Shown here: piece after piece, positions 1-64,000 of the stretch
Position numbering within the stretch: position 1 is the stretch's first letter
Layout: every line of letters begins with the position of its first letter
NCBI RefSeq assembly: GCF_000166415.1
Contig: NC_014654.1
Coordinates: 1,054,001-1,118,000 of the forward strand
Reading direction: 5' to 3'
DNA from: Halanaerobium hydrogeniformans
GTDB taxonomy: Bacteria; Bacillota; Halanaerobiia; Halanaerobiales; Halanaerobiaceae
DNA: 64,000 nt
The notes under the pieces: model-generated
What the model was told of the DNA's origin: nothing
The model's input: the letters and a program-made list of their open reading frames with translations, nothing else
The model's database searches: none
Translations under genes and position numbers: made by a program

Positions 1-1
1 A

Positions 2-451
2 ATGCCTCAATATACCAATGATAAAAGAAAAGGACAAAACATTCAGGATGTATCAGATCGGGCAGTAGCATATGGTATTTCTGGTGTAACAGTTGACGGT
101 AATGATGTTATGGCCGTTAATGAAGCTGTTGTAGAAGCAGTTAAAAAAGCTAGAGCTGGAGGCGGACCAAGCTTAATCGAATGTAAAACTTATCGTCACC
201 GCGGACACTTCGAAGGAGACCCAACTGTTTATAGATCAGATGAGGAAGTAAAACGCTGGAAAGAAAAAGATCCTATTGATAGATTTGTTAAAGTTCTTAA
301 AGACCAGGAAGTTCTCGATGATGACGGCTATAAAAAACTTCGACAAGAAGTTAAGGGCAGAATAGAAGAAGCACTCCAGTTTGCCCAGGAAAGCCCTGAG
401 CCAGATCCATCAGAAGTTACAACAGATGTTTATTATGGGGGTGCTGAATAA
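2..451 (+). CDS. acoA: Acetoin/2-oxoacid dehydrogenase E1 alpha subunit (5'-truncated)
   Basis: C-terminal part of the thiamine-diphosphate-dependent E1 alpha chain, which with E1 beta decarboxylates or cleaves acetoin (or pyruvate) and passes the two-carbon unit to lipoyl-E2. Visible are the family blocks GGGPSLIECKTYRHRGHFEG and the spaced DPTVYR. About half the usual ~320 residues are missing because the gene begins before the window; the first Met seen is internal. The stop overlaps the ATG of the E1 beta gene by one base (TAATG), so the two are translationally coupled. The acetoin assignment rests on the AcoX and butanediol dehydrogenase neighbours; a pyruvate dehydrogenase would look similar in this fragment. 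Confidence 0.85.
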   Translation: MPQYTNDKRKGQNIQDVSDRAVAYGISGVTVDGNDVMAVNEAVVEAVKKARAGGGPSLIECKTYRHRGHFEGDPTVYRSDEEVKRWKEKDPIDRFVKVLKDQEVLDDDGYKKLRQEVKGRIEEALQFAQESPEPDPSEVTTDVYYGGAE

Positions 452-1425
452 TGAAAAAATTAAGTTATGCTGAAGCTTTAAGAGAAGCAATGGCAGAAGA
501 AATGGAAAAAGATAGCTCAGTATTTATAATGGGTGAAGATGTAGGTATATTTGGGGGCTGTTTTGGTGTTACAGGTGATCTTGTAGAAAGATTTGGTGAA
601 GATAGAGTTAGAGATACACCTATTACCGAAACCGCGATTATCGGTGGTGCAGTTGGGGCAGCAATGACTGGAAGTCGCCCTATTGCAGAAATAATGTTTG
701 CAGGCTTTTTGGGGGTATCAATGGATGAGATTTTCAATCAGGCTGCCAAAATGTGTTATATGACAGGTGGTCAGGCTAAAGTACCAATGGTCTTAAGAGC
801 ACCTAATGGAGCAGGTATTGGAGCAGCAGCCCAACACTCCGAAAGAACAGAAGCCTGGTTTACTCATATTCCAGGTCTTAAAGTAGTTTATCCTTCTAAT
901 GCAGCAGATGCAAAAGGGCTCTTAAAAACAGCGATTCGTGATGATAATCCGGTCATGTTTTTTGAGCACAAAATATTATATAATCATGTTGGAGATGTAC
1001 CAGAAGATGAAGATTATGTAATACCTTTTGGAGTTGCTAAAATTAAAAGAGAAGGTAGTGACTTAACCATAATTGCTACAGGTATAGAAGTTAGTCATTC
1101 TCTGGAAGCTGCAGAAAAATTAGCAGAAGAAGGAATAAGTGTAGAAGTAATTGACCCAAGAACATTAGTTCCACTTGATAAAGAAACTATTTTAAAATCA
1201 GTTGAGAAAACTGGTAAATTATTAATAGTTTCTGAAGAAACTAAAAGAGGTTCATTTGCTTCAGAAATTTCTGCAGTAGTTGCAGAAGAAGGCCTGTTCT
1301 ATCTAGAGCAGCCAATTAAAAGAGTCTGTGCACCAGATGCACCAGTTCCATTCAGTAGTGTACTAGAGCAAGCCTATCTACCAAATCCAGATGACATTGT
1401 TGCTGCAGTAAAAGAGATGTTGTAA
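451..1425 (+). CDS. acoB: Acetoin dehydrogenase E1 beta subunit
   Basis: Full-length (324 aa) transketolase-like beta subunit of a thiamine-diphosphate E1 heterotetramer. The N-terminal pyrimidine-binding domain contains MGEDVGIFGG and RVRDTPITETAIIGGAVGAA; the C-terminal domain carries LTIIATGIEVSHSLEAAEKL and EVIDPRTLVPLD, typical of PdhB/AcoB. Length matches the family. It is coupled to the E1 alpha gene by a one-base overlap and followed after one base by acoX. AcoX points to acetoin (3-hydroxy-2-butanone) cleavage to acetaldehyde and acetyl-CoA rather than pyruvate oxidation. No E3 lipoamide dehydrogenase is seen downstream. Confidence 0.88.
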   Translation: MKKLSYAEALREAMAEEMEKDSSVFIMGEDVGIFGGCFGVTGDLVERFGEDRVRDTPITETAIIGGAVGAAMTGSRPIAEIMFAGFLGVSMDEIFNQAAKMCYMTGGQAKVPMVLRAPNGAGIGAAAQHSERTEAWFTHIPGLKVVYPSNAADAKGLLKTAIRDDNPVMFFEHKILYNHVGDVPEDEDYVIPFGVAKIKREGSDLTIIATGIEVSHSLEAAEKLAEEGISVEVIDPRTLVPLDKETILKSVEKTGKLLIVSEETKRGSFASEISAVVAEEGLFYLEQPIKRVCAPDAPVPFSSVLEQAYLPNPDDIVAAVKEML

Positions 1426-1426
1426 T

Positions 1427-2443
1427 GTGACTGAAAATATTAATTCAGTTGGAATCATTGCTAATCCAGCCTCCGGAAGAGATATCCGGAGGTTGGTAGC
1501 ACATGGTTCTGTCTTTGATAATGTTGAAAAAGTCAATATTGTAAGGCGTATACTGCTGGCTTTAAATAATCTTGATCTGGATAAAGTATATATAATGCCT
1601 GATTCATTTGGAATAGGTAATTCTGCTTTAAATGGACTCTGGGGTGAGGAAAAGAAAAACTTCAAGCTTGATGTAGAAATTATGGATATGATCATAAATG
1701 GTTCAGCAGAAGATTCTTTTAATGCTGCCTGTTTGATGGAAGAAAACGGGGTAGATGTAATCATCGTCTTAGGTGGAGATGGTACAAATAGGGTTGTTGT
1801 AAAAGCTCTAAAAAATACAGCAGTACTTTCGCTATCAACAGGAACAAATAATGTTTTTCCAATTATGGCCGAAAGTACGATGTTGGGGCTTGCAGCAGGT
1901 TTATATACTAAATTTACTCCTGAAGAAAGAGAAAAAGTAACCAAGCCAATAAAGTGTATCTATATCATTATAGATGGAGAAATAGTCGATATAGCATTAA
2001 TAGATGCAGTAGTGGTTAATGAATCATATATAGGAAGTAAAGCACTCTGGCATGTAGAATTATTAGAAGAAATACTTGTTACCAGAAGCACTTCCTATGA
2101 TATTGGGATGGTTTCAATTGCCGGTCGTTTAACAGATGTTGGAGTACTTGATAATGGTGGAGCTTTTATTAGAATAGGTGATTCAGAACATAAGGTTAAA
2201 GCTGCAATTGCTCCAGGTGTTATCAAAACTATTCCAATTAAAGATTGGAGGAGAATAAAACAGGAAGAAGTTATTGAGCTTCCCAAGAAAAAAAGAATAA
2301 TTGCTCTGGATGGGGAAAGAGAAGTAGTTGTAAAAAAAGATCAAAATTTAAAAATGCAGTTGACTTATGCTCCTGCCAGATTTTTAGATTATAAAGCAGC
2401 TTTAGAACTGGCTGACAGCAAAAAAATGCTGGAGGTGAAGTAA
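1427..2443 (+). CDS. acoX: AcoX-type ATP-NAD kinase family protein
   Basis: 338 aa protein of the ATP-NAD/AcoX kinase family, which accompanies acetoin dehydrogenase operons and has no settled biochemical role. Seen: SVGIIANPASGRDIRRLVAH at the N-terminus, the nucleotide-binding VIIVLGGDGTNRVVVKA motif near residues 120-135, and STGTNNVFP. The start is GTG 1427: the overlapping ATG at 1425 is followed at once by TGA. Placed between E1 beta and a methyltransferase, its last codons carry the GGAGGTG that serves the next gene. Family membership is clear; calling it AcoX depends on operon context. Confidence 0.82.
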   Translation: MTENINSVGIIANPASGRDIRRLVAHGSVFDNVEKVNIVRRILLALNNLDLDKVYIMPDSFGIGNSALNGLWGEEKKNFKLDVEIMDMIINGSAEDSFNAACLMEENGVDVIIVLGGDGTNRVVVKALKNTAVLSLSTGTNNVFPIMAESTMLGLAAGLYTKFTPEEREKVTKPIKCIYIIIDGEIVDIALIDAVVVNESYIGSKALWHVELLEEILVTRSTSYDIGMVSIAGRLTDVGVLDNGGAFIRIGDSEHKVKAAIAPGVIKTIPIKDWRRIKQEEVIELPKKKRIIALDGEREVVVKKDQNLKMQLTYAPARFLDYKAALELADSKKMLEVK

Positions 2444-3154
2444 TTGGATCTAGATCAATTGGCAGAAAAATATGCGGATTGGTATAAAACTGCCAGAGGA
2501 AGTTATGTTGGCGAAAATGAATATCAGTGTCTTGCCAGACACATTGGTGATTGTTCTGGAAAAAAAATTATTGAAGTTGGCTGTGGTACTGGCTTTTTTT
2601 TAAGGAAATTTGCAGTTGATGCAGAAGAAACCGTAGGTTTAGATATAACAGAAGGTATGTTAACTGCGGGCAGAAAAATTGCCAGAGAAAAAGGTATAGA
2701 TATCAATTTTATTCAGGGAGATGTAACCGAAAATATTCCTTTTGCAGATAATTATTTTGATATAGTCTATTCTAATTCAATGATAGAATTTTTTGAAGCC
2801 GGAGAGGAATTAGAAGCTGTATTAAAAGAAATGTGGAGGGTTCTTAAACCAGGTGGTAGATATGTAATTGGTGTTCTAAATTCAAAAAGCACCTGGGCAT
2901 ATAAAAGAATTGCAGAAACTATAGAAAAAGATAGTATTTTTTCTGAAGCTACTTTTTACAGTTGGGAAGAACTAAAAGCTATTTTAGGAAAATTTGGTCA
3001 GGTAAAAATTGAATCAACACTTTTTGTTCCACCATATTTTAAAGCTAAAGAGGACTTTGATTGGTTTAAAGATTTAGAAGCTGAATTTAAAGCACGTTAT
3101 CCTAAAAGGGGAGCACTGTTAGTTGCAAGTGTTGTAAAAGAGGAGGGAAATTGA
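2444..3154 (+). CDS. Class I SAM-dependent methyltransferase in the acetoin operon
   Basis: 236 aa class I methyltransferase. The SAM-binding loop VGCGTG is at residues 45-50, the acidic end of strand 2 at VGLDITEG, and the post-I motif region at IQGDVTENIPFADNYFDIVY, followed by the MWRVLKPGGRYVIGVL block usual in ubiE-like enzymes. TTG start, preceded by GGAGGTG inside acoX. The stop overlaps the E2 start, so it is embedded in and coupled to the aco operon, where a methyltransferase is not a standard member. The substrate is not evident from sequence. Confidence 0.8.
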   Translation: MDLDQLAEKYADWYKTARGSYVGENEYQCLARHIGDCSGKKIIEVGCGTGFFLRKFAVDAEETVGLDITEGMLTAGRKIAREKGIDINFIQGDVTENIPFADNYFDIVYSNSMIEFFEAGEELEAVLKEMWRVLKPGGRYVIGVLNSKSTWAYKRIAETIEKDSIFSEATFYSWEELKAILGKFGQVKIESTLFVPPYFKAKEDFDWFKDLEAEFKARYPKRGALLVASVVKEEGN

Positions 3155-4350
3155 TGTCAAATCAATTGTTAATGCCAAAGTTAGGTCTGACAATGGAAGA
3201 AGGTACATTGATTGAGTGGTATATAAAAGAAGGGGATTCATTTACAGAAGGGGATTTGATTTATTCTGTTGAAACAGAAAAATTAACCAATGATGTGGAG
3301 GCAAATCAAAGTGGTGAGATATTAGAAATATTGGTACAAGAAGGAGAAACAGTTCCTGTTAAAACACCTGTTGCCAATTTAGTTGGTTATGAAGGTGATT
3401 CAGCAGCAGAAAGCAAAGAGGAAGCTTCTCAAGAGGAAGCTGAGCCTAAAGAAGATGTTCAAGAAAAAGAGGTTAAAAAAGCAAAAAAAGAAATTTCCTC
3501 TGATATGAAGGTCGTTGCTGCTCCAAAAGCGAGAAAGATTGCATCTGATAATGATATAAGTTTAGAAGAAGTTGCAGCAGCATTGGGTAAAAGCAGATTA
3601 TCAGTTTCTGATGTAGAAGAATATCTTGCAAGTGAACCCGAAGAAGTTGAAGTTGAAGTTAAAAAAGAGAAAAAAACAGCAGCTAAAAAACAATCTTCTT
3701 CTATGCGTAAAATAATAGCAGAAAGACTAACAGAAAGCTGGAGAGCACCTCATATTTATCTGCGCAGAGAAATAGATGTAGAAGCTCTAATGTGTTTTAA
3801 AGAATCATTAAAAGCAGAAGGTAGAAATGTTTCTTTAAATGATGTTATTACCTATGTTACTGCAAAAGCTATCAGTGACAGTAAAAAGGTAAATACAGTT
3901 GGAACTGGAGATGGAGAATTCGAGGTTGCAGAAGATATTAATATTGGCTTAGCTGTGGCTGTTGAAGATGGTCTCTTAGTACCAGTAGTTAAAAACGCAG
4001 ATCAGTATAGAATTGAAGAACTGGCTGCTAAAAGCAGAGATTTAATTAGTAGAACAAAAGAAAATAAATTAACTCCAGATGAAATGCAGGGTGGAACATT
4101 TACAATAACAAATCTAGGCATGTTTGGAGTAGATGAGTTTACAGCTATTTTAAATCCACCCCAATCAGCTATTTTAGCAGTAGGTACAATAAAAGAAAAA
4201 CTATATATAGACTCATTTAATGAGCTTCAGCAAAAAAGGGTAATTAACTTTACTCTGGGATTAGATCACAGATCAATTGATGGAGCAACTGGAGCTAAAT
4301 TTATGCAGAAATTTGCCTCATATATTGAAAATCCATATTTATGTTTTTAA
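3154..4350 (+). CDS. acoC: Dihydrolipoamide acetyltransferase E2 of the acetoin dehydrogenase complex
   Basis: 398 aa E2 core protein. Domains in order: one lipoyl domain (residues 1-77, lipoyl lysine K43 in VETEKLTND), a charged Glu/Lys linker (85-115), a peripheral subunit-binding domain (VAAPKARKIASDNDISLEEV, about 120-155), a second linker, and the catalytic acyltransferase domain with HRSIDG (His372, Asp376). ATG 3154 is preferred over TTG 3151 because AGGAGGG at 3141-3147 is better spaced. It transfers the acetyl group to CoA; a lipoamide dehydrogenase must come from elsewhere, possibly upstream of the window. Confidence 0.9.
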   Translation: MSNQLLMPKLGLTMEEGTLIEWYIKEGDSFTEGDLIYSVETEKLTNDVEANQSGEILEILVQEGETVPVKTPVANLVGYEGDSAAESKEEASQEEAEPKEDVQEKEVKKAKKEISSDMKVVAAPKARKIASDNDISLEEVAAALGKSRLSVSDVEEYLASEPEEVEVEVKKEKKTAAKKQSSSMRKIIAERLTESWRAPHIYLRREIDVEALMCFKESLKAEGRNVSLNDVITYVTAKAISDSKKVNTVGTGDGEFEVAEDINIGLAVAVEDGLLVPVVKNADQYRIEELAAKSRDLISRTKENKLTPDEMQGGTFTITNLGMFGVDEFTAILNPPQSAILAVGTIKEKLYIDSFNELQQKRVINFTLGLDHRSIDGATGAKFMQKFASYIENPYLCF

Positions 4351-4416
4351 TCTGCTGAATGGATTGAATTTTTAATTCCAGGGTCAAAATCATATCTTAA
4401 ACAGGGGTGAAATAGA

Positions 4417-5418
4417 ATGGAAGCTGTATTTAAAGATGTTTTACAGGTGGGTGTAGTTGTGAAAGACCTGGATTCAACGATGAAAACTTATGCAGACAAA
4501 TACGGTATTGGACCCTGGGTTGTTTATGAATTCAACAAGGATACAGTCGCAGATATGGAAGTTGAAGGAGAAAGACAGGACTACAGGATGAAGTTAGCAG
4601 TTGCAGATATTGGAGGAGTACAGTGGGAGCTTATTGAGCCTCTCGATGAGATCAGTGATTATGCTAAGTTTTTAAAAGAACATGGGGAAGGTATTCACCA
4701 TGTTGCTCTTGATACTGAATCATATGAGAGTGCTTTAAAGTTTTGTGAGGAAAATGATCTGGACCCCCTCCAGTATGGTTACTGGGGAAGTAATTTTCAC
4801 TATGATTACCGCAAAACTCAAGAAGATCTAAAATGTATAGTTGAACTGTACGGTCCAGAAGAAGATTTTGAGTGGCCTGAGCCTGATGCGGTTTATCCCG
4901 AGGGCCCGATGGAAAAAGAAGCTGTATTTAAAGATCTTTTACAGGTAGGTGTAGTTGTTAAAGACCTGGATTCAACGATGAAAACTTATGCAGATAAGTA
5001 CGGTATTGGACCCTGGGTTGTTTATGAGTTCAACAAGGATACAGTCGTAGATATGGAAATTGAAGGAGAAAGACAGGACTACAGGATGAAGTTAGCAGTT
5101 GCTGATATTGGTGGTGTACAGTGGGAGCTTATTGAGCCTCTCGATGAGATCAGTGATTATGCTAAATTTTTAAAAGAACATGGGGAAGGTATTCACCATG
5201 TTGCTCTTGATACTGAATCATATGAGAGTGCTCTAGAATTTTGTGAGGAAAATGATCTGGACCCCCTCCAGTATGGTTACTGGGGAAGTAATTTTCACTA
5301 TGATTACCGTAAAACTCAAGAAGATCTAAAATGTATAGTTGAACTTTATGGACCAGAAGAAGACTTTGAGTGGCCTGAACCTGATGCAGTTTATCCAGAG
5401 GAAAAGTCAAAAGTCTAA
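4417..5418 (+). CDS. Tandem-duplicated VOC (glyoxalase/epimerase-like) protein
   Basis: 333 aa made of two nearly identical complete VOC domains, each like the methylmalonyl-CoA epimerase branch (LQVGVVVKDLDSTMKTYADK, GVQWELIEP, GEGIHHVALDTESY, IVELYGP). The putative metal ligands are Gln (where epimerases have His), His and Glu. Only four residues differ across the 161 aligned positions (V/L, A/V, V/I, K/E). A normal family member is about 150-165 aa, so this is a recent in-frame gene duplication-fusion. It lies between acoC and butanediol dehydrogenase with a good RBS. The substrate is unknown. Confidence 0.8.
   Translation: MEAVFKDVLQVGVVVKDLDSTMKTYADKYGIGPWVVYEFNKDTVADMEVEGERQDYRMKLAVADIGGVQWELIEPLDEISDYAKFLKEHGEGIHHVALDTESYESALKFCEENDLDPLQYGYWGSNFHYDYRKTQEDLKCIVELYGPEEDFEWPEPDAVYPEGPMEKEAVFKDLLQVGVVVKDLDSTMKTYADKYGIGPWVVYEFNKDTVVDMEIEGERQDYRMKLAVADIGGVQWELIEPLDEISDYAKFLKEHGEGIHHVALDTESYESALEFCEENDLDPLQYGYWGSNFHYDYRKTQEDLKCIVELYGPEEDFEWPEPDAVYPEEKSKV
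4420..5400 (+). repeat. Intragenic tandem duplication, 2 x 483 bp
   Basis: Copy 1 is 4420-4902 and copy 2 is 4918-5400, a period of 498 bp with a short linker. Bases differ only at scattered, mostly silent positions. The duplication keeps the reading frame and forms the two-domain VOC protein. Confidence 0.9.
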
Positions 5419-5442
5419 TAATAATATTTAGGGGGAACAAAT

Positions 5443-6516
5443 ATGGGCAAAAAAATGAAGGCAGCTCTTTGGTATGGACCTAAAGATATAAGAATAGAAG
5501 ATGTTGATGTTCCAAAAGTAAAGTCCGGGCAGGTTAAAATTAAAGTAGAATGGTGTGGAATCTGTGGCTCTGACTTACATGAATATATGGTTGGACCAAT
5601 TTTTATACCTTATAAACAAAAACACCCTTTAACAAAAATGGAAGCTCCGATTATTATGGGCCATGAATTTGCAGGAGAAGTTGTTGAAAAAGCAGATGAT
5701 GTCTCTAATTTAGAAGTTGGTGATAAAGTAACTTTAGAACCTATAGTTGCCTGTGGTGAATGTCCTAACTGTCAAAAAGGATATTATAATATCTGTGAAA
5801 GCTTAGGCTTTCATGGTTTAGCTGGTGGAGGTGGAGGACTGGCAGAATATACAACATTCCCTGCTGAATTTGTCCATAAACTTCCCGATGGAGTAAGCAC
5901 TAAAGAAGGTGCTTTAATTGAACCAATAGCAGTAGCTGTACACTCTCTAAGAAGAGCAGACTTTTTACAGGGAGAAACAGCTATAGTTACGGGAGCCGGT
6001 CCGATTGGTCTTTCAACAATACTCTCATTAAAAGCAGCCGGTGCTCAGCAGGTTATTTCGGTAGAAATTGCAGATGCTCGGAAAAAGTTTGCCCTGGAAT
6101 TTGGAGCAGACCATGTTTTAGATCCCAATGAAGTTGATGTAATAGAAGAAGTTAATAAATTAACAGATAATAAAGGTGTAGATGTTGGTTTTGAAACGAC
6201 AGGTGTCCAGGCTGGTTTTGAAACAGCAGTTGCAGCCACAGCCAGGAGAGGTAGAATTGTTGTAACAAGTATCTGGGAAGAAGCTGTAGAATTTAATCTT
6301 AATAATCTGGTTTTAACTGAAAAAGAAATAAAAGGTACAATCGCCTATTCAAAAGGTGTTTTCCCGGCAGTTATTTCTTTAATTAAAGATGGTAGAATCA
6401 AAGCTTCTAAAATGATAACAGAAGAGATTAAACTAAGTGATTTAGTTGACAAAGGATTTGAGGAGTTAATGGGTCACAAAGATAAACATGTAAAAATCAT
6501 AGTAAAACCATCTTAA
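5443..6516 (+). CDS. bdhA: Zinc-dependent 2,3-butanediol dehydrogenase
   Basis: 357 aa medium-chain zinc dehydrogenase, the (R,R)-butanediol dehydrogenase type that interconverts acetoin and 2,3-butanediol with NAD(H). Catalytic zinc site: Cys38 (WCGICGSDLHEY), His74-Glu75 (GHEFAG) and a later Glu in GALIEPIAVAV. Structural zinc site: Cys104, Cys107, Cys110 and Cys118. Dinucleotide fold at VTGAGPIGLSTI. The insertion MVGPIFIPYKQKHPLT after the first motif is typical of butanediol dehydrogenases. RBS GGGGG at 5431-5435. Its place after acoABXC supports the substrate; sorbitol or threonine dehydrogenase is less likely. Confidence 0.88.
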   Translation: MGKKMKAALWYGPKDIRIEDVDVPKVKSGQVKIKVEWCGICGSDLHEYMVGPIFIPYKQKHPLTKMEAPIIMGHEFAGEVVEKADDVSNLEVGDKVTLEPIVACGECPNCQKGYYNICESLGFHGLAGGGGGLAEYTTFPAEFVHKLPDGVSTKEGALIEPIAVAVHSLRRADFLQGETAIVTGAGPIGLSTILSLKAAGAQQVISVEIADARKKFALEFGADHVLDPNEVDVIEEVNKLTDNKGVDVGFETTGVQAGFETAVAATARRGRIVVTSIWEEAVEFNLNNLVLTEKEIKGTIAYSKGVFPAVISLIKDGRIKASKMITEEIKLSDLVDKGFEELMGHKDKHVKIIVKPS

Positions 6517-6535
6517 ATCAGGGGAGGAATTTATA

Positions 6536-7315
6536 ATGGAACTAAAAGGTAAAGTTGCTCTTGTTACTGGTGGTGGCAGAGGTCTTGGTGAAGGGATTGC
6601 TAAAAAACTTGCAGAAGCTGGTTGTGATGTTGCAGTTGCTGATATCGATTTAGATAATGCCAAAAAAGTTGCAGCAGATATCAAAGATATGGGCAGAAAA
6701 GCTGTAGCGATTAAAGTTGATGTAACTAAATGGGAACAGGTTAAATCAATGGTCGATAAAACTATTAAAGAACTGGGCAGTCTTGACATTGCAGTTAATA
6801 ATGCAGGTGTGATTTCTATTAAATCTGTCGAAGACTTAAGTGAAGATGATTGGGATCATGTTCTCGATGTTAATGCAAAGGGAGTTTTCCTCTGTGCAAA
6901 AGCTGAAATACCCCATATGAAAAAACAAAACTGGGGAAGGATCATTAACACAGCTTCTATAGCAGGAAAAGCTGGATTCCCTGATTTAGCTCACTACAGT
7001 GCTTCAAAATTTGCTGTGGTTGGTTTTACCAATGCTCTGGCCAAAGAATTAGCACCATCTACCAAAATTACTGTAAATGCTATCTGTCCAGGGATAATTG
7101 GAACCCAGATGTGGTATGGAGATAAAGGTCTTGCCAACAAATGGAAGGGCGAAAATGAATCTATGGATGAGTCCTGGCAGCGCAATCAAGAAAGTTTAAT
7201 TCCTCAGGGTGAAGCCCAAACTGCAGAAGATATGGGAGATCTGGCGGTTTATTTTGCAACCGCTCCTCATGTAACCGGTCAGGCAGTAGCAGTTGATGGT
7301 GGTATGACTTTATAG
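6536..7315 (+). CDS. Short-chain dehydrogenase, probable acetoin/diacetyl reductase
   Basis: 259 aa classical SDR: TGGGRGLGEG coenzyme loop, NNAGVISI, a catalytic Ser in NTASIAG, the YSASKFA Tyr-Lys pair and a C-terminal TGQAVAVDGGMTL. Asp near AVADIDLD after strand 2 suggests NAD(H) preference. Last gene of the aco operon, followed by a terminator. Together with the preceding zinc dehydrogenase it would supply stereospecific acetoin/butanediol interconversion. SDR membership is certain; the substrate is inferred from context. Confidence 0.85.
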   Translation: MELKGKVALVTGGGRGLGEGIAKKLAEAGCDVAVADIDLDNAKKVAADIKDMGRKAVAIKVDVTKWEQVKSMVDKTIKELGSLDIAVNNAGVISIKSVEDLSEDDWDHVLDVNAKGVFLCAKAEIPHMKKQNWGRIINTASIAGKAGFPDLAHYSASKFAVVGFTNALAKELAPSTKITVNAICPGIIGTQMWYGDKGLANKWKGENESMDESWQRNQESLIPQGEAQTAEDMGDLAVYFATAPHVTGQAVAVDGGMTL

Positions 7316-7348
7316 TATAATAAAATATGAGTTAAAAATTATTTATTG

Positions 7349-7396
7349 AACTTAACCTCTTTATTTTGTTCTTATAATAACGGGGTTAAGTTTTTT
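7349..7396 (+). terminator. Rho-independent terminator of the aco operon
   Basis: AACTTAACC (7349-7357) pairs with GGTTAAGTT (7384-7392) across a 26-base loop, followed by a T run to 7396. Confidence 0.7.
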
Positions 7397-7459
7397 CTAT
7401 TTTAAAAAGAAAGTTCAGCTAAAAAAGGATTTACTATAATCAGATAAAGGAGTTATCCG

Positions 7460-7903
7460 ATGAAATTTATTATCAAAGAATTTGATGAGCTTAGTACTTA
7501 TGAATTATATAAGATTATCCAGGTCAGGATAAATGTTTTTGTGGTAGAACAAAATTGTCCTTATGAAGAATGTGATGATAAAGACTTTGATTCTTATCAT
7601 TTATATTATGAGGATAATGAAAACATTGCAGCATACTTAAGAATTATAGCAGCCGGCGTTTCCTATCCGGAACCTTCAATCGGAAGAGTTTTAGTTAAAA
7701 AAGAATATAGAAGGCAGGGGCTAGCTTCGGAAATGATGAAAAAAGCTATAGAATTTATAAAAGAAAATTTCAAAAGTGAAGCTATAAGAATTTCAGCTCA
7801 AAAATATCTGCTGGAATTTTATCAAGATTTAGGTTTTGAAAGAGTTTCTGAAAAATATTTAGAAGATGATATTCCTCATTATGAAATGCTTTGTGAATTT
7901 TAA
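7460..7903 (+). CDS. GNAT-family N-acetyltransferase (ElaA-like)
   Basis: 147 aa GNAT protein. The N-terminal LYKIIQVRINVFVVEQNCPY block is characteristic of the ElaA subgroup, and IGRVLVKKEYRRQGLASEMM is the acetyl-CoA pyrophosphate loop (R/Q-x-x-G-x-A/G). Monocistronic: flanked by a terminator upstream and a possible TATAAT at 7435-7440. RBS AAAGGAG before ATG 7460. The acceptor substrate is unknown. Confidence 0.82.
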   Translation: MKFIIKEFDELSTYELYKIIQVRINVFVVEQNCPYEECDDKDFDSYHLYYEDNENIAAYLRIIAAGVSYPEPSIGRVLVKKEYRRQGLASEMMKKAIEFIKENFKSEAIRISAQKYLLEFYQDLGFERVSEKYLEDDIPHYEMLCEF

Positions 7904-8013
7904 AGTTAACAATTTTTAAAAAAATGTTAAATTATTTTTTATATAAATTGTAATAAATAATTCTATCTGATAAAATTAAATTGCTCTCTTTTAAATACAT
8001 GGAGGTGGACATT

Positions 8014-8817
8014 TTGTTAGATTTAAATGAAGCTTCTTTACTGGCAAAAAAATGGGCTTTAGAGGTAGGTCAGATTCAGAGAGAAAAATTTAAACAGAAT
8101 GATTTCAAAACAAAAACGAAAAGTAGTAGTGCAGATTTAGTGACTGAGGTTGATATTTTAAGTGAAGATATAATTAAAAATAATATAGAGAACAATTATC
8201 CTGAGCATAATATTATTGGTGAGGAACAGGGAGAAAGCCAAAAAGAAAGTAATTACACCTGGATTATTGATCCTTTAGATGGTTCGAATAATTATTCAAT
8301 GGGCTATCCAATTTATGGGATTTCAATTGCACTTCAGCTTAATCAGGAAATAGTAATGGGATTAATATATTTACCTGAACAGGATGAACTGTATTCAGCT
8401 GTCAAGGGTAGAGGTGCTTTTAGGGCAGCTGAGCCAATTAAAGTTGCAGATAAAAAAGAATTAGAACAGGCAACAGTTTCCACCGGCTTTCCCTATGATA
8501 AAAAAGATTCTGAACTTGATAATCTGCTGCCCTTTATGAAAATTGTGAAAAATTCCAGGGGAGTACGCCGTTCTGGTAGTGCAGCTTTTGATCTTATCTC
8601 AGTGGCCTGTGGTAGAACAGATCTATTTTGGGAGTTTAAATTAGCAGAATGGGATATTGCAGCTGCAAAAATAATAATTAAAGAAGCCGGTGGGACGTTG
8701 TTTGAAGCTCAGGTTGCTGATGCTCCTTTAATCATAGTGGGTAACAGTTATCTGGTTAAAATTGTTAAGAATATTATATCTGAAATATACACCTTAGAAA
8801 AAGAAAAATTTCTTTAA
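8014..8817 (+). CDS. Inositol monophosphatase family phosphatase
   Basis: About 267 aa Mg-dependent phosphatase of the SuhB/IMPase family. Metal motif 1 is GEEQGES followed by IDPLDGSNNYSMGYP, motif 2 is AEWDIAAAKIIIKEAGG, and the expected FDLISVACGR block precedes it. The start is chosen as TTG 8014 because GGAGGTG at 8001-8007 is six bases upstream; an in-frame TTG at 7981 lacks an RBS. Likely to hydrolyse inositol-1-phosphate or a related sugar phosphate; 3'-phosphoadenosine phosphatases are an alternative in this family. Stands alone. Confidence 0.85.
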   Translation: MLDLNEASLLAKKWALEVGQIQREKFKQNDFKTKTKSSSADLVTEVDILSEDIIKNNIENNYPEHNIIGEEQGESQKESNYTWIIDPLDGSNNYSMGYPIYGISIALQLNQEIVMGLIYLPEQDELYSAVKGRGAFRAAEPIKVADKKELEQATVSTGFPYDKKDSELDNLLPFMKIVKNSRGVRRSGSAAFDLISVACGRTDLFWEFKLAEWDIAAAKIIIKEAGGTLFEAQVADAPLIIVGNSYLVKIVKNIISEIYTLEKEKFL

Positions 8818-8864
8818 TTTATCTAAAATTGAATATTTAAAATAAACTCTTCGGGGAGGTATTT

Positions 8865-9323
8865 ATGCAATTTTTTAATCAACAAACAATGACTTTATTA
8901 GTCCCTGTTCTCTTAGTTGTCCTATATTTTACTATTAAGAATCATTTAAATAAGATAAAAAGTAAAAGGGCAGAAGAACTATTTACAAATTATCACAAAG
9001 ATCGGATACTATATTTTTCAAAAGAAGTTGATTATCTGGGTAGAGAATCAATTGGAAAGCGCAATATAGTAAAAAATGGTTCATTATTACTAACTCCTGA
9101 TGAATTACATTTTTTAAGGTGGGGTCCAAAAGAAGAACTTATAATTCCTTTAGAAAATATTAAAAAAGTTGAAGAAGTCAATTCGTTTTTAGGGGTAAAT
9201 AAAAACAAAGCAATATTAAAAATAGAATTTAATGATCAAAATGGAGAGCTAGATTCTGCAGCCTGGAGCATTGATAATATGCATGCCTGGATGGAAAGCT
9301 TAAAAAATCATACAAGTAATTAA
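8865..9323 (+). CDS. Membrane-anchored protein of unknown function
   Basis: 152 aa. One N-terminal transmembrane segment (TMTLLVPVLLVVLYFTI, about residues 8-24), then a basic stretch and a soluble beta-rich domain with LLLTPDELHFLRWGPKEELI and IPLENIKKVEEVN, a pattern reminiscent of PH-like or GRAM-like domains in which a strand reports on lipid or protein binding. The family is not recognised. RBS GGGGAGG before ATG 8865, and a clear terminator follows, so it is a real monocistronic gene. Confidence 0.65.
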   Translation: MQFFNQQTMTLLVPVLLVVLYFTIKNHLNKIKSKRAEELFTNYHKDRILYFSKEVDYLGRESIGKRNIVKNGSLLLTPDELHFLRWGPKEELIIPLENIKKVEEVNSFLGVNKNKAILKIEFNDQNGELDSAAWSIDNMHAWMESLKNHTSN

Positions 9324-9342
9324 AATTTTATTTTATATTCAG

Positions 9343-9379
9343 AAGAAACCGCTCTATCATAAAGATGGAGCGGTTTCTT
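9343..9379 (+). terminator. Rho-independent terminator
   Basis: A perfect 12-bp stem, AAGAAACCGCTC (9343-9354) with GAGCGGTTTCTT (9368-9379), and a 13-base loop. The symmetric A/T ends mean it could act in both directions. Confidence 0.8.
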
Positions 9380-9472
9380 GCTTAAATATTAGATGTTTGT
9401 TTTTTACTTAAAAATAATTTTAAATAATGTATAATAAATAGAGTAAGTTAATATAAAGAAGGAGTGTTTAAA

Positions 9473-10051
9473 ATGGCTAAACATAGATTTGACCCCACAA
9501 AAAAAGATAAATTATTTAATAATGACAGAAAAGATAGGCTAAAACCAATGCAGCTATTAAAGAATCATGGTTTAAAAGAAGGGGATAAGATTGCAGATAT
9601 CGGAGCTGGTAATGGCTTTTTCGCTATACCAGCTGCTCAAATAGTTAAAAGTAAGGGTAGAGTATTTGCGGTTGATGTTGAGGAAATCATGCTTAGAGAT
9701 TTAAAGATAAATGCTAAAAAAGCTGATGTTGATAAGACAATAGAATTTATAAAAAGTGATGAATATAAGGCTGACTTAAATGAAAAGGTGGATTTTATGC
9801 TCTTTTCCTATTTGATTCACGAGATTGATGATAAGGAGTTATTTTTAGATAATTATTTAAGTTTTTTAAAAAGCAATTCTAAAGTACTGATAGTTGAGTG
9901 GACTAAAAATGATTCAGAAGCTGGTCCACCCAAGGAACATAGAATAAGTAGAGATGAACTTAAAAAAATATTAGAAAAAAAACAAATAAAAAATATTAAA
10001 GTAGAAGATATTGATGAAAAGAATTATTTAATTAGTGGGATTAAAAGCTAA
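9473..10051 (+). CDS. Class I SAM-dependent methyltransferase (small)
   Basis: About 192 aa methyltransferase with SAM motif IADIGAGNGFFAIPAA, then RVFAVDVEE and DFMLFSYLIHEIDDKE; similar in build to ubiE/arsM-like small enzymes. ATG 9473 is preferred to GTG 9464 because AAGGAG (9459-9464) is eight bases upstream of the ATG. TATAAT at 9430-9435 may be its promoter. Single gene between two hairpins; substrate unknown. Confidence 0.78.
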   Translation: MAKHRFDPTKKDKLFNNDRKDRLKPMQLLKNHGLKEGDKIADIGAGNGFFAIPAAQIVKSKGRVFAVDVEEIMLRDLKINAKKADVDKTIEFIKSDEYKADLNEKVDFMLFSYLIHEIDDKELFLDNYLSFLKSNSKVLIVEWTKNDSEAGPPKEHRISRDELKKILEKKQIKNIKVEDIDEKNYLISGIKS

Positions 10052-10080
10052 ATTATTAAAATAATTCAATATAGTTTCTA

Positions 10081-10116
10081 GGTGCAGCATCCTTATTTAT
10101 TGGCTGGGGCTGCACC
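10081..10116 (+). terminator. Hairpin, probable terminator
   Basis: GGTGCAGC (10081-10088) pairs perfectly with GCTGCACC (10109-10116). The following T content is weak (TTAGCTTGTT), so termination strength is uncertain. Confidence 0.55.
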
Positions 10117-10158
10117 TTAGCTTGTTATAAATAAATATTTTGGGAGTTGGGTTCTTAA

Positions 10159-11349
10159 ATGAATAAAGCAGACAGTTATAATAATAAAAGAAGATTAATG
10201 ATTTTAGCATTCACAATAATGCTTACAATTGGAGTAGTAAATAATTTAAGAGGTCAGATTGGTCCCTTAATTATTGATGATTTTGCTCTTAATTACAGCC
10301 AGCTTGGCTTTTTATTCTCATTTTTATCTATTGGGCCGATTATAGTATTTTTCTTTAGTGGAAAACTAATAGAAAAATTTGGTCTGATAAAAGTTTTAGT
10401 TTATGGTTTGATCCACACTGCAATATCACTTTTTGCGGTACATATTTCACCAGGTTATTATTTTTTACTTATTTCTTTCTTTTTTGTTAGCCTGGGACTA
10501 ACCCTGTTAAACATAGTTTCTGTTACAATAATTTCGCTTGGTTATTCTAATCAAAGAGGCAAAATGATAAATCTACTTCATTTATTTTATGGTTTAGGAG
10601 GAATTATTGCTCCTTATTTTGTAACTTTATTAATTAGATTTGGTTTCGGTTGGTCACACAGCTTTTTATTTTCAATAATATTTATTATTATAGTATTTTT
10701 TGAATTCAAAAACTCTAAATTGCCAGAAACAAGGGCTTCAAAAAGTGATTCTGTGCTTAAAACAGCAGAATTACTTAAAAATAAGGTGGTTATCTTATTT
10801 TGTATTGTTGTCTTTATTCAGGTAGGGGTAGAAATCTCTATAGTGACCTGGCTGGCCCCGTATTTAAAAGATGTACAGGGCAGATCAGAATTGGTTATTA
10901 GTTTTTTTCTATCTTTATTTTTTATAACTTTTACTGTTGGAAGACTTTTGGCCAGCTTGATTGTAGAAAAAATTGGTTATTATAACTTTTTACTCTATAC
11001 CCAGGTTTTAACGGCTTTATCAATCCTCTTAGCACTGATTTTTGGCAGTCCCTTGACTTTTCTTTTATCTGTTTCTGGAATTTTTATTGCAGTACAGGTT
11101 CCTACAAGTCAGGCGGCTATTTTAGACAACTTTGGAGCCAGCGGAATTAAAGTTGTAGGTTTTGCCCAAACAGCTGGAACTATTGGAGCAGCTGTTTTAT
11201 CAAACTGGGTGGTAGGTTTTATAAATGATATTTTGAGTATCAACGCTGGTTTTATCTTTTTAATCATACTTCTAATAATTCTATTTATTATTACAATCTA
11301 TTTAAAAAAATTAACTTTAAATAGTCCAATGTTTGCTCAAGATAATTAA
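10159..11349 (+). CDS. Major facilitator superfamily transporter
   Basis: 396 aa, about 12 hydrophobic segments in two halves, with the MFS loop-type motifs SGKLIEKFGLIKVLVYG after TM2 and VGRLLASLIVEKIGYY in the second half. Closest in style to the FucP/sugar or drug-efflux MFS groups. The substrate cannot be told. No partner gene; RBS is weak (GGGAG). Confidence 0.8.
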   Translation: MNKADSYNNKRRLMILAFTIMLTIGVVNNLRGQIGPLIIDDFALNYSQLGFLFSFLSIGPIIVFFFSGKLIEKFGLIKVLVYGLIHTAISLFAVHISPGYYFLLISFFFVSLGLTLLNIVSVTIISLGYSNQRGKMINLLHLFYGLGGIIAPYFVTLLIRFGFGWSHSFLFSIIFIIIVFFEFKNSKLPETRASKSDSVLKTAELLKNKVVILFCIVVFIQVGVEISIVTWLAPYLKDVQGRSELVISFFLSLFFITFTVGRLLASLIVEKIGYYNFLLYTQVLTALSILLALIFGSPLTFLLSVSGIFIAVQVPTSQAAILDNFGASGIKVVGFAQTAGTIGAAVLSNWVVGFINDILSINAGFIFLIILLIILFIITIYLKKLTLNSPMFAQDN

Positions 11350-11471
11350 AAAATTTGTAATTTATAGAGGAATATTCTAAATTATCGTGAATTTTAGCTA
11401 TAGTATGAAATAAATAATGATTTCAGTGCTTTAAAATTAAATTGAGTTTTAATTTAAAGAGGGAGGTAAAA

Positions 11472-12400
11472 ATGCTGTTTAAAAAAAGTTTTTTCTTACA
11501 GGTATTTTATTGGTGATATTATTCTTACTTACAAGTACTTTAATTATTGCCCAGGATAATAAATTAATAGTTTTACACACCAATGATATTCATGGCCGGA
11601 TTGCTGTTGATGATGATTTGATGGGAATGCCGTATCTTTCTTCAGTGTTTAAAGACTATCAGTCTAATTATGATAATTTATTAATTCTAGATGCTGGTGA
11701 TACACTTCATGGTAGACCTATTACAGATCAGCTCGAAGGAGAGAGTGCAGTAAAACTTATGAATGAGGCGGGGTATACTGCTATGGCTCCTGGCAACCAT
11801 GACTTTAATTATGGTTACCAGAGGCTCTTGGAATTAGAAGAGATGATGGAATTTGATCTTATAGCTGCAAATGTATTTAAAGAAGGAGAGCTTTTATTTA
11901 ATCCTTATATAATAAGAGAATTTGCAGGTTTCAGAGTTGCTATTTTCGGTCTTGCGACCTCTGACACCTACAGCACTACTCACCCAGATAATGTAAGGGG
12001 CATAGATTTTGAAAATACTGTAGAAACTTCACAAAAATACTTAGATATTTTAAAAAATGAGGAAAATGCTGATTTTGTTATAGCCTTAACTCACGTCGGT
12101 TTAAGGGGAACCACCGAGATTGCTGAATCAGTTTCTGGGATAGATTTAATAGTAGATGGTCACAGTCATGATCTCTTACCATCAGGGAAAATGGTTGGAG
12201 AGACAATGATCGTCCAGGCCAATGAATACAGCAAATATTTAGGGAGAGTGGAAATCACTTTAAATGATGATAGAAAAGAAATAGAGGCTGCAGTAATTTC
12301 TGCTTCAGAGGTAAAAGAAAATTATCAACCTGACCCAGAAATCGAAGCTTTATTAGATCACTTTAGTGAAGAGCTAACTGCAATAATGCTTGGTCTTTAG
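11472..12400 (+). CDS. Secreted 5'-nucleotidase metallophosphoesterase domain, signal peptide frameshifted
   Basis: Calcineurin-like catalytic half of a 5'-nucleotidase/2',3'-cyclic phosphodiesterase: VLHTNDIHGR, LDAGDTLHGR, PGNHDFNYG, ALTHVG and DGHSHDLL supply all metal ligands. The RBS (GGGAGG) and ATG 11472 open a frame that stops at 11514-11516. The catalytic frame is open only from TTG 11510 onward. One extra A in the A7 run at 11481-11487 would join them and give a normal signal peptide (MLFKKKFFLTGILL then VILFLLTSTLIIAQ). It ends after the catalytic domain; the usual C-terminal domain is the next gene. Confidence 0.75.
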
Positions 12401-12464
12401 ATTAACCCGTCTTTAAGGATTTAATAGATCCTTAAATATAAAAAACAATGGAGGGGATTAACCA

Positions 12465-13130
12465 ATGAAAAGAAAATTATTAACTATTGCTGTGTTGACT
12501 GTATTTGCTTTATCATTTTTTAGTTTATCATTATTTGCTCAGGGATTAGATACTGTAATTGGCGAAACAGGGATCAGCCTTAATGGGGAAAGACAGCATG
12601 TAAGAACCCAAGAAACAAATCTGGGTAATCTTATAAATGATATTTTAAGAGAAAATACAAAAGCAGACATAGCCCTTTATAATGGAGGAGGTATCAGAGA
12701 TTCTGCAGACTTAGGAGAAATAACTCTTGAGGATGCTATGGCAATTCTGGCCTTTAATAATGAAGTAGTTACTTTACTTATGTCAGGTCAACAAATCTGG
12801 GATACTTTAGAACATGGACTCCATGAATATCCTGAAGTAGCAGGTAGTTTTTTACAGGTTAGTGGACTCAGATTTTATTTTGATCCAGCTGAAGATCCTT
12901 ATAACAGGGTAGAAAAAATTCTGGTTGCTGGAGAAGAAATAAATCTTAGACGTCACTATGTTGTTGCCACCAACGAGTTTTTAGCAGCTGGTGGAGATGA
13001 TTATCAAGTTATGGGAGAAGCAGAACAGCTTAAATTATTTGAGAATACAGACCAGCAGATGTTTATCCAATATATACAGGAAAACTCCCCGCTTTTCCCA
13101 TCAGTAGAGGGCAGAATAGTTATTCAATGA
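12465..13130 (+). CDS. Secreted 5'-nucleotidase C-terminal (substrate-binding) domain
   Basis: 221 aa with its own signal peptide (MKRKLLTIAVLTVFALSFFS, cleavage after LFAQ) followed by a lone 5'-nucleotidase C-terminal domain: LGNLINDILRENTKADIALY, the NGGGIRDS substrate-binding motif, ITLEDAMAILAFNNEVV and TNEFLAAGGDDYQVM. In normal UshA-type enzymes this is fused behind the metallophosphoesterase domain, which here is the preceding gene 64 bases upstream. The two proteins probably assemble in the periplasm. RBS GGAGGGG. Confidence 0.82.
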   Translation: MKRKLLTIAVLTVFALSFFSLSLFAQGLDTVIGETGISLNGERQHVRTQETNLGNLINDILRENTKADIALYNGGGIRDSADLGEITLEDAMAILAFNNEVVTLLMSGQQIWDTLEHGLHEYPEVAGSFLQVSGLRFYFDPAEDPYNRVEKILVAGEEINLRRHYVVATNEFLAAGGDDYQVMGEAEQLKLFENTDQQMFIQYIQENSPLFPSVEGRIVIQ

Positions 13131-13184
13131 GATTAAGTAAAAGCTTAAAATTAAACAATTCAATATAACAAAAATAAAGGCATT

Positions 13185-13233
13185 ACTTAAGCATTAAAGC
13201 AACTGAACTAATACAGCTTAGGTGGTGTCTTTT
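13185..13233 (+). terminator. Weak terminator-like hairpin
   Basis: ACTTAAGC (13185-13192) can pair with GCTTAGGT (13216-13223, one G-U pair), followed by CTTTTTA. It would end the nucleotidase transcript before the regulator gene. Confidence 0.4.
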
Positions 13234-13274
13234 TATCTTTAAAGCTAGATTAATATTCAGGCAGGATTAAAATA

Positions 13275-13304
13275 TTGTTTGTAGAAATATATATGTAGTA
13301 TAGT
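13275..13304 (+). promoter_or_regulatory. Putative sigma-A promoter of the sigma-54 activator operon
   Basis: TTGTTT (13275-13280), an 18-base spacer and TATAGT (13299-13304), 20 bases before the ATG. Consensus match only. Confidence 0.45.
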
Positions 13305-13323
13305 AAAAAAAGGGGAGTTTTTT

Positions 13324-14922
13324 ATGAATAATCAAAATTCCGATTTTAATGCTCTTCTGACTAATATAAAAAGAAATTATACTCCAACTAGAAAAACTAT
13401 TCAAAAATCATGGGCAAGAAGTGGTAATTATGGAATTAAAACAGATCAATTTTCAAGTGATATAATCCTAAATAAAAGTGAAATAAGGGAAAGAATTAAG
13501 AAAAACAAAAACTTTGTTGAAAATTTTGACCTCTTATTTTCAGAATTTAGAGAATTAATCACAGAGCTTGCTGCTGCTTTTTTTGTTACCGATAAAGAAG
13601 GCTATATTCTTTCTTCAAAAAATTATCTGGACAATTATCTAAAATTGTCTGCCGGAGAAAATTATAGTGAATTTTATCAGGGGACAAGTGCGGTTGGTTT
13701 AACTTTATTTTCTAAAAAAGATTCTTATGTAAAAGATAAGGAACACTACAAAAAATTCTTGATAGATTATAATTCAGCTGCCTATCCTCTTTTAGATAAA
13801 GCAGGAATATTGACGGGGACAATTGCTGTTTTTTTTAGCAAAAATATCGATATATACTATATGCGTTTACTTATAAAATTATTTGCTTTTGCTTTAACAG
13901 ATAAGATTCCTGTTAAAGATTTAGTAGAAGAAGAATCAGATAAGAATAATCCCAAAACCGGCTCAAAAGCTCGTTATTTTTTCGAGGATATAATTACCAA
14001 TTCTAAAAAGATGAAAAAAGCCAAAGAAGTTGCAAAAATTGCGGCTAGAAATGATTCAACTGTAATGTTAATAGGTGAGAGTGGAACAGGTAAAGAGATG
14101 TTTGCTCAGGCTATTCATAATTATAATCACCGCAAAAACAGTCCCTTTGTTGCAATAAATGTGGGTGCGGTGCCGAAAGATTTAGTAGAAAGTGAGTTTT
14201 TCGGTTATGAAGAAGGAGCATTTACAGGGGCCAGAAGAGGTGGCCGGCCTGGCAAATTTGAATTAGCAAATGGAGGCACAATTTTTTTAGATGAAATAGG
14301 AGAAATGACCCTCTCAGCTCAGCAAAATTTATTAAGGGTTATTCAGGAGCGCGAGGTAACAAGGATTGGTGGAAACCATGCTATAAATATTGATGTTAGA
14401 ATTATCACAGCAACTAAGAAAAAACTCATGGATGAAGTTAAAAAAGGAAACTTTAGAGAAGATCTTTATTACCGGCTTAATGTAATCAGAATTCCACTGC
14501 CGAATTTAAAAGAACGCAAAGATGATGTAATTTTATTGGTTAAAAACTTTATTAAAAAACACTGCCAGAAATTTGGAATACCAAATAAAGAGATTTCTGA
14601 TGAGAGCAAAAAGTATTTTATAAATTATGATTGGCCGGGTAATGTTAGGGAATTAGAAAATGTAATAGAAGGTATAATAACTTTTGCAATGGATGACAAA
14701 GTTATTCAAACAAAGCATCTACCCAGAGAAATCAAAGAAAATAAAAGCTTAGATACTGATTCCGGGCAGATATTAACAATAGAAGCAGCAGAAAAAGAAG
14801 CAATAAAAAATGCTCTAAAAGTAGCAGCTAATAATGTCTCTGAAGCTGCTGAAATATTGGGTGTTACCAGAGCAACACTATATAATAAATTGAAAAAATA
14901 TAATATAAACTACAGGGAGTGA
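13324..14922 (+). CDS. Sigma-54-dependent transcriptional activator (AcoR-like)
   Basis: 532 aa enhancer-binding protein. N-terminal sensory part (1-200) with the SWARSGNYGIKTD start and GAF-like region seen in AcoR-type activators; AAA+ domain with Walker A GESGTGKE (about 251), the sigma-54 contact loop GAFTGA (about 298), Walker B GGTIFLDEIGEM and WPGNVRELEN; C-terminal Fis-type helix-turn-helix NNVSEAAEILGVTRATLYNK. No receiver domain, so it probably senses a small molecule. Its stop overlaps the upstream part of the next gene, making it co-transcribed with H4MPT biosynthesis genes, and a sigma-54-like promoter lies 4.3 kb downstream. It is the likely regulator of the C1 module, although the aco operon is an alternative target. 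Confidence 0.88.
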   Translation: MNNQNSDFNALLTNIKRNYTPTRKTIQKSWARSGNYGIKTDQFSSDIILNKSEIRERIKKNKNFVENFDLLFSEFRELITELAAAFFVTDKEGYILSSKNYLDNYLKLSAGENYSEFYQGTSAVGLTLFSKKDSYVKDKEHYKKFLIDYNSAAYPLLDKAGILTGTIAVFFSKNIDIYYMRLLIKLFAFALTDKIPVKDLVEEESDKNNPKTGSKARYFFEDIITNSKKMKKAKEVAKIAARNDSTVMLIGESGTGKEMFAQAIHNYNHRKNSPFVAINVGAVPKDLVESEFFGYEEGAFTGARRGGRPGKFELANGGTIFLDEIGEMTLSAQQNLLRVIQEREVTRIGGNHAINIDVRIITATKKKLMDEVKKGNFREDLYYRLNVIRIPLPNLKERKDDVILLVKNFIKKHCQKFGIPNKEISDESKKYFINYDWPGNVRELENVIEGIITFAMDDKVIQTKHLPREIKENKSLDTDSGQILTIEAAEKEAIKNALKVAANNVSEAAEILGVTRATLYNKLKKYNINYRE

Positions 14923-14927
14923 TCTAT

Positions 14928-16208
14928 TTGGAGGCAGTAGCAGTATTAGATATTAAACATGGAATTGTGGTCCAGGGTAGGGCTGGTGATCGAGAAAATT
15001 ATCAGCCGATAGAAAGCAGGTTAATTGCTGCTGATGATAAAAGTCCTCTGGCAGTTGCGAAAGCATTTTATAATAAATTAGCTATTAAAAAATTGTATAT
15101 TGCAGATCTAGATGCAATAATGAAAAAAGATGAGGCTAATATTGATGAAATTAAAGCCATTAAAAAAGAACTTCCCCAAGTAGAAATAATGCTCGATGCA
15201 GCTTTACTTGATTTTAAAACTGCTCAAAAGTACTTAGATGATTTTTTAGATTATTATATAATTGCCACCGAAAGTTTAAATGATCTTAAATACCTGGCAA
15301 AATTTAGTGATTACAGCAAAAAAGTAATTATTAGCATTGATCTAAAAAATGGTGAGTTAATTAATAATCTAGAGCAGTGGCAGGATAAAACTACCCGGCA
15401 GATAATTGAAGAAATCAAGGGATATGGCTTTAAAAAATTCATCATCCTTGATATAGCTGCAGTTGGAACAGCTAGAGGTATAGCAGCCTATATTAAGGAA
15501 CTGAAAAATTTATTTCCAGAACTTGAGTTCATAACCGGTGGAGGGGTAAAAGATTACAGAGATATTAAACCCTTAAAAAAGCAGGGTTTTTCTGGTGTTT
15601 TAATTGCAACTGCTTTTCATAATGGTTCTTTAGGCAGAAAAGAAGTAGAATTAATCGAAAATGAGAAAATATTATTTAAAATTGCCTGGTGTATTACTGG
15701 AGCTGGCCATCTTTTGGCAGAATCAATAGAGGAAATTGCGAACCTTAAAAATAAATATAATAACTTAGAGATAGATATCTATCTTTCGAAAGCCGGTTTT
15801 GAGGTTTTAAAAATTTATAAATTATTTAATAAATTAGAAGAACTTGGCTGTGAGATTCAAAAGGATAGTGCTGCAAGTTCTCCTATAATGGGCAGACTTT
15901 ATAAGGGTCATTATGATCTGCTGGTTAGTTCTCCCACAACCTCAAATACAGTCGCAAAATTTGTGCATGGTATTTCTGACACCTTAGTTAGTAATTTTCT
16001 GGCTCATGCAGGTAAATCAAAGATTCCAATACTTTTGCTGCCAACTGATACAGAGGAGGAACTAGTCTCAGCTGCCCCAAATAAAATGGTAGATGTTTAT
16101 CCAAGAGAAATTGATATTAAAAATACCGATAGACTTAAAGGAATTGATAAGCTAGAAATTATTTCTGATCTAGAAGAGGTGGAGCAATGGTTGAAAAATT
16201 ATTTATAA
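14928..16208 (+). CDS. HisA-like TIM-barrel fused to DmrB/AfpA-like flavoprotein
   Basis: 426 aa with two domains. Residues 1-235: HisA-like barrel as encoded in H4MPT gene clusters (AVLDIKHGIVVQGRAGDREN, IADLDAI, FITGGGVKDYRDI, GVLIATAFHNG). Residues 243-426: flavoprotein of the dihydromethanopterin reductase DmrB/archaeoflavoprotein type (IAWCITGAGHLLAESIEEI, AASSPIMGRLYKGHYDLLVS, SPTTSNTVAKFVHGISDTLV). The domains are normally separate genes. TTG 14928 is chosen because GGGAG (14915-14919) is eight bases upstream; a GTG at 14919 has no room for an RBS. DmrB reduces dihydromethanopterin to H4MPT; the HisA-like domain has no proven role. Confidence 0.8.
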   Translation: MEAVAVLDIKHGIVVQGRAGDRENYQPIESRLIAADDKSPLAVAKAFYNKLAIKKLYIADLDAIMKKDEANIDEIKAIKKELPQVEIMLDAALLDFKTAQKYLDDFLDYYIIATESLNDLKYLAKFSDYSKKVIISIDLKNGELINNLEQWQDKTTRQIIEEIKGYGFKKFIILDIAAVGTARGIAAYIKELKNLFPELEFITGGGVKDYRDIKPLKKQGFSGVLIATAFHNGSLGRKEVELIENEKILFKIAWCITGAGHLLAESIEEIANLKNKYNNLEIDIYLSKAGFEVLKIYKLFNKLEELGCEIQKDSAASSPIMGRLYKGHYDLLVSSPTTSNTVAKFVHGISDTLVSNFLAHAGKSKIPILLLPTDTEEELVSAAPNKMVDVYPREIDIKNTDRLKGIDKLEIISDLEEVEQWLKNYL

Positions 16209-17584
16209 CAGGCAAATTAGCTTATCCAGCTCTCAATAATACTTTAAAAAAGCTTGATTTAAAATTTGATTATCAAATAATTGAAATGCCGATTACCGTT
16301 GCAGCTTTAATTGACAGTAGTTTTATCTGCAAAAATCTCGAAAAAATAAAAGGTGATGTTTTAAAAAATGCAGAAGATTTAGAGATCATTATTCCAGGCA
16401 GATCTCAGGCAGAAGTCAAGAAATTACAAAACTTTTTTCAGAATAAAAATCTCAAATTTTATCAGGGACCAGATGAAATAATGGATCTGCCAGAATTTTT
16501 AGGCAAGAAAAAAATCAAGATCAATCTGGAAGAAAAAAGCCGAAAAAATAAAATACTTGCTGAAATCAATGCAGCTGCTCTGATGCCAATTTCCGAAATA
16601 GTTAAAAAAGCAGAATATTATAAAAAAAATGGAGCAGATATAATCGACCTGGGCTGTGTAAATGGCAGAGAATTTCCTCATCTAGAAGAATGTATTGCTA
16701 TTTTAAAAGATAAGGGTTATACACTGAGTATTGATACCTTTAATGCAGAAGAAATAAAAAGAGCAGATAAAGCAGGAATTGATTATTTGCTAAGTATCAA
16801 CAGCCATAATGTTTCTTTAATAAATGGAGAAAATTCTTTTATACCTGTTGTGATTCCCGACCCTGAAAAAGATTCTTTAAAATCATTATTAGCCAATATA
16901 GAAGAAGTAGAAAAAAGAGGCTGTGATAACTATATTGTAGATCCCATTTTAGATCCGGTTAATTTTGGTTTCAGTGATTCACTTTTTAGATATTTAAGCC
17001 TGGTTAAAAACAAAAATATTAAACAGCCAATTATGATGGGAGTGGGCAATTTAATAGAATTAAGTGACTGTGATAGTGTAGGCCTTAATTTTATAACCGC
17101 AGCCCTGGCTGTAGAGCTTAATATTGACTATCTATTAACCACAGAGGCTTCTTTTAAAACCAAAGGTGCGGTAAAAGAGTTAGATCTGGCCCTGAAAATG
17201 ATTTCTTATGCTGCTCAAAATAATAGTTTACCCAACAATATTTCTGAGTTATTATTAAATCTAAAAGACAGAAAAGACCTCAATTACAGTTTAGAGGAAA
17301 TCGAAGAACTGGCAGACTCTGTAAAAGACAAAAATTACAGGATTTTAAATGACGGCCAGAATATAAATATTTTTAATGCAAAAGAGTATTATAGAGGTCA
17401 GGATATTAATCAGCTTTTTAAAAAATTATCAGAAGTCAATGAACAGTCTCATGCCTTTTATCTGGGCAAAGAACTGCAAAAAGCTTATACTGCTCTCAAA
17501 CTCGCCAAAAATTACCGCCAGGAAGATGAGCTTAACTGGGGTTATTTAAATCAAAAATTTAAGGGAGATAAAAATGATAATTGA
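16187..17584 (+). CDS. Dihydropteroate synthase-like protein of H4MPT biosynthesis
   Basis: 465 aa. A DHPS-like TIM barrel occupies about residues 120-350 (EINAAALMPISEIVKKAEYY, GADIIDLGCVNG, LSIDTFNAEEIKRADKAGID, DYLLSINSHNV), preceded by an N-terminal Rossmann-like part and followed by a C-terminal extension. This is the archaeal/methylotroph DHPS-related family linked to joining the pterin to the ribofuranosylaniline unit. It overlaps the previous gene by 22 bases and the next by 11. A true folate FolP is a separate gene at 35.5 kb, which supports a methanopterin role here. The role is inferred. Confidence 0.72.
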   Translation: MVEKLFITGKLAYPALNNTLKKLDLKFDYQIIEMPITVAALIDSSFICKNLEKIKGDVLKNAEDLEIIIPGRSQAEVKKLQNFFQNKNLKFYQGPDEIMDLPEFLGKKKIKINLEEKSRKNKILAEINAAALMPISEIVKKAEYYKKNGADIIDLGCVNGREFPHLEECIAILKDKGYTLSIDTFNAEEIKRADKAGIDYLLSINSHNVSLINGENSFIPVVIPDPEKDSLKSLLANIEEVEKRGCDNYIVDPILDPVNFGFSDSLFRYLSLVKNKNIKQPIMMGVGNLIELSDCDSVGLNFITAALAVELNIDYLLTTEASFKTKGAVKELDLALKMISYAAQNNSLPNNISELLLNLKDRKDLNYSLEEIEELADSVKDKNYRILNDGQNINIFNAKEYYRGQDINQLFKKLSEVNEQSHAFYLGKELQKAYTALKLAKNYRQEDELNWGYLNQKFKGDKNDN

Positions 17585-18125
17585 AACAGTTATGACTAGC
17601 CTGGACAGCAAAAACGATTTAAATTTTTCTGCAATTGGGGTTGAGTTTGTTAAAGATAAAGTTATTTTTTACCCCTATAAAAATACAACAACAGCTGAAA
17701 ACATTTTAGCCACAAAAAAAGGAACTGTAAATATAGTTGATAGAAGCTATTATCTTATCCTGGCAGCTCTCTCAGAGCCTGAATTTGCAGTCGATAAAAC
17801 CGATCTGGGTAATTATTATTTAAAAGACTGCTGTTATTATTATGAATTTAAACTCTCAGCAATTTCTGATCTGGGTAAAAAATATAAATTAACAGCTAAT
17901 ATAACCGCTCAAAAGAGCAGAAATGATTTTATAGGTTTAAACAGGGCAGAGAATCTTCTTCTTGAAGCAGCAATTATTGCCTCGAGAATTGGAATTACTA
18001 AGAAAACAAAAGAATTAAAAAACTACTTAGCTGAAAACAGAGAAATTATCTTTAAAACAGGGGATCAAAAATCAAAAGAAAGCTATCTTTTCCTAAAAAA
18101 ATATTTACAAATACAGGAGGAATAA
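17574..18125 (+). CDS. DUF447-family protein
   Basis: 183 aa, beginning IIETVMTSLDSKNDLNFSAIGVEF, with VNIVDRSYYLILAALSE and a C-terminal LNRAENLLLEAAIIASRIG. This fits DUF447, a flavin-reductase-like split-barrel family conserved in methanogens and in bacterial H4MPT gene clusters; function unknown. Overlaps the DHPS-like gene by 11 bases and is followed by mptG after four bases, so it is a coupled member of the H4MPT biosynthesis operon. Confidence 0.7.
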   Translation: MIIETVMTSLDSKNDLNFSAIGVEFVKDKVIFYPYKNTTTAENILATKKGTVNIVDRSYYLILAALSEPEFAVDKTDLGNYYLKDCCYYYEFKLSAISDLGKKYKLTANITAQKSRNDFIGLNRAENLLLEAAIIASRIGITKKTKELKNYLAENREIIFKTGDQKSKESYLFLKKYLQIQEE

Positions 18126-18129
18126 ATAA

Positions 18130-19104
18130 TTGCTAAAAATAAAAACTCCAGCAAGACTTCATTTTGGTCAACTTGATCTAAATGGTGGTTTAGGCAGAAT
18201 ATATGGTGGCTCAGGAGTAGGGGTAAAAGAGCCCTATACTTTAATGTACTTTAAAAAAAGCAGAAAACTTGAAGTAAAAGGTGCTGATAATATAAAAAAA
18301 ATCGCAGCAGATTTTTTAAGCAGTTTAAAAAATGCCGATCTACTGGCTGAAGAAGCAGCTTTAAATATCAGGGTTGAAAAGCTTTTACCTGCTCACTGTG
18401 GTTTAGGCTCTGGAACTCAGATCGGGCTTTCTATTGCAGAAGCGGTTAAACAATTATATAATTTGCAGTTAAAAGAAAAAAGAACTGCCACCTTAGTAAA
18501 TAGAAAACACAGTCGTTCAGCAATTGGATTTGGTGCTTTTTATCAGGGAGGCTTTATTGTTGATGGAGGTAGACCAACTTCCCAAAAAGAAAATGATAAT
18601 TATTTGCCACCAGTACTATATAGAAAAGAGGTACCAGAAAGCTGGAATTTTATCATAATAATTTTAAATGAAAAAAGTGATAAAGTTGCAGGCAAAAAAG
18701 AAATAAAAATATTTAATAACATAGAAAAAATGCAGCTTAAAAAAAGTGCAGAAAACTGTCACCACCTTTTACTGGGTATGCTGCCGGCTTTAGAAGAAAA
18801 AAATTTAACTAAGTTTTCAAAACATCTTAATACAATAGAAGATAATGTTGCCAATTATTTTGCTCAAATTCAGGGAGGAAAATATAGCAGAGATTGTTCA
18901 GCAAATATTATAAACTTAATGGAAAGAGAAGGGATCCAGGCCAGAGGTCAGAGTTCCTGGGGTCCAACGCTTTATGGAATAGCAGAAGACAGAGAAAAAC
19001 TGCTTAATATTAAAAGAAAATTGGAAAGTGAATACCCAGAAATCATAAAAAATATCCTGGTAACTAAAGCTGCCAACAGTGGTGCAGAAATAGTTTATGT
19101 ATAA
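18130..19104 (+). CDS. mptG: Beta-ribofuranosylaminobenzene 5'-phosphate synthase
   Basis: 324 aa GHMP-superfamily enzyme that condenses 4-hydroxybenzoate or 4-aminobenzoate with PRPP, the committed step of methanopterin synthesis. Diagnostic: TPARLHFGQLDLNGGLGRIY at the N-terminus, the GHMP loop LPAHCGLGSGTQIGLSIAEA (about residues 90-110), and RGQSSWGPTLYGIAED near the end. Length matches archaeal and methylotroph RFAP synthases. TTG start with AGGAGGAA upstream. It is the strongest single marker that this organism makes an H4MPT-type cofactor. Confidence 0.9.
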   Translation: MLKIKTPARLHFGQLDLNGGLGRIYGGSGVGVKEPYTLMYFKKSRKLEVKGADNIKKIAADFLSSLKNADLLAEEAALNIRVEKLLPAHCGLGSGTQIGLSIAEAVKQLYNLQLKEKRTATLVNRKHSRSAIGFGAFYQGGFIVDGGRPTSQKENDNYLPPVLYRKEVPESWNFIIIILNEKSDKVAGKKEIKIFNNIEKMQLKKSAENCHHLLLGMLPALEEKNLTKFSKHLNTIEDNVANYFAQIQGGKYSRDCSANIINLMEREGIQARGQSSWGPTLYGIAEDREKLLNIKRKLESEYPEIIKNILVTKAANSGAEIVYV

Positions 19105-19134
19105 AAATTAAACAAAGCGTATAAAAATTAAACA
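19099..19134 (+). repeat. 16-bp direct repeat, candidate activator (UAS) site
   Basis: GTATAAAAATTAAACA occurs perfectly at 19099-19114 and 19119-19134, a 20-bp period (about two helical turns). It lies about 105-140 bp upstream of the sigma-54-like promoter, the usual distance for enhancer-binding activators. The first copy begins within the mptG stop region. The binding role is inferred. Confidence 0.55.
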
Positions 19135-19236
19135 CAATTTAAAAAACTATTTGCAATAGTAAAAATATTCACATAATAAAAGGTTTATGATTCCTATTAT
19201 GTCAAGTTTTAAAAAAATATTTATTTTGTACTCTTT

Positions 19237-19253
19237 TTGGAACACTTTATGCA
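19237..19253 (+). promoter_or_regulatory. Putative sigma-54 promoter of the C1 operon
   Basis: TTGGAACACTTTATGCA has the -24 GG and -12 GC separated by exactly ten bases and keeps TTGG, AC and TGCA of the consensus YTGGCACGrNNNTTGCW. Transcription would start near 19264, leaving a leader of about 220 bases before the DUF2193-like ATG at 19486. A 7-bp inverted repeat (CATAATA 19172-19178, TATTATG 19195-19201) lies just upstream. A GAFTGA-type activator and rpoN are in the same window. Confidence 0.6.
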
Positions 19254-19304
19254 TTATATATAAGTGGAAACAAGTTTCACTAGTTTTTTAATTAGCTACA
19301 CATA

Positions 19305-19371
19305 AATTTCAGATGATTTCAGGTAATTATTGTTTTCAAAACTGCTTATAGTTATCTGAAATTAAAATTAC
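19305..19371 (+). promoter_or_regulatory. Inverted repeat / possible pseudoknot in the long 5' leader
   Basis: AATTTCAGAT (19305-19314) and ATCTGAAATT (19354-19363) form a perfect 10-bp stem. GTAATT (19323-19328) in its loop can pair with AATTAC (19366-19371) outside it, which would make an H-type pseudoknot. A strong Shine-Dalgarno-like AAAGGAGGG follows at 19378-19386 without a start codon. In AT-rich DNA such pairing can be accidental. Confidence 0.35.
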
Positions 19372-19485
19372 TTTATAGAAAGGAGGGTCATCTTAATAAT
19401 AGGGGATTAGAAGACAGAATAATAAGAAAATTGGGTTATTTGTTTTGAAAAATGAAATCTAAAAATTTACAGAGGGGGATGTTTT

Positions 19486-20973
19486 ATGGTTGCTAACGCA
19501 AAAATTGCTAAGAAAATGATCGATGAGGCTGTAGCGGCACAGATGGCTGATGTTGGTGTATTTAAAGAAAAGAGAGGTAAGAAGTTTAAAATCACTGATG
19601 CACAGCCTTATGTTGATGCAGTAAAAAACATGAAAGCCATTGAAGGTCAAAGCAAAGAAGTAATCGATCTTCATGTTGAATCTGTAAAAGCTCATTATGA
19701 GATTCTAAAAGATTTAACTGATACTATTGCTCCAAAAGATGATCCATTTGTTGAGCATTATCAGACACCTCCAATTCTCGAAATTCTTTATGAAGATGAT
19801 CCTGATTTCCGTGCTGCAGCCGAAAAGTTTATGGCACAGTTAGAAGCTGATGAAGCTCTAATCGCCAGAGAATCAATGCGTAGATATGGTGGAATGTATG
19901 GTCCTACCTGTGTTGTTGACTTTGCATTCAGTCCTGGCTCAGTAAGTAATGTAGTTAATGAAGTTCTAAAAAATACTGATATTGATAGTGATTACAAAAA
20001 AACACTTCTAGCTTCTAAGTCCTGGGGTATGAATACTTCTTATGGTATTGGTGCTGCCTTTACCGAAGCTGTTGAAGCAGGTAAAACTGCTACAGAAGCA
20101 GCTAGATTAGAAGTAGAGCAAATGCAAAAACTCTATGATACTCCTGTACAGGCTCAGGTAGATCTGATGGATGATGCAGATATGACTTCCTTTGATCAAG
20201 CTGAATACATGAAGCGCTATAAAAAGTGGATGAAACCTTATGTATTAGCTGCTAAAGAAGCTGGCGTACATCCCGGTAATATAGTTGTAGTTCCTGCTTA
20301 TTGTGTTGGGGATGTAGGACACCATATTGCCCAGTCAACCTTTAATATGCTTAAAGATGATGTAAATATGGAAATAGTAGAAGTTGTATCAAATATAATG
20401 AAAAATACACTTGAAAGAGGACTCGAAGAAGGTTATGAGAGCCTCTATGATATTTTAAGTGTTGCAACTGGTTCTACTGCAGCAGCTGTAAGTGCTATGT
20501 TATGGGATGAAGGATTTACTGCTCCGATGATCGTTGATCTACTTACAAAAAGATTCCACAACTATGTAAATCTAAATCCTGCTAGAGGACAGGCAGCTGA
20601 ATTACACAATGTTGACTTTATGGATATGATCCACCGTGGCGATAAAATTATTGATGATGAACCTATCGGTGCTGGCTGTAAAGTTAAAGGAATCGATGTT
20701 GACTTTAGCCCATGGAAAGAAAGCGATATTCTCAGTAATCTACATCGCTATGCTTATCCAGCCTGTTCTATAACAGTTAAGTTTTCTTCCTTTATGAGAA
20801 TGGCTGACTTCCCTTGTCTATTAACCAGTGAGCCAGTTACTGCTACCCTGATGACCAATATTATTGCAACCGATCCAGGTCAGGTAGTTGCTCCTGCACG
20901 TTATTGTAAAGATTGTGCAGTATGTATGTATATTAAGAAACACAAGCACTGTAACTGGAGTGATACTGTTTAA
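19486..20973 (+). CDS. DUF2193-like protein, candidate C1-entry enzyme
   Basis: 495 aa soluble protein resembling DUF2193, a family known from methanogenic archaea and some bacteria, without a described reaction. Features: acidic N-terminal helices, SMRRYGGMYGPTCVVDFAFS, GNIVVVPAYCVGDVGHHIAQ, NPARGQAAELHNVDFMDMIH, and a Cys-rich end RYCKDCAVCMYIKKHKHCNW with Cys474, 477, 480 and 489 that could bind metal. RBS GAGGGGG. Coding uses frequent favoured codons and the gene has its own putative sigma-54 promoter, long leader and trailing palindrome, suggesting high regulated expression. It directly precedes mtdB and there is no fae gene. The family call is from memory of motifs; the role is inference. 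Confidence 0.6.
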   Translation: MVANAKIAKKMIDEAVAAQMADVGVFKEKRGKKFKITDAQPYVDAVKNMKAIEGQSKEVIDLHVESVKAHYEILKDLTDTIAPKDDPFVEHYQTPPILEILYEDDPDFRAAAEKFMAQLEADEALIARESMRRYGGMYGPTCVVDFAFSPGSVSNVVNEVLKNTDIDSDYKKTLLASKSWGMNTSYGIGAAFTEAVEAGKTATEAARLEVEQMQKLYDTPVQAQVDLMDDADMTSFDQAEYMKRYKKWMKPYVLAAKEAGVHPGNIVVVPAYCVGDVGHHIAQSTFNMLKDDVNMEIVEVVSNIMKNTLERGLEEGYESLYDILSVATGSTAAAVSAMLWDEGFTAPMIVDLLTKRFHNYVNLNPARGQAAELHNVDFMDMIHRGDKIIDDEPIGAGCKVKGIDVDFSPWKESDILSNLHRYAYPACSITVKFSSFMRMADFPCLLTSEPVTATLMTNIIATDPGQVVAPARYCKDCAVCMYIKKHKHCNWSDTV

Positions 20974-21010
20974 AATCTCATAGGTGAGCTATAAATAAAT
21001 AAATCTTTGT

Positions 21011-21040
21011 TGAAGACAGTGGAATATTCCACTGTCTTCA
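21011..21040. repeat. Perfect 30-bp palindrome between the DUF2193-like gene and mtdB
   Basis: TGAAGACAGTGGAAT followed immediately by its exact reverse complement, with no spacer. No T run follows, so it is unlikely to be an intrinsic terminator. As RNA it would form a stable stem that could protect the upstream mRNA or act as a processing or attenuation site. Confidence 0.7.
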
Positions 21041-21062
21041 CAAATTATATAGGGGTGAAAAG

Positions 21063-21920
21063 ATGAAAAAACTTTTAATTCAACTGGATACAGATAAAAG
21101 GGTTAGTACTTTTGATCAGGTTGTAGCTTATGATGCCGGGGTGGATAATATTATCGCTCACTCTGGAATAACTAAAGAAGAAGTAGAAGATATTATCTAT
21201 GGTGCTATTTTTACCCGTAGTGCAAAAAAATTAAAAAATACCGCTGTATTTATTGGTGGTTCTGATGTTGAAGCAGGCGAAGAAATCATGAAAGCTGTTA
21301 AAGATGTATTTTTTGCTAATTATAGTATTTCTACTATGCTGGATTCAAATGGTTCAAATACTACTGCAGCTGCAGCGGTATTAAAAATTAGAGAAGCCAT
21401 TGATTTAGTAAACAAAAAGGTTGTTATTTTAGCAGGTACAGGACCGGTAGGAGTTAGAGCAGCTGCTCTCTTTGCTAAAGAAGGAGCCTCTGTAACAATA
21501 ACTTCCCGTAAACAGGCTAAAGCTGATAGAAAAGCAGCCAATATCAAAGAAGTATATGGATTTGAAGATGTTAGAGGTTTAGAAGCAAATACTGATCAAG
21601 AATTCAGAAACGCTATCAAAGATAAAGATATTATCCTATCTGCTGGACCTCCTAAAATTAATTTCTTAAAAGAGGATATGTGGAAAAATACTGAGGGAAT
21701 TAAAGTTATGGCTGATATTAATGCGGTAAGTCCTGCCGGAATAGAGGGTATAAAACCACAGGATGATGGTGAAAAACTTGCTGATATTACAGTTTTTGGT
21801 GCTTTAGGTATTGGCGGCTTAAAAATGAAGTTGCATAAAAAGGCTGTTGCCAGTTTATTTAAAGATAATGATAAGTTTTTAAATGCTTTAGAAATCTATA
21901 AACTTTATGAGAAGATATAA
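21063..21920 (+). CDS. mtdB: NAD(P)-dependent methylene-H4MPT dehydrogenase
   Basis: 285 aa. Oxidises methylene-H4MPT to methenyl-H4MPT with NAD(P)+. Typical MtdA/MtdB blocks: TFDQVVAYDAGVDNIIAHSG, the FVGGSD-like FIGGSDVEAGEE, MLDSNGSNTTAAAAVLKI near the pterin site, and the Rossmann motif VVILAGTGPVGVRAAALFAK (about residues 120-140), followed by TSRKQAKADRKA where Arg/Lys suggests NADP can bind. RBS GGGGTGAAAAG. Bacterial MtdB, not the F420-dependent archaeal enzyme, so electrons go to pyridine nucleotides. Confidence 0.9.
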   Translation: MKKLLIQLDTDKRVSTFDQVVAYDAGVDNIIAHSGITKEEVEDIIYGAIFTRSAKKLKNTAVFIGGSDVEAGEEIMKAVKDVFFANYSISTMLDSNGSNTTAAAAVLKIREAIDLVNKKVVILAGTGPVGVRAAALFAKEGASVTITSRKQAKADRKAANIKEVYGFEDVRGLEANTDQEFRNAIKDKDIILSAGPPKINFLKEDMWKNTEGIKVMADINAVSPAGIEGIKPQDDGEKLADITVFGALGIGGLKMKLHKKAVASLFKDNDKFLNALEIYKLYEKI

Positions 21921-21923
21921 AAA

Positions 21924-23129
21924 ATGAATTTAATTGTCAGTGCTTTTTCCAGTCGGGCATTAGCAGAAACTGCTGCAGTATATGGTGCAAAAGTATTTTC
22001 TTTTGATTTTTTTGCAGACCAGGATCTAAAAAAATATACTGAAGAATCTTATTCATTAAAAAAAGCTCAAAAAAAATATAGGACAGAAGAATTATACAGA
22101 ATCATTCAGAGGTTTTTGCTAAACAATAAAGAAAAATCCTTTTATTTCTGCTATGCTTCTGACTGGGATAATCACTATCAACTGCTCTCTAAATTAGAAG
22201 CTAATGATAATCTGATTATCACTGGTAATTCAGCAGCTGTTTTAAAAAAATTAACCGGGGTCAAAAAGAAAATAAGATTATTTAATCTGCTAAAAAAAAC
22301 AGATTTTAAAATCCCCGAAGTGATCTTTAAACAAAAAGATCTTAAAAAAATCAATTATACTGCTGATTCAATTTACCTAAAAAAGCCTATCAGAAGTGGT
22401 GGAGGCAAAAATATAGAAATTATAAAGAATAAAAAAGAATTAAGCAAAAAGCTTGCAGAAAATAAGTCTGATATCTATTATTTTGAAAAATATATAGAAG
22501 GTGAGCTTTTATCTCTGCAGTTTGCAGCTGATGGTCAAAATGCAAAATTAATTTCCTTCAGCAAACAGTTAACTGCTTTAGACTCTGATTCTCCATTTAA
22601 ATATGGTGGCAATATTTTAATAAAACCTTCTTCTCAATTAGTTCAAAAATCAAAAACATTAATAAATCTTTTAACTAAAAGATACTCTTTGCGGGGAATT
22701 AATGGAGTTGATTTCATTAAAAAGGCTAATGATTTATATTTTTTAGAATTAAACCCAAGATTTACAGCTGCAGTAGAATTATTGCTTGATATTTATGGCA
22801 GTGAATTATTTGCCATCTATTTTGAAAATGATTTACAAAAAGATTATTTGGCTAAATATTTAAAGCAGCTTAAAAAAATAAAAGCTAAGCTCATACTTTA
22901 TAGTTTTTATGATCTGAAAGTCACCCATAATATTACTGAACACATTGATAAATTTGCTTCTAATAATTTTGATTTTAAAATAAAAGATATTCCTGAAGCA
23001 GGAGAATCTTTTGCTAAAGGAGAGCCACTCTGTACTCTAATAATTGAAACGGAAAGTGAAGAAGGATTGTGGGAGTGCTATCACTATTTAAGTGAGCTTA
23101 TAAAAAGAGAGTTTACCAAAAAAGTTTAA
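21924..23129 (+). CDS. ATP-grasp protein of the H4MPT cluster
   Basis: 401 aa ATP-grasp ligase. N-terminal preATP-grasp region (VSAFSSRALAETAAVYGAKV), central ATP-binding lysines (SIYLKKPIRSGGGKNIEIIK), FEKYIEGELLSLQFAADG, and the Mg-binding GVDFIKKANDLYFLELNPRF. Orthologues of this type occur in methylotroph H4MPT clusters without an assigned reaction. A carboxylate-amine or carboxylate-thiol ligation is expected, perhaps in methanofuran or methanopterin side-chain assembly. Starts three bases after the mtdB stop. Distinct from the RimK-like and MfnD-like ATP-grasp proteins at 29.2 and 37.2 kb. Confidence 0.72.
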   Translation: MNLIVSAFSSRALAETAAVYGAKVFSFDFFADQDLKKYTEESYSLKKAQKKYRTEELYRIIQRFLLNNKEKSFYFCYASDWDNHYQLLSKLEANDNLIITGNSAAVLKKLTGVKKKIRLFNLLKKTDFKIPEVIFKQKDLKKINYTADSIYLKKPIRSGGGKNIEIIKNKKELSKKLAENKSDIYYFEKYIEGELLSLQFAADGQNAKLISFSKQLTALDSDSPFKYGGNILIKPSSQLVQKSKTLINLLTKRYSLRGINGVDFIKKANDLYFLELNPRFTAAVELLLDIYGSELFAIYFENDLQKDYLAKYLKQLKKIKAKLILYSFYDLKVTHNITEHIDKFASNNFDFKIKDIPEAGESFAKGEPLCTLIIETESEEGLWECYHYLSELIKREFTKKV

Positions 23130-23185
23130 AAAATTTTGATTTCAATAGTTTTACCTATCACATAAACAAAAAAGGAGGGGTAATT

Positions 23186-23539
23186 TTGCTTGAAAATAAA
23201 AGTTTTACCCTGATTACCGGAAGAACCATTAAACAGGGAATGGCTTCAGTCTCTGGCAAAAAAAATGAGGGCTATAAAAAAGAAACAGCCTATGTAGAGA
23301 TAAGCAAAAAATTGCTGGAAGAATATGAGATAAAAGAAGATGAAAAAGTGATTTTGCAGAGTGATTCAGGTAAAGTAGAAGTTAGATGTAAAGGGGCAGA
23401 TCTTTCTGAGAAGATAGTTTTTATGCCCTATGGAGAAACTGCAAATAAATTAATTGGAACCGATACAGGTGGTACAGGAATGCCTAACTCTAAAAGTAAA
23501 ATTGTTAAGATAATGCGGAAGGAGGAGAAGGCTAATTGA
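23186..23539 (+). CDS. fwdD: Formylmethanofuran dehydrogenase subunit D (molybdopterin-binding)
   Basis: 117 aa single molybdopterin-dinucleotide-binding domain. FwdD/FmdD hallmarks: TLITGRTIKQGMASVSGKK, YVEISKKLLEEYEIKEDEKV, and FMPYGETANKLIGTDTGGTG ending in MPNSK. In archaea FwdD with FwdB forms the tungsten/molybdenum formate dehydrogenase centre. TTG start with GGAGGGG upstream; the stop overlaps the TTG of fwdB. The classical methylotroph operon fhcABCD has no such separate gene, so its presence suggests a redox-active complex. Confidence 0.85.
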   Translation: MLENKSFTLITGRTIKQGMASVSGKKNEGYKKETAYVEISKKLLEEYEIKEDEKVILQSDSGKVEVRCKGADLSEKIVFMPYGETANKLIGTDTGGTGMPNSKSKIVKIMRKEEKAN

Positions 23540-24819
23540 CTAAAGTAAAAGAACACAAAAATATTACCTGCACATTTTGTGGAGCGCTCTGTGATAATAT
23601 CGAAGTTGAAGTAGAAAATAATCAGATTAAAAAACTAAAAAATGTCTGTGCAATTTCCAGAAAAAAATATGAGCATGCTCTAGAAGATAGAACCGTGCCG
23701 ATGATTGAGGGAAAGAAAAGTGACTATCAGTCAGTAATTAAAAAGGCAGCAGAAATTCTTGAAAATAGTAAAAATCCTTTGATTTATGGATTGAGCAGCA
23801 CAACTGCTGAGGCACAAAAGAATGCGGTCAAATTGGCTGAATTATCTGGGGCTAATATTGATAGTACCTCTTCTGTCTGTCATGGCCCGGGTACAATGGC
23901 CAAACAGCTGGTTGGAATGGTTACTGCAACCTTAGGTGAAATAAAAAATCGCTCTGATTTAATGCTTTTCTGGGGAGCTAATCCTGTTGAAGCACATCCA
24001 AATCATTCTAAAAGATACAGCATTTTATCTGAGGGATTATTTAAAAAGAACCGTTCAGAAAGAGAAATAATTGCCTTTGATGTGAGAAAAACTCCAACAG
24101 CAAAAATGGCAGATCATTATGTAGAGCTTGATCCGGGTAAGGATTTTGAACTACTAATGGCTTTAAGACTTTTGATAAATGGTAAGGAACTGAATACAGA
24201 AAAAGACAAAATAGCTGGAGTGAAAATCGCAGAAATAAAAGAAATTGCAGAAAAGCTTAAAAAAGCTAAATATGGCAGTATTTTTTATGGAATGGGTTTA
24301 ACTATGACAGGTGCAAAATATATGAATACCTGGGCAGCAATGAGCCTGATCAGAGATCTTAACAGTTATGGTCGCTTTGTAATGATGCCGATGCGGGGAC
24401 ACGGGAATGTAGCTGGAAGCGAAATTACAATGGCCTGGCAGACCGGTTATCCCTTTGCTGTTAATTTTAGTCGTGGTTATCCGCGCTATAATCCTGGAGA
24501 ATATACAGCTGTTGATTTACTGGCCAAGAAAGAGGTTGATGCAGCATTTATCATAGCTTCAGATCCAGCCGCTAATTTACCTCATCAAGCAGCAGCATTT
24601 TTAAAAGAAATACCAACCATTGTCCTTGATCCTCACTGGAATTTAACGACTGATCTGGCAGATGTAATAATTCCTTCAGCTTTAAAGGGAATTACTGCCT
24701 CGGGAACAGTTTACAGAATGGACCATGTACCTCTTCATCTGCGATCATTTTTAGAAGATGAGTGGCCGGATGATGCAGAAGCTGTTTCTAGAATAGGGGA
24801 GCTGATAGAAAATGCTTAA
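23536..24819 (+). CDS. fwdB: Formylmethanofuran dehydrogenase subunit B
   Basis: 427 aa molybdopterin oxidoreductase-type subunit. Cys12, Cys15 and Cys19 (CTFCGALC) plus Cys38 form a [4Fe-4S] motif. Cys115 in SSVCHGPG is at the position of the W/Mo-ligating Cys (or Sec) of archaeal FwdB. Further blocks: LMLFWGANPVEAHPNHSKRY, DVRKTPTAKMADHYVELDPG and VMMPMRGHGNVAGSE. With FwdD it would interconvert formate and CO2 beside FwdA. TTG start overlapping fwdD; ends overlapping fwdA by eight bases. Confidence 0.88.
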   Translation: MTKVKEHKNITCTFCGALCDNIEVEVENNQIKKLKNVCAISRKKYEHALEDRTVPMIEGKKSDYQSVIKKAAEILENSKNPLIYGLSSTTAEAQKNAVKLAELSGANIDSTSSVCHGPGTMAKQLVGMVTATLGEIKNRSDLMLFWGANPVEAHPNHSKRYSILSEGLFKKNRSEREIIAFDVRKTPTAKMADHYVELDPGKDFELLMALRLLINGKELNTEKDKIAGVKIAEIKEIAEKLKKAKYGSIFYGMGLTMTGAKYMNTWAAMSLIRDLNSYGRFVMMPMRGHGNVAGSEITMAWQTGYPFAVNFSRGYPRYNPGEYTAVDLLAKKEVDAAFIIASDPAANLPHQAAAFLKEIPTIVLDPHWNLTTDLADVIIPSALKGITASGTVYRMDHVPLHLRSFLEDEWPDDAEAVSRIGELIENA

Positions 24820-26488
24820 ATTAAAAAATGCTTTAATTTACGATCCAAAAAATAATAAAGACGGAGTTAAAGAAGATATCTGGATTAAAGATGAAAAAAT
24901 AGTAGATAAACCGTCAGAGAGAGAAATTAAAGAATTAAAAGCCAAGGATCAATTAGAAGAAATAGATCTGCAAAACAAAATTGTAATGGCCGGGGGAGTA
25001 GATATCCACTCTCATATTGCCGGTCCCAAAGTAAACTCCGGTCGGGTATTAAGACCTGAAGATCACAGGAGAGATAATGTACCCAGAAAGGGTAAACTGC
25101 GTTCTGGAGTTGGATCTACTGTACCCTCAAGTTATGTAACAGGTTATCGCTATAGTTTAATGGGTTATACCACTGTTATGGAAGCAGCCGGTCCACCCAT
25201 GAAAGCCAAGCATATTCATGAAGAATTTAATGACCTTCCTTTCATAGATAAAGGCTTTTTGGTTTTAAGTGGTAATAATTACTTTGTTTTAAAGTTTATC
25301 AGTGAAAATAATTTTGAAGCACTTAAAAATTATTTAGGCTGGTTAATAAATGTTACTGGTGCTTTTGCTCTAAAGGTTGTAAATCCGGGTGGAGTTGAAG
25401 CCTGGAAAGAGGGCAAAAGGATGCGAGGTATCCATGATAAGGGGACATCATTTAATTTAAGCCCTTCAGAAATTTTGCTGGCCCTTGCAAAAGCAAATGA
25501 TGAATTAGGTATTCCTCATGCAATTCATGTTCATACTAATGATCTTGGTACTGCAGGTAATTATAAAACAACCAACGAAACTCTGCAGCTGCTTAAAGAT
25601 TATAGGGTTCATGTTACCCATATCCAGTTTAGCAGTTATGGTAAAACTGAAAATGACAGGGTTAAATTTATCACTGCTACAGACCAGGTAGCAGCAGAAA
25701 TAAACCGTCAGCCAAAATTAACTGTAGATATTGGACAGTTAGTATTTGGAGAAGCTACCACTATGACCGCAGATGGAATATTAGAGTATAATCTGCATAA
25801 ACTCTCGGGCAATAAATGGGTTAATACCGATGTAGAAATGGAAACAGGTTCGGGGATCGTACCCATGAATTATAAAAAGAAAAACCTAGTTAATGATATT
25901 CAGTGGGCTACCGGGATGGAATTATTCTTAAAAATTGAAGATCCCTGGAAGGTCTTTTTAACCACTGATCATCCAAATGCTGGCCCATTTACAGCTTACC
26001 CCTGGATAATAAAATTACTGATGGATAGCAACTATAGAAATGATTATATTTCTGGAATGCACAAAAAGTTTGATGATTATACAGATCTAAGTAATTTAAA
26101 GCGAGAATATGATTTATCTGAAATTGCAGTTATTAGCCGTTCAGGTCCAGCTAAAGCACTTGGGCTAGAAAATAAAGGGCATTTAGGTGTTGGAGCTGAT
26201 GCAGATATTACTGTCTATGAAAATTTAGAAAACAGGGATATTGCAGAAGTTTTTGCAAAACCTAAATATGTATTTAAATCTGGAACGATGATCGTCAAAG
26301 ATGGTGAATTAATAACCGAATTACAGGATGGTAAAACATTGGTTACTAAACCGGATTATGATCCTCAAATTGCGGAAGATATTAGAGAAGAATTCCAAAA
26401 ATACTACAGTATTTCTATTGACAATTATGGTGTTACAGATAATTATTACAAGAAAGTAGAGGTGGTTCCATGCAATTTCAAGGGATAG
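24812..26488 (+). CDS. fwdA: Formylmethanofuran dehydrogenase/hydrolase subunit A
   Basis: 558 aa amidohydrolase-fold subunit that hydrolyses N-formylmethanofuran to formate and methanofuran. Binuclear zinc ligands are in place: His66 and His68 (GGVDIHSHIAG), carboxylated Lys188 (FALKVVNPGG), the His in HAIHVHTNDLG and VTHIQFSSYG, and catalytic Asp386 (TTDHPNAGPF). The length equals archaeal FwdA/FhcA. Coupled to fwdB by an eight-base overlap and to ftr by 19 bases. With all metal residues kept, the deformylase step should work. Confidence 0.92.
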   Translation: MLKLKNALIYDPKNNKDGVKEDIWIKDEKIVDKPSEREIKELKAKDQLEEIDLQNKIVMAGGVDIHSHIAGPKVNSGRVLRPEDHRRDNVPRKGKLRSGVGSTVPSSYVTGYRYSLMGYTTVMEAAGPPMKAKHIHEEFNDLPFIDKGFLVLSGNNYFVLKFISENNFEALKNYLGWLINVTGAFALKVVNPGGVEAWKEGKRMRGIHDKGTSFNLSPSEILLALAKANDELGIPHAIHVHTNDLGTAGNYKTTNETLQLLKDYRVHVTHIQFSSYGKTENDRVKFITATDQVAAEINRQPKLTVDIGQLVFGEATTMTADGILEYNLHKLSGNKWVNTDVEMETGSGIVPMNYKKKNLVNDIQWATGMELFLKIEDPWKVFLTTDHPNAGPFTAYPWIIKLLMDSNYRNDYISGMHKKFDDYTDLSNLKREYDLSEIAVISRSGPAKALGLENKGHLGVGADADITVYENLENRDIAEVFAKPKYVFKSGTMIVKDGELITELQDGKTLVTKPDYDPQIAEDIREEFQKYYSISIDNYGVTDNYYKKVEVVPCNFKG

Positions 26489-27369
26489 AGATAGAAAATA
26501 CATTTGCAGAAGCATTTAATATGTATGGAACAAGAATTATTGTTACAGCTGATAATAAAAAATGGGCAAAGATTGCCGCTCGAGAATCAACTGGTTTTGC
26601 TACCTCAATTATTGAATGTGGTATTGAAGCAGGAATCGAAAGAGAACTACGTGAAGAAGAAACTTTAGATGGTAGACCGGGTTACAGTTTGCTCTTTTTT
26701 ACAATGAAAAAAGATAATCTCCAAAAAGAATTACGCAAAAGAATCGGTCAGACCATTATGACTGCAGCTACAGCTGCCTGTTATAATGGATTAAAGAGTC
26801 AGGAAGAAATTAAAGTAGGCTCTAATATCCGCTATTTTGGTGATGGCTATCAAATCTCTAAACTCTATGATAAAAGAAGGTTCTGGAGGATCCCGATTAT
26901 GGGAGGAGAATTCTTGATAGAGGAGAGTTTTGGCATTAAAAAAGGTCTTGGTGGTGGAAACATTATCATTGTTGCTGAAGATCAGAAAAAGGCCCTCAAT
27001 GCGGCTGAAAAGGCAGTAGAGGCAATGAAAGAGGTTGAAGGTATAATTATGCCTTTTCCAGGTGGAATTGTCAGCAGTGGCAGTAAAGTTAAATCAAAAT
27101 ATTCATTTTTAAATGCCTCTACCAACACTCCCTACTGTCCAACAATAAAAGCACAGGTTGAAAGTGAACTTCCTGCTGAGGCCGGTTCTGTCCTGGAAAT
27201 AGTTATTGATGGTTTAAGTGTCAAAGCTGTAGAAGAGGCAATGAAAGTTGGAGTTAAAGCAGCTGCTGTTCAAGGAGTGATCAAGATTACTGCAGGTAAT
27301 TATGGAGGAGATCTTGGCTCTGAGAATATCTATCTTCATGAAATATTGAGAGGTGGTCTTAGTGAGTAA
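26470..27369 (+). CDS. ftr: Formylmethanofuran:H4MPT formyltransferase
   Basis: 299 aa Ftr (FhcD in methylotrophs), which moves the formyl group between N5 of H4MPT and methanofuran. Starts FQGIEIENTFAEAFNMYGTR, continues STGFATSIIECGIEAGIERE, LDGRPGYSLLFFTM and GGEFLIEESFGIKKGLGGGN, all family signatures. Length matches archaeal Ftr. Lies between fwdA and fwdC in the order A-Ftr-C seen in methylotroph fhc operons, with overlaps on both sides. Confidence 0.93.
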   Translation: MQFQGIEIENTFAEAFNMYGTRIIVTADNKKWAKIAARESTGFATSIIECGIEAGIERELREEETLDGRPGYSLLFFTMKKDNLQKELRKRIGQTIMTAATAACYNGLKSQEEIKVGSNIRYFGDGYQISKLYDKRRFWRIPIMGGEFLIEESFGIKKGLGGGNIIIVAEDQKKALNAAEKAVEAMKEVEGIIMPFPGGIVSSGSKVKSKYSFLNASTNTPYCPTIKAQVESELPAEAGSVLEIVIDGLSVKAVEEAMKVGVKAAAVQGVIKITAGNYGGDLGSENIYLHEILRGGLSE

Positions 27370-28216
27370 ATTACAATTAACTTTAAAAAGAGAAAACCCG
27401 GCGCTAATAAAAAAAGATAAAAAGATTATAGGAAAAGTACCTGTAGAAGCTCAAAATATAGATCCCGCTCTGCTAAAAGACCTCAATATTTCTGAGATAG
27501 GAGAGATAAATTTATTATGCGGCAAAAATACTTATCAGCTCAATGATTTTTTCGAAATTGAGGGTAGTCCCTCAGAAGAGATAATTATCAATGGTAACTT
27601 AAGCAATTTTAAATATTTAGGAGCTGGTATGAAAACTGGCAGTATAACAGTCAATGGCAACCTGGGTATGCATTCAGCTTCAGAAATGGAAGCCGGTTAT
27701 CTTGAGGTTAACGGTAATGTAGGGGACTGGCTGGGAGCCGAAATGACCGGAGGTTTTATTAAAATAAATGGTCATGCTGGTAATTATATAGGTGCTGCTT
27801 TCAGAGGAGATACCCTTGGCATGAATCGTGGTGTTATATATGTAAAAGGAAATGCCGGTAATTTTGTTGCTAATAAGATGCGTAGAGGTGAAATAATTAT
27901 CGAAGGTGATTGTGGTGAGCTTCTTGCTGCTCAAATGATAGCGGGTTCAGTCTATGTTTTTGGTAGTTGTGGCAGCAGGATTGGAGCAGGTATGAAAAGA
28001 GGTACGATTGTTACTTTAAATGATGTTGAGACGCTGCCCACTTTTAATTACAATATTAGTTATTTCCCCGATTTTTTAAATATTGCCTATAATCATCTCA
28101 AAAAAGATTATGGAGTTGAGGTACCACCTAAGGCACATAAAGGCAGGTACAAAAGATATACAGGTGATAATACCGAATTAGGGAAAGGAGAAATATTGAT
28201 ATGGGAAAACGCCTAG
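27362..28216 (+). CDS. fwdC: Formylmethanofuran dehydrogenase subunit C
   Basis: About 284 aa. The middle and end consist of GltB-like parallel beta-helix repeats of the pattern G-x3-G-x2-M-x2-G-x-I-x-V-x-G-N-x-G (MKTGSITVNGNLG, MEAGYLEVNGNVG, MTGGFIKINGHAG, MRRGEIIIEGDCG, MKRGTIV). This subunit scaffolds the Fwd/Fhc complex. GTG 27362 is chosen since AGGTGG at 27351-27356 is correctly spaced; the in-frame GTG at 27353 lies inside that RBS. Overlaps ftr by eight and mch by 16 bases. Confidence 0.9.
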   Translation: MSKLQLTLKRENPALIKKDKKIIGKVPVEAQNIDPALLKDLNISEIGEINLLCGKNTYQLNDFFEIEGSPSEEIIINGNLSNFKYLGAGMKTGSITVNGNLGMHSASEMEAGYLEVNGNVGDWLGAEMTGGFIKINGHAGNYIGAAFRGDTLGMNRGVIYVKGNAGNFVANKMRRGEIIIEGDCGELLAAQMIAGSVYVFGSCGSRIGAGMKRGTIVTLNDVETLPTFNYNISYFPDFLNIAYNHLKKDYGVEVPPKAHKGRYKRYTGDNTELGKGEILIWENA

Positions 28217-29166
28217 CTTTAAACAAAAATGCTGTAATGCTGGTTAAAGAAATGTTACAAATGAGAAGAGAGTTAAATATAGAATTACACCATTATGATG
28301 ATGGAATTACAGTAATAGATGGTGGAATTAATGTTAAAGGTGGTTATGAAGCTGGAGCGTATTTTTCAGAAATCTGCCTGGGTGGAATGGGAAAGGTTGA
28401 TTTTTGTGATTATGAAATTGATTCTTATTTAATTCCTGCTGTTAAGGTTCAGGTTGATCATCCCTTAGAAGCATGTATGCTATCTCAATATGCAGGTTGG
28501 AAAATAGAAAAAGATGACTTTTTTGCCATGGGATCTGGCCCGGGTAGGATGTTGGTCAAAAAAGAAGATATAATAAAAGAATATGATGCATATTATGAAA
28601 GCAAAAATGCTCCTGCTGTAATAGTTCTTGAATCATCACAGCTGCCAGATGAAAGTACAGCAGAGTATATTGTTGATGAAATGACAACCCCCTGTAGTGA
28701 TAGCTATATACTGGTAGCTCCAACCGAATCTTTAGTTGGTTCTATTCAAATTAGTGCCAGGATTGTGGAAACGGGAATGCACAAACTTCACGAATTAGAT
28801 TTTGACCTTAAAAAAGTCGAAGCAGCTTGGGGTATCTGTCCGGTTTCTCCAACAGCAGATGATAGTTTAAAAGGTATTGGCAGGACCAATGATGCGGTTT
28901 TATATGGAGGTACAGCCTATTATCAATTTTACTGTGAAGATGAAGAAATCGAAAAAATAATTGAGCAGATACCTTCTTCTTCATCAGAAGATTATGGAGA
29001 AAAGTTTTTAACCCTTTTTAAGCGTTACAATAATTTTTATGATATCGACCCTATGCTTTTTAGCCCTGCTCGTGTTATAATAAATAATAGGAAAACTGGA
29101 AAAGTATATAAAGCAGGTAAAATTAATGCAGAAATATTAAAAGAATCATTTTTCAATAATGGTTGA
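28201..29166 (+). CDS. mch: Methenyl-H4MPT cyclohydrolase
   Basis: 321 aa Mch, which converts methenyl-H4MPT to N5-formyl-H4MPT. Family blocks: LHHYDDGITVIDGGINVKGG, GAYFSEICLGGMGKVDFCDY, MLSQYAGWKIEKDDFFAMGS then GPGRM, LVAPTESLVGSIQISARIVE, and GICPVSPTADDSLKGIGRTN. Length matches archaeal and methylotroph enzymes. Overlaps fwdC by 16 bases. Together with mtdB, ftr and fwdABCD it completes the path from methylene-H4MPT to formate or CO2. Confidence 0.93.
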   Translation: MGKRLALNKNAVMLVKEMLQMRRELNIELHHYDDGITVIDGGINVKGGYEAGAYFSEICLGGMGKVDFCDYEIDSYLIPAVKVQVDHPLEACMLSQYAGWKIEKDDFFAMGSGPGRMLVKKEDIIKEYDAYYESKNAPAVIVLESSQLPDESTAEYIVDEMTTPCSDSYILVAPTESLVGSIQISARIVETGMHKLHELDFDLKKVEAAWGICPVSPTADDSLKGIGRTNDAVLYGGTAYYQFYCEDEEIEKIIEQIPSSSSEDYGEKFLTLFKRYNNFYDIDPMLFSPARVIINNRKTGKVYKAGKINAEILKESFFNNG

Positions 29167-29183
29167 TTAGGGGAGGTAAGTAA

Positions 29184-30050
29184 TTGCAGGCTATAATTTT
29201 GTCTTCTGATGATGGATGGCACATTAGAGAGTTAAAAAATGCTTTAAAAAAACATAATATCCTCGCAAAAAGGGTTGCTTTTAAAGAACTTGGGGCAGCA
29301 GTTGCAAGTTCTTTTCATTTAAAAAATAGAGAAACAATTTTTGATGAGGTTGACTATATTTTTGTTAGAATTATTCCGGGTGGGAGTTTAGAACAGATTA
29401 TTTTAAGGATGGATATTTTAAATAGAATGGCTGCTCTGGGCAAAAATATTATCAACAAACCTTCGGTTATAGAAAAAACCGTTGATAAATACTATACTCA
29501 GTTTTTACTTGCTGACCAGGGTATTCCCACCCCTGAAACTTTTGTCAGTGAAGATTTTAGACAGGCTTTAGAATTTTTTTCTAAATGGCAGGATATTATT
29601 TTAAAACCCCTTTTTGGTTCACTGGGAAAGGGGATCGTTAGAATCAAAGATGAAGATACAGCTTACAGGGTTTTTCGGGCCTGGGAAGAAAATAATTTCG
29701 TCTATTATATACAAAGATATATAGAACACGGCAATAGTGACCTTAGAGTTTTTGTCTGCAGAGGAGAAATTATTGCTGCTTCTAAAAGATGTGGTAGGAG
29801 CTGGAAAACTAATGTGGCCCGCGGTGCAACAAGCCACAAAGTTTCTTTACCAGATCATATTAAAGAGCTGGCTTTAAAGTCAGCTTCTATTTTAGACTTA
29901 GATTATGCAGGGATAGATATTGTCTTAAAAAATAGTAATTATGATGATCCCTATGTCATTGAAGTTAACAGCATACCAGGCTGGCATGGTTTGCAGCAGA
30001 TTACTGACTTTAATATAGCAGAGAAAATTGTAGAATTGCTGCTGCAATAA
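29184..30050 (+). CDS. RimK-type ATP-grasp ligase (MptN-like)
   Basis: 288 aa RimK-family ATP-grasp. ATP-binding and catalytic segments: NKPSVIEKTVDKYYTQFLLA, ILKPLFGSLGKGIVRIKDED, VYYIQRYIEHGNSDLRVFVC, RSWKTNVARGATSHKVSLPD, and IDIVLKNSNYDDPYVIEVNS. This matches the group that includes MptN, which adds glutamate to H4MPT (giving tetrahydrosarcinapterin), and its methylotroph cluster counterpart. TTG start with GGGGAGG 11 bases upstream. Glutamylation of the cofactor is a reasonable but unproven assignment. Confidence 0.75.
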   Translation: MQAIILSSDDGWHIRELKNALKKHNILAKRVAFKELGAAVASSFHLKNRETIFDEVDYIFVRIIPGGSLEQIILRMDILNRMAALGKNIINKPSVIEKTVDKYYTQFLLADQGIPTPETFVSEDFRQALEFFSKWQDIILKPLFGSLGKGIVRIKDEDTAYRVFRAWEENNFVYYIQRYIEHGNSDLRVFVCRGEIIAASKRCGRSWKTNVARGATSHKVSLPDHIKELALKSASILDLDYAGIDIVLKNSNYDDPYVIEVNSIPGWHGLQQITDFNIAEKIVELLLQ

Positions 30051-30072
30051 ATTAGAGATAGGAGTGAGCTGG

Positions 30073-30984
30073 ATGTCATTAACTGATCAAGAAATCGCTC
30101 AGGTTTTACAGATTGCCTGTTTACTGGAGGCAAGTACTGCCAAACCTGGTAATGTAAGTCCGGGCAGAGAATTTGAAGATTTAAAATATAGAGATTTTTT
30201 ATTTAGTTCTGCAGCAGTATTTCCAGCTTTTTTGGATCTTGAGCAGAAATCAGTGGGAGAAATAATTTATCAGGCTGTTAGAGAAACTCATTCTTTTATC
30301 AAAACTAATACGAATCTGGGGATTATACTTCTCTGTGCTCCTTTAGCTTCTGCCTATTCTCGGTTAAGAGCTAAAACAGAGATTGAATCTCTTGCTCAGA
30401 GTGAATTAGTTATTCAGCTTAGAAAAGAACTTAAACTGCTTTTAAATAATTTAGATCAAAAAGACGCAGAACACTGTTATCAAGCAATTAATTATTCAAA
30501 GGCTGGTAATTTAAAAGAAGTTGATCAGGCTGATATCAGTGAAAAACCGGAAATAACTCTTTTAAAAGCCATGAAACTGGCTGAAAAAAGAGATAATATA
30601 GCATTTGAATATACAAATAATTATTCTATAACTTTTGATTATGCTTATCCTCGTTTTAAGCAATACAGTCAAAAATATAATGAGATAGAAAAAATAATAA
30701 TAATGACTTTCTTAGAAATATTAGCTGAATATCCTGATACTTTAATTGTTAGAAAACACGGTCTTAACAAGGCTGTAGAGGTATCCAGATCAGCTGCAGA
30801 AGTTTTGCGGTCAATTAATTTAGAACAGAAAGATTTCTGGCAGCAGATAGAAAAATTTGATCAAGAATTAAGAACTCAGGCAGAGAAAGTTAATCCCGGA
30901 ACTACTGCTGATTTAATTACAGCAGTAATATTTTTAGCTATTTTAATTTCCGGGAAAAAATTGATTAAAAATTGGGCAGATTAG
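30073..30984 (+). CDS. CitG-like triphosphoribosyl-dephospho-CoA synthase family protein
   Basis: About 303 aa, all-helical. LEASTAKPGNVSPGREFEDL, KTNTNLGIILLCAPLA and IVRKHG with a final PGTTADLITAVIFLAIL define the CitG/MdcB family. In methylotroph and methanogen H4MPT/methanofuran clusters a CitG-like gene recurs, with no citrate lyase, so it probably serves cofactor synthesis. ATG 30073 is preferred to GTG 30064 because GGAG (30061-30064) precedes it by eight bases. The reaction is unknown. Confidence 0.75.
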   Translation: MSLTDQEIAQVLQIACLLEASTAKPGNVSPGREFEDLKYRDFLFSSAAVFPAFLDLEQKSVGEIIYQAVRETHSFIKTNTNLGIILLCAPLASAYSRLRAKTEIESLAQSELVIQLRKELKLLLNNLDQKDAEHCYQAINYSKAGNLKEVDQADISEKPEITLLKAMKLAEKRDNIAFEYTNNYSITFDYAYPRFKQYSQKYNEIEKIIIMTFLEILAEYPDTLIVRKHGLNKAVEVSRSAAEVLRSINLEQKDFWQQIEKFDQELRTQAEKVNPGTTADLITAVIFLAILISGKKLIKNWAD

Positions 30985-31005
30985 TTAATTAGGAGGGGGA
31001 TATTA

Positions 31006-32016
31006 ATGGATCAATTTAAAAGAGATGTTCAAAAAGAAGAACCCAGATTTATTGTTGGTTTAAATAGAGTTGGAGTTAAAAATATTCACAAAATAATTAG
31101 AATAAAAAACAATAATAAAGATAATCTTTTTTACTCAGAAATAGATATTTATGTTGATTTGCTTCCTCAACAAAAAGGAGCACATATGTCCCGTTTTGAT
31201 GAAACCATCACCCAAATCATTGATGAAACTATTCAAAAAAATGCGATGGTTTTGGAAGATTTTGCTTCCTATATGGCAGAGATGGCCAGAAAAAAACAGG
31301 GAGCAAACAGAGCAGAGGTTAGAATAAAAGCTAAATATCCGGTAGAAGAAATTGCACCTGCTTCAAATAAAAAAACGCAAAAGATTAATACAGTAATGGC
31401 CAGGGCTGTCAGTACTCCAGAAGGTACCAGGCACTTATTTGGGGTAGAAACAAATGGGATGACCGTCTGCCCATGTGCTCAGCAGATGATAAAAGAATAT
31501 TCTGAAGAAAAACTCTTAGCAGAAGGATTTACTAAAGAAGAATTGAAAAAGGTTTTTAAACACATTCCCTTAGCTTCACATAATCAAAGAGGTACAGGAA
31601 TTTTGATGATAGGAAGTAAAGAAAAAATAAATGCAGAAGATCTGGTAAAAATTGTAGAAAACTCTATGAGCAGTAAGGTATTAGATCTTTTAAAAAGGGT
31701 AGATGAACTAGAAATCGTCAAAAACGCACATCAAAATCCCCGTTTTGTAGAAGATGTGGTTAGAGAAATGGTAGCTCAAACTTTAGATAAATTTGATTTT
31801 TTAGAAGATGACGATTACTTTTTAGCAAAACAGACTAATTACGAAGGAATCCACAGTTATGAGGTATATGCAGAAAGAAGTGGAAAAATAAAAGAAATAA
31901 AATCAGAAATAGAAGAAGCCGTTCAAAATAATAATTCAAAAGACAATCATTATATAACCTGTGAAAATACTACTGCAGAAAAATGGCTTCAGGATACTGG
32001 AGGATCTGGAAAGTGA
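31006..32016 (+). CDS. mptA: GTP cyclohydrolase MptA/FolE2 type
   Basis: 336 aa type IB GTP cyclohydrolase, giving 7,8-dihydroneopterin phosphates for pterin synthesis. Seen: RFIVGLNRVGVKNIHKIIRI, VDLLPQQKGAHMSRFDETIT, the metal-binding TVCPCAQQMIKEY with its Cys, and HIPLASHNQRGTGILMIGS. The style is closer to archaeal MptA than to bacterial FolE2, and the two are homologous. RBS AGGAGGGGG. It supplies the pterin for both H4MPT and folate, and is therefore upstream of FolB and FolK in the same cluster. Confidence 0.85.
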   Translation: MDQFKRDVQKEEPRFIVGLNRVGVKNIHKIIRIKNNNKDNLFYSEIDIYVDLLPQQKGAHMSRFDETITQIIDETIQKNAMVLEDFASYMAEMARKKQGANRAEVRIKAKYPVEEIAPASNKKTQKINTVMARAVSTPEGTRHLFGVETNGMTVCPCAQQMIKEYSEEKLLAEGFTKEELKKVFKHIPLASHNQRGTGILMIGSKEKINAEDLVKIVENSMSSKVLDLLKRVDELEIVKNAHQNPRFVEDVVREMVAQTLDKFDFLEDDDYFLAKQTNYEGIHSYEVYAERSGKIKEIKSEIEEAVQNNNSKDNHYITCENTTAEKWLQDTGGSGK

Positions 32017-32726
32017 AACTATTAATTAGTGTGCAAAGTATTTCAGAGGCAAAAAAAATTAAAAGAAGCGATTTTGATATTTTAGATATAAAAAATCCAA
32101 ATGAGGGATCACTTGGGACTAATTTTCCTTATGTTATTAAAGGAATCAGGGAGCAATTCCCTGATTTTCCTTTAAGTGCAGCAGGTGGTGATCTACCAGC
32201 TTTACCGGGTCTGGCCTCTCAGGTTGCTTTTGGCCTTGCCCATTTAGAGCTTGATTATATTAAACTCGGATTATATGGCATGCAGAGTGTAGAAGCTGCC
32301 ACAGATTTATTAAGAGAGGCAAAAAGGGCAGTGGATATGAGTGGAGCTAAAAATATAAAAATAATAGCTGCTGCTTTTGCAGATTTTAGAGAAGCAAATA
32401 CTTTTAGTCCTTTTTTGTTAAATGAAGTTGCAGCTGAGACAGGTATTGATGGGGTTATGATAGATACAATAAATAAAAAGAATAAAAGTCTTTTTAGCTT
32501 TTTAAAAATAAAAGAATTAAAAAACTTTGTCGAAGATGGCAAAAAATTAAATCTAATAACTGCTTTAGCGGGTTCGTTAAACTTTAATGACCTTGATAAA
32601 TTGCGAGAGATAAAGGCAGATATTATCGGTTTTAGAGGAGCAGTTTGTAAAAATGAGGACCGCAGTGCAGAAATATCACCAGAAAAAATAAACTCTCTTT
32701 ATAAAAAAATAAATAGGAGAATTTAA
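32013..32726 (+). CDS. mfnB: (5-formylfuran-3-yl)methyl phosphate synthase
   Basis: 237 aa TIM-barrel enzyme that makes the furan ring of methanofuran from two glyceraldehyde-3-phosphate. Hallmark FDILDIKNPNEGSLGTNFPY near residue 20, then PLSAAGGDLPALPGLASQVA, YIKLGLYGM and IIGFRGAVCKNEDRS. GTG 32013 is chosen: GGAGG at 31999-32003 is nine bases upstream, and the in-frame ATG at 31983 adds ten non-family residues inside mptA. Overlaps the mptA stop. Together with mfnE, mfnF and mfnD it indicates de novo methanofuran synthesis. Confidence 0.87.
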   Translation: MKLLISVQSISEAKKIKRSDFDILDIKNPNEGSLGTNFPYVIKGIREQFPDFPLSAAGGDLPALPGLASQVAFGLAHLELDYIKLGLYGMQSVEAATDLLREAKRAVDMSGAKNIKIIAAAFADFREANTFSPFLLNEVAAETGIDGVMIDTINKKNKSLFSFLKIKELKNFVEDGKKLNLITALAGSLNFNDLDKLREIKADIIGFRGAVCKNEDRSAEISPEKINSLYKKINRRI

Positions 32727-32727
32727 A

Positions 32728-33774
32728 GTGAAAAATTTTACAATTACCGCCTGGGATATTGGGGGAGCAAATATAAAGGCGACTAGAATTGAATATAACC
32801 ATAATGTAGATCAGATTAAAAATATTAGATCAAGCAGCAGCTTTTTCCCGATGTGGGATCAGAGCAAAAATCCCCTTGATACAATAAAAAAGCTTGATAA
32901 AAAATTGGGTTCTAGCAATTATTTTGCTGTAACAATGACAGCAGAACTGGCTGATCGCTTTAATACTAAAATTGAAGGCATCAATTATTTAGTAGAATTA
33001 TTTGAAAAAAATTTTATGCAAAAAAACATTTTTTATTATGATTATTATGGAAATGTAAAACAGAAATCAGAGCTCAAAGCTATTCAGACTCTGGCTGCAG
33101 CAAATTGGGCGGTTTCGGCAAAATTTATTGCAGAGTTTTTTGATGAGTTTATACTTTTTGATATGGGAAGTACCAGTACTGACTTAATCCCGGTTAAGAA
33201 TTCCCGGTTAATTAATCGCGGCAAAACAGATAGTGAGCGGCTTTTTTGGGGAGAACTAATATATTTGGGTTATCTCCGCAGCAACCTCAGCTTTTTGGTT
33301 GATCAACTCCCCTACCAGGGTAAAATGATAACAGTGATAAATGAACATTTTGCCAGTACAGCTGATCTCCACCTTGTTAAAGGACTTATTGAACAATCTG
33401 AATATAATATTCCAACAGCTGATGGCAAAGCTAAAAACAGAAGGGCTGCTCTAGCAAGAATTGCCCGTTTAATCAGTCTTGATTTAAATACTGCTTCTGA
33501 GGCAGAAATAGAGCTGATTGCAGATTATATCTATCAGGAAGAAATCAATTTAATATTTGAAAAAATAATGCAGCTTTATTCTCGAGTTGATCCAGCTTTT
33601 AAAACCGTGATTTTGGCCAATAAGGGAGCATTTAAATTTGCTGAAGAGCTAAAAAAGAAAAAGAATATAGAAATTTTAAATTTAGAAAACGAGATCGAAC
33701 TTTTAAAAAATAATATACTAACTACTACTGCTGGAGCATATTTATTATTAAAAAAGCTAAAAGAGGGTTCTTGA
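32728..33774 (+). CDS. mfnF: Hydantoinase/oxoprolinase-type methanofuran synthesis protein
   Basis: 348 aa ASKHA-like protein starting with the phosphate-binding TAWDIGGANIKATRIE and a second motif FILFDMGSTSTDLIPVKN (about residues 145-162). This is the H4MPT-linked C1 pathway protein family; the archaeal member MfnF joins the aminomethylfuran phosphate to gamma-glutamyltyramine. GTG start one base after the mfnB stop; ends overlapping mfnE. MfnF identity rests on family and neighbours. Confidence 0.8.
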   Translation: MKNFTITAWDIGGANIKATRIEYNHNVDQIKNIRSSSSFFPMWDQSKNPLDTIKKLDKKLGSSNYFAVTMTAELADRFNTKIEGINYLVELFEKNFMQKNIFYYDYYGNVKQKSELKAIQTLAAANWAVSAKFIAEFFDEFILFDMGSTSTDLIPVKNSRLINRGKTDSERLFWGELIYLGYLRSNLSFLVDQLPYQGKMITVINEHFASTADLHLVKGLIEQSEYNIPTADGKAKNRRAALARIARLISLDLNTASEAEIELIADYIYQEEINLIFEKIMQLYSRVDPAFKTVILANKGAFKFAEELKKKKNIEILNLENEIELLKNNILTTTAGAYLLLKKLKEGS

Positions 33775-34421
33775 TGGAAAAATTATTTGTAATTAAAATA
33801 GGAGGTAGTTTTTTTAGGGATGATAAAATAGATATTCTTAAAAAGCTAACAGAGATTATCAAAGCAAATACTGAAATAAAATTTTTGATTGTCTGTGGAG
33901 GAGGAGTGGCTGCAGATTTAGTTAGAAATTTTGATCAAAGAGAAAATTTAACTGATCATGCAGCTCATTTTGCCGCAATCACTGCGATGGATTTAAATAC
34001 ATTTCTCCTCTCTACTTACTTTAAAGATAAATCTTATTTAGATGCAGAACTGAAGCTAAAAAGTAGAATTAATCTTTTCTTAGCCCAGGATTATTATAGA
34101 AAAATAGATCCACTCCCTCATTCCTGGAAGGTGAGTTCTGACAGTATTGCTTTAGAACTTGCAGATAGATTTAAAGCTGATAAGTTAATTTTATTAAAAC
34201 AGCGCTATTGTAAAAGCAGTAAAAAAAGAGATGAAAATACCGCTAAAAGAAAAATTAAAGCAGATAACCTGGCAGCAGATGGTTTAATAGATCAATATTT
34301 TCCCACCCTGTATAAAAAACAAAAAACTAAGATTACAGCTCTAATTATTAATGGCAATCAGCCAGATTATTTGAGAAAATATTTTTTAAGAGAAAAATCG
34401 GTGATTGATATAATAAGCTAG
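33774..34421 (+). CDS. mfnE: Amino acid kinase family, [5-(aminomethyl)furan-3-yl]methyl phosphate kinase
   Basis: 215 aa, AAK fold: LFVIKIGGSFFRDDKIDIL, FLIVCGGGVAADLVRNFDQR, ALELADRFKADKLILLKQRY and LIINGNQPDYLRKYF. MfnE phosphorylates the aminomethylfuran phosphate to a diphosphate leaving group for MfnF. ATG 33774 is preferred over TTG 33771, with GAGGG nearby. The small size and placement after mfnF match methylotroph and methanogen clusters. Confidence 0.8.
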   Translation: MEKLFVIKIGGSFFRDDKIDILKKLTEIIKANTEIKFLIVCGGGVAADLVRNFDQRENLTDHAAHFAAITAMDLNTFLLSTYFKDKSYLDAELKLKSRINLFLAQDYYRKIDPLPHSWKVSSDSIALELADRFKADKLILLKQRYCKSSKKRDENTAKRKIKADNLAADGLIDQYFPTLYKKQKTKITALIINGNQPDYLRKYFLREKSVIDIIS

Positions 34422-34438
34422 TTTTAGGGGGCTTTTAA

Positions 34439-35437
34439 ATGGATATTGCTAAAAGAGCTTATGGTGTATTAGCAGGTTTAGCACTTGGAGATGCTGTAGG
34501 AATGCCTTTTGAAATGATGAATCGTGAGCAGATTAAAAAAATTATAAAAAGTGATCAATTGTTTTATGAAATTCCAGAAGAACATTTTTTAAATAGAGAT
34601 CTCGGCCGAGTTGAGGTTACAGATGATACAATTTTAACCCTCCATCTTGCCGATTATCTAATTGCTAATCAGGCTGAACTAAATAGAGATGAGTATTTTC
34701 AAAGTTTGGCTAATTTTATTAAATCCCGACAACTTATTGAGAAGGGTGTTATTGGACCAAGTACTGGGAAAACGGTCACTAAAATACTAAATAATGAGAG
34801 TTTCACTAAAGGTGAAAGAGCCGGCTTTTCAAGTGGACTACCTATGAAAATTACCCCTTTAGGAATTATCTATTCTGATACTCAAGGGGATAAAATACTT
34901 GCAATGCTAGAAGAAATAGCCTATTATTCTCATTACACTGATACAGCTCTTTCTGCAGCTGCAGGGGTAGCAGGCTTTATTGCAGGTGCTTTAAATGCCA
35001 GAAAATATGAAGAAATATTAGAGTTTTCCTTTAAACTAATGGAAAAAGCTGAAAAAATAGCCCTAAAAACTTTTCAGCCTTCTACTTTTAAAAGATGCAA
35101 GTTTTTGCTATCCTATTTAGATAGTTATAGTTCTCAAGAAGAGGCCTTAGATTTTATCAGCCAGGTTATGGGGACAGGAATTAACAGTTATGAAGTAGTA
35201 CCAGCAGCTTTTGCTGTGTTTAATTTATATCTTGATCAGCCCCAAAAAGCTATCAAAAGTTCAATGGCTTTAGGAGGAGATACTGATACTATTACTGCGA
35301 TTTTAGCTTCTTTTATCGGAGCATATCATGGGGTCGATATATTTGAAAAACAATGGTTGAAGTTATTATATAAAGTTAATGATAATTTAAATCTTGCCAA
35401 CACAGCTCAATCTTTACTTAAATTAAGAAATACTTAA
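34439..35437 (+). CDS. ADP-ribosylglycohydrolase family protein
   Basis: 332 aa, all-helical DraG/ARH fold with both metal-binding sites: GVLAGLALGDAVGMPFEMMN, VEVTDDTILTLHLADYL and SMALGGDTDTITAILASFIG. Members remove ADP-ribose from proteins or hydrolyse related N-glycosidic bonds. It sits between mfnE and folP in the same direction, so a role in regulating the pathway by ADP-ribosylation, or in repairing an ADP-ribosylated intermediate, is possible. No ADP-ribosyltransferase is seen nearby. Confidence 0.85.
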   Translation: MDIAKRAYGVLAGLALGDAVGMPFEMMNREQIKKIIKSDQLFYEIPEEHFLNRDLGRVEVTDDTILTLHLADYLIANQAELNRDEYFQSLANFIKSRQLIEKGVIGPSTGKTVTKILNNESFTKGERAGFSSGLPMKITPLGIIYSDTQGDKILAMLEEIAYYSHYTDTALSAAAGVAGFIAGALNARKYEEILEFSFKLMEKAEKIALKTFQPSTFKRCKFLLSYLDSYSSQEEALDFISQVMGTGINSYEVVPAAFAVFNLYLDQPQKAIKSSMALGGDTDTITAILASFIGAYHGVDIFEKQWLKLLYKVNDNLNLANTAQSLLKLRNT

Positions 35438-35471
35438 TGGAAGTTAAAAATACTTAACAGAGGTGATAGAA

Positions 35472-36335
35472 ATGGGCAAAAGTAAAAATGTTATTATCAC
35501 AAATCGGGGAGAACTTGATTATAGCAGAAAAACATTGATTATGGGGATTCTTAATCTAACACCTGATTCTTTTTCTGATGGAGGAGAATATAATGATCTT
35601 AAAGGAGCAGTAGCAAGGGCTGTAGAAATGGAAAAAGCAGGTGCAGATATCATTGATATTGGTGCAGAATCCAGCCGTCCTTACTCAGAAAGGATCTGTG
35701 AAGAAGTAGAGAAGAAGAGATTACTGCCTATTTTAGATGAAATATTAAAAGTTACTAAAATTCCTATTTCAATCGATACTTATAAAAGCTCTGTGGCTCG
35801 TGCTGCACTCAAACGAGGTGCTTCGATGATCAATGATATTAGTGGGCTCCGTTTTGATAAAAAAATGGCTGCCACTGCTGCGGAATTCAATGCTCCAGTT
35901 ATTATAATGCACATTCAGGGAAAACCAGAAAATATGCAGGATGATCCCAGTTATAAAAATCTGATTTTCGAGATCAAAGAATATCTCTGGCAGGGCATAG
36001 AGCTGGCTATAGAAGCAGGGATAAGTGAAGAACAAATTGTTATTGACCCCGGAATAGGTTTTGGCAAAAAACAGATTCATAACCTGCAGATTTTAAATAG
36101 GCTGGAAAGTTTTAAAGAGCTAAATTATCCTATTTTAATCGGTACTTCAAGAAAATCTTTAATTAAATTTATAAATGAGGATGAAACAGATAACAGACTT
36201 TTTGGAACAGCTGCAACTGTATCAGCTTCGATTCTTAAAGGAGCAAATATTGTTAGAGTTCATGATGTTAAAGAAATTAAAAAGGTTGCCTTAATGTCAG
36301 ATGCTCTTAAATGGGAGGGCAAACATGAAAAATAG
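35472..36335 (+). CDS. folP: Dihydropteroate synthase
   Basis: About 287 aa FolP, joining 6-hydroxymethyldihydropterin diphosphate and p-aminobenzoate to dihydropteroate. Motifs: LIMGILNLTPDSFSDGGEYN, DIIDIGAESSRP, ISIDTYKSSVARAALKRGAS, INDISGLRFD, DPGIGFGK and GTSRKSLIKF. ATG 35472 is chosen from AGAGGTG at 35459-35465 rather than the overlapping GTG 35463. A normal folate enzyme, beside a separate DHPS-like protein at 16.2 kb for methanopterin. Confidence 0.93.
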   Translation: MGKSKNVIITNRGELDYSRKTLIMGILNLTPDSFSDGGEYNDLKGAVARAVEMEKAGADIIDIGAESSRPYSERICEEVEKKRLLPILDEILKVTKIPISIDTYKSSVARAALKRGASMINDISGLRFDKKMAATAAEFNAPVIIMHIQGKPENMQDDPSYKNLIFEIKEYLWQGIELAIEAGISEEQIVIDPGIGFGKKQIHNLQILNRLESFKELNYPILIGTSRKSLIKFINEDETDNRLFGTAATVSASILKGANIVRVHDVKEIKKVALMSDALKWEGKHEK

Positions 36336-36699
36336 TATTGCTTTAAATGAGATGATTTTTTATGCCTATCATGGAGTGCGTGACACTGAAAAAGAACAGG
36401 GCCAGCGTTTTATTTTGAATTTCAGAGCAGAACTTGATTTTGAAGAAGCTGCAGTCAATGATGATTTAAATAAAACTGTCAGTTATTCCGAAGTTTATAA
36501 GTCTATTAAAAAGATTGTTGAAGCTGAGAAATATGATTTATTAGAAAGTTTGGCTCATAAGATCATCAGCGAATTATTTAAAAACTTTTCGCGACTGGAA
36601 ATGATAGAAATAGAGATCAAAAAACCAATGGTTCCAATTCCTGGTGTCCTGAGCAGTGCTTCAGTAAAAATGAGCAGAAAAAGAACTGAGGTTGAATAA
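36325..36699 (+). CDS. folB: Dihydroneopterin aldolase
   Basis: 124 aa FolB, cleaving dihydroneopterin to 6-hydroxymethyldihydropterin. Seen: ALNEMIFYAYHGVRDTEKEQ, the TVSYSEVYKSIKKIVEAEKY active-site region with YDLLESLAHKI, and IEIKKPMVPIPGVLSSASVK. ATG 36325 follows GGGAGGG (36313-36319); the in-frame ATG at 36301 lies within folP without an RBS. Overlaps folP by 11 bases. Its product can feed both folate and H4MPT. Confidence 0.92.
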   Translation: MKNSIALNEMIFYAYHGVRDTEKEQGQRFILNFRAELDFEEAAVNDDLNKTVSYSEVYKSIKKIVEAEKYDLLESLAHKIISELFKNFSRLEMIEIEIKKPMVPIPGVLSSASVKMSRKRTEVE

Positions 36700-36700
36700 G

Positions 36701-37213
36701 ATGCCTGATGTCTTCCTGGGACTTGGTTCTAATATTGAGCCAAGATCTGAATATTTAAAAAAAGCTGCAGCAGAACTTGCTGAGCTTAAAGCTGTCAGAG
36801 TAAAAAAAACTTCTTCAGTCTATGTTACAAAGCCCTATGGTGGGGTAGAGCAGGCTGATTTTTTAAATGCTGTAATTTTGATCAACACTTCATTAAACCC
36901 GGAAGAACTTTTAAAAAAGATTTTAGAAATCGAAAAGAAACTGGGTCGGGTAAGAGATATAGAATGGGGACCAAGAAAAATAGATATAGATATCCTGTTT
37001 TATGATAAACTTTATTATCAAAGTCCAAATTTACAGATTCCACACCCGGAAATTAAAAAAAGGGCTTTTGTTATCATTCCTTTATTAGAGATAATTGGCG
37101 AAAAAAAATTATTGATTGAAGGTAAAGATTTAAATTATTGGTTGAACCAACTAGAAATGGATGAAGATGAGATTAAACTATATTCAGATTTTCCGGAGTT
37201 TAAGCAAGCATAA
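36701..37213 (+). CDS. folK: 2-amino-4-hydroxy-6-hydroxymethyldihydropteridine pyrophosphokinase
   Basis: 170 aa FolK. Blocks DVFLGLGSNIEPRSEYLKKA, SSVYVTKPYGGVEQADFLNA, EIEKKLGRVRDIEWGPRKID then IDILFYD, and IPHPEIKKRAFVIIPLLEI. ATG 36701 fits the RBS in GAGGTTG; TTG 36692 overlaps the folB stop. Its diphosphate product is the branch point between FolP (folate) and the DHPS-like protein (methanopterin). The 3' end runs 14 bases into the convergent mfnD gene with no terminator between. Confidence 0.92.
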   Translation: MPDVFLGLGSNIEPRSEYLKKAAAELAELKAVRVKKTSSVYVTKPYGGVEQADFLNAVILINTSLNPEELLKKILEIEKKLGRVRDIEWGPRKIDIDILFYDKLYYQSPNLQIPHPEIKKRAFVIIPLLEIIGEKKLLIEGKDLNYWLNQLEMDEDEIKLYSDFPEFKQA

Positions 37214-38207
37214 ATCTAGATTGAGCTTTGTTTTTGAGCTCCGGAAAGATATTAGTCTCTTGAAGTTGACAAATAAATTTAATTGGATTATAGAGCTCTG
37301 CAAGTCCGATTAAAGAAGAGGTTATCCGGGGATTTATTTCTAAAAGATAAAATTCCTTATCCTGACAGATAAAATCAACTCCATAATAACCTCTAAGCTC
37401 TGGATATTTTTCTTTGATTTTAGTTGAAATTTCAGTAAATTTTTTTGAACTTTTAAAGGGGTAATTAACTATTCCTCCCTGATATTTAAAATCTTGCCTG
37501 TTAATAATTTGTTTGTTGATGGTTAAAATCTCTGTTCTTTCTTGATTTGCCAGCACAGAAAGACTACCTGCTGTACCTTGAACTATTTTTTGGATCAGAT
37601 AATTTTTATTTTCTTTTAAATCCAACTTTTTTAACGACCGATAATCATCGATAACCATCAATTCTGAGCCAGCACCATAAAATTCTTTGATAACTGCTGG
37701 AAAGATATTTTGCTTAATCTTATTATCTCTGATCAACTGATTATTAACCAATTCAGTTTCTGGTAGAAAGATTTTGCTTTCAATAAAATTTTGATAAAGC
37801 AGCCATTTATTAGCTGCTTTTTTTATGCATTTAGAACTACTACCAAGATTTTTAATCTCTTTTTGTTCTAATATTTTGCTCATTTCATAGAGTATATTAT
37901 CTGTTTCTGGAGCAATAATTAAAAAATAATCTAAGTTCTTTATTTTTAAATTTTCAAGAAAGCTAAAATATTCTTTATTGTTATTAAAATCAGGAAGAGA
38001 AAAGTTTATATTTATCTCAGCTCTATCTGTATTTTCGAAAGTGCTGTTAAAACTTTTATTGAGCCAGCTATATAATTTTAAATTTTCTGTTTTTAAACAA
38101 GAATTAATAATGGCCTGAAAAATATTTATAGCTTCACTGTAAAAAGAAAGCCGTTTATTATTAGGAGTTCCTTTACTTAAGAAATATTCGAGAACTAAAA
38201 TATTCAT
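37200..38207 (-). CDS. mfnD: ATP-grasp ligase, MfnD-like tyramine-glutamate ligase
   Basis: 335 aa ATP-grasp protein. The N-terminus ILVLEYFLSKGTPNNKRLSF resembles the EYF-S-G start of MfnD, which makes gamma-glutamyltyramine for methanofuran. The core has AVIKEFYGAGSELMVIDDY, LIQKIVQGTAGSLSVLANQ, YYGVDFICQDKEFYLLEINP then RITSSLIGL. Opposite strand, convergent with folK and overlapping it by 14 bases. No tyrosine decarboxylase (MfnA) is seen in the window. The MfnD call is moderate; ATP-grasp membership is secure. Confidence 0.7.
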   Translation of the reverse strand: MNILVLEYFLSKGTPNNKRLSFYSEAINIFQAIINSCLKTENLKLYSWLNKSFNSTFENTDRAEININFSLPDFNNNKEYFSFLENLKIKNLDYFLIIAPETDNILYEMSKILEQKEIKNLGSSSKCIKKAANKWLLYQNFIESKIFLPETELVNNQLIRDNKIKQNIFPAVIKEFYGAGSELMVIDDYRSLKKLDLKENKNYLIQKIVQGTAGSLSVLANQERTEILTINKQIINRQDFKYQGGIVNYPFKSSKKFTEISTKIKEKYPELRGYYGVDFICQDKEFYLLEINPRITSSLIGLAELYNPIKFICQLQETNIFPELKNKAQSRFMLA

Positions 38208-38316
38208 CTTTAACCCACTTTCATAATCAGATAATTTAACTTGATTTTATCATATTTTCTAGGTATTTAAAAATATTTAAAATAGATTGATTTATTAAGT
38301 TTTTTTTAGAAAATGC

Positions 38317-38345
38317 TTGTAATTTATTCCTTTAGCCTTTAAAAT
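38317..38345 (+). promoter_or_regulatory. Putative sigma-A promoter of the symporter gene
   Basis: TTGTAA (38317-38322), a 17-base spacer and TAAAAT (38340-38345), 37 bases before ATG 38383. Confidence 0.5.
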
Positions 38346-38382
38346 ATAAATAGGTTTGTATAAAAAAAAAGGAGGCAAACAA

Positions 38383-39561
38383 ATGAAAAAGATTCCATTA
38401 GTTCTAAGATTATTAATTGGTATTATATCAGGTATTATTATTGGTTTATTTTTTCCTGAAGGTATTTCAAGAATATTGTATACTTTTACAATAATTTTTG
38501 GAGAATTTTTAAATTACATAGTACCTTTAGTTATTCTAGCATTTATCATTCCGGGAATTGCTGATTTAGGAGAAAAAGCTGGTAGATTATTGGGTACTAC
38601 AGTTTTAACTGCCTATGTATCTACTATTGCTGCAGGTACAATTGCCTATTTAATCTCAGTAAGAATTGTGCCAGCAATTGTTGAAGCTTCTGAAATAGCT
38701 GATCCTGAAGCTGGAGGTCTGGAGCCATTTTTACGTTTAGAAATTTCTCCAGTAATCGGTGTTATGGCTGCACTTGTGACAGCTTTTGTTTTTGGACTGG
38801 GTATTAATTATTTATTAAGAAATAATGGAGATGAAAGTTTATATAATATTGCTAATGAATTTAGAGATATTATTGTATTGGTAATAGAATATGTTATTAT
38901 TCCATTTTTACCACTGCATATTGCCGGGGTATTCGCAGATATGGCATTTGCCGGGAATGCATTTGAAACACTAGCAGTATTCAGTCAGGTATTTGGAATT
39001 ATAATAGCCATGCATATTGGATATCTCTTGATTCAATTTGCTATTGCGGGAAGTGTTTCTGGTAAAAATCCACTGACAAGCTTAAAAAATATGATTCCAG
39101 CTTATACGACTGCAATCGGTACCATGTCAAGTGCTGCTACTATTCCAGTTACCCTAAAAAGTGCCAGAAAAAATAATATAACTGCAGAAATAGTAGATTT
39201 TGTAATTCCACTGGGGGCAACTGTCCATTTAGCCGGTAGTACTATATCACTAGTTGTTTGTGCTGTTGCAGTTGCAGCAATTATGGGACTGCCATTAGAT
39301 TTTGCTTTGTTTTTCCAATTTATCGCTTTACTTGGTGTAACAATGGTTGCTGCACCAGGTGTTCCGGGAGGAGCAGTTATGGCTGCTTTAGGATTATTAA
39401 CTACCATCCTTGGATTTGGTGAAGGTGCAACTGCTTTAATGATCGGTTTATATCTTGCCCAGGATAGTTTTGGTACTGCCTGTAATGTTACCGGTGATGG
39501 TGCAATTGCTATATTTATTGATGCAATTAAAGCTAAGCTTCCAGCTCCAAAAACTGCTTAA
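38383..39561 (+). CDS. Dicarboxylate/amino acid:cation symporter (DAACS)
   Basis: About 392 aa, multi-pass, glutamate-transporter fold. Seen: LRLLIGIISGIIIGLFFPEG at the start, the reentrant-loop serine region AYTTAIGTMSSAATIPVTLK, PLGATVHLAGSTISLVVCAV, and APGVPGGAVMAALGLLTTIL with QDSFGTACNVTGDGAIAIFI. Substrate probably glutamate, aspartate, serine or a C4-dicarboxylate with Na+ or H+. ATG 38383 is preceded by AAGGAGG at 38369-38375; the longer TTG start at 38356 contains that RBS. Confidence 0.87.
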   Translation: MKKIPLVLRLLIGIISGIIIGLFFPEGISRILYTFTIIFGEFLNYIVPLVILAFIIPGIADLGEKAGRLLGTTVLTAYVSTIAAGTIAYLISVRIVPAIVEASEIADPEAGGLEPFLRLEISPVIGVMAALVTAFVFGLGINYLLRNNGDESLYNIANEFRDIIVLVIEYVIIPFLPLHIAGVFADMAFAGNAFETLAVFSQVFGIIIAMHIGYLLIQFAIAGSVSGKNPLTSLKNMIPAYTTAIGTMSSAATIPVTLKSARKNNITAEIVDFVIPLGATVHLAGSTISLVVCAVAVAAIMGLPLDFALFFQFIALLGVTMVAAPGVPGGAVMAALGLLTTILGFGEGATALMIGLYLAQDSFGTACNVTGDGAIAIFIDAIKAKLPAPKTA

Positions 39562-39598
39562 TTAAAGCAGCCTGGAGAAAAATTAAGCTGAATTATTC

Positions 39599-39627
39599 TT
39601 GACAGATTTCAAAATCTGTGTTAAAGT
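39599..39627 (+). promoter_or_regulatory. Sigma-A promoter of the metY-metA riboswitch transcript
   Basis: TTGACA (39599-39604), a 17-base spacer and TAAAGT (39622-39627), ending about 17 bases before the SAM aptamer. Confidence 0.6.
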
Positions 39628-39644
39628 AATAAAAAACAATATAA

Positions 39645-39744
39645 CTTATCAAGAGAGGTGGAGGGACTGGCCCTTTGAAGCCCAGCAACCAGCATAATTT
39701 ATGCCCGGTGCTAATTCCAGCAGGTAAAAGACCTGGAAGATAAG
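39645..39744 (+). ncRNA. SAM-I (S-box) riboswitch aptamer
   Basis: P1 is CTTATC (39645-39650) with GATAAG (39739-39744). Between them are the conserved AGAGAGGTGGAGGGACTGGC, GAAGCCCAGCAACC, and the P4 region ending AAGACCTGGAA. It lies directly before metY, a methionine pathway gene, as expected. Binding of S-adenosylmethionine should favour the terminator and switch off metY and metA. Confidence 0.95.
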
Positions 39745-39790
39745 TAGGTAAAGAAATTAACCCATTCCTACTTACAGGAGTGGGTTTTTT
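39741..39790 (+). terminator. SAM-riboswitch terminator and antiterminator
   Basis: Terminator stem CCCATTCC (39761-39768) with GGAGTGGG (39777-39784), then six T. The antiterminator TAAGTAGG (39741-39748), which includes the 3' strand of P1, is perfectly complementary to CCTACTTA (39767-39774) in the terminator, so the two folds exclude each other. Confidence 0.9.
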
Positions 39791-39810
39791 AATTCAAAGG
39801 AGGAATAAAA

Positions 39811-41088
39811 ATGACTTTAGGATTTGACACACTTGCATTACATCATGGTTATGATCCGTTGGAGAACAGAAAAGCTGCAGCAGTTCCAATTTATCAGACG
39901 ACCTCATATACTTTTGATAGCACAGAACATGCTGCTAAATTATTTGCACTAGAAGAAAGTGGAGATATTTACAGCAGAATTCAGAATCCAACCAATTCTG
40001 TCTTAGAAAAGCGGATTGCTGCTTTGGAAGGTGGGGTTGGTGCTCTTGCTCTATCATCAGGACAGGCAGCTGAAGTGACTGCTCTATTAACAATAGCTAA
40101 AAATGGTGATGAAATAGTAAGTGGGAGTTCAATTTATGGTGGTACTCACAATCTTTTCAAACATACTTTTAAAAATTTTGGAATAGAGGTTAAATTTGTT
40201 GACTCAGATAACCCTCAATCATTTAAAAAAGCAATAACAGATAAAACAAAAGCACTATATATTGAGACTATTGCTAATCCAACTTTAAATGTGCCTGATT
40301 TTAAGCTGATTGCAGAAATAGCTCATCAGAATGGAGTGCCACTGGTAGTTGATAATACCTTTGCTTCTCCCTATTTAAGCAATCCAATTGAATATGGAGC
40401 AGATATAGTTATTCACTCTACAACGAAATATATTTCAGGTCATGGGAATTCAATTGGGGGCATAATTGTAGATAGTGGTAATTTTGATTGGGATACAGGT
40501 AGGTTTCCAGGTTTAGTTGAACCTGATCCGAGCTATCATGGGATTAAATTCCAGGAAGAATTTGCTGAGGCAGCATATATTACTAAGGCAAGGGTGCAGC
40601 TTTTAAGGGATTTAGGTAGTGCTCCCAGCCCCTTCAACTCATTTTTAACCCTAAATGGTATAGAAACATTAAGTTTAAGAATGGAGAGACATTCAGAAAA
40701 CGCTTTAAAAATTGCAAAATTATTGGAAGCAGACAATAGGGTAGAATGGGTTAATTATCCAGGTTTAAAAAGCAATGAAAGTCATGAGAATGCAAAAAAA
40801 TATTTAAAAAATGGTTTTGGTGGGATGGTAACCTTTGCTGTTAAAGGTGGTAAAAAAGCAGCAGAAAAATTCATCAATAATTTAGAACTCTTTTTACACC
40901 TTGCAAATGTTGGTGATGCAAAATCTCTGGCTATTCATCCGGCAAGCACTACCCATCAACAGCTCAGCGAGGAAGATTTAATTAAAACGGGTATTTCACC
41001 TGCTTTAATAAGACTTTCAATTGGTATTGAAGATGTCAAAGACTTAAAGGCAGATTTAGATCAGGCTTTAGAAGCTTCACAGCGATAG
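39811..41088 (+). CDS. metY: O-acetylhomoserine sulfhydrylase
   Basis: 425 aa PLP enzyme of the Cys/Met metabolism family: [60 protein letters not shown], the PLP lysine in [20 protein letters not shown] and [15 protein letters not shown]. The length of about 425 rather than 380 is typical of O-acetylhomoserine sulfhydrylase rather than cystathionine gamma-synthase. Makes homocysteine from O-acetylhomoserine and sulfide. Controlled by the SAM-I riboswitch and followed by metA, which makes its substrate. Confidence 0.93.
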
Positions 41089-41141
41089 ATTAAGAGTTTT
41101 TCAAAATAATATTTTTACTAATATTTTAGGAGGTGAAGAAA

Positions 41142-42059
41142 ATGCCGATTAAAATCCAGGATGAACTACCAGCAGTTGAAACTTTAGAAAATGAGAATAT
41201 ATTTGTTATGAAAGAATCAAGGGCAACTCATCAGGATATTCGTTCTTTAAAAATATTGATTTTAAATTTAATGCCTAAAAAGATTGTAACTGAAACACAG
41301 ATCTTAAGGTTACTGGGAAATTCTCCGCTTCAGGTTGATATTGATCTTTTACATCCTGCAACCCATAATTCTAAGAATACGGCTCAGTCACACCTGAATA
41401 AATTTTATAATACATTTTCTGAAATTAAGGATAACAATTATGATGGAATGATTATTACAGGTGCACCGGTGGAAACACTGCCTTTTGAAGCTGTGGATTA
41501 CTGGGAAGAATTAAAAAAGATTATGGAATGGAGCTTACATCATGTTTATTCTACCCTGCATATCTGCTGGGGAAGTCAGGCAGCACTTTATCATCATTAT
41601 GGTGTACCAAAATATCCTTTAGAAGAAAAAATGTTTGGAGTTTTTCCTCATTATCAGTCAAAAGAACATGTAAAATTATTAAGAGGTTTTGATGATATTT
41701 TTTATGTTCCCCAGTCCCGTCACACTGAGACCAGAAGAGAGGATGTAGAAAAAGTTGACGAACTGGAAATACTATCAGAATCAGATGAGTCAGGTCTTTA
41801 TCTAATGGCCAATAAAAATGGTAGGCAGGTGTTTGCAACAGGTCATTCTGAATATGATGCGGAAACACTTAAAACTGAATATCTGCGTGACTTAGAAAAG
41901 GGAATTGATATTGCTGTACCTAAAAATTACTTTAAAGATGATGATCCAGAAAAAGACATATTAGTTCGCTGGCGTGGTCATTCTAATCTCTTATTTGTCA
42001 ATTGGTTAAATTACTATGTATATCAGGAAACTCCTTTCGATTTATCTGAACTAAAATAA
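41142..42059 (+). CDS. metA: Homoserine O-acetyltransferase (MetA type)
   Basis: 305 aa MetA-fold enzyme: [26 protein letters not shown] with Glu111, catalytic Cys142 in LHICWGSQA and [17 protein letters not shown]. In this family Glu rather than Gly at 111 indicates acetyl-CoA instead of succinyl-CoA, consistent with the upstream O-acetylhomoserine sulfhydrylase. ATG 41142 follows AGGAGG; the in-frame GTG 41133 overlaps that RBS. Probably co-transcribed with metY under SAM control. Confidence 0.92.
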
Positions 42060-42108
42060 TTCAAAAATATTGACTAATTGTCTGTAAATTTAGACTTCAG
42101 ACTAAAAC

Positions 42109-42136
42109 TTGACAGTTCTTTTAAAAGGTGTATAAT
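42109..42136 (+). promoter_or_regulatory. Strong sigma-A promoter of the small ORF
   Basis: Perfect TTGACA (42109-42114) and perfect TATAAT (42131-42136) with a 16-base spacer, 53 bases before the small ORF. It is one of the best promoters in the window. Confidence 0.75.
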
Positions 42137-42189
42137 TACCTTAGATAATTCCTATAACTAAAATAAGATTATAAGAAAGGATGATTTAG

Positions 42190-42291
42190 ATGTTTAATTC
42201 GATGTATTCATTTATTAGAGAGGCTAAACTGGAAAAACTACACAAAAAATCAGTTGAGCTTGATGCATTTAAAAATCTTGGTAACTACTAA
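42190..42291 (+). CDS. Small 33-residue protein of unknown function
   Basis: ATG 42190 to TAA 42291 encodes 33 aa, amphipathic and basic-acidic: MFNSMYSFIREAKLEKLHKK followed by SVELDAFKNLGNY. The predicted form is a single helix covering about residues 5-28. It has an AAGAAAGG ribosome binding site, a consensus promoter 53 bases upstream and a strong terminator 54 bases downstream, so it is an independent transcription unit. The family is not recognised. It could be a small regulatory protein, or a dual-function or structured RNA that contains an ORF. Confidence 0.6.
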   Translation: MFNSMYSFIREAKLEKLHKKSVELDAFKNLGNY

Positions 42292-42344
42292 ATAAAAATA
42301 ATAAAATAATATAATAACTAATAATAAGAGATCGATTTATTTTT

Positions 42345-42374
42345 GGAACATCCATTCAGGGTGTTCTTTTTTTT
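42345..42374 (+). terminator. Rho-independent terminator after the small ORF
   Basis: GGAACATCC (42345-42353) pairs with GGGTGTTCT (42359-42367, G-U pairs allowed) over a five-base loop, followed by eight T. Confidence 0.8.
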
Positions 42375-42400
42375 GCCTAAAAAAAGGATTTAGCTAACAA

Positions 42401-42431
42401 TTGAATAATTATATATAAAAGGGATTATAAT
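42401..42431 (+). promoter_or_regulatory. Putative promoter of deoD
   Basis: TTGAAT (42401-42406) and TATAAT (42426-42431); the spacer of 19 bases is longer than ideal. Confidence 0.4.
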
Positions 42432-42452
42432 AATTACAGGAGGGTAAAATAT

Positions 42453-43151
42453 ATGAGTACACACATTAATGCTGAAAAAAGAGATATCGCTGATACTATT
42501 CTTCTGCCCGGGGACCCTTTAAGGGCAAAATTTATTGCTGAAACGTATTTTGAAGATCTAAAACAATATAATTCTGTAAGAGGTATGTATGGTTATACCG
42601 GGACTTATAAGGGTAAAAGAGTTTCTGCTCAGGGAACAGGAATGGGAATGCCGTCTTTATCAATCTATGTAAATGAGCTGATTAGAGATTTTGGTGTTAA
42701 AAACTTGATCAGAGTAGGTTCTTGTGGATCATTAAATGTAGAAGCAAAACTTAGAGACGTTATTCTGGCCCAGGCTGCCTGCAGTAATTCTCAGATGAAT
42801 AAATTACGTTTTAATGGTAAAGATTTTGCTCCAGCAGCAAGTTTCAAGCTTTTATCTCAGGCACACCAAATAGCAAAAGAAAAAGGGATTAAAGTAAAAG
42901 TTGGTACTGTTTTAAGTACTGATTCGTTTTATAATGATGATCAGGATGCCTGGAAAAAATGGAGACAGTATGGAGTTCTAGCTGTAGAAATGGAAACAGC
43001 CGAACTATTTACTCTTGCTGCAAGATATGATGTTGATGCTTTAAGTATTTTAACAGTTAGTGATTCTTTAGTTAGTGGTCAGGAAACAACTGCTGATGAG
43101 AGAGAAAAAACCTTCACTGATATGATGGAAATCGCTCTAGAGCTTGCCTAA
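42453..43151 (+). CDS. deoD: Purine-nucleoside phosphorylase (DeoD type)
   Basis: 232 aa hexameric-type [23 protein letters not shown] then [50 protein letters not shown] and [20 protein letters not shown]. Phosphorolyses purine (deoxy)nucleosides in salvage. RBS AGGAGG before ATG. Single gene between two terminators. Confidence 0.94.
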
Positions 43152-43217
43152 CTAAGTTTTTATTAATTTTTTCCAGACTGAAAACTTAGCAATTTATCAA
43201 AAAAAACCAAAAATTAA

Positions 43218-43257
43218 GCCAGTAATAAATCTTCACCGATTATTACTGGCTTTTTTT
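43218..43257 (+). terminator. Rho-independent terminator of deoD
   Basis: A perfect 11-bp stem, GCCAGTAATAA (43218-43228) and TTATTACTGGC (43240-43250), followed by seven T. Confidence 0.9.
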
Positions 43258-43397
43258 GCTGAAATTTTAAATTAATAATGTTATAATAATAATTAACAAG
43301 CTCAAGTAGTTTTATTGGCTAATTTGTTATTGCTTTGACTTAAAAAAATAAATATAGTTGATACACTTGTTTAAAGGATTATCTGGAGGTAAATATT

Positions 43398-44027
43398 ATG
43401 AAAAAAGAGGAGCGAGTATCATTTTATTCTCACTTTGCTGGTTTTATAATGGCTTTTATAGGTTTAATATTATTGATCTATAGAGCTTTAAACGATCCGG
43501 GACGAATTGTCGTGGCAGCTGTATATGGTGTATCAGTTGTATTCTTGTTTTTAGCTTCTTCTCTCTATCATGCTTTTAAAAAAGAAGAAGATGAAAAATC
43601 TATCTGGAGAAAATTAGACCATTTTGCTATTTTTGTTATGATAGCAGGTTCTTACACTCCTATAGCCTATCTTTATTTAGATGGTTGGCTGCGTTTGACG
43701 ATTATCTCTATTCAGTGGGGACTTGTTATTGGTGGTTTTTTCTTGAAATTTCTTTATTTTAAAACTCCCAGAATATTGTATACTATTATCTATATTGCAA
43801 TGGGCTGGGTAGGTGTTTTTGCTCTACACAGATTATTTACTGAAATGCCTACCTCCTTATTTATGCTAATGTTTGCTGGAGGTCTATCTTTTACAATAGG
43901 AGCAGTATTTTATATTATTAAAAAGCCAAATAGTAATCCTAATTTTGGTTTTCATGAGATTTTTCATTTTTTTATATTAGCTGGTGGCTTATTTCATTAT
44001 TTAATGGTTTTTTTTGCTCTAGGTTAA
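43398..44027 (+). CDS. Hemolysin III family (YqfA/PAQR-like) membrane protein
   Basis: 209 aa with about seven transmembrane helices. Typical motifs: SFYSHFAGFIMAFIGLILLI at the start, LASSLYHAFKKEEDEKSIWR then KLDHFAIFVMIAGSYTPIAY, and a C-terminal FHEIFHFFILAGGLFHYLMV with the metal-binding histidines. The family is related to adiponectin receptors; its role in bacteria is not settled, and the name does not imply toxicity. Ends 31 bases before rpoN, so the two may be co-transcribed. Confidence 0.85.
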   Translation: MKKEERVSFYSHFAGFIMAFIGLILLIYRALNDPGRIVVAAVYGVSVVFLFLASSLYHAFKKEEDEKSIWRKLDHFAIFVMIAGSYTPIAYLYLDGWLRLTIISIQWGLVIGGFFLKFLYFKTPRILYTIIYIAMGWVGVFALHRLFTEMPTSLFMLMFAGGLSFTIGAVFYIIKKPNSNPNFGFHEIFHFFILAGGLFHYLMVFFALG

Positions 44028-44058
44028 TTTTCAAAATAATTTTTAAGGAGAAAAATAT

Positions 44059-45153
44059 ATGCAGCTTGACTTTGACTTAAATCTAGAACAAAAACAGGAG
44101 CTGGTCTTAACTCCTAAATTACAGATGGCGATTGAAATTCTGCAGTATAGCAATTTAGAATTAAAAGACTATATCGAGGAAGAAATGAAAGAAAATCCTC
44201 TCTTAGACATGTTAGAGGCTGAAAAAGAAATGGATTATAGGCAATCTAATTTCAATGTTATTGAAAAAGATAGGATACAGTATGAGAACTTTGTAGCTTA
44301 CAGGCCGGATTTTTGTGAATATCTTGAAAATCAACTTTTTGAAGTTTTATCTGATGAACAAATAGAACTGGGCAAATTTATTGTTGGTAGTTTAAATCAG
44401 TCTGGCTGTTTATCCATAGAACCTGAAAAAATTGCAGAAATCTTATCTAGAACTGAAAAAGAAGTATTAGAAGTCTACGATAAAATAAAAGAACTGGATA
44501 TAAAATCAGCAGATGATTTAAAAAACTGCAGCACAGAATATATTGATCCTGATTTAATAGTTAAAGAAAAAGATGGTGATTTTGAGATTATCTCAAATGA
44601 TAAATCATATCCTACCCTAAGGATTAGTTCGTATTATTATAACCTGCTCAAAAATCAGGATGATGAAGAGATAAGTGATTATTTAAAAAGAAAGTATCAG
44701 TCTGCTATCTGGTTGATGAAAAGTATTGAGCAGCGCAGAGAGACGATTAGAAAGATTGTCGAAACCATTGTTGAAAAACAGAGGGATTTTTTTAAAAAAG
44801 GTTTAAAACATCTTTATGTGATGACCATGGAAGAGGTAGCTGAAGCAATTGATATGCATGAGTCTACCGTTAGCAGAGCAACAACCTCAAAATATTTGCA
44901 AACTCCCCATGGTATATTTAGTTTGAAATTGTTTTTTAATAGTGGAATCAATAATATTTCTTCGGTCAGTATCAAGGCAATTATCAGTGAAGAGATAGCA
45001 AAGGAAGATAAAAACTCACCCTTAAGTGATAGTAGTTTAGCAGAAATATTAATGACAGAATATTCACTTGATATTTCAAGAAGAACTGTTGCTAAATACC
45101 GCAAATCACTTGGCATACCATGTTCGAGAAAAAGAAAGAAGAATTTTAAATAA
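44059..45153 (+). CDS. rpoN: RNA polymerase sigma-54 factor, short form
   Basis: 364 aa. Region I: LDFDLNLEQKQELVLTPKLQ then MAIEILQYSNLELKDYIEEEM, contacting activator. DNA-binding part: IVEKQRDFFKKGLKHLYVMT, MEEVAEAIDMHESTVSRATT then SKYLQTPHGIFSLKLFF, and the RpoN box SRRTVAKYRKSLGIP. The core-binding region goes from KIKELDIKSADDLKN almost straight to YIDPDLIVKEKDGDFEI, so roughly 60 residues usually present there (the LDPPGVGARDL-ECLLLQL helices) are missing, explaining the short length versus the usual 430-480. No frameshift is seen. It probably serves the activator at 13.3 kb. Confidence 0.88.
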   Translation: MQLDFDLNLEQKQELVLTPKLQMAIEILQYSNLELKDYIEEEMKENPLLDMLEAEKEMDYRQSNFNVIEKDRIQYENFVAYRPDFCEYLENQLFEVLSDEQIELGKFIVGSLNQSGCLSIEPEKIAEILSRTEKEVLEVYDKIKELDIKSADDLKNCSTEYIDPDLIVKEKDGDFEIISNDKSYPTLRISSYYYNLLKNQDDEEISDYLKRKYQSAIWLMKSIEQRRETIRKIVETIVEKQRDFFKKGLKHLYVMTMEEVAEAIDMHESTVSRATTSKYLQTPHGIFSLKLFFNSGINNISSVSIKAIISEEIAKEDKNSPLSDSSLAEILMTEYSLDISRRTVAKYRKSLGIPCSRKRKKNFK

Positions 45154-45156
45154 ATA

Positions 45157-45182
45157 AAACTCTGTCAGCAAAGACAGAGTTT
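45157..45182. terminator. Bidirectional terminator between rpoN and oppC
   Basis: AAACTCTGTC (45157-45166) and GACAGAGTTT (45173-45182) form a perfect stem with a six-base loop. A/T flanks on both sides suit the convergent genes; it overlaps the oppC stop codon by one base. Confidence 0.8.
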
Positions 45183-46288
45183 TATTTATGTTTAGGGTCT
45201 AAAGCATCTCTTAAACCGTCCCCAAGGATATTATAACTTAATACGGTTAGAAAAATAAAAAAACCGGGTAATAATAACCAGGGGAAGTCACTGATTTTTG
45301 TAATGTTTTGTGCTGCAGTCAACATATTGCCCCAGCTTGCCGAAGGCTCCTGAATCCCAAGGCCGATAAAGCTCAAACCACTTTCCATAATTATATAACC
45401 GGGAATCGCAATTGTAGCTCTAATAATTACATAAGTAGTAGTTGCAGGTAGAATATGTCTGGCAATAATCCTTTTGTCTCTAGCACCCATCGCTTTTGCA
45501 GCAGCAATATATTCTTTTTCTTTTACAGATAAAACCATACCTCTAATTACTCTGGCCATTCCTGCCCAGCCTTGAAAAGCCAGGATAGAAATAATTAAAA
45601 AGAAACGAAAACCGGATGAGATCTCAACCGGAAGAACTGCTGCCAGGGCCAAAAGTAGATAAAAGCTTGGAATAGACATAATAACTTCAACAATTCTCAT
45701 TACTAAATTATCAAGCCAGCCTCCATAATAACCTGAGATACCACCGATAATTAGACCAAAAAAAGTAGTGATAAAAATTGCTCCAAAACCGACAAAAAGC
45801 GAGATCCGACCTCCATAGAGGATCCGGGTAAAAAGATCTCTGCCATAATTATCACTTCCAAGTAAAAAGATCGGTATATCACCTTCTACCTGAAAAAAAT
45901 GAAGATCAGTGTTAATAACACCAAACAGTTTATATTCATCACCTCTGGCAAAGAACCTGACGGGATATTTTTTCTCATCATTGATTTCATAGTCTGCCCA
46001 ACCTCTAACTTCTGTTTCATAGATAAAAGGAGACCGAAAACCATCTTCATCTCTAAAATGAACTTTGGTTGGAGGATGAAAAAATTTATCTTTAAAATTC
46101 CTATTAGCAGAATAAGGAGCAAAAAAGGGTGCAAATATTGCCAGTAAATATAAAAATAAAATTAAAAAAGCTGCACTGACAGCAAATTTATTTTTTTTAA
46201 ATTTTTTCCACTTCTTTTTCCACAAAACATTATTAGAATTTCTATTATTTTTTTTTCGTTTTTTGCTGCTAGTATTTATTTTCTTCAT
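45182..46288 (-). CDS. oppC: Peptide/nickel ABC transporter permease (OppC/DppC-like)
   Basis: 368 aa inner-membrane permease. Basic Lys-rich N-terminus, one TM (AVSAAFLILFLYLLAIFAPF), a roughly 90-residue periplasmic insert with FLLGSDNYGRDLFTRILYGG, then the binding-protein-dependent transport domain with EYIAAAKAMGARDKRIIARH as the EAA loop. Downstream partner of oppB in a minus-strand operon, 58 bases apart. No ATPase genes follow; the next gene is convergent rpoN. Confidence 0.9.
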   Translation of the reverse strand: MKKINTSSKKRKKNNRNSNNVLWKKKWKKFKKNKFAVSAAFLILFLYLLAIFAPFFAPYSANRNFKDKFFHPPTKVHFRDEDGFRSPFIYETEVRGWADYEINDEKKYPVRFFARGDEYKLFGVINTDLHFFQVEGDIPIFLLGSDNYGRDLFTRILYGGRISLFVGFGAIFITTFFGLIIGGISGYYGGWLDNLVMRIVEVIMSIPSFYLLLALAAVLPVEISSGFRFFLIISILAFQGWAGMARVIRGMVLSVKEKEYIAAAKAMGARDKRIIARHILPATTTYVIIRATIAIPGYIIMESGLSFIGLGIQEPSASWGNMLTAAQNITKISDFPWLLLPGFFIFLTVLSYNILGDGLRDALDPKHK

Positions 46289-46346
46289 TTAAACACCTCA
46301 AAATTTGATATGAGTGTGTTTCATCTTCAAAAATATTATAAGTATT

Positions 46347-47315
46347 TTAACTATAATGAATACGAGGATCATTAAGAGCTAATAATAAATCAGCAATTAA
46401 ATTACCTATTACAAGCATCAAACTGCCCATCATTAAACCTGCCATAGCTAGATAGAGATCTTTTGATCTTACTGCAGTCAGCATCAGATTACCAAGTCCA
46501 GGCCACCCGGTTACTATTTCAGTTAAAGCTGCACCACTGAATAAAGAGCTGAGCTGGAGTCCAAAAATAGTTATCATTGGATTGATAGCATTGCGAACGG
46601 CATGTTTGTTAATTACAGTACGTTCTTTAAGACCTTTAGCCCTGGCTGTTCTGATATAATCACTGTTAATAACATCTAACATCTGACCCCTCATCTGTCT
46701 CATTATAGTTGCAGTACCTGCTGAACCAAGGACAACAGTTGGTACAATTAAGTGTCTTAAAATATCTATAATTTGCTCTCCTGGTGTCATAAAATCATGC
46801 ATTATACTTGTCATCCCACTTACAGGTAATGGTATATTATATCTTACAATTAAAAACAATAACAGCAGAGCAAAAAAGAAATTGGGGATAGAAAGTCCTA
46901 TAAATGCCAGCACACTAAAGAGATTATCAAGTATATTATAACGATGAGTGGCCGAATAAATTGCAATCGGAATTGCGATTACCCAGGCGAAGATCATCGC
47001 AGATAATGATAGAATTAGAGTGTTAAAAAGTCTGCTGCCGATAATTTGTGTTACAGGAACTCTATAACTAAATGACTCACCTAAATTACCCTGAAGTATT
47101 TGACCCAGCCAGGCAAAATACTGGGTCACTACTCCTTCGTTGAGGCCGAAATCTTCTTTCATATTTTCGATCAATTCCTGTGAAATATCTGGATTCATTC
47201 TCATCTGATCCAAATAATTGCCTGGCGAAAGCTGCATAATAAAAAAGGAAAGCATCGAAATCGCCAGCAAAAGAGGAATTACAATTAAAATTCTTCTTAA
47301 TATATAAGTTTTCAT
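46347..47315 (-). CDS. oppB: Peptide/nickel ABC transporter permease (OppB/DppB-like)
   Basis: 322 aa, TYILRRILIVIPLLLAISML start, SPGNYLDQMR, GNLGESFSYRVPVTQIIGSR and the EAA loop YIRTARAKGLKERTVINKHA; final ALNDPRIHYS is typical of the DppB group. Six transmembrane helices. Follows the substrate-binding protein gene by five bases on the same strand. Intact, unlike that gene. Confidence 0.92.
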   Translation of the reverse strand: MKTYILRRILIVIPLLLAISMLSFFIMQLSPGNYLDQMRMNPDISQELIENMKEDFGLNEGVVTQYFAWLGQILQGNLGESFSYRVPVTQIIGSRLFNTLILSLSAMIFAWVIAIPIAIYSATHRYNILDNLFSVLAFIGLSIPNFFFALLLLFLIVRYNIPLPVSGMTSIMHDFMTPGEQIIDILRHLIVPTVVLGSAGTATIMRQMRGQMLDVINSDYIRTARAKGLKERTVINKHAVRNAINPMITIFGLQLSSLFSGAALTEIVTGWPGLGNLMLTAVRSKDLYLAMAGLMMGSLMLVIGNLIADLLLALNDPRIHYS

Positions 47316-47320
47316 ATTAA

Positions 47321-49045
47321 TTAATTCTCCAGATATAATTCATAAATGTTCCAGAGGACTCCACCATAAGCAGTTGTTTCAGTGTTTTTAAGATTATCTC
47401 GAACAGCATAAATATTATTTGGTGTAACAGTATAAATAACAGGCAGTTTTTCAGAAATTATTTCCTGAAACTCATTATAATATTCTACCCTTTCTTCAGT
47501 TTCTACTGTAGAAACTCCTTTTTTAAACAATTCATCTATTCTAGCTTCCCATTCGGTTGCTGGTTCTTCCTGAACTGGATTTCACATATGGAGATGACCA
47601 TGTGAAGGCCAGACATTAGCACCTGCATGTGGTTCAACCCCACCGGTTAGACCGATTAATATGCTGTCATAATCCCAATCACTGCTCATGTGGCTGGTCA
47701 ACCTGTTAAAATCGATTGGATTAGAATTAACTTTCATCCCCAGTTCTCTTAATTCATTTGCAATAATATTAAGTAATGTTTCTCTGGCTTCATTACCGGA
47801 ATTTGTGAGCATATTAAATTCTACCCTTCTGCCATCCTGATCAATTAAGTGTCCATTATCATTCCAGCTAAAACCACCTTTTTCTAGTTCTTCTCTCGCT
47901 TTTTCTAGGTCATAGGGATATTTTTCTACATCTTCATTCAAAAAGACTTTATTGGGTGCGCTAATTGGACTCCACTGCTTACTGCCCTGACCTGCTAAAG
48001 CCTGATTAATCATAGAGTTTTTATCCATCGAATAGGCAACTGCCCTTCTAAAATGAAGATTTGTAAACCAATCATATTTCCAGGGCTGTTTTTCTAAATT
48101 TGGATTACGAGGATTCATATTAAAAACCAAAAAATTTGTGCTAAATGATGGCCCACCATCTATAATCGAAAAATTACTTCTTTCTGATTGCTGTTTAAGC
48201 CTATTATAATCTATTCCTCTGACACCAAGAATATGAGTTTCTCCTCTTTCAAAAAGCAGAGCTTCAGTTTCCTGACTGCCAACTATAATTCTTACCCATC
48301 TATCAAGATAAGGCAGTGTTCTTCCTTCAGGATCCTGCCGCCAGTAATGTTCATTTTTTTCCATGACAATTCTTTCGCCATTTCTGTAGTCAGCAAGCTT
48401 GTAGGGGCCGGTACCGACTATTTCGGATGGGTCGGTATTGATCCCCCAGGTAGAATTAAAGTTACCATTCTGCCATGGTTCATATAATTTATGTTTGGGT
48501 AAAATTGATAAAGTCATACTGTTTAAAAAGGGCGCAAAAGTTGAGGGTAGTTCAAATTCTACCGTGTATTTATCAATTTTCCTGTATTCTGGAAACTCTC
48601 CGTCAATAATCAAACCATCTCTAGCACTGGTAGGAATATCTCTATCACTTATCAAATCAAAGGTAAAAATAACGTCATCAGCGGTAAATTCATGCCCATC
48701 ATTCCATTTGACACCTTCTCTTAAATAAAATCTGTATGTTTTTCCATCTTCACTAATATCCCAATCTTTGGCCAGACGGCTCTCAATTTCTGTGGTTATT
48801 CCATTTCTTCCAACAAGACCTTCAAAAATATAACCATCTGTAACTTCGCTGGAAGAGGTTTCTTTTGCAATCAAAGTATTAAAAGTTTTTGGATCACCTA
48901 ATAAAGTTGTTATCAATGTACCACCATGATTGCCCTGATCTCTTTGCGAAATCCAGGGATCTTCTAATTCGATATTGTCTGCAGCAGCTAATATTGCAAA
49001 ATTAAAAAGTAATATAATTGTAAGAATAAATACCATTTTTTTCAT
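47321..49045 (-). pseudogene. Oligopeptide ABC transporter binding protein with in-frame TGA
   Basis: Family 5 periplasmic solute-binding protein. Signal peptide KKMVFILTIILLFNFAILAA without a lipobox Cys, then LLGDPKTFNTLIAKETSSSE, LAKDWDISEDGKTYRFYLRE and GVKWNDGHEFTADDVIFTFD. The frame is stopped after residue 487 by TGA at 47582-47584, exactly where this family has Trp (HLHM-W-NP). Beyond it the same frame continues for 86 codons with the expected PATEWEARIDELFKKG and NNIYAVRDNLKN to a stop at 47321. A single G-to-A change (TGG to TGA) explains it. It may be inactive, or give a protein lacking the last 87 residues. Confidence 0.88.
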
Positions 49046-49110
49046 TTTCGACTCTCCCTTATAGTTTAATTGAGAAATACTTCTTAATAAAATATATTCT
49101 AGTTATTGAG

Positions 49111-49130
49111 GTGATTTCCTGCAAAATCAC
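49111..49130. promoter_or_regulatory. Palindrome, candidate operator between opp and the WYL regulator
   Basis: GTGATTT (49111-49117), six bases, AAATCAC (49124-49130). It lies in the 292-bp divergent intergenic region, about 65 bp upstream of the binding-protein start codon. Apart from this the region is AT-rich with no recognisable RNA or ORF. Function inferred from position. Confidence 0.4.
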
Positions 49131-49343
49131 AGTTTAATTTACATTATTCGCGTTAAATCAAGCGATATTAGCAAAATGAAAGAAATCAAGCCATTAATTT
49201 TCAAAAGTTTTTAAAAATAAGCAAAGAATACTAAATTATAGAGGGGAATTAGATTTTTTAATGAATATTATAATTAGAGACCTATATTATGCTCTAATAG
49301 TTACTAACTGCTTATTAAAAAACTGTAGAGGAGAGTATTGCTG

Positions 49344-50318
49344 ATGGCAGATAAGAACAGGATATTTAGAATAATTAAAATCATGATGCTATTAAATGAA
49401 TCATATAATAGCTGGAATGCAAGAAAAATAGCAGATTATTTTGGTATTTCAATTAGAACCTTTCATCGAGATAAAAGCTTAATGGAAGAACTGGGAATTC
49501 CAATCTATTATGACCACAATTTAAAATGTTATAGAATTCTAGATAATTTTAGATTGAAAAGTCCGGATTTAGATAAAGAAGAAACAGAAGCTGTTTTTTT
49601 AGCTGCTAAAGAATATCAAAATAGGAATTTTCCGATGAAGACAGAACTAGAATCTGCTCTTGCTAAAATTTTTAATTCTTTACCAGAATACTTAAAGGGG
49701 AGTATTGGCAGCTATATTAAAAATTATGAAATAATCTCTGCTCCCTTTGTAAAACTTGAAAAGCACCAGCAGAAATTCAATAAAATAAAGGAAGCGATGA
49801 GCAGCAATCTTCAGATAATGGTTAAATATTATTCTATGAGTAGTGATGAAATCAGGGAGAGAAAACTTAACTGCTACAACCTGTTTTTTAATAATGGTGC
49901 TCCCTATCTTTCTGCATACTGCCACCTCAGGGAAGAAACAAGGTTTTTTAGAATCGATAGGATTAAGGAGATAGAATTATTGGCTGAGGAATATCAGATT
50001 CCAGAAGATTATTCTTTAGATAATGAGCTGGCAGCTACCTGGGGAGTTGAGCAGGGGAAAGAAGATCTTGCTTTAAAGATCAAGTTTAGCGGTAGAGCGG
50101 CAAGATTCGTCCCTGAATATCACTGGAGTGATAAACAAAACATTGAAAGGATAAATGACAATGAAATAATATTTTCTATAAAAACGAGCAGCAAAGAAGA
50201 GATTAAAAGCTGGATATTAAGTTTTGGTTCAGATGCAGAAGTTCTACAACCAGCTAGCTTGAAAAAAGAAATTGAGGCTGAGATAAAAAAGATGCTAAAA
50301 ATATATCAGCATAATTAA
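49344..50318 (+). CDS. YafY-type HTH/WYL-domain transcriptional regulator
   Basis: About 324 aa. N-terminal HTH_11 winged helix (NSWNARKIADYFGISIRTFH then RDKSLMEELGIPIYYD), followed by a WYL-like domain (MVKYYSMSSDEIRERKLNCY, FRIDRIKEIELLAEEY) and a C-terminal WCX domain (WSDKQNIERINDNEIIFSIK). WYL domains sense ligands or nucleic acids. Divergent from the opp operon with a shared 292-bp region, so it may control that transporter. The start is ATG 49344 or TTG 49338; the RBS AGAGGAGAG cannot separate them fully. Confidence 0.85.
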   Translation: MADKNRIFRIIKIMMLLNESYNSWNARKIADYFGISIRTFHRDKSLMEELGIPIYYDHNLKCYRILDNFRLKSPDLDKEETEAVFLAAKEYQNRNFPMKTELESALAKIFNSLPEYLKGSIGSYIKNYEIISAPFVKLEKHQQKFNKIKEAMSSNLQIMVKYYSMSSDEIRERKLNCYNLFFNNGAPYLSAYCHLREETRFFRIDRIKEIELLAEEYQIPEDYSLDNELAATWGVEQGKEDLALKIKFSGRAARFVPEYHWSDKQNIERINDNEIIFSIKTSSKEEIKSWILSFGSDAEVLQPASLKKEIEAEIKKMLKIYQHN

Positions 50319-50349
50319 ATAACCCTTTATCTTTACTTAAGCTGACTTT

Positions 50350-50378
50350 TTGCAAGAAAATTAAAAATATCATATAAT
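50350..50378 (+). promoter_or_regulatory. Putative promoter of the MIF-like gene
   Basis: TTGCAA (50350-50355), a 17-base spacer and TATAAT (50373-50378), 67 bases before TTG 50445. Confidence 0.6.
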
Positions 50379-50444
50379 TAAACTGTTGATAAAAAGCTGT
50401 AATTAATTTTATGTTTTAAAAAATATTGAGGGAGGCTGATACTA

Positions 50445-50783
50445 TTGCCTTATTTAAAAGTACAGACAAATCAAAAAGTTAAATCAACTGAAGATTTTAT
50501 TAAAAAATTATCCAAAGAGAGTTCAGAGGCTCTATCAAAACCAGAAGATTATATTATGGTGGTTTTAGAAGCAGAAAAACAGATGAGTTTTGCTGGAAGC
50601 TCAGAGCCCTGTGTTTTCATGGAAGTTAAAAGTATTGGGCTAAAAAAGTCTATGACAGAGGGTCTATCAGAATTTTTATGTAAATTTGCCGAAAAGGAGT
50701 TAAAAGTTAATCAGAACAGGGTATATATTGAATTCAGTGATGCTCCAGGCAAGATGTGGGGCTGGAATGCTGGTACTTTTTAA
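50445..50783 (+). CDS. MIF-like (macrophage migration inhibitory factor family) tautomerase
   Basis: 112 aa, the size of MIF. Pro2 would be the catalytic base after Met removal (MPYLKVQTN). Next come EDYIMVVLEAEKQMSFAGSS, which matches the MIF segment with M-x-F-G-G-S, CVFMEVKSIGLK, and YIEFSDAPGKMWGWNAGTF, matching the family's F-D/N-x2-G-x2-W/V-GW-N-G/T-F end. MIF proteins tautomerise phenylpyruvate-like ketoacids as trimers. TTG start with GGGAGG upstream, own promoter and terminator. MIF homologues are scattered in bacteria; the physiological substrate is unknown. Confidence 0.82.
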   Translation: MPYLKVQTNQKVKSTEDFIKKLSKESSEALSKPEDYIMVVLEAEKQMSFAGSSEPCVFMEVKSIGLKKSMTEGLSEFLCKFAEKELKVNQNRVYIEFSDAPGKMWGWNAGTF

Positions 50784-50789
50784 AGATCG

Positions 50790-50815
50790 GCAGCACTTTA
50801 AGGTGCTGCTTTTTT
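50790..50815 (+). terminator. Rho-independent terminator
   Basis: GCAGCAC (50790-50796) and GTGCTGC (50803-50809) with a six-base loop and six T after it. Confidence 0.88.
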
Positions 50816-50926
50816 CGTTATTAACAAGGAATATTTGTATATTTATCGAATATTAATAATATAGAGACAGCTTATAATTATTAATTAAAAAATAATAGAT
50901 ATATTTTCATCAGAGGGGGCGGTAAT

Positions 50927-52267
50927 TTGAAAGCATTTAAAGCTTATGATATTAGAGGAGTTTATAATAAAGATTTTAATAAAGAAGATGTATATAAAAT
51001 AGGGTATTTTTTACCCAAACTACTGGCAGCAGATAAGGTATTAGTTGGTTATGATGATCGTGAATCAACTCCAGAGCTTTTTGAAGCCCTAGCAAAGGGT
51101 ATAACCGATCAGGGAGCTGATGTATATAAAATAGGTTATGCTACAACTCCGATGGTTTATTATGGTACAGCTAAACATAATTATAAAGCATCAGTTATGA
51201 TTACCGCATCACATAATCCTCCTGAATATAACGGATTAAAGATATCTCGCGAAAATGCTCTTCCGGTTGGCTATGATTCCGGATTAAAAGAGTTAGAAGA
51301 GATGATAGCACAGGAAGAGGTAAAAGCGGTAGGTAAAAAGAAAAAGGGTAATATTTTAGAACATGATATAAAAAATGAATATCTAGAATTTTTAAAAGGT
51401 TATTTACCAGATCTTTCAGAACTAAATCTGGCCATTGATGTTTCAAATGGAATGGCAGCAATATTAACAGAGCAAATTTTTGGTAAAGAACCTCATTATC
51501 TATATAATGAGCTTGATGGTAGATTCCCAAATCATGAAGCAAATCCCTTAAATCCAGAAAATAGAGAAGATGTGCGGAAACTACTTTTAGAAAAGAATTC
51601 GGATTTAGCTTTGATCTTTGATGGAGATGGAGACAGGGTAATGTTTTTAGATGAAAATGGCGAATTTATTGCTCCTGATTTAATAATTGCCCTGCTGGCA
51701 GAATACTTTATAAAACAGGGTAAAGGTAAAACAATTTTATATGATATTAGAACCTCCTGGTCAGTAAAAGAGCATATCGAAGATTTGGGTGGAAGTACCC
51801 ATATGTGGAAAGTAGGTCATGCATATGCAAAACTAAAATTAAGAGAAATTGATGGGATCTGTGGTGGAGAACTGGCCGGCCATTATTATTATAAGGATTT
51901 CTTTTATTGTGATTCAGGAATGCTGACTGCTTTAATAGTTTTAAATGTAGTTGCCAGATTAAAAAAAGAAGGGAAAAGTATTTCTGAGTTAATAGCTGAG
52001 CTTGATAAATATGCAAATTCAGGTGAGGTTAATTTTAAAATCGAGTATAAACAGGAAGTAATGGAAAAATTAAAGGAACATTATTTAAGCACAAAAGAAC
52101 CAGAAAGATTTTTCGATTTTGATGGTTATAGAATTGAGTATGAGAACTGGTGGTTTAATGTGAGACCGTCTAATACTGAACCATATTTAAGGTTGGTTGT
52201 TGAAGCTGAAAATCAGAAGCTGTTAGATGAAAAATTAGCTGAGATCAAAAGTATCATGAATGTTTAA
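50927..52267 (+). CDS. Phosphomannomutase/phosphoglucomutase
   Basis: 446 aa alpha-D-phosphohexomutase. Active-site serine loop MITASHNPPEYNGLKIS, metal loop LIFDGDGDRVMFLDENGEFI, sugar-binding GICGGELAGHYYYKDFF (GEMSGH-like) and phosphate-binding VRPSNTEPYLRLVVEAE. Provides mannose-1-P or glucose-1-P for polysaccharide synthesis. The TTG start has GAGGGGGCGG upstream. Followed by a nitroreductase after 43 bases. Confidence 0.9.
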   Translation: MKAFKAYDIRGVYNKDFNKEDVYKIGYFLPKLLAADKVLVGYDDRESTPELFEALAKGITDQGADVYKIGYATTPMVYYGTAKHNYKASVMITASHNPPEYNGLKISRENALPVGYDSGLKELEEMIAQEEVKAVGKKKKGNILEHDIKNEYLEFLKGYLPDLSELNLAIDVSNGMAAILTEQIFGKEPHYLYNELDGRFPNHEANPLNPENREDVRKLLLEKNSDLALIFDGDGDRVMFLDENGEFIAPDLIIALLAEYFIKQGKGKTILYDIRTSWSVKEHIEDLGGSTHMWKVGHAYAKLKLREIDGICGGELAGHYYYKDFFYCDSGMLTALIVLNVVARLKKEGKSISELIAELDKYANSGEVNFKIEYKQEVMEKLKEHYLSTKEPERFFDFDGYRIEYENWWFNVRPSNTEPYLRLVVEAENQKLLDEKLAEIKSIMNV

Positions 52268-52310
52268 ATTTTATTTAATAAAGAGACTTCTTTAGAAAGG
52301 AGCGGGTTTT

Positions 52311-53099
52311 ATGCATATCCCAGTCAAAGAATGGTATAATGCAGTTCAGACGAGATATTCTCATCAAAAATTTTCCACAAAAAATATTAAGGCCTATACT
52401 CAAAAAACGCTGGAGAATACTATTTATTCACTCAATCAGGTATATCCTGAAGTGAGGTTAGAACTTTACAAAAGTTCAATTCAAGATATTTTACCTGCCT
52501 TAAACGGTAAATATGGTAATTTTACTGATAGTCCGGCATTTTTGGCTATCATTATTAAAGATGAAGGCAAACATCGCTGGACAAAAGCAGGTTATATTGG
52601 TGAGGCTGCAATACTTGAGGCAACTGCTGATGGTTTAGGAACCTGTTGGATTGGAGCAAATTTTGTACAAAGAAAATCTTTGATTAATATTAATCTCCAG
52701 CCTGGAGAACAGTTAATTGCAGTTAGCCCTTTAGGATATTCATCTGAGGGTTATAGTTTTACCAGGCACTTTATCTCTAAACTCTTTCCAAATCGAGATC
52801 GCAAAGATTTAGAGCTTCTCTGTCCAAATGGCTATAATGATGAATGGCCTGGCTGGGTAAAAAATGCAATCCAAACAGCCAGAGCTGCTCCTTCCAGGTT
52901 AAACAGACAGCCATGGCGTTTTTATTATGGAGATGACAGGATTGTCGTTGACTGTGCAGGTGAACCAAGTGAATATAAAAGGCTTGAGTGTGGAATAGCC
53001 CTTCTGCATATTCAAATTGGAGCTATGGATGGTGGGGCAGAAGGGAATATAGAATTCGGTGAAGTAGGACTTGCTTCTTTTGTAAAGAAACATTATTAG
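52311..53099 (+). CDS. Nitroreductase-family flavoprotein (TM1586-like)
   Basis: 262 aa, two half-nitroreductase repeats in one chain. N-terminal WYNAVQTRYSHQKFSTKNI, then FLAIIIKDEGKHRWTKAGYI with GEAAILEATADGLGTCWIGA, and the second half WVKNAIQTARAAPSRLNRQP with ECGIALLHIQIGA. This is the putative TM1586 nitroreductase layout, probably FMN-binding. Substrate unknown. RBS AAAGGAG. Confidence 0.82.
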   Translation: MHIPVKEWYNAVQTRYSHQKFSTKNIKAYTQKTLENTIYSLNQVYPEVRLELYKSSIQDILPALNGKYGNFTDSPAFLAIIIKDEGKHRWTKAGYIGEAAILEATADGLGTCWIGANFVQRKSLININLQPGEQLIAVSPLGYSSEGYSFTRHFISKLFPNRDRKDLELLCPNGYNDEWPGWVKNAIQTARAAPSRLNRQPWRFYYGDDRIVVDCAGEPSEYKRLECGIALLHIQIGAMDGGAEGNIEFGEVGLASFVKKHY

Positions 53100-53134
53100 A
53101 TAAATATTAGATAAATTATTAAATAAAATCTTCT

Positions 53135-53168
53135 AAACCGCAGATGAAAAATATACTGCGGTTTTTTT
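53135..53168 (+). terminator. Rho-independent terminator
   Basis: A nine-bp stem, AAACCGCAG (53135-53143) and CTGCGGTTT (53156-53164), with T continuing to 53168. Confidence 0.88.
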
Positions 53169-53265
53169 AAATTTAATTAAAATACTCAAGATAAATAAAG
53201 AGGATTTAAAGTACTTCTCTTGAAATATATAAAATAAGAAATAAAAAATTTTTGGAGGTCAAATA

Positions 53266-54399
53266 ATGCAGTATAGAGATATGGGAAGTTTAAATATAAA
53301 GGTTTCCGCATTGGGCTTTGGAGCGATGCGTTTACCAATAATCGATGATGATTCAGCTAATATTGATAAAAAAAGAGCTGCTCAGATGATCCGTTATTCA
53401 ATTGATAAAGGAGTTAATTATATAGATACCGCCTGGCCCTATCATCAGGGGGAAAGCGAAAAATTAGTGGCAGAAGTTCTTAAAGATGGCTATAGAGATA
53501 AAGTTTATCTTGCCACAAAATTACCTATCTGGGAAGTAGAAACAAAAGCAGATCTTGACAAATATTTAAATCAGCAGCTGGAAAAGCTAGAAGTTGATTA
53601 TATTGATTTTTATTTATTACATGCTCTCAACCAACAAAGATGGGAAAAGGTAAAAGAGCTTGAAATACTTGAGTGGCTGGAAGAGAAGGTCGAAGCAGGA
53701 AAAATAAATTACATTGGTTTTTCTTTTCATGATAGTTATCAGGTTTTTTCTGAAATACTGAATGCCTATCAGTGGGATTTCTGTCAGATTCAATATAATT
53801 ATTTGGATACAGAATATCAGGCTGGTAAAAAAGGGCTTAAAGAAGCCTATGAAAAAGATATTGCTGTTATAGTTATGGAGCCACTAAGAGGAGGGTGGCT
53901 TGCTCAAAAACCTCCTCAGAATGTAAAAGACCTGTTTAAAGAAAAAAATAAAGAGTGGAATGCTGTTGAATGGTCATTACACTGGCTCTGGAGTCAAAAA
54001 GAAGTAGCACTTGTTTTAAGTGGTATGAGTAATTTCGAACAGGTAAAAGAGAACATCCAAATTGCTGAAGAATCTGAGATTGGACTTTTAAACGAGTCAG
54101 ATTTTGAAATGATGGCAAAGGCAGCAGAAAAAATGAGAGGACCCATTAGCTGTACAAGGTGTGAGTATTGTTTACCCTGTCCGGAAGGAATTAATATCCC
54201 CAGGATTTTTTATCTTTATAATAAGGCTATATTATTGGATGAGGCTGAGAAAATGGCAGAAAAATATTATAAGCTAGATGAGGAGACAAGGGCAGATAAT
54301 TGTATAGAATGTCAACAGTGTGAACCTGCCTGTCCTCAAAACCTGGAAATTATCGAACTATTAAAAAAGACAGAAAAGTTTTTTGCTGAGTATCGTTAA
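53266..54399 (+). CDS. Aldo/keto reductase with C-terminal ferredoxin domain
   Basis: 377 aa. AKR barrel (SALGFGAMRLPIIDDDS, VNYIDTAWPYHQGESEKLVA with the catalytic Tyr/Asp, DFYLLHALNQQRW) to about residue 280, then two Cys clusters: Cys296, 299, 302, 306 (CTRCEYCLPCP) and Cys346, 349, 352, 356 (CIECQQCEPACP), each able to hold a [4Fe-4S]. Common in anaerobic Firmicutes, where it may link ferredoxin to carbonyl reduction. Substrate not known. GGAGG RBS. Confidence 0.9.
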   Translation: MQYRDMGSLNIKVSALGFGAMRLPIIDDDSANIDKKRAAQMIRYSIDKGVNYIDTAWPYHQGESEKLVAEVLKDGYRDKVYLATKLPIWEVETKADLDKYLNQQLEKLEVDYIDFYLLHALNQQRWEKVKELEILEWLEEKVEAGKINYIGFSFHDSYQVFSEILNAYQWDFCQIQYNYLDTEYQAGKKGLKEAYEKDIAVIVMEPLRGGWLAQKPPQNVKDLFKEKNKEWNAVEWSLHWLWSQKEVALVLSGMSNFEQVKENIQIAEESEIGLLNESDFEMMAKAAEKMRGPISCTRCEYCLPCPEGINIPRIFYLYNKAILLDEAEKMAEKYYKLDEETRADNCIECQQCEPACPQNLEIIELLKKTEKFFAEYR

Positions 54400-54459
54400 T
54401 AACAAGGTAAAAATTAAAATATTGCTTTAATTTGAATTGTTTTAGGAGTTGATCAGATT

Positions 54460-55353
54460 TTGGGAAATAAAGTTAAATTTATTTATAATCCTGCTGCAGG
54501 TGACAGAAGTGTGATTAGATATCTGGATACTTTTTTTGAAAAATTTCAGTCAGCAGGTTTTAAATTAGATGTATATAGAAGTATGGAAGAAGGCGATTTT
54601 AGTAATGGACTTAATGATTTAAGCAAAGAGTATAAGGCCATTATAATTGCAGGTGGAGATGGTTCTGCAAGTAATGTTATTAATATTATGCAGCAGAAAA
54701 ATATTGAACTCCCACTGGGCATTATCCCCACCGGTACGGCCAATGATTTTGCCTCATATATTGGCATGAGTGAAAATATAGAAAGAAGTATCGATATTAT
54801 TTTAAACTGGAATATTAGAGAAGTTGATATTGGAAAGGTAAATGATAGATATTTTCTTAATGTATGTGCAGGTGGTATTATATCTAACATTGCCCATCGT
54901 ACAGAAACAGAGATGAAAAATCGTTTGGGTAAAGTAGCATATTATCTCTATGGCTTAAAAGAATTGCCCAATATTAAACCCATGTCTTTAAAGATTACAA
55001 CTTCTCAAACAGAAATCAGTGGTAATTATTTAGCCTTTTTTATATTTAACAGTAAAGATGCTGGGGGTTTTAAAAACATAGCCCAGTTTGCATCTATTGA
55101 TGATGGACTTTTTGATCTAATTGCAGTTGAATCTGCTAATATTATAAAGATAAGCTCTGTTATTGCAGATCTTTTACAGGGTAAAAATATTAACGATGAA
55201 AATATTTTTTATGTTCAGGATAACTATTTTAAAATTGAAAAAACCGATACAAATATACAGACAGATCATTGTGATATAGATGGAGAAAAGGGGCCAGAAT
55301 TCCCCCTGGAAATAGAATTGCTGCCAAAAGCTCTAAAAATTATTAGTGCTTGA
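54460..55353 (+). CDS. Diacylglycerol kinase-family lipid kinase (DgkB/YegS-like)
   Basis: 297 aa with NKVKFIYNPAAGDRSVIRYL, the nucleotide motif IIIAGGDGSASNVINIMQQK and PLGIIPTGTANDFASYIGMS, followed by the C-terminal YVQDNYFKI and DGEKGPEFPLEIELLP barrel. Phosphorylates diacylglycerol or a related lipid at the membrane. TTG start. The upstream relative acoX shares the GGDG nucleotide fold but not the lipid domain. Confidence 0.88.
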   Translation: MGNKVKFIYNPAAGDRSVIRYLDTFFEKFQSAGFKLDVYRSMEEGDFSNGLNDLSKEYKAIIIAGGDGSASNVINIMQQKNIELPLGIIPTGTANDFASYIGMSENIERSIDIILNWNIREVDIGKVNDRYFLNVCAGGIISNIAHRTETEMKNRLGKVAYYLYGLKELPNIKPMSLKITTSQTEISGNYLAFFIFNSKDAGGFKNIAQFASIDDGLFDLIAVESANIIKISSVIADLLQGKNINDENIFYVQDNYFKIEKTDTNIQTDHCDIDGEKGPEFPLEIELLPKALKIISA

Positions 55354-55447
55354 AGGAGTGATTTTTGCAGGAATATAATTAATTATCTCTAATTATATTA
55401 TATGTATTTATAATATTGCATATAATTTTACCCTGCTGCCAGGTAAG

Positions 55448-55474
55448 AGCCTCTCTAAAGTGAGAGGCTTTTAT
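55448..55474 (+). terminator. Rho-independent terminator
   Basis: AGCCTCTC (55448-55455) and GAGAGGCT (55462-55469), loop TAAAGT, then TTTAT. Confidence 0.82.
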
Positions 55475-55514
55475 CATCTAAAGAATTTAAAATAATTTTA
55501 GGTGGAGGCATAAA

Positions 55515-56777
55515 ATGTTTAAGCAAAGTAAAAAAATAATCTTTTTAACTTTAATCTTAGTTTTTTTCTTTAGTATTTATACAAGAGCAGAAACTCAGAT
55601 AGAATTCTGGACCATAAATTTAAGCCCCCAGTATGATCAGTATTTCCAGGATAAAATTGCTGAATTTGAAGCTGAAAACCCAGATCTTAAAATTAAATGG
55701 GAGGATATAAGTTTTTCTTCAATTCAGCAGCAGTTAAGACAAAAAATTTCTGAGGGTAATCCACCTCAGGTGGTTAACCTTTCTCCCCAATTAATGTCAG
55801 CTCTGGTTTATGAAGATTTATTATATCCGGTCTCAAATTTTGAGAAAAATTATAAATCAGAATATTTTGTAAATTTATGGGAATCTAATAATTATGATGG
55901 TAAAATATATGCTTTCCCCTGGTATGTTAGTTCGCGAATAATGGCTTATAATAAAGAGATTTTTAAGATTGCTGGATTAGACCCTGATGATTTTCCCAAA
56001 AGTCAAAAAGAATTTTTTGAGACTGCCCACAGAATAAAAGCAGAAAGTGGAGTTTATGCTTTTATGCCTCAACTGCAGATCCACGAAGAATTCATAAAAG
56101 CTGGTCTTAATATTTTTGAATTAAATAATGATAAACCTCAGGTTGCTTTTAATAATGATCAGGCAGTCGAAATAGTTGCAGAATATCAAAAGCTAGCTCG
56201 GGAAAGTGTTATACCGGCTGATAGTCTTAATTCTTCTTTTAACATTGCTTTAGACAGATATTTAAAAAATGAACTGGCTGTTTTAATTACAGCACCACAG
56301 TTTTTAAAAGAGATAGAAGCAGAATCAGATTATCTAAAAGATATGACAGCTTTAGCTGTTCCACCAGCCGGAGAAGGAGAGTTGATTAATGCTTCTTTGA
56401 TGAATCTGGTCATTCCTAAAGCTGCTGAAAATAAATCGGAGGCAGCCGATTTTGCAGCATTTATAACTGGAGCAGAGGCACAGCAAGAATTTGCTAAAAT
56501 CACCGGTTTACTACCTTCAGCAAAAGGAGCAGTTAATGTTGATTTTTTTGCTGATACTGATCAATTAGAAAATGAAGACATATCGTTAAACGATCAGGCA
56601 AGATATTTAATGGCAAAAGAACTTGAAAATATGGCTGATATGACCCTGATTATTGAAAATTCTTCTGCTTTAACTAGAGCTATGAATGAACAATTTGCTA
56701 GAGCTTTTTCTGATAAAATAACCGCTCAAGAAGCTGTAGATTTTATGGAGCAGCGTTTCTTGGAGATTTTAGATTAA
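55515..56777 (+). CDS. Sugar ABC transporter extracellular binding protein (family 1)
   Basis: 420 aa periplasmic binding protein. Signal peptide SKKIIFLTLILVFFFSIYTR ending at the AxA-like RAE, no lipobox Cys. Then IEFWTINLSPQYDQYFQDKI, FEAENPDLKIKWEDI, YDGKIYAFPWYVSSRIMAYN and ASLMNLVIPKAAENKSEAAD, all typical of maltose/sugar-binding proteins. No permease or ATPase genes adjoin, so it is an orphan receptor; the next gene encodes an exported GH-like protein. RBS GGTGGAGG. Confidence 0.87.
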   Translation: MFKQSKKIIFLTLILVFFFSIYTRAETQIEFWTINLSPQYDQYFQDKIAEFEAENPDLKIKWEDISFSSIQQQLRQKISEGNPPQVVNLSPQLMSALVYEDLLYPVSNFEKNYKSEYFVNLWESNNYDGKIYAFPWYVSSRIMAYNKEIFKIAGLDPDDFPKSQKEFFETAHRIKAESGVYAFMPQLQIHEEFIKAGLNIFELNNDKPQVAFNNDQAVEIVAEYQKLARESVIPADSLNSSFNIALDRYLKNELAVLITAPQFLKEIEAESDYLKDMTALAVPPAGEGELINASLMNLVIPKAAENKSEAADFAAFITGAEAQQEFAKITGLLPSAKGAVNVDFFADTDQLENEDISLNDQARYLMAKELENMADMTLIIENSSALTRAMNEQFARAFSDKITAQEAVDFMEQRFLEILD

Positions 56778-56852
56778 GATAATATTTTTAAATAGCTTAT
56801 TTTAAATATTAATTATTTTGACAAAAAAGTATAAGATGCAAAGGAGTATAAG

Positions 56853-58505
56853 ATGAAAAACTTTAGCTTTAAGCTTATAATTTTTTTATTGATTTCAATA
56901 ATTTTAATTTTTACTTATAATACAGCTGCTTATTTTAAAGCTGAAGAATACAGGCCGATTTTATTGGAAATCAGAAGGGCTGAAAGATCAATTAGAGAAG
57001 CAGAAAATAAGCTTGAGCAGGCAGAAAATAAATTTATTTTAATTGATAAAAATTTAACTGCAGAGATCCAGGCAGAGATTGAAGAAAATTATCAGTTGAT
57101 GATAGAAGCCTATCAACAAAATAATGATCCGGTATTGAAAAAAAATGCTGATAAAGTGGTAGAGCAGGCAGAACAACTGGCCTTAACAGCTGTAGAATCC
57201 AGGGAAGTCCAGTTGAGAGCTTTTTGGCTTGACAGCAGAACTTTAGCTGAAGCCGGAAGTAGAGAGGGTATTCAGGAATTATTGGACCTAGCTGCTCAGG
57301 CTAATTTTAATGTTATTTTTCCTGAAATTTATTTTAAAGGTGAATCTATAATTCCCGATAATGAGTTAATTAAACAGGATGAGAGATTTAAAGACTGGGA
57401 AGAAGACCCGCTTAAAGTTCTGATAGAGGAAGCTCAGCAGCGGAATATTGAAGTTCACGGCTGGGTCTGGGTTTTTAATGAAAATACCGCCGGAGAAGCA
57501 GGACCTATACTTAAGCAAAACCCAGAATGGGCTAATAAAAATAGGGCAGGAGATTTTATAACTTATCATAATACCAGCTGGCTTAGTCCTGCTCGTGAAG
57601 ATGTAAGAAAATATCTCCAGCAGAGATATATCTATCTGGTAGAAAATTATGATTTAGATGGAATAAATTTAGATTATATTCGCTATCCAGATGAATATCA
57701 TGGCAGTTTTGGTTATGATCAAAAAAATATAGAATTATTTATAGAAAAAACAGGGATTAACCCCTTCAATATTGAAGATAATACAGAGGCAGAAACACAG
57801 TGGAATAGATTTAGAGAAAGCTTAATAACTAAAATGGTTAGAGAAACAGCTCAGCTTTTAAGAGAAGTTGATCCAGATTTAAAATTATCGGCAGATGTAT
57901 TACCAGGACTCACAGAAGCCAGATATCGTTCAATGCAGGATTGGGGTTTATGGCTGGAAGAGGGTTATTTAGATTTTGTGCTGCCAATGACCTATACAGA
58001 AAATATGTTTTCTGAATTAGAGAGATGGATTAAAAATGATAGACAAAGGCTGTCTGAACCTATTTATCCCGGAATAGCAGTTTTTATGTTAACGGAAACT
58101 CAACTTTTAAGACAGATAGAGGAAATAAACGCTCTAAACCCTAATGGGCTTTCACTTTTTGCAGCAGCCCATTTAAAAGAAAAGGATTTTGAAGTTTTAG
58201 CCCGGGGCTTATTTAGAGAAAAGGCTTTACTGGCTGAAAATGATAAAAACAAAGCTCTAAACCAGCTTAGTGATGGTATAATTAATAGATTAGAGCTGAT
58301 AAAAAAGGCAGATAAAATAAAAGCAGATGACAAAAAAATCATAGAAAAATATTTAAGAGAAATTATAGAATCTGATCAAAAAAATTATAGTGAAGAAAAT
58401 TTTTTAAATTATTTAGAACAAAAGTCTATAACTTTAACAGCTCAGATTAAAGATGTTTTAATAAAGGACCTCGATTATCTTAATGATATTTTAACTTTAT
58501 ATTAA
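56853..58505 (+). CDS. Exported GH-like family 10 protein (YngK/DUF187 type)
   Basis: 550 aa. N-terminal signal/anchor (FSFKLIIFLLISIILIFTYN), a coiled-coil-like segment to about residue 110, then a GHL10 TIM barrel from residue 125 (VQLRAFWLDSRTLAEAGSRE, EVHGWVWVFNENTA, and DLDGINLDYIRYPDEYHGSF near 270 with the presumed catalytic Asp, YLDFVLPMTYTENMFSELER) and a C-terminal helical tail. The family is thought to cleave polysaccharide; the substrate is unknown. Follows an orphan sugar-binding protein by 75 bases and may share its function. Confidence 0.85.
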   Translation: MKNFSFKLIIFLLISIILIFTYNTAAYFKAEEYRPILLEIRRAERSIREAENKLEQAENKFILIDKNLTAEIQAEIEENYQLMIEAYQQNNDPVLKKNADKVVEQAEQLALTAVESREVQLRAFWLDSRTLAEAGSREGIQELLDLAAQANFNVIFPEIYFKGESIIPDNELIKQDERFKDWEEDPLKVLIEEAQQRNIEVHGWVWVFNENTAGEAGPILKQNPEWANKNRAGDFITYHNTSWLSPAREDVRKYLQQRYIYLVENYDLDGINLDYIRYPDEYHGSFGYDQKNIELFIEKTGINPFNIEDNTEAETQWNRFRESLITKMVRETAQLLREVDPDLKLSADVLPGLTEARYRSMQDWGLWLEEGYLDFVLPMTYTENMFSELERWIKNDRQRLSEPIYPGIAVFMLTETQLLRQIEEINALNPNGLSLFAAAHLKEKDFEVLARGLFREKALLAENDKNKALNQLSDGIINRLELIKKADKIKADDKKIIEKYLREIIESDQKNYSEENFLNYLEQKSITLTAQIKDVLIKDLDYLNDILTLY

Positions 58506-58550
58506 TATTTTGCTTAAAAACTTCAGAAAAACCTGGGAAGGTGTTATAAT

Positions 58551-58814
58551 ATGAGTAAAGCTCAAATAATTTCCTGTCAGATATCATTTTACCCTCTTTA
58601 TACTGAAAAGGTTAATGATGCTGTCAAAGAAGTCATCAAGTTGATTGAAGATTCTGAACTACAGAGTGAAAGTAATTCTCTTTCCACAAATATTTTTGGG
58701 GAAAGTAAGCAGGTATATGATTTACTTGCCAAAATAACAGATTTTATGGCAGATAAAGAAATTAAATTTGCCATGAACTGTAATATTTCAAACAGCTGTG
58801 GCTGTGAAATTTAA
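58551..58814 (+). CDS. YkoF/MTH1187-like small protein
   Basis: 87 aa: AQIISCQISFYPLYTEKVND, VIKLIEDSELQSESNSLSTN then IFGESKQVYDLL, matching the ferredoxin-like fold of the YkoF/thiamine-binding small family, here a single domain. Members bind thiamine or a hydroxymethylpyrimidine, or have unknown ligands. Immediately upstream of a degraded MBL-fold gene. Confidence 0.7.
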   Translation: MSKAQIISCQISFYPLYTEKVNDAVKEVIKLIEDSELQSESNSLSTNIFGESKQVYDLLAKITDFMADKEIKFAMNCNISNSCGCEI

Positions 58815-58850
58815 AAGAATGATTTCAAGTAGTTAATCTTTATCTCGGAG

Positions 58851-59104
58851 TATCCAAAAATAACAATTTTAGTGGAAAATACTGTTTATAAAAAAATCTT
58901 CATAAAATAAAAAGTGATAGAGAAATAGCAAATAATATTTTTCTTAACAAATTTAATGATGATATCAGTCTTTTTATGCAAAGTAAACAGGGATTAGTAA
59001 TTATTTTGGGCTGTAGTCACAAAGGTATTATCAATATTGTTGAAGAAATAATAAAGAAGAGCGGAGATAAAATTAAATTTGCAGGGGTTGGTGACAGTAT
59101 ATAG
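58851..59104 (+). pseudogene. Remnant of an MBL-fold (COG1237-like) metallohydrolase
   Basis: Two pieces of one family are joined by a large deletion. Frame 1 (58857-58907) reads KITILVENTVYKKIFIK, the family N-terminus. Frame 2 (58892-59104) reads DISLFMQSKQGLVIILGCSH then KGIINIVEEIIKKSGDKI, its C-terminal metal-binding GCSHKGIINI region. The intervening 150 or so residues, including the HxHxDH motif, are absent; the frames differ and the start codon position reads TATCC. The family is annotated as a dihydropterin-related beta-lactamase fold protein. A CGGAG RBS-like sequence remains in front. Confidence 0.72.
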
Positions 59105-59115
59105 GAGGAGATTTC

Positions 59116-60252
59116 ATGAATATAACTTTTGATTTAGGTGAGTTATTCGGTATTCCTATCAAAGTACATTTAAGTTTATTGATCATTCTTCCCTTTTTTG
59201 TCTGGGCTTTTGGTAGTAATTTTATCTACTTAGCAGAACAGACAGATATCGCAAGAAGAGAATTGATTTTAAACCCCTATATACTTGGTGCAATAATGGC
59301 TACCTTGCTTTTTATGAGTGTTTTAGTTCATGAACTCGCACATTCACTTACTGCAAGAAGTAAAGGTGTCAAAACTAATGATATAACCCTTGTTTTATTT
59401 GGTGGAATGGCTAATATAGAGGATTTTTCTGATAAGCCAAATGATGAAATAATAATTTCTGCCAGTGGCCCCTTATTGAGTTTAGTGATTGGTTTGATTC
59501 TGGTTCCAGCTGCAAATCTTGCTCCAGAATTTTTATTAGAAGATATTAGATTAATTATTCTTTATACAGGTCAGTTGAATATAATTTTAGCATTGTTTAA
59601 CTTACTGCCGGCTTTTCCAACTGATGGTGGAAGAATTTTGAGGGCCTTTATAGCTAAAAAACATTCTTTAGCAGAGGCTACCGAGATTGCTTCTAGAATT
59701 GGCAAAATTTTTGCAGTAGCCTTTGGTATTTTGGGTTTAATGAGTGGTAACTTGCTTTTGGTTCTGATTGCTTTATTCATCTATTTTGGTGCAATGCAGG
59801 AACACAAATACAGTGTCATTAAATCAGCTCTTTCCAATTTGAAAGTAAAAGATTTAATGACCAGGGATGTAAAAACTGTACCGGTAAATATTAGTGTCCA
59901 TCGCTTGATAGAAAAGATGTTTGAATGCAAACATTCAGGTTTTCCGGTTGAGCGAGATGGGAAAATCGTCGGGATGGTTACAATGGAGGATGCCCGAAAA
60001 ATTCCTCAAGAAGAATACAGTAATACACCTGTCCAGGCTATTATGACAAAAGAAATACACAGTGTAAAAGCAGATGACGAATTATATGAGGCTTTTAAAC
60101 TTCTCTTCCAAAAAGATATCGGGAGACTTCTGGTAATGGATGGTCAGGAACTTTTAGGTATAATTACCCGTTCTGATGTTATGACCGGGATTAGAGTACA
60201 GCAGTTAGAAAATATAAAACGAGAAAATGATGATCAGCTTTTTAGTAATTAA
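59116..60252 (+). CDS. Site-2 protease family (M50) membrane metalloprotease with CBS domains
   Basis: 378 aa. Multi-pass membrane domain (1-230) with zinc motif HELAH (His72, Glu73, His76) and the NLLPAFPTDGGRILRA motif near 165-180 carrying the third ligand. Then two CBS modules (VKDLMTRDVKTVPVNISVHR, VQAIMTKEIHSVKADDELYE) that probably bind adenine nucleotides. Such M50B proteases cut within membranes; the substrate is not evident. RBS AGGAGGAG. Distinct from SpoIVFB by context, with no sporulation gene seen here. Confidence 0.9.
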   Translation: MNITFDLGELFGIPIKVHLSLLIILPFFVWAFGSNFIYLAEQTDIARRELILNPYILGAIMATLLFMSVLVHELAHSLTARSKGVKTNDITLVLFGGMANIEDFSDKPNDEIIISASGPLLSLVIGLILVPAANLAPEFLLEDIRLIILYTGQLNIILALFNLLPAFPTDGGRILRAFIAKKHSLAEATEIASRIGKIFAVAFGILGLMSGNLLLVLIALFIYFGAMQEHKYSVIKSALSNLKVKDLMTRDVKTVPVNISVHRLIEKMFECKHSGFPVERDGKIVGMVTMEDARKIPQEEYSNTPVQAIMTKEIHSVKADDELYEAFKLLFQKDIGRLLVMDGQELLGIITRSDVMTGIRVQQLENIKRENDDQLFSN

Positions 60253-60276
60253 ATATGCTAATCAATTTTTAGGAGG

Positions 60277-61500
60277 ATGATTAAAATAAGATACGATTAT
60301 GATTTGAGTGAAGTAATAAATATAGATGTACTTCAGAGTATTCAGGATAAATTTGCTGAAGCAACCGGTTTAGCAGCTGTTATTGTTGATCGTGAAGGTA
60401 TTCCAGTAACTAACTGCAGTAGGTTTACATCTTTTTGTAAAACAATTCGCTATTGTGAAAAGGGTTTTCAGAAATGTACTCTATCTGATTCTCAGGGTGG
60501 TATCAGAGCAAAAGAAGAGGGTAAATCTGCTCCCTATGTATGTGAATCTGGTCTAATAGATATGGCGGCTCCTATTATTTTAGAAAATCGTTTTATTGGA
60601 ACTATCCTTTGTGGGCAGATAATATTAGAAGAAGATGGAAGAGAAAAAACCCTGCAGCGGGTTAAAGAAAGAACTAAGGATATTGATATAGATTTTGAAA
60701 CGATCAAAAGAAAGTTTAATGATATAGAAGTTCTACCAAAAAGTAGAATAGTTGCTGCAACAGAATTTCTCTCTATAACGGCTAACTATATTGCAGAAAT
60801 GGGTCTGGCAAATATTTATCAGCAGGAATTACTGGAAGAATCAAGATCCAGAAGACAGCTTGAAGAACATTTAAGAACAAAAAAATTGCAAATTTTACAG
60901 TCACAGGTTAATCCTCATTTTCTATTTAATGTTTTAAATTCTATTGCCAGACTTTCGTTGATAGAAGGAGCATCTGAGACAGAAGACATGGTTTATGCCC
61001 TCTCAGATTTACTAAGGTATAGTTTGAGAAATGTAGAAGAAGTTGTTAAATTAGAAGAAGAATTAAACTGTGTTAAAGATTATATAACGATCCAGAAAAA
61101 AAGGTACAAAGATAAATTTGATTTTGATATCGATATTGATGAGGATTTACTGGATATTAATATTCCTTTATTGACCATCCAACCATTACTAGAAAACTCT
61201 ATCATCCATGGATTTAAAGAAAAGTCAACCGGAAAGGTTAAAATCAAAGCAGAAAAAATGGATAATATGATCAGTATTTCTGTGATTGATGATGGTTTAG
61301 GGATGAAAGATAATTACACAAAAGAACTTTTAAGTTCTGCTGGCAAAAGCAAAGATAAGATTACCAGCCATATTACAGGAATTGGAATCAATAATGTTCA
61401 TCAGAGATTAAAACACTATTTTGGTGAAGAATATGGCCTGGAAATAAAGAGTGAGCTCAATAAAGGAACCGAGGTTAAGATTAATTTACCAGGAGAGTAA
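60277..61500 (+). CDS. PocR-domain sensor histidine kinase (LytS/YesM type)
   Basis: 407 aa, no membrane segment. N-terminal PocR ligand-binding domain (about 12-175: LQSIQDKFAEATGLAAVIVD, CKTIRYCEKGFQKCTLSDSQ, VCESGLIDMAAPIILENRFI with clustered Cys), a short coil, then the His kinase domain with His214 in SQVNPHFLFNVLNSIARLS and ATPase motifs PLLENSIIHGF and ISVIDDGLGM. PocR senses 1,2-propanediol in the enterobacterial regulator. The AGGAGG directly abuts ATG 60277, an unusually short gap, so the true start may lie slightly downstream. Pairs with the next gene. Confidence 0.88.
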   Translation: MIKIRYDYDLSEVINIDVLQSIQDKFAEATGLAAVIVDREGIPVTNCSRFTSFCKTIRYCEKGFQKCTLSDSQGGIRAKEEGKSAPYVCESGLIDMAAPIILENRFIGTILCGQIILEEDGREKTLQRVKERTKDIDIDFETIKRKFNDIEVLPKSRIVAATEFLSITANYIAEMGLANIYQQELLEESRSRRQLEEHLRTKKLQILQSQVNPHFLFNVLNSIARLSLIEGASETEDMVYALSDLLRYSLRNVEEVVKLEEELNCVKDYITIQKKRYKDKFDFDIDIDEDLLDINIPLLTIQPLLENSIIHGFKEKSTGKVKIKAEKMDNMISISVIDDGLGMKDNYTKELLSSAGKSKDKITSHITGIGINNVHQRLKHYFGEEYGLEIKSELNKGTEVKINLPGE

Positions 61501-61572
61501 TCTAATGATTAACACAATTACAATAATTAAATGCTGAAGCTAATATATATAGAAGTGATTGGAGGGTAGCAA

Positions 61573-63186
61573 TTGTTTAAGATACTTGTTGCAGATGATG
61601 AATATTTAGAAAGAAAGGCTCTTTCTATAATTCTAGGAGAAAAAAGTGGAATTGACAATATAGAAATAGTAGGAGAAGCTGCTGACGGAAAAGAAGTTGT
61701 AGAACTTGCCAGAGAAAAGAAGCCTGATATTATTTTCATGGATGTTAAGATGCCAGGGATGAATGGTTTAAAAGCGATCAAATTGATTAAGGAAAATTCA
61801 TCTAATACTAGATTTGTAATTTTAACTGCTTATGATGAATTTGAATATGTTCAGGAAGCTCTCTCCCTTGGTATTGAAGAATATCTATTAAAACCGGTTA
61901 AACCACAAAAAGTTAGAGAACTGGTTAGCAGACTAGTTAATAAGATTCAGAGTTCTAAAAAGGATGAAAAAATAAGAAAACAGATGAGAGAAAAACTTGA
62001 TATGGTTATGCCCTATATTAAGATGTCCTTTGTTTTTGACCTTGTTTTTTTAAATATTGATACCATCGAGGAAATTAGAAGTAGAACCGAATTTTTTGAT
62101 ATCGAAGAACTGCCTTCTGCAGTTATGATCGCAGACATTGACCAATTTGCCAGTTCAACGGTTAATGAAGATGAATTAAAAAGACAGCTGCATAAAAAAG
62201 AAGTTTTCAGTGTGATTAAAAATTTCGAAAAAAAATATAATTCTTTAATGGTAGTACCGATGACAAGTGACAAGATAATCATCCTTTATTTTGGCGAAAA
62301 AATGTACAAAAATGAAAAAATAAAAAAATGGTTAAAAAAAGTAGCAGCAGAAATCAGCCAGGAAGTAAAAAATAAGACCGAATTTACAATAACAATTGGT
62401 ATCGGTAGTTATTACGATGATCCACGGCTAGTTGATAGATCATATCATGAAGCTCTTGGTGCAATAAGAAATTCATTATTGGTTGGTGAAGGTTCTGCTG
62501 TCCACTGGGAAGATATTAAAAATAGGGATTTTCATGAAATAGCTTATCCATATGATATAGAAAGTCGTCTGGTGGAAAAGTTTAAATCAAGGAAGGTTAA
62601 TCATTTTACAGAATTAGTTGATACACTTTTTAATAGCTGGCAGGTAGATGAAAGCTTTAACTCGATTCTGGTAAAATCAAGGATGATGGAATTATTGGGT
62701 GTGCTGTCGAGATCAGCTGTTGAAGCAGGGGCCAGTTTTAAAGATATATCCCCTTTAAATTATAAGTTTACCCAGGAATTATTTAAAATAAATAACCAGG
62801 AACAGATGAAAAACTGGCTTAATACGGTTTTGGTAAAATTATCGGAAAAGATCGATGATTTTGGAGCAGACTTTAAAGAAAAAATTATCTATAATGGTGT
62901 AAAGTATGTACAGTCTAACTATACCGAGGATATTACTTTAAGTGAAGCTGCTGAAGCTGCCAGTTTAAGCACCCATTATTTTAGCAGAATTTTCAAAAAA
63001 GAGATGGGCTGCACATTTAAAAGTTATTTAACTAAATTAAGGATAGAAGAAGCAAAAAGAAGACTGGATAATAAAAATGTAAATATTGCTATAATAGCTA
63101 AAGAAATCGGTTATAATGACCCAAGTTATTTTTCAAAAGTTTTTAAAAAATATGAAGGAGTTTCACCATCAGAATACAGAGATTGA
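61573..63186 (+). CDS. Response regulator with AraC-type output domain
   Basis: 537 aa YesN-like regulator. Receiver domain with Asp57 (PDIIFMDVKMPG), acidic pocket ADDE and Lys in EYLLKPVKP; a roughly 300-residue middle region; C-terminal AraC HTH pair (SNYTEDITLSEAAEAASLST then HYFSRIFKKEMGCTFKSYL, and NVNIAIIAKEIGYNDPSYFS). TTG start with GGAGGG. Immediately downstream of its PocR kinase and upstream of pduA and pduB, so it likely activates the microcompartment operon. Confidence 0.9.
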   Translation: MFKILVADDEYLERKALSIILGEKSGIDNIEIVGEAADGKEVVELAREKKPDIIFMDVKMPGMNGLKAIKLIKENSSNTRFVILTAYDEFEYVQEALSLGIEEYLLKPVKPQKVRELVSRLVNKIQSSKKDEKIRKQMREKLDMVMPYIKMSFVFDLVFLNIDTIEEIRSRTEFFDIEELPSAVMIADIDQFASSTVNEDELKRQLHKKEVFSVIKNFEKKYNSLMVVPMTSDKIIILYFGEKMYKNEKIKKWLKKVAAEISQEVKNKTEFTITIGIGSYYDDPRLVDRSYHEALGAIRNSLLVGEGSAVHWEDIKNRDFHEIAYPYDIESRLVEKFKSRKVNHFTELVDTLFNSWQVDESFNSILVKSRMMELLGVLSRSAVEAGASFKDISPLNYKFTQELFKINNQEQMKNWLNTVLVKLSEKIDDFGADFKEKIIYNGVKYVQSNYTEDITLSEAAEAASLSTHYFSRIFKKEMGCTFKSYLTKLRIEEAKRRLDNKNVNIAIIAKEIGYNDPSYFSKVFKKYEGVSPSEYRD

Positions 63187-63421
63187 CAATTTATAATAAA
63201 ATAATACAAAAAACAATTTATTAATACTAAAAGACAATTTAATACCATATTTAAGCTTATATAATTAGCTAATATTTAGAAAATAAAAAAAATATGGAAT
63301 AGAGCAAATAATTCTTACAAGAAAACTGTTTTTTGACAAGGGAATTAGAAGTTTTTTGTGAACAATAATAGATAGGGGCACCGAAAATTTATTTAATTAT
63401 GTTTTGAAAGGAGGGGAATAA

Positions 63422-63691
63422 ATGGCTAGAGAAGCATTAGGCCTGGTGGAAACGATTGGACTTGTTGGTGCTATAGAAGCTGCTGATGCTATGGTTAAGT
63501 CTGCAAATGTTGAGCTGGTAGGATATGAAAAAATCGGTTCAGGTTTGGTTACTGTTATGGTAAGGGGGGATGTAGGAGCTACAAAAGCTGCTACTGATGC
63601 TGGTGCAGCTGCCGGAAGAAAAGTGGGTGAGGTTGTTTCTGTACATGTAATACCAAGACCACACGAAGATGTTAATAAACTTCTTCCGTAA
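63422..63691 (+). CDS. pduA: Bacterial microcompartment shell protein PduA
   Basis: 89 aa single BMC domain, hexamer-forming. [40 protein letters not shown] (KIGSGL lines the PduA pore) and [16 protein letters not shown] match PduA of propanediol-utilising organisms rather than EutM. RBS GGAGGGG. First gene of the operon after a 235-base AT-rich gap that holds a TTGACA at 63333-63338 but no convincing -10. Confidence 0.93.
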
Positions 63692-63720
63692 TTTCTAATG
63701 GAGAGGAGGGTTAATCGATA

Positions 63721-64000
63721 TGGAAGAGCAGAAAATTAATGATTTAGTTAATGAAGTCATGAATAGGATTAAAGATGCAGAATCTTCAAATGAGACTGAA
63801 AATAATGAAAAAAATGTAGAAAAAAGCGAAAATAAAAAAGGTGGTGAAGCTAAATTGAATCTGGCTAATGAAGTAACTGAATTTATCGGAACAACTATTG
63901 GAGATACAATTGGTCTTGTAATTGCAAATGTAGATCCTCAATTAAGAGAAATGATGGGTATTGATAAGAAATATCGTTCAATTGGTATATTTAGCGCAAG
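63721..64000 (+). CDS. pduB: Bacterial microcompartment shell protein PduB (3'-truncated)
   Basis: 93 codons to the window end. The N-terminal helix INDLVNEVMNRIKD resembles the PduB extension that attaches enzyme cargo to the shell; an Asn/Glu/Lys linker follows, then the BMC tandem domain start TEFIGTTIGDTIGLVIANVD, PQLREMMGIDKKYRSIGIF. This is PduB-type (trimeric). Start ATG 63721 with GAGAGGAGG. It shows that a propanediol-type or related metabolosome operon continues beyond the window; signature enzymes are not visible. Confidence 0.9.

Follow-up and report, generated by a model that had tools for sequence, protein, structure and literature searches.

DUF2193 as a candidate C1-entry enzyme of the H4MPT pathway in Halanaerobium hydrogeniformans, with AqpM-type channels and MtrH as partners in other genomes

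The H4MPT/methanofuran module of methylotrophic bacteria (reviewed by Chistoserdova, PMC5020050) is a described counterpart of the locus reported here. MtdB, Mch, Ftr, Fwd/Fhc and the cofactor synthesis genes are common to both, but the present locus belongs to an anaerobe, encodes FwdB together with FwdD, lacks Fae, and has a gene of the DUF2193 family at the head of the module under sigma-54 control. The H4MPT/methanofuran pathway of these anaerobic bacteria has no assigned entry. Fae (PF08714) resembles DUF2193 in its proposed role, in which formaldehyde-level carbon would be loaded on H4MPT where the MtdB-Mch-Ftr-Fhc pathway begins. However, DUF2193 has no match to PF08714 and is a predicted all-helical protein of ~500 aa, compared with 159 positions in the Fae profile, and the two are nearly exclusive in the bacteria examined. 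We infer by analogy that DUF2193 may work like Fae while standing outside the Fae family. MtrH, the methyl-H4MPT:corrinoid methyltransferase (PF02007), has a homolog coupled to a DUF2193 paralog in eight archaeal genomes, although DUF2193 does not resemble MtrH and no MtrH accompanies the canonical DUF2193 gene. MtaB, the methanol:corrinoid methyltransferase (PF12176), would have a similar substrate if DUF2193 acted on methanol, but DUF2193 has no PF12176 match, no corrinoid protein recurs beside it, and mtaB is absent from H. hydrogeniformans. Finally, AqpM (PDB 2f2b, 3ne2) shares a Phe-Ile-x-Arg filter with channels encoded beside DUF2193 in other genomes. It is absent from the window (the whole stretch of 64,000 nucleotides that was analyzed) and from the H. 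hydrogeniformans genome, and the AqpM literature that we found treats the protein as stand-alone, with a solved structure and a debated cargo.

The original prediction placed a DUF2193-like gene ahead of mtdB, at the head of a C1 operon where a C1-entry enzyme is expected. Profile searches bore out both the family and the position: the open reading frame matches PF09959 over its full length (824.5 bits against a curated cut-off of 25, E 3.6e-248, profile positions 2-498 of 498), and the next gene in the 3' direction encodes an Mpt_N/MtdB-type dehydrogenase. The features of the locus are as follows.

13324-14922, + strand: sigma-54 activator (PF00158, 232 bits); by synteny, most other Bacillota have a homolog immediately 5' of DUF2193
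14919-19104, + strand: HisA/flavoprotein, DHPS-like, DUF447 and beta-RFAP synthase genes, for H4MPT synthesis
19238-19253, + strand: sigma-54 promoter (-24 GG / -12 GC), TGGAACACTTTATGCA, 248 nt from the DUF2193 ATG; score 17/19, equalled by 0 of 300 shuffles; each of the 17 other Bacillota loci has a corresponding site
19264-19485, + strand: predicted untranslated leader, its start site placed 12 nt past the -12 element
19486-20973, + strand: DUF2193 protein gene, 495 aa, ATG start (PF09959, 824 bits; AlphaFold2 model pLDDT 90.5, pTM 0.92)
21012-21039, + strand: palindromic hairpin without a U-tract in the DUF2193-mtdB gap, inverted repeat GAAGACAGTGGAA/TTCCACTGTCTTC (-23.8 kcal/mol, z -8.6)
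21063-21920, + strand: MtdB-type methylene-H4MPT dehydrogenase (PF09176 Mpt_N, 112 bits)
23186-28216, + strand: FwdD, FwdB, FwdA, Ftr and FwdC, formylmethanofuran dehydrogenase and formyltransferase (TIGR03129, TIGR03121, PF01913/PF02741, PF01568, PF01493)
28201-29166, + strand: Mch, methenyl-H4MPT cyclohydrolase (TIGR03120, 383 bits; PF02289, 417 bits)
30064-34421, + strand: CitG-like, MptA, MfnB, MfnF-like and MfnE-like proteins, for H4MPT and methanofuran synthesis (TIGR00294, NF002575, TIGR03123, NF040622, PF01874)

MtdB, Mch, Ftr and Fwd/Fhc A-D are encoded together with cofactor synthesis proteins (RFAP synthase, MptA, MfnB, MfnE/F), which makes the H4MPT/methanofuran oxidation and cofactor module around DUF2193 complete. 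The gene order 3' of DUF2193 is MtdB, ATP-grasp, FwdD, FwdB, FwdA, Ftr, FwdC, Mch, RimK-like ligase, CitG-like, MptA, MfnB, MfnF-like and MfnE-like; the upstream side (13324-19104) holds the sigma-54 activator and H4MPT synthesis genes. The MfnB, MfnE and MfnF matches fall below the NCBI equivalog cut-offs, with MfnB far above that of Pfam (PF04476). An ADP-ribosylglycohydrolase-like gene (34439-35437, judged by eye) lies in the same gene run, between the methanofuran genes and folP/folB/folK.

PF09959 was the only family found in the DUF2193 protein by Pfam profile search, which gave no Fae (PF08714) match, and no NCBIfam model matched it. The single 2.61-Mb contig of the H. hydrogeniformans genome holds one copy. 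A GTDB scan, of which we analyzed the best 80 of 264 relatives (37 archaeal and 43 bacterial loci), included a protein of H. polyolivorans with 94% identity. Identities between bacteria and archaea or between phyla were 54-65%, which fits an enzyme. No DUF2193 was found in the viral contigs scanned. Codon markers make DUF2193 the most optimized gene within its operon, which lends weak support to the high expression proposed for it originally.

A sigma-54-like promoter, a long leader and a stable palindrome had been proposed from the sequence; the promoter and the palindrome were upheld. We scored -24/-12 sites on a weighted scale with a maximum of 19 in the 380 nt upstream of DUF2193, with a shuffle test. 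All 18 Bacillota loci, the window included, had a site scoring 16-18 (shuffle p <= 0.027 each). By comparison, the upstream regions of 15 of the 17 loci lacking an activator were unremarkable, and two were borderline (L051, p 0.07; L070, p 0.033). The locus thus has both a -24/-12 promoter and an enhancer-binding activator, as expected of a sigma-54 regulated operon. In the two Bacillota outside Halanaerobium whose activators were scanned, these proteins contain GAF and PAS sensor domains, which makes it probable that a signal induces the operon. The predicted leader, as placed by the promoter, is ~220 nt long. The stem of the hairpin that follows DUF2193 is preserved by compensating paired changes in four other Halanaerobium loci (L022-L025). 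A role as a standard terminator is ruled out by the missing U-tract, so that the hairpin is probably an element of mRNA stability or processing, and a stabilizer is likelier than a terminator. Rfam searches with the leader and the hairpin gave nothing credible; a sub-threshold match of the hairpin to a microRNA family was attributed to chance.

We then considered how DUF2193 is distributed relative to H4MPT genes and to fae, a co-occurrence that the original prediction had named as a check. In one draw of 398 Bacillota genomes, 11 carried DUF2193, and in all 11 the gene adjoined a sigma-54 activator and genes of the H4MPT/methanofuran C1 pathway. Mch was present in 8/11 positive but only 18/387 negative genomes (Fisher p 1.6e-8). 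The three positive genomes lacking Mch are incompletely assembled, and C1-pathway or methanofuran genes are nevertheless found on their DUF2193 contigs. Among the best 80 of 264 relatives, H4MPT genes were found at 38 of the 43 bacterial loci, which span Bacillota, Synergistota, Chloroflexota, Actinomycetota, Caldisericota, Desulfovibrionaceae and others; the remaining five lie on short contigs or in partial bins. In a wider set, 37 of 44 DUF2193-positive genomes had Mch, and most or all of the seven exceptions are partial metagenome bins, among them one of ANME type, in which the pathway must be present. Widespread occurrence of DUF2193 without H4MPT genes, which would have spoken against a role in this pathway, is therefore not what the genomes contain. 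In the same survey, several Bacillota (G014, G076, G099, G133, G188, G213 and others) had between two and five Mch-like genes, in many cases arranged in tandem, and neither DUF2193 nor Fae.

A fae gene elsewhere in the genome would likewise have weakened the case. Profile searches of the whole H. hydrogeniformans genome found no fae (PF08714), mer (TIGR03555), mtaB (PF12176) or mtrH (PF02007), which extends to the genome, for these four families, the earlier statement that the window holds no fae, mer or corrinoid methyltransferase. Fae was also absent from all 11 DUF2193-positive Bacillota and from the other non-Chloroflexota bacteria searched. Three Anaerolineae had distant Fae-like domains only, in proteins of ~500 aa that occur as pairs in genomes with DUF2193 (G402:C44, G405:C98/C194, G407:C10). 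No mer scored above the curated cut-off in any of 27 bacterial genomes, MtrH was missing from most bacterial carriers, and MtaB was found in five carriers, including Ca. Formimonas. With no mer in these 27 genomes and no mtaB or mtrH in that of H. hydrogeniformans, carbon arriving as methyl-H4MPT would have no visible onward route in bacteria, and it is simpler to suppose that carbon comes in at the methylene (formaldehyde) level.

The commonest neighbor of DUF2193 was not an H4MPT gene. ORF clustering over the best 80 of 264 relatives identified an aquaporin at 56 loci, ahead of any H4MPT gene and in nearly every case on the DUF2193 strand, 13-302 nt downstream of that gene. This AqpM-type channel adjoins DUF2193 at 37/37 archaeal and 19/43 bacterial loci of that set, and comparison of two lists showed an aquaporin in 79 of 81 DUF2193 carriers among Methanobacteriota. 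For the two channels searched, the best solved relatives were the archaeal AqpM structures 3ne2/2f2b (304-314 bits), and the selectivity-filter positions read Phe-Ile-(Ser/Ala/Gln/Thr)-Arg in all 54 readable channels beside DUF2193. Mapped on a maximum-likelihood tree, the channel label requires only five changes, compared with 21.6 for shuffled labels, and occurs on archaeal and bacterial branches, a pattern compatible with an old association that may have been lost in places. Halanaerobium, Synergistota and several other carriers have no aquaporin adjoining DUF2193, and some, H. hydrogeniformans among them, have none in the genome; DUF2193 can therefore work without the channel. We found no report of a pairing of DUF2193 with AqpM or MtrH in the literature searched, which mostly excluded subscription papers and preprints. 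In many archaeal loci (L039, L043, L058, L063, L078 and others), a small zinc-ribbon ORF of ~75 aa, DUF2180-like by pattern rather than by profile, lies between DUF2193 and aqpM. In Methanocalculus and Thermoleophilia loci (L042, L063 and related), a flavodoxin-like protein with a cysteine motif, a possible redox partner, directly follows the aquaporin, ~2.5 kb past the DUF2193 start.

A second association came from a divergent second DUF2193 (DUF2193b; ~580-690 bits), found in eight archaeal genomes (L106-L113, e.g. L109:6820-9106) that are probably Archaeoglobi. It directly follows an MtrH homolog in all eight, with overlapping reading frames in seven; the MtrH was assigned from a profile match in three of them and by eye in the others, and neither of the two genomes searched has another MtrH. 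MtrH binds methyl-H4MPT, and the pairing therefore supports, as an independent line drawn from gene order, a role of the family as a whole in exchanging C1 units with H4MPT. DUF2193b keeps E90, E129, D276, H279, H280, E372, H374, D377, D380, C427, D441, C444, E449, C474 and C477, while H63, H91, D86, Y272 and C273 are changed. The residues kept may belong to a shared chemistry and those changed to the canonical substrate.

The original prediction also proposed that a Cys-rich C-terminus (474, 477, 480, 489) could bind a metal. In an alignment of 68 DUF2193 sequences, Cys477 is present in all, Cys474 in 65 and Cys489 in nearly all, so that the CX2C...C signature of the Halanaerobium protein is near-invariant family-wide. 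Cys480 is not conserved and drops out of the proposed set, to which Cys444, present in 68/68 sequences, should be added. These cysteines form part of an invariant His/Asp/Glu/Cys set that includes His279/His280 and His374-Asp377-Asp380. The AlphaFold2 model, built with the 68 sequences, is all-helical, and no Rossmann (nucleotide-binding) fold is visible in it. Comparison of the whole model with the PDB by Foldseek and VIA-align gave no credible relative (best Foldseek E 0.24, best VIA Z 4.8), nor did residues 286-495 modeled alone give a usable one (pLDDT 88.9; E 2.5, Z 3.6); for predicted models such as these, the lack of a match does not prove a new fold. A single-sequence match of residues 179-363 to the cobalamin region of methionine synthase (E 0.0009) was rejected as chance, as it disappeared with the 68-sequence profile and the model has no Rossmann domain there.

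On this evidence we tentatively favor, as a reading that is quite possible but falls short of probable, a DUF2193 that acts as a C1-entry enzyme onto H4MPT at the formaldehyde level, Fae-like in function, with AqpM as the inlet where it is encoded. A small neutral C1 compound would be oxidized to CO2 by the anaerobic H4MPT/methanofuran pathway with DUF2193 as its entry. Where a channel is encoded alongside, it would admit hydrated formaldehyde, or methanol that is oxidized by a general alcohol dehydrogenase. A metal site formed by His279/His280, His374-Asp377-Asp380, Cys444 and the C-terminal CX2C...C would bind the formaldehyde-level carbon, DUF2193 would condense it with H4MPT to methylene-H4MPT, and MtdB, Mch, Ftr and Fwd would next oxidize it, yielding reduced NAD(P) and ferredoxin. 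Catalysis by DUF2193, the metal, the substrate and the direction of flow are what we infer here. Consistent with C1 entry are the inducible sigma-54 control, the H4MPT neighbors, the missing fae, the AqpM and MtrH pairings, and invariant polar residues that are mostly kept in the paralog. Genomic context has in this way strengthened the earlier idea of a C1-entry enzyme where Fae is missing, and partly supports the earlier interpretation, under which a C1 group would be transferred or released onto H4MPT. Formaldehyde-level carbon is our best guess for the reaction, favored because the bacteria have no Mer and no nucleotide-binding fold is visible in the model. Several observations run against this reading. 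Fae is present in 9/10 DUF2193 archaea searched, so DUF2193 is not a simple replacement there; H. hydrogeniformans has no aquaporin, and the channel is not required; the MtrH-paired paralog hints at the methyl level; formaldehyde is rarely abundant as an outside substrate, which is odd for an inducible operon with a channel; and the model matches no known fold from which chemistry could be deduced.

Methanol is a close rival as substrate, since control by induction and the presence of a channel would both make sense for an outside substrate that is abundant, and since the paralog lies beside a methyl-transfer protein. DUF2193 would then activate methanol at a metal site and hand its carbon to H4MPT, either in methyl form (together with MtrH for the archaeal paralog) or through a coupled two-electron oxidation to methylene-H4MPT. 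AqpM is described as narrow and less polar than a water channel, with its cargo unsettled (PMC3287591), a filter that would suit a methanol-sized solute. Some carriers, such as Ca. Formimonas, use methanol (PMC8163858), and a bypass from methanol through formaldehyde to methylene-H4MPT, which we count in favor of methanol, has already been proposed for Archaeoglobi (PMC7380581). However, in bacteria the canonical gene is accompanied by neither a corrinoid protein nor mer or mtrH, the model has no Rossmann fold for the redox step, many carriers are not known methanol users, and mtaB is present as well in Formimonas and four more carriers. We therefore regard direct use of methanol as a serious but unlikely explanation.

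A role in making, repairing or recycling H4MPT or methanofuran would account for the location of DUF2193 among cofactor synthesis genes in bacteria, but is improbable, because Methanocaldococcus jannaschii (a control), 69 of 150 Methanobacteriota genomes (DUF2193 being present in the other 81) and 18 mch-positive Bacillota do without it; DUF2193 moreover has its own inducible promoter, and archaeal copies sit with AqpM rather than with synthesis genes. Broken, stop-containing DUF2193 genes were seen in four Methanobacteriota (G470:C21, G501:C89, G530:C59, G578:C24), which suggests that the function is dispensable and being lost there. The one paper naming DUF2193 in the literature searched, a proteomic study of Methanococcus voltae, found Mvol_0354 more abundant on FeS2 and suggested an iron-sulfur role (PMC9431491). 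Handling of iron-sulfur or other metal, with which the CX2C...C tail would agree, is very improbable for the family, as the cited evidence is of abundance only and the links to the C1 operon, AqpM and MtrH would go unexplained. That DUF2193 is a partner or regulator of AqpM in osmotic or gas exchange, as its universal pairing at the archaeal loci might suggest, has the slimmest chance of all, given the Halanaerobium, Synergistota and other carriers without an adjacent aquaporin.

More broadly, DUF2193 could conceivably represent a novel class of C1-activating enzyme, metal-dependent, all-helical and without a known structural relative, found in methanogens, ANME and scattered anaerobic bacteria, which together with AqpM would form an overlooked Fae-, Mer- and corrinoid-free route for methanol or formaldehyde into the H4MPT pathway and would give AqpM its cargo, a proposal that is somewhat doubtful as a whole. 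The links of DUF2193 to AqpM and to the C1 operon, and of DUF2193b to MtrH, point to one answer for both the pathway entry and the AqpM solute. If true, about half of the sampled Methanobacteriota, together with Halanaerobium, Moorella and Acetomicrobium, would have an unrecognized C1 capacity.

Some individual loci differed in gene content. In bacterium GBS-1 (L095:6970-9779), a sodium:solute symporter (PF00474), a possible clue to the imported compound, precedes DUF2193 together with a CdaR-like regulator, in place of an aquaporin. In two Anaerolineae (L045:11798-14828 and L055), the genes after DUF2193 encode a short-chain dehydrogenase, a MoaD-like protein and an aldehyde ferredoxin oxidoreductase. 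A contig labeled Actinomycetota (L060) is probably mis-binned, as its DUF2193 and the one in a Bathyarchaeota bin (L062) are nearly identical.
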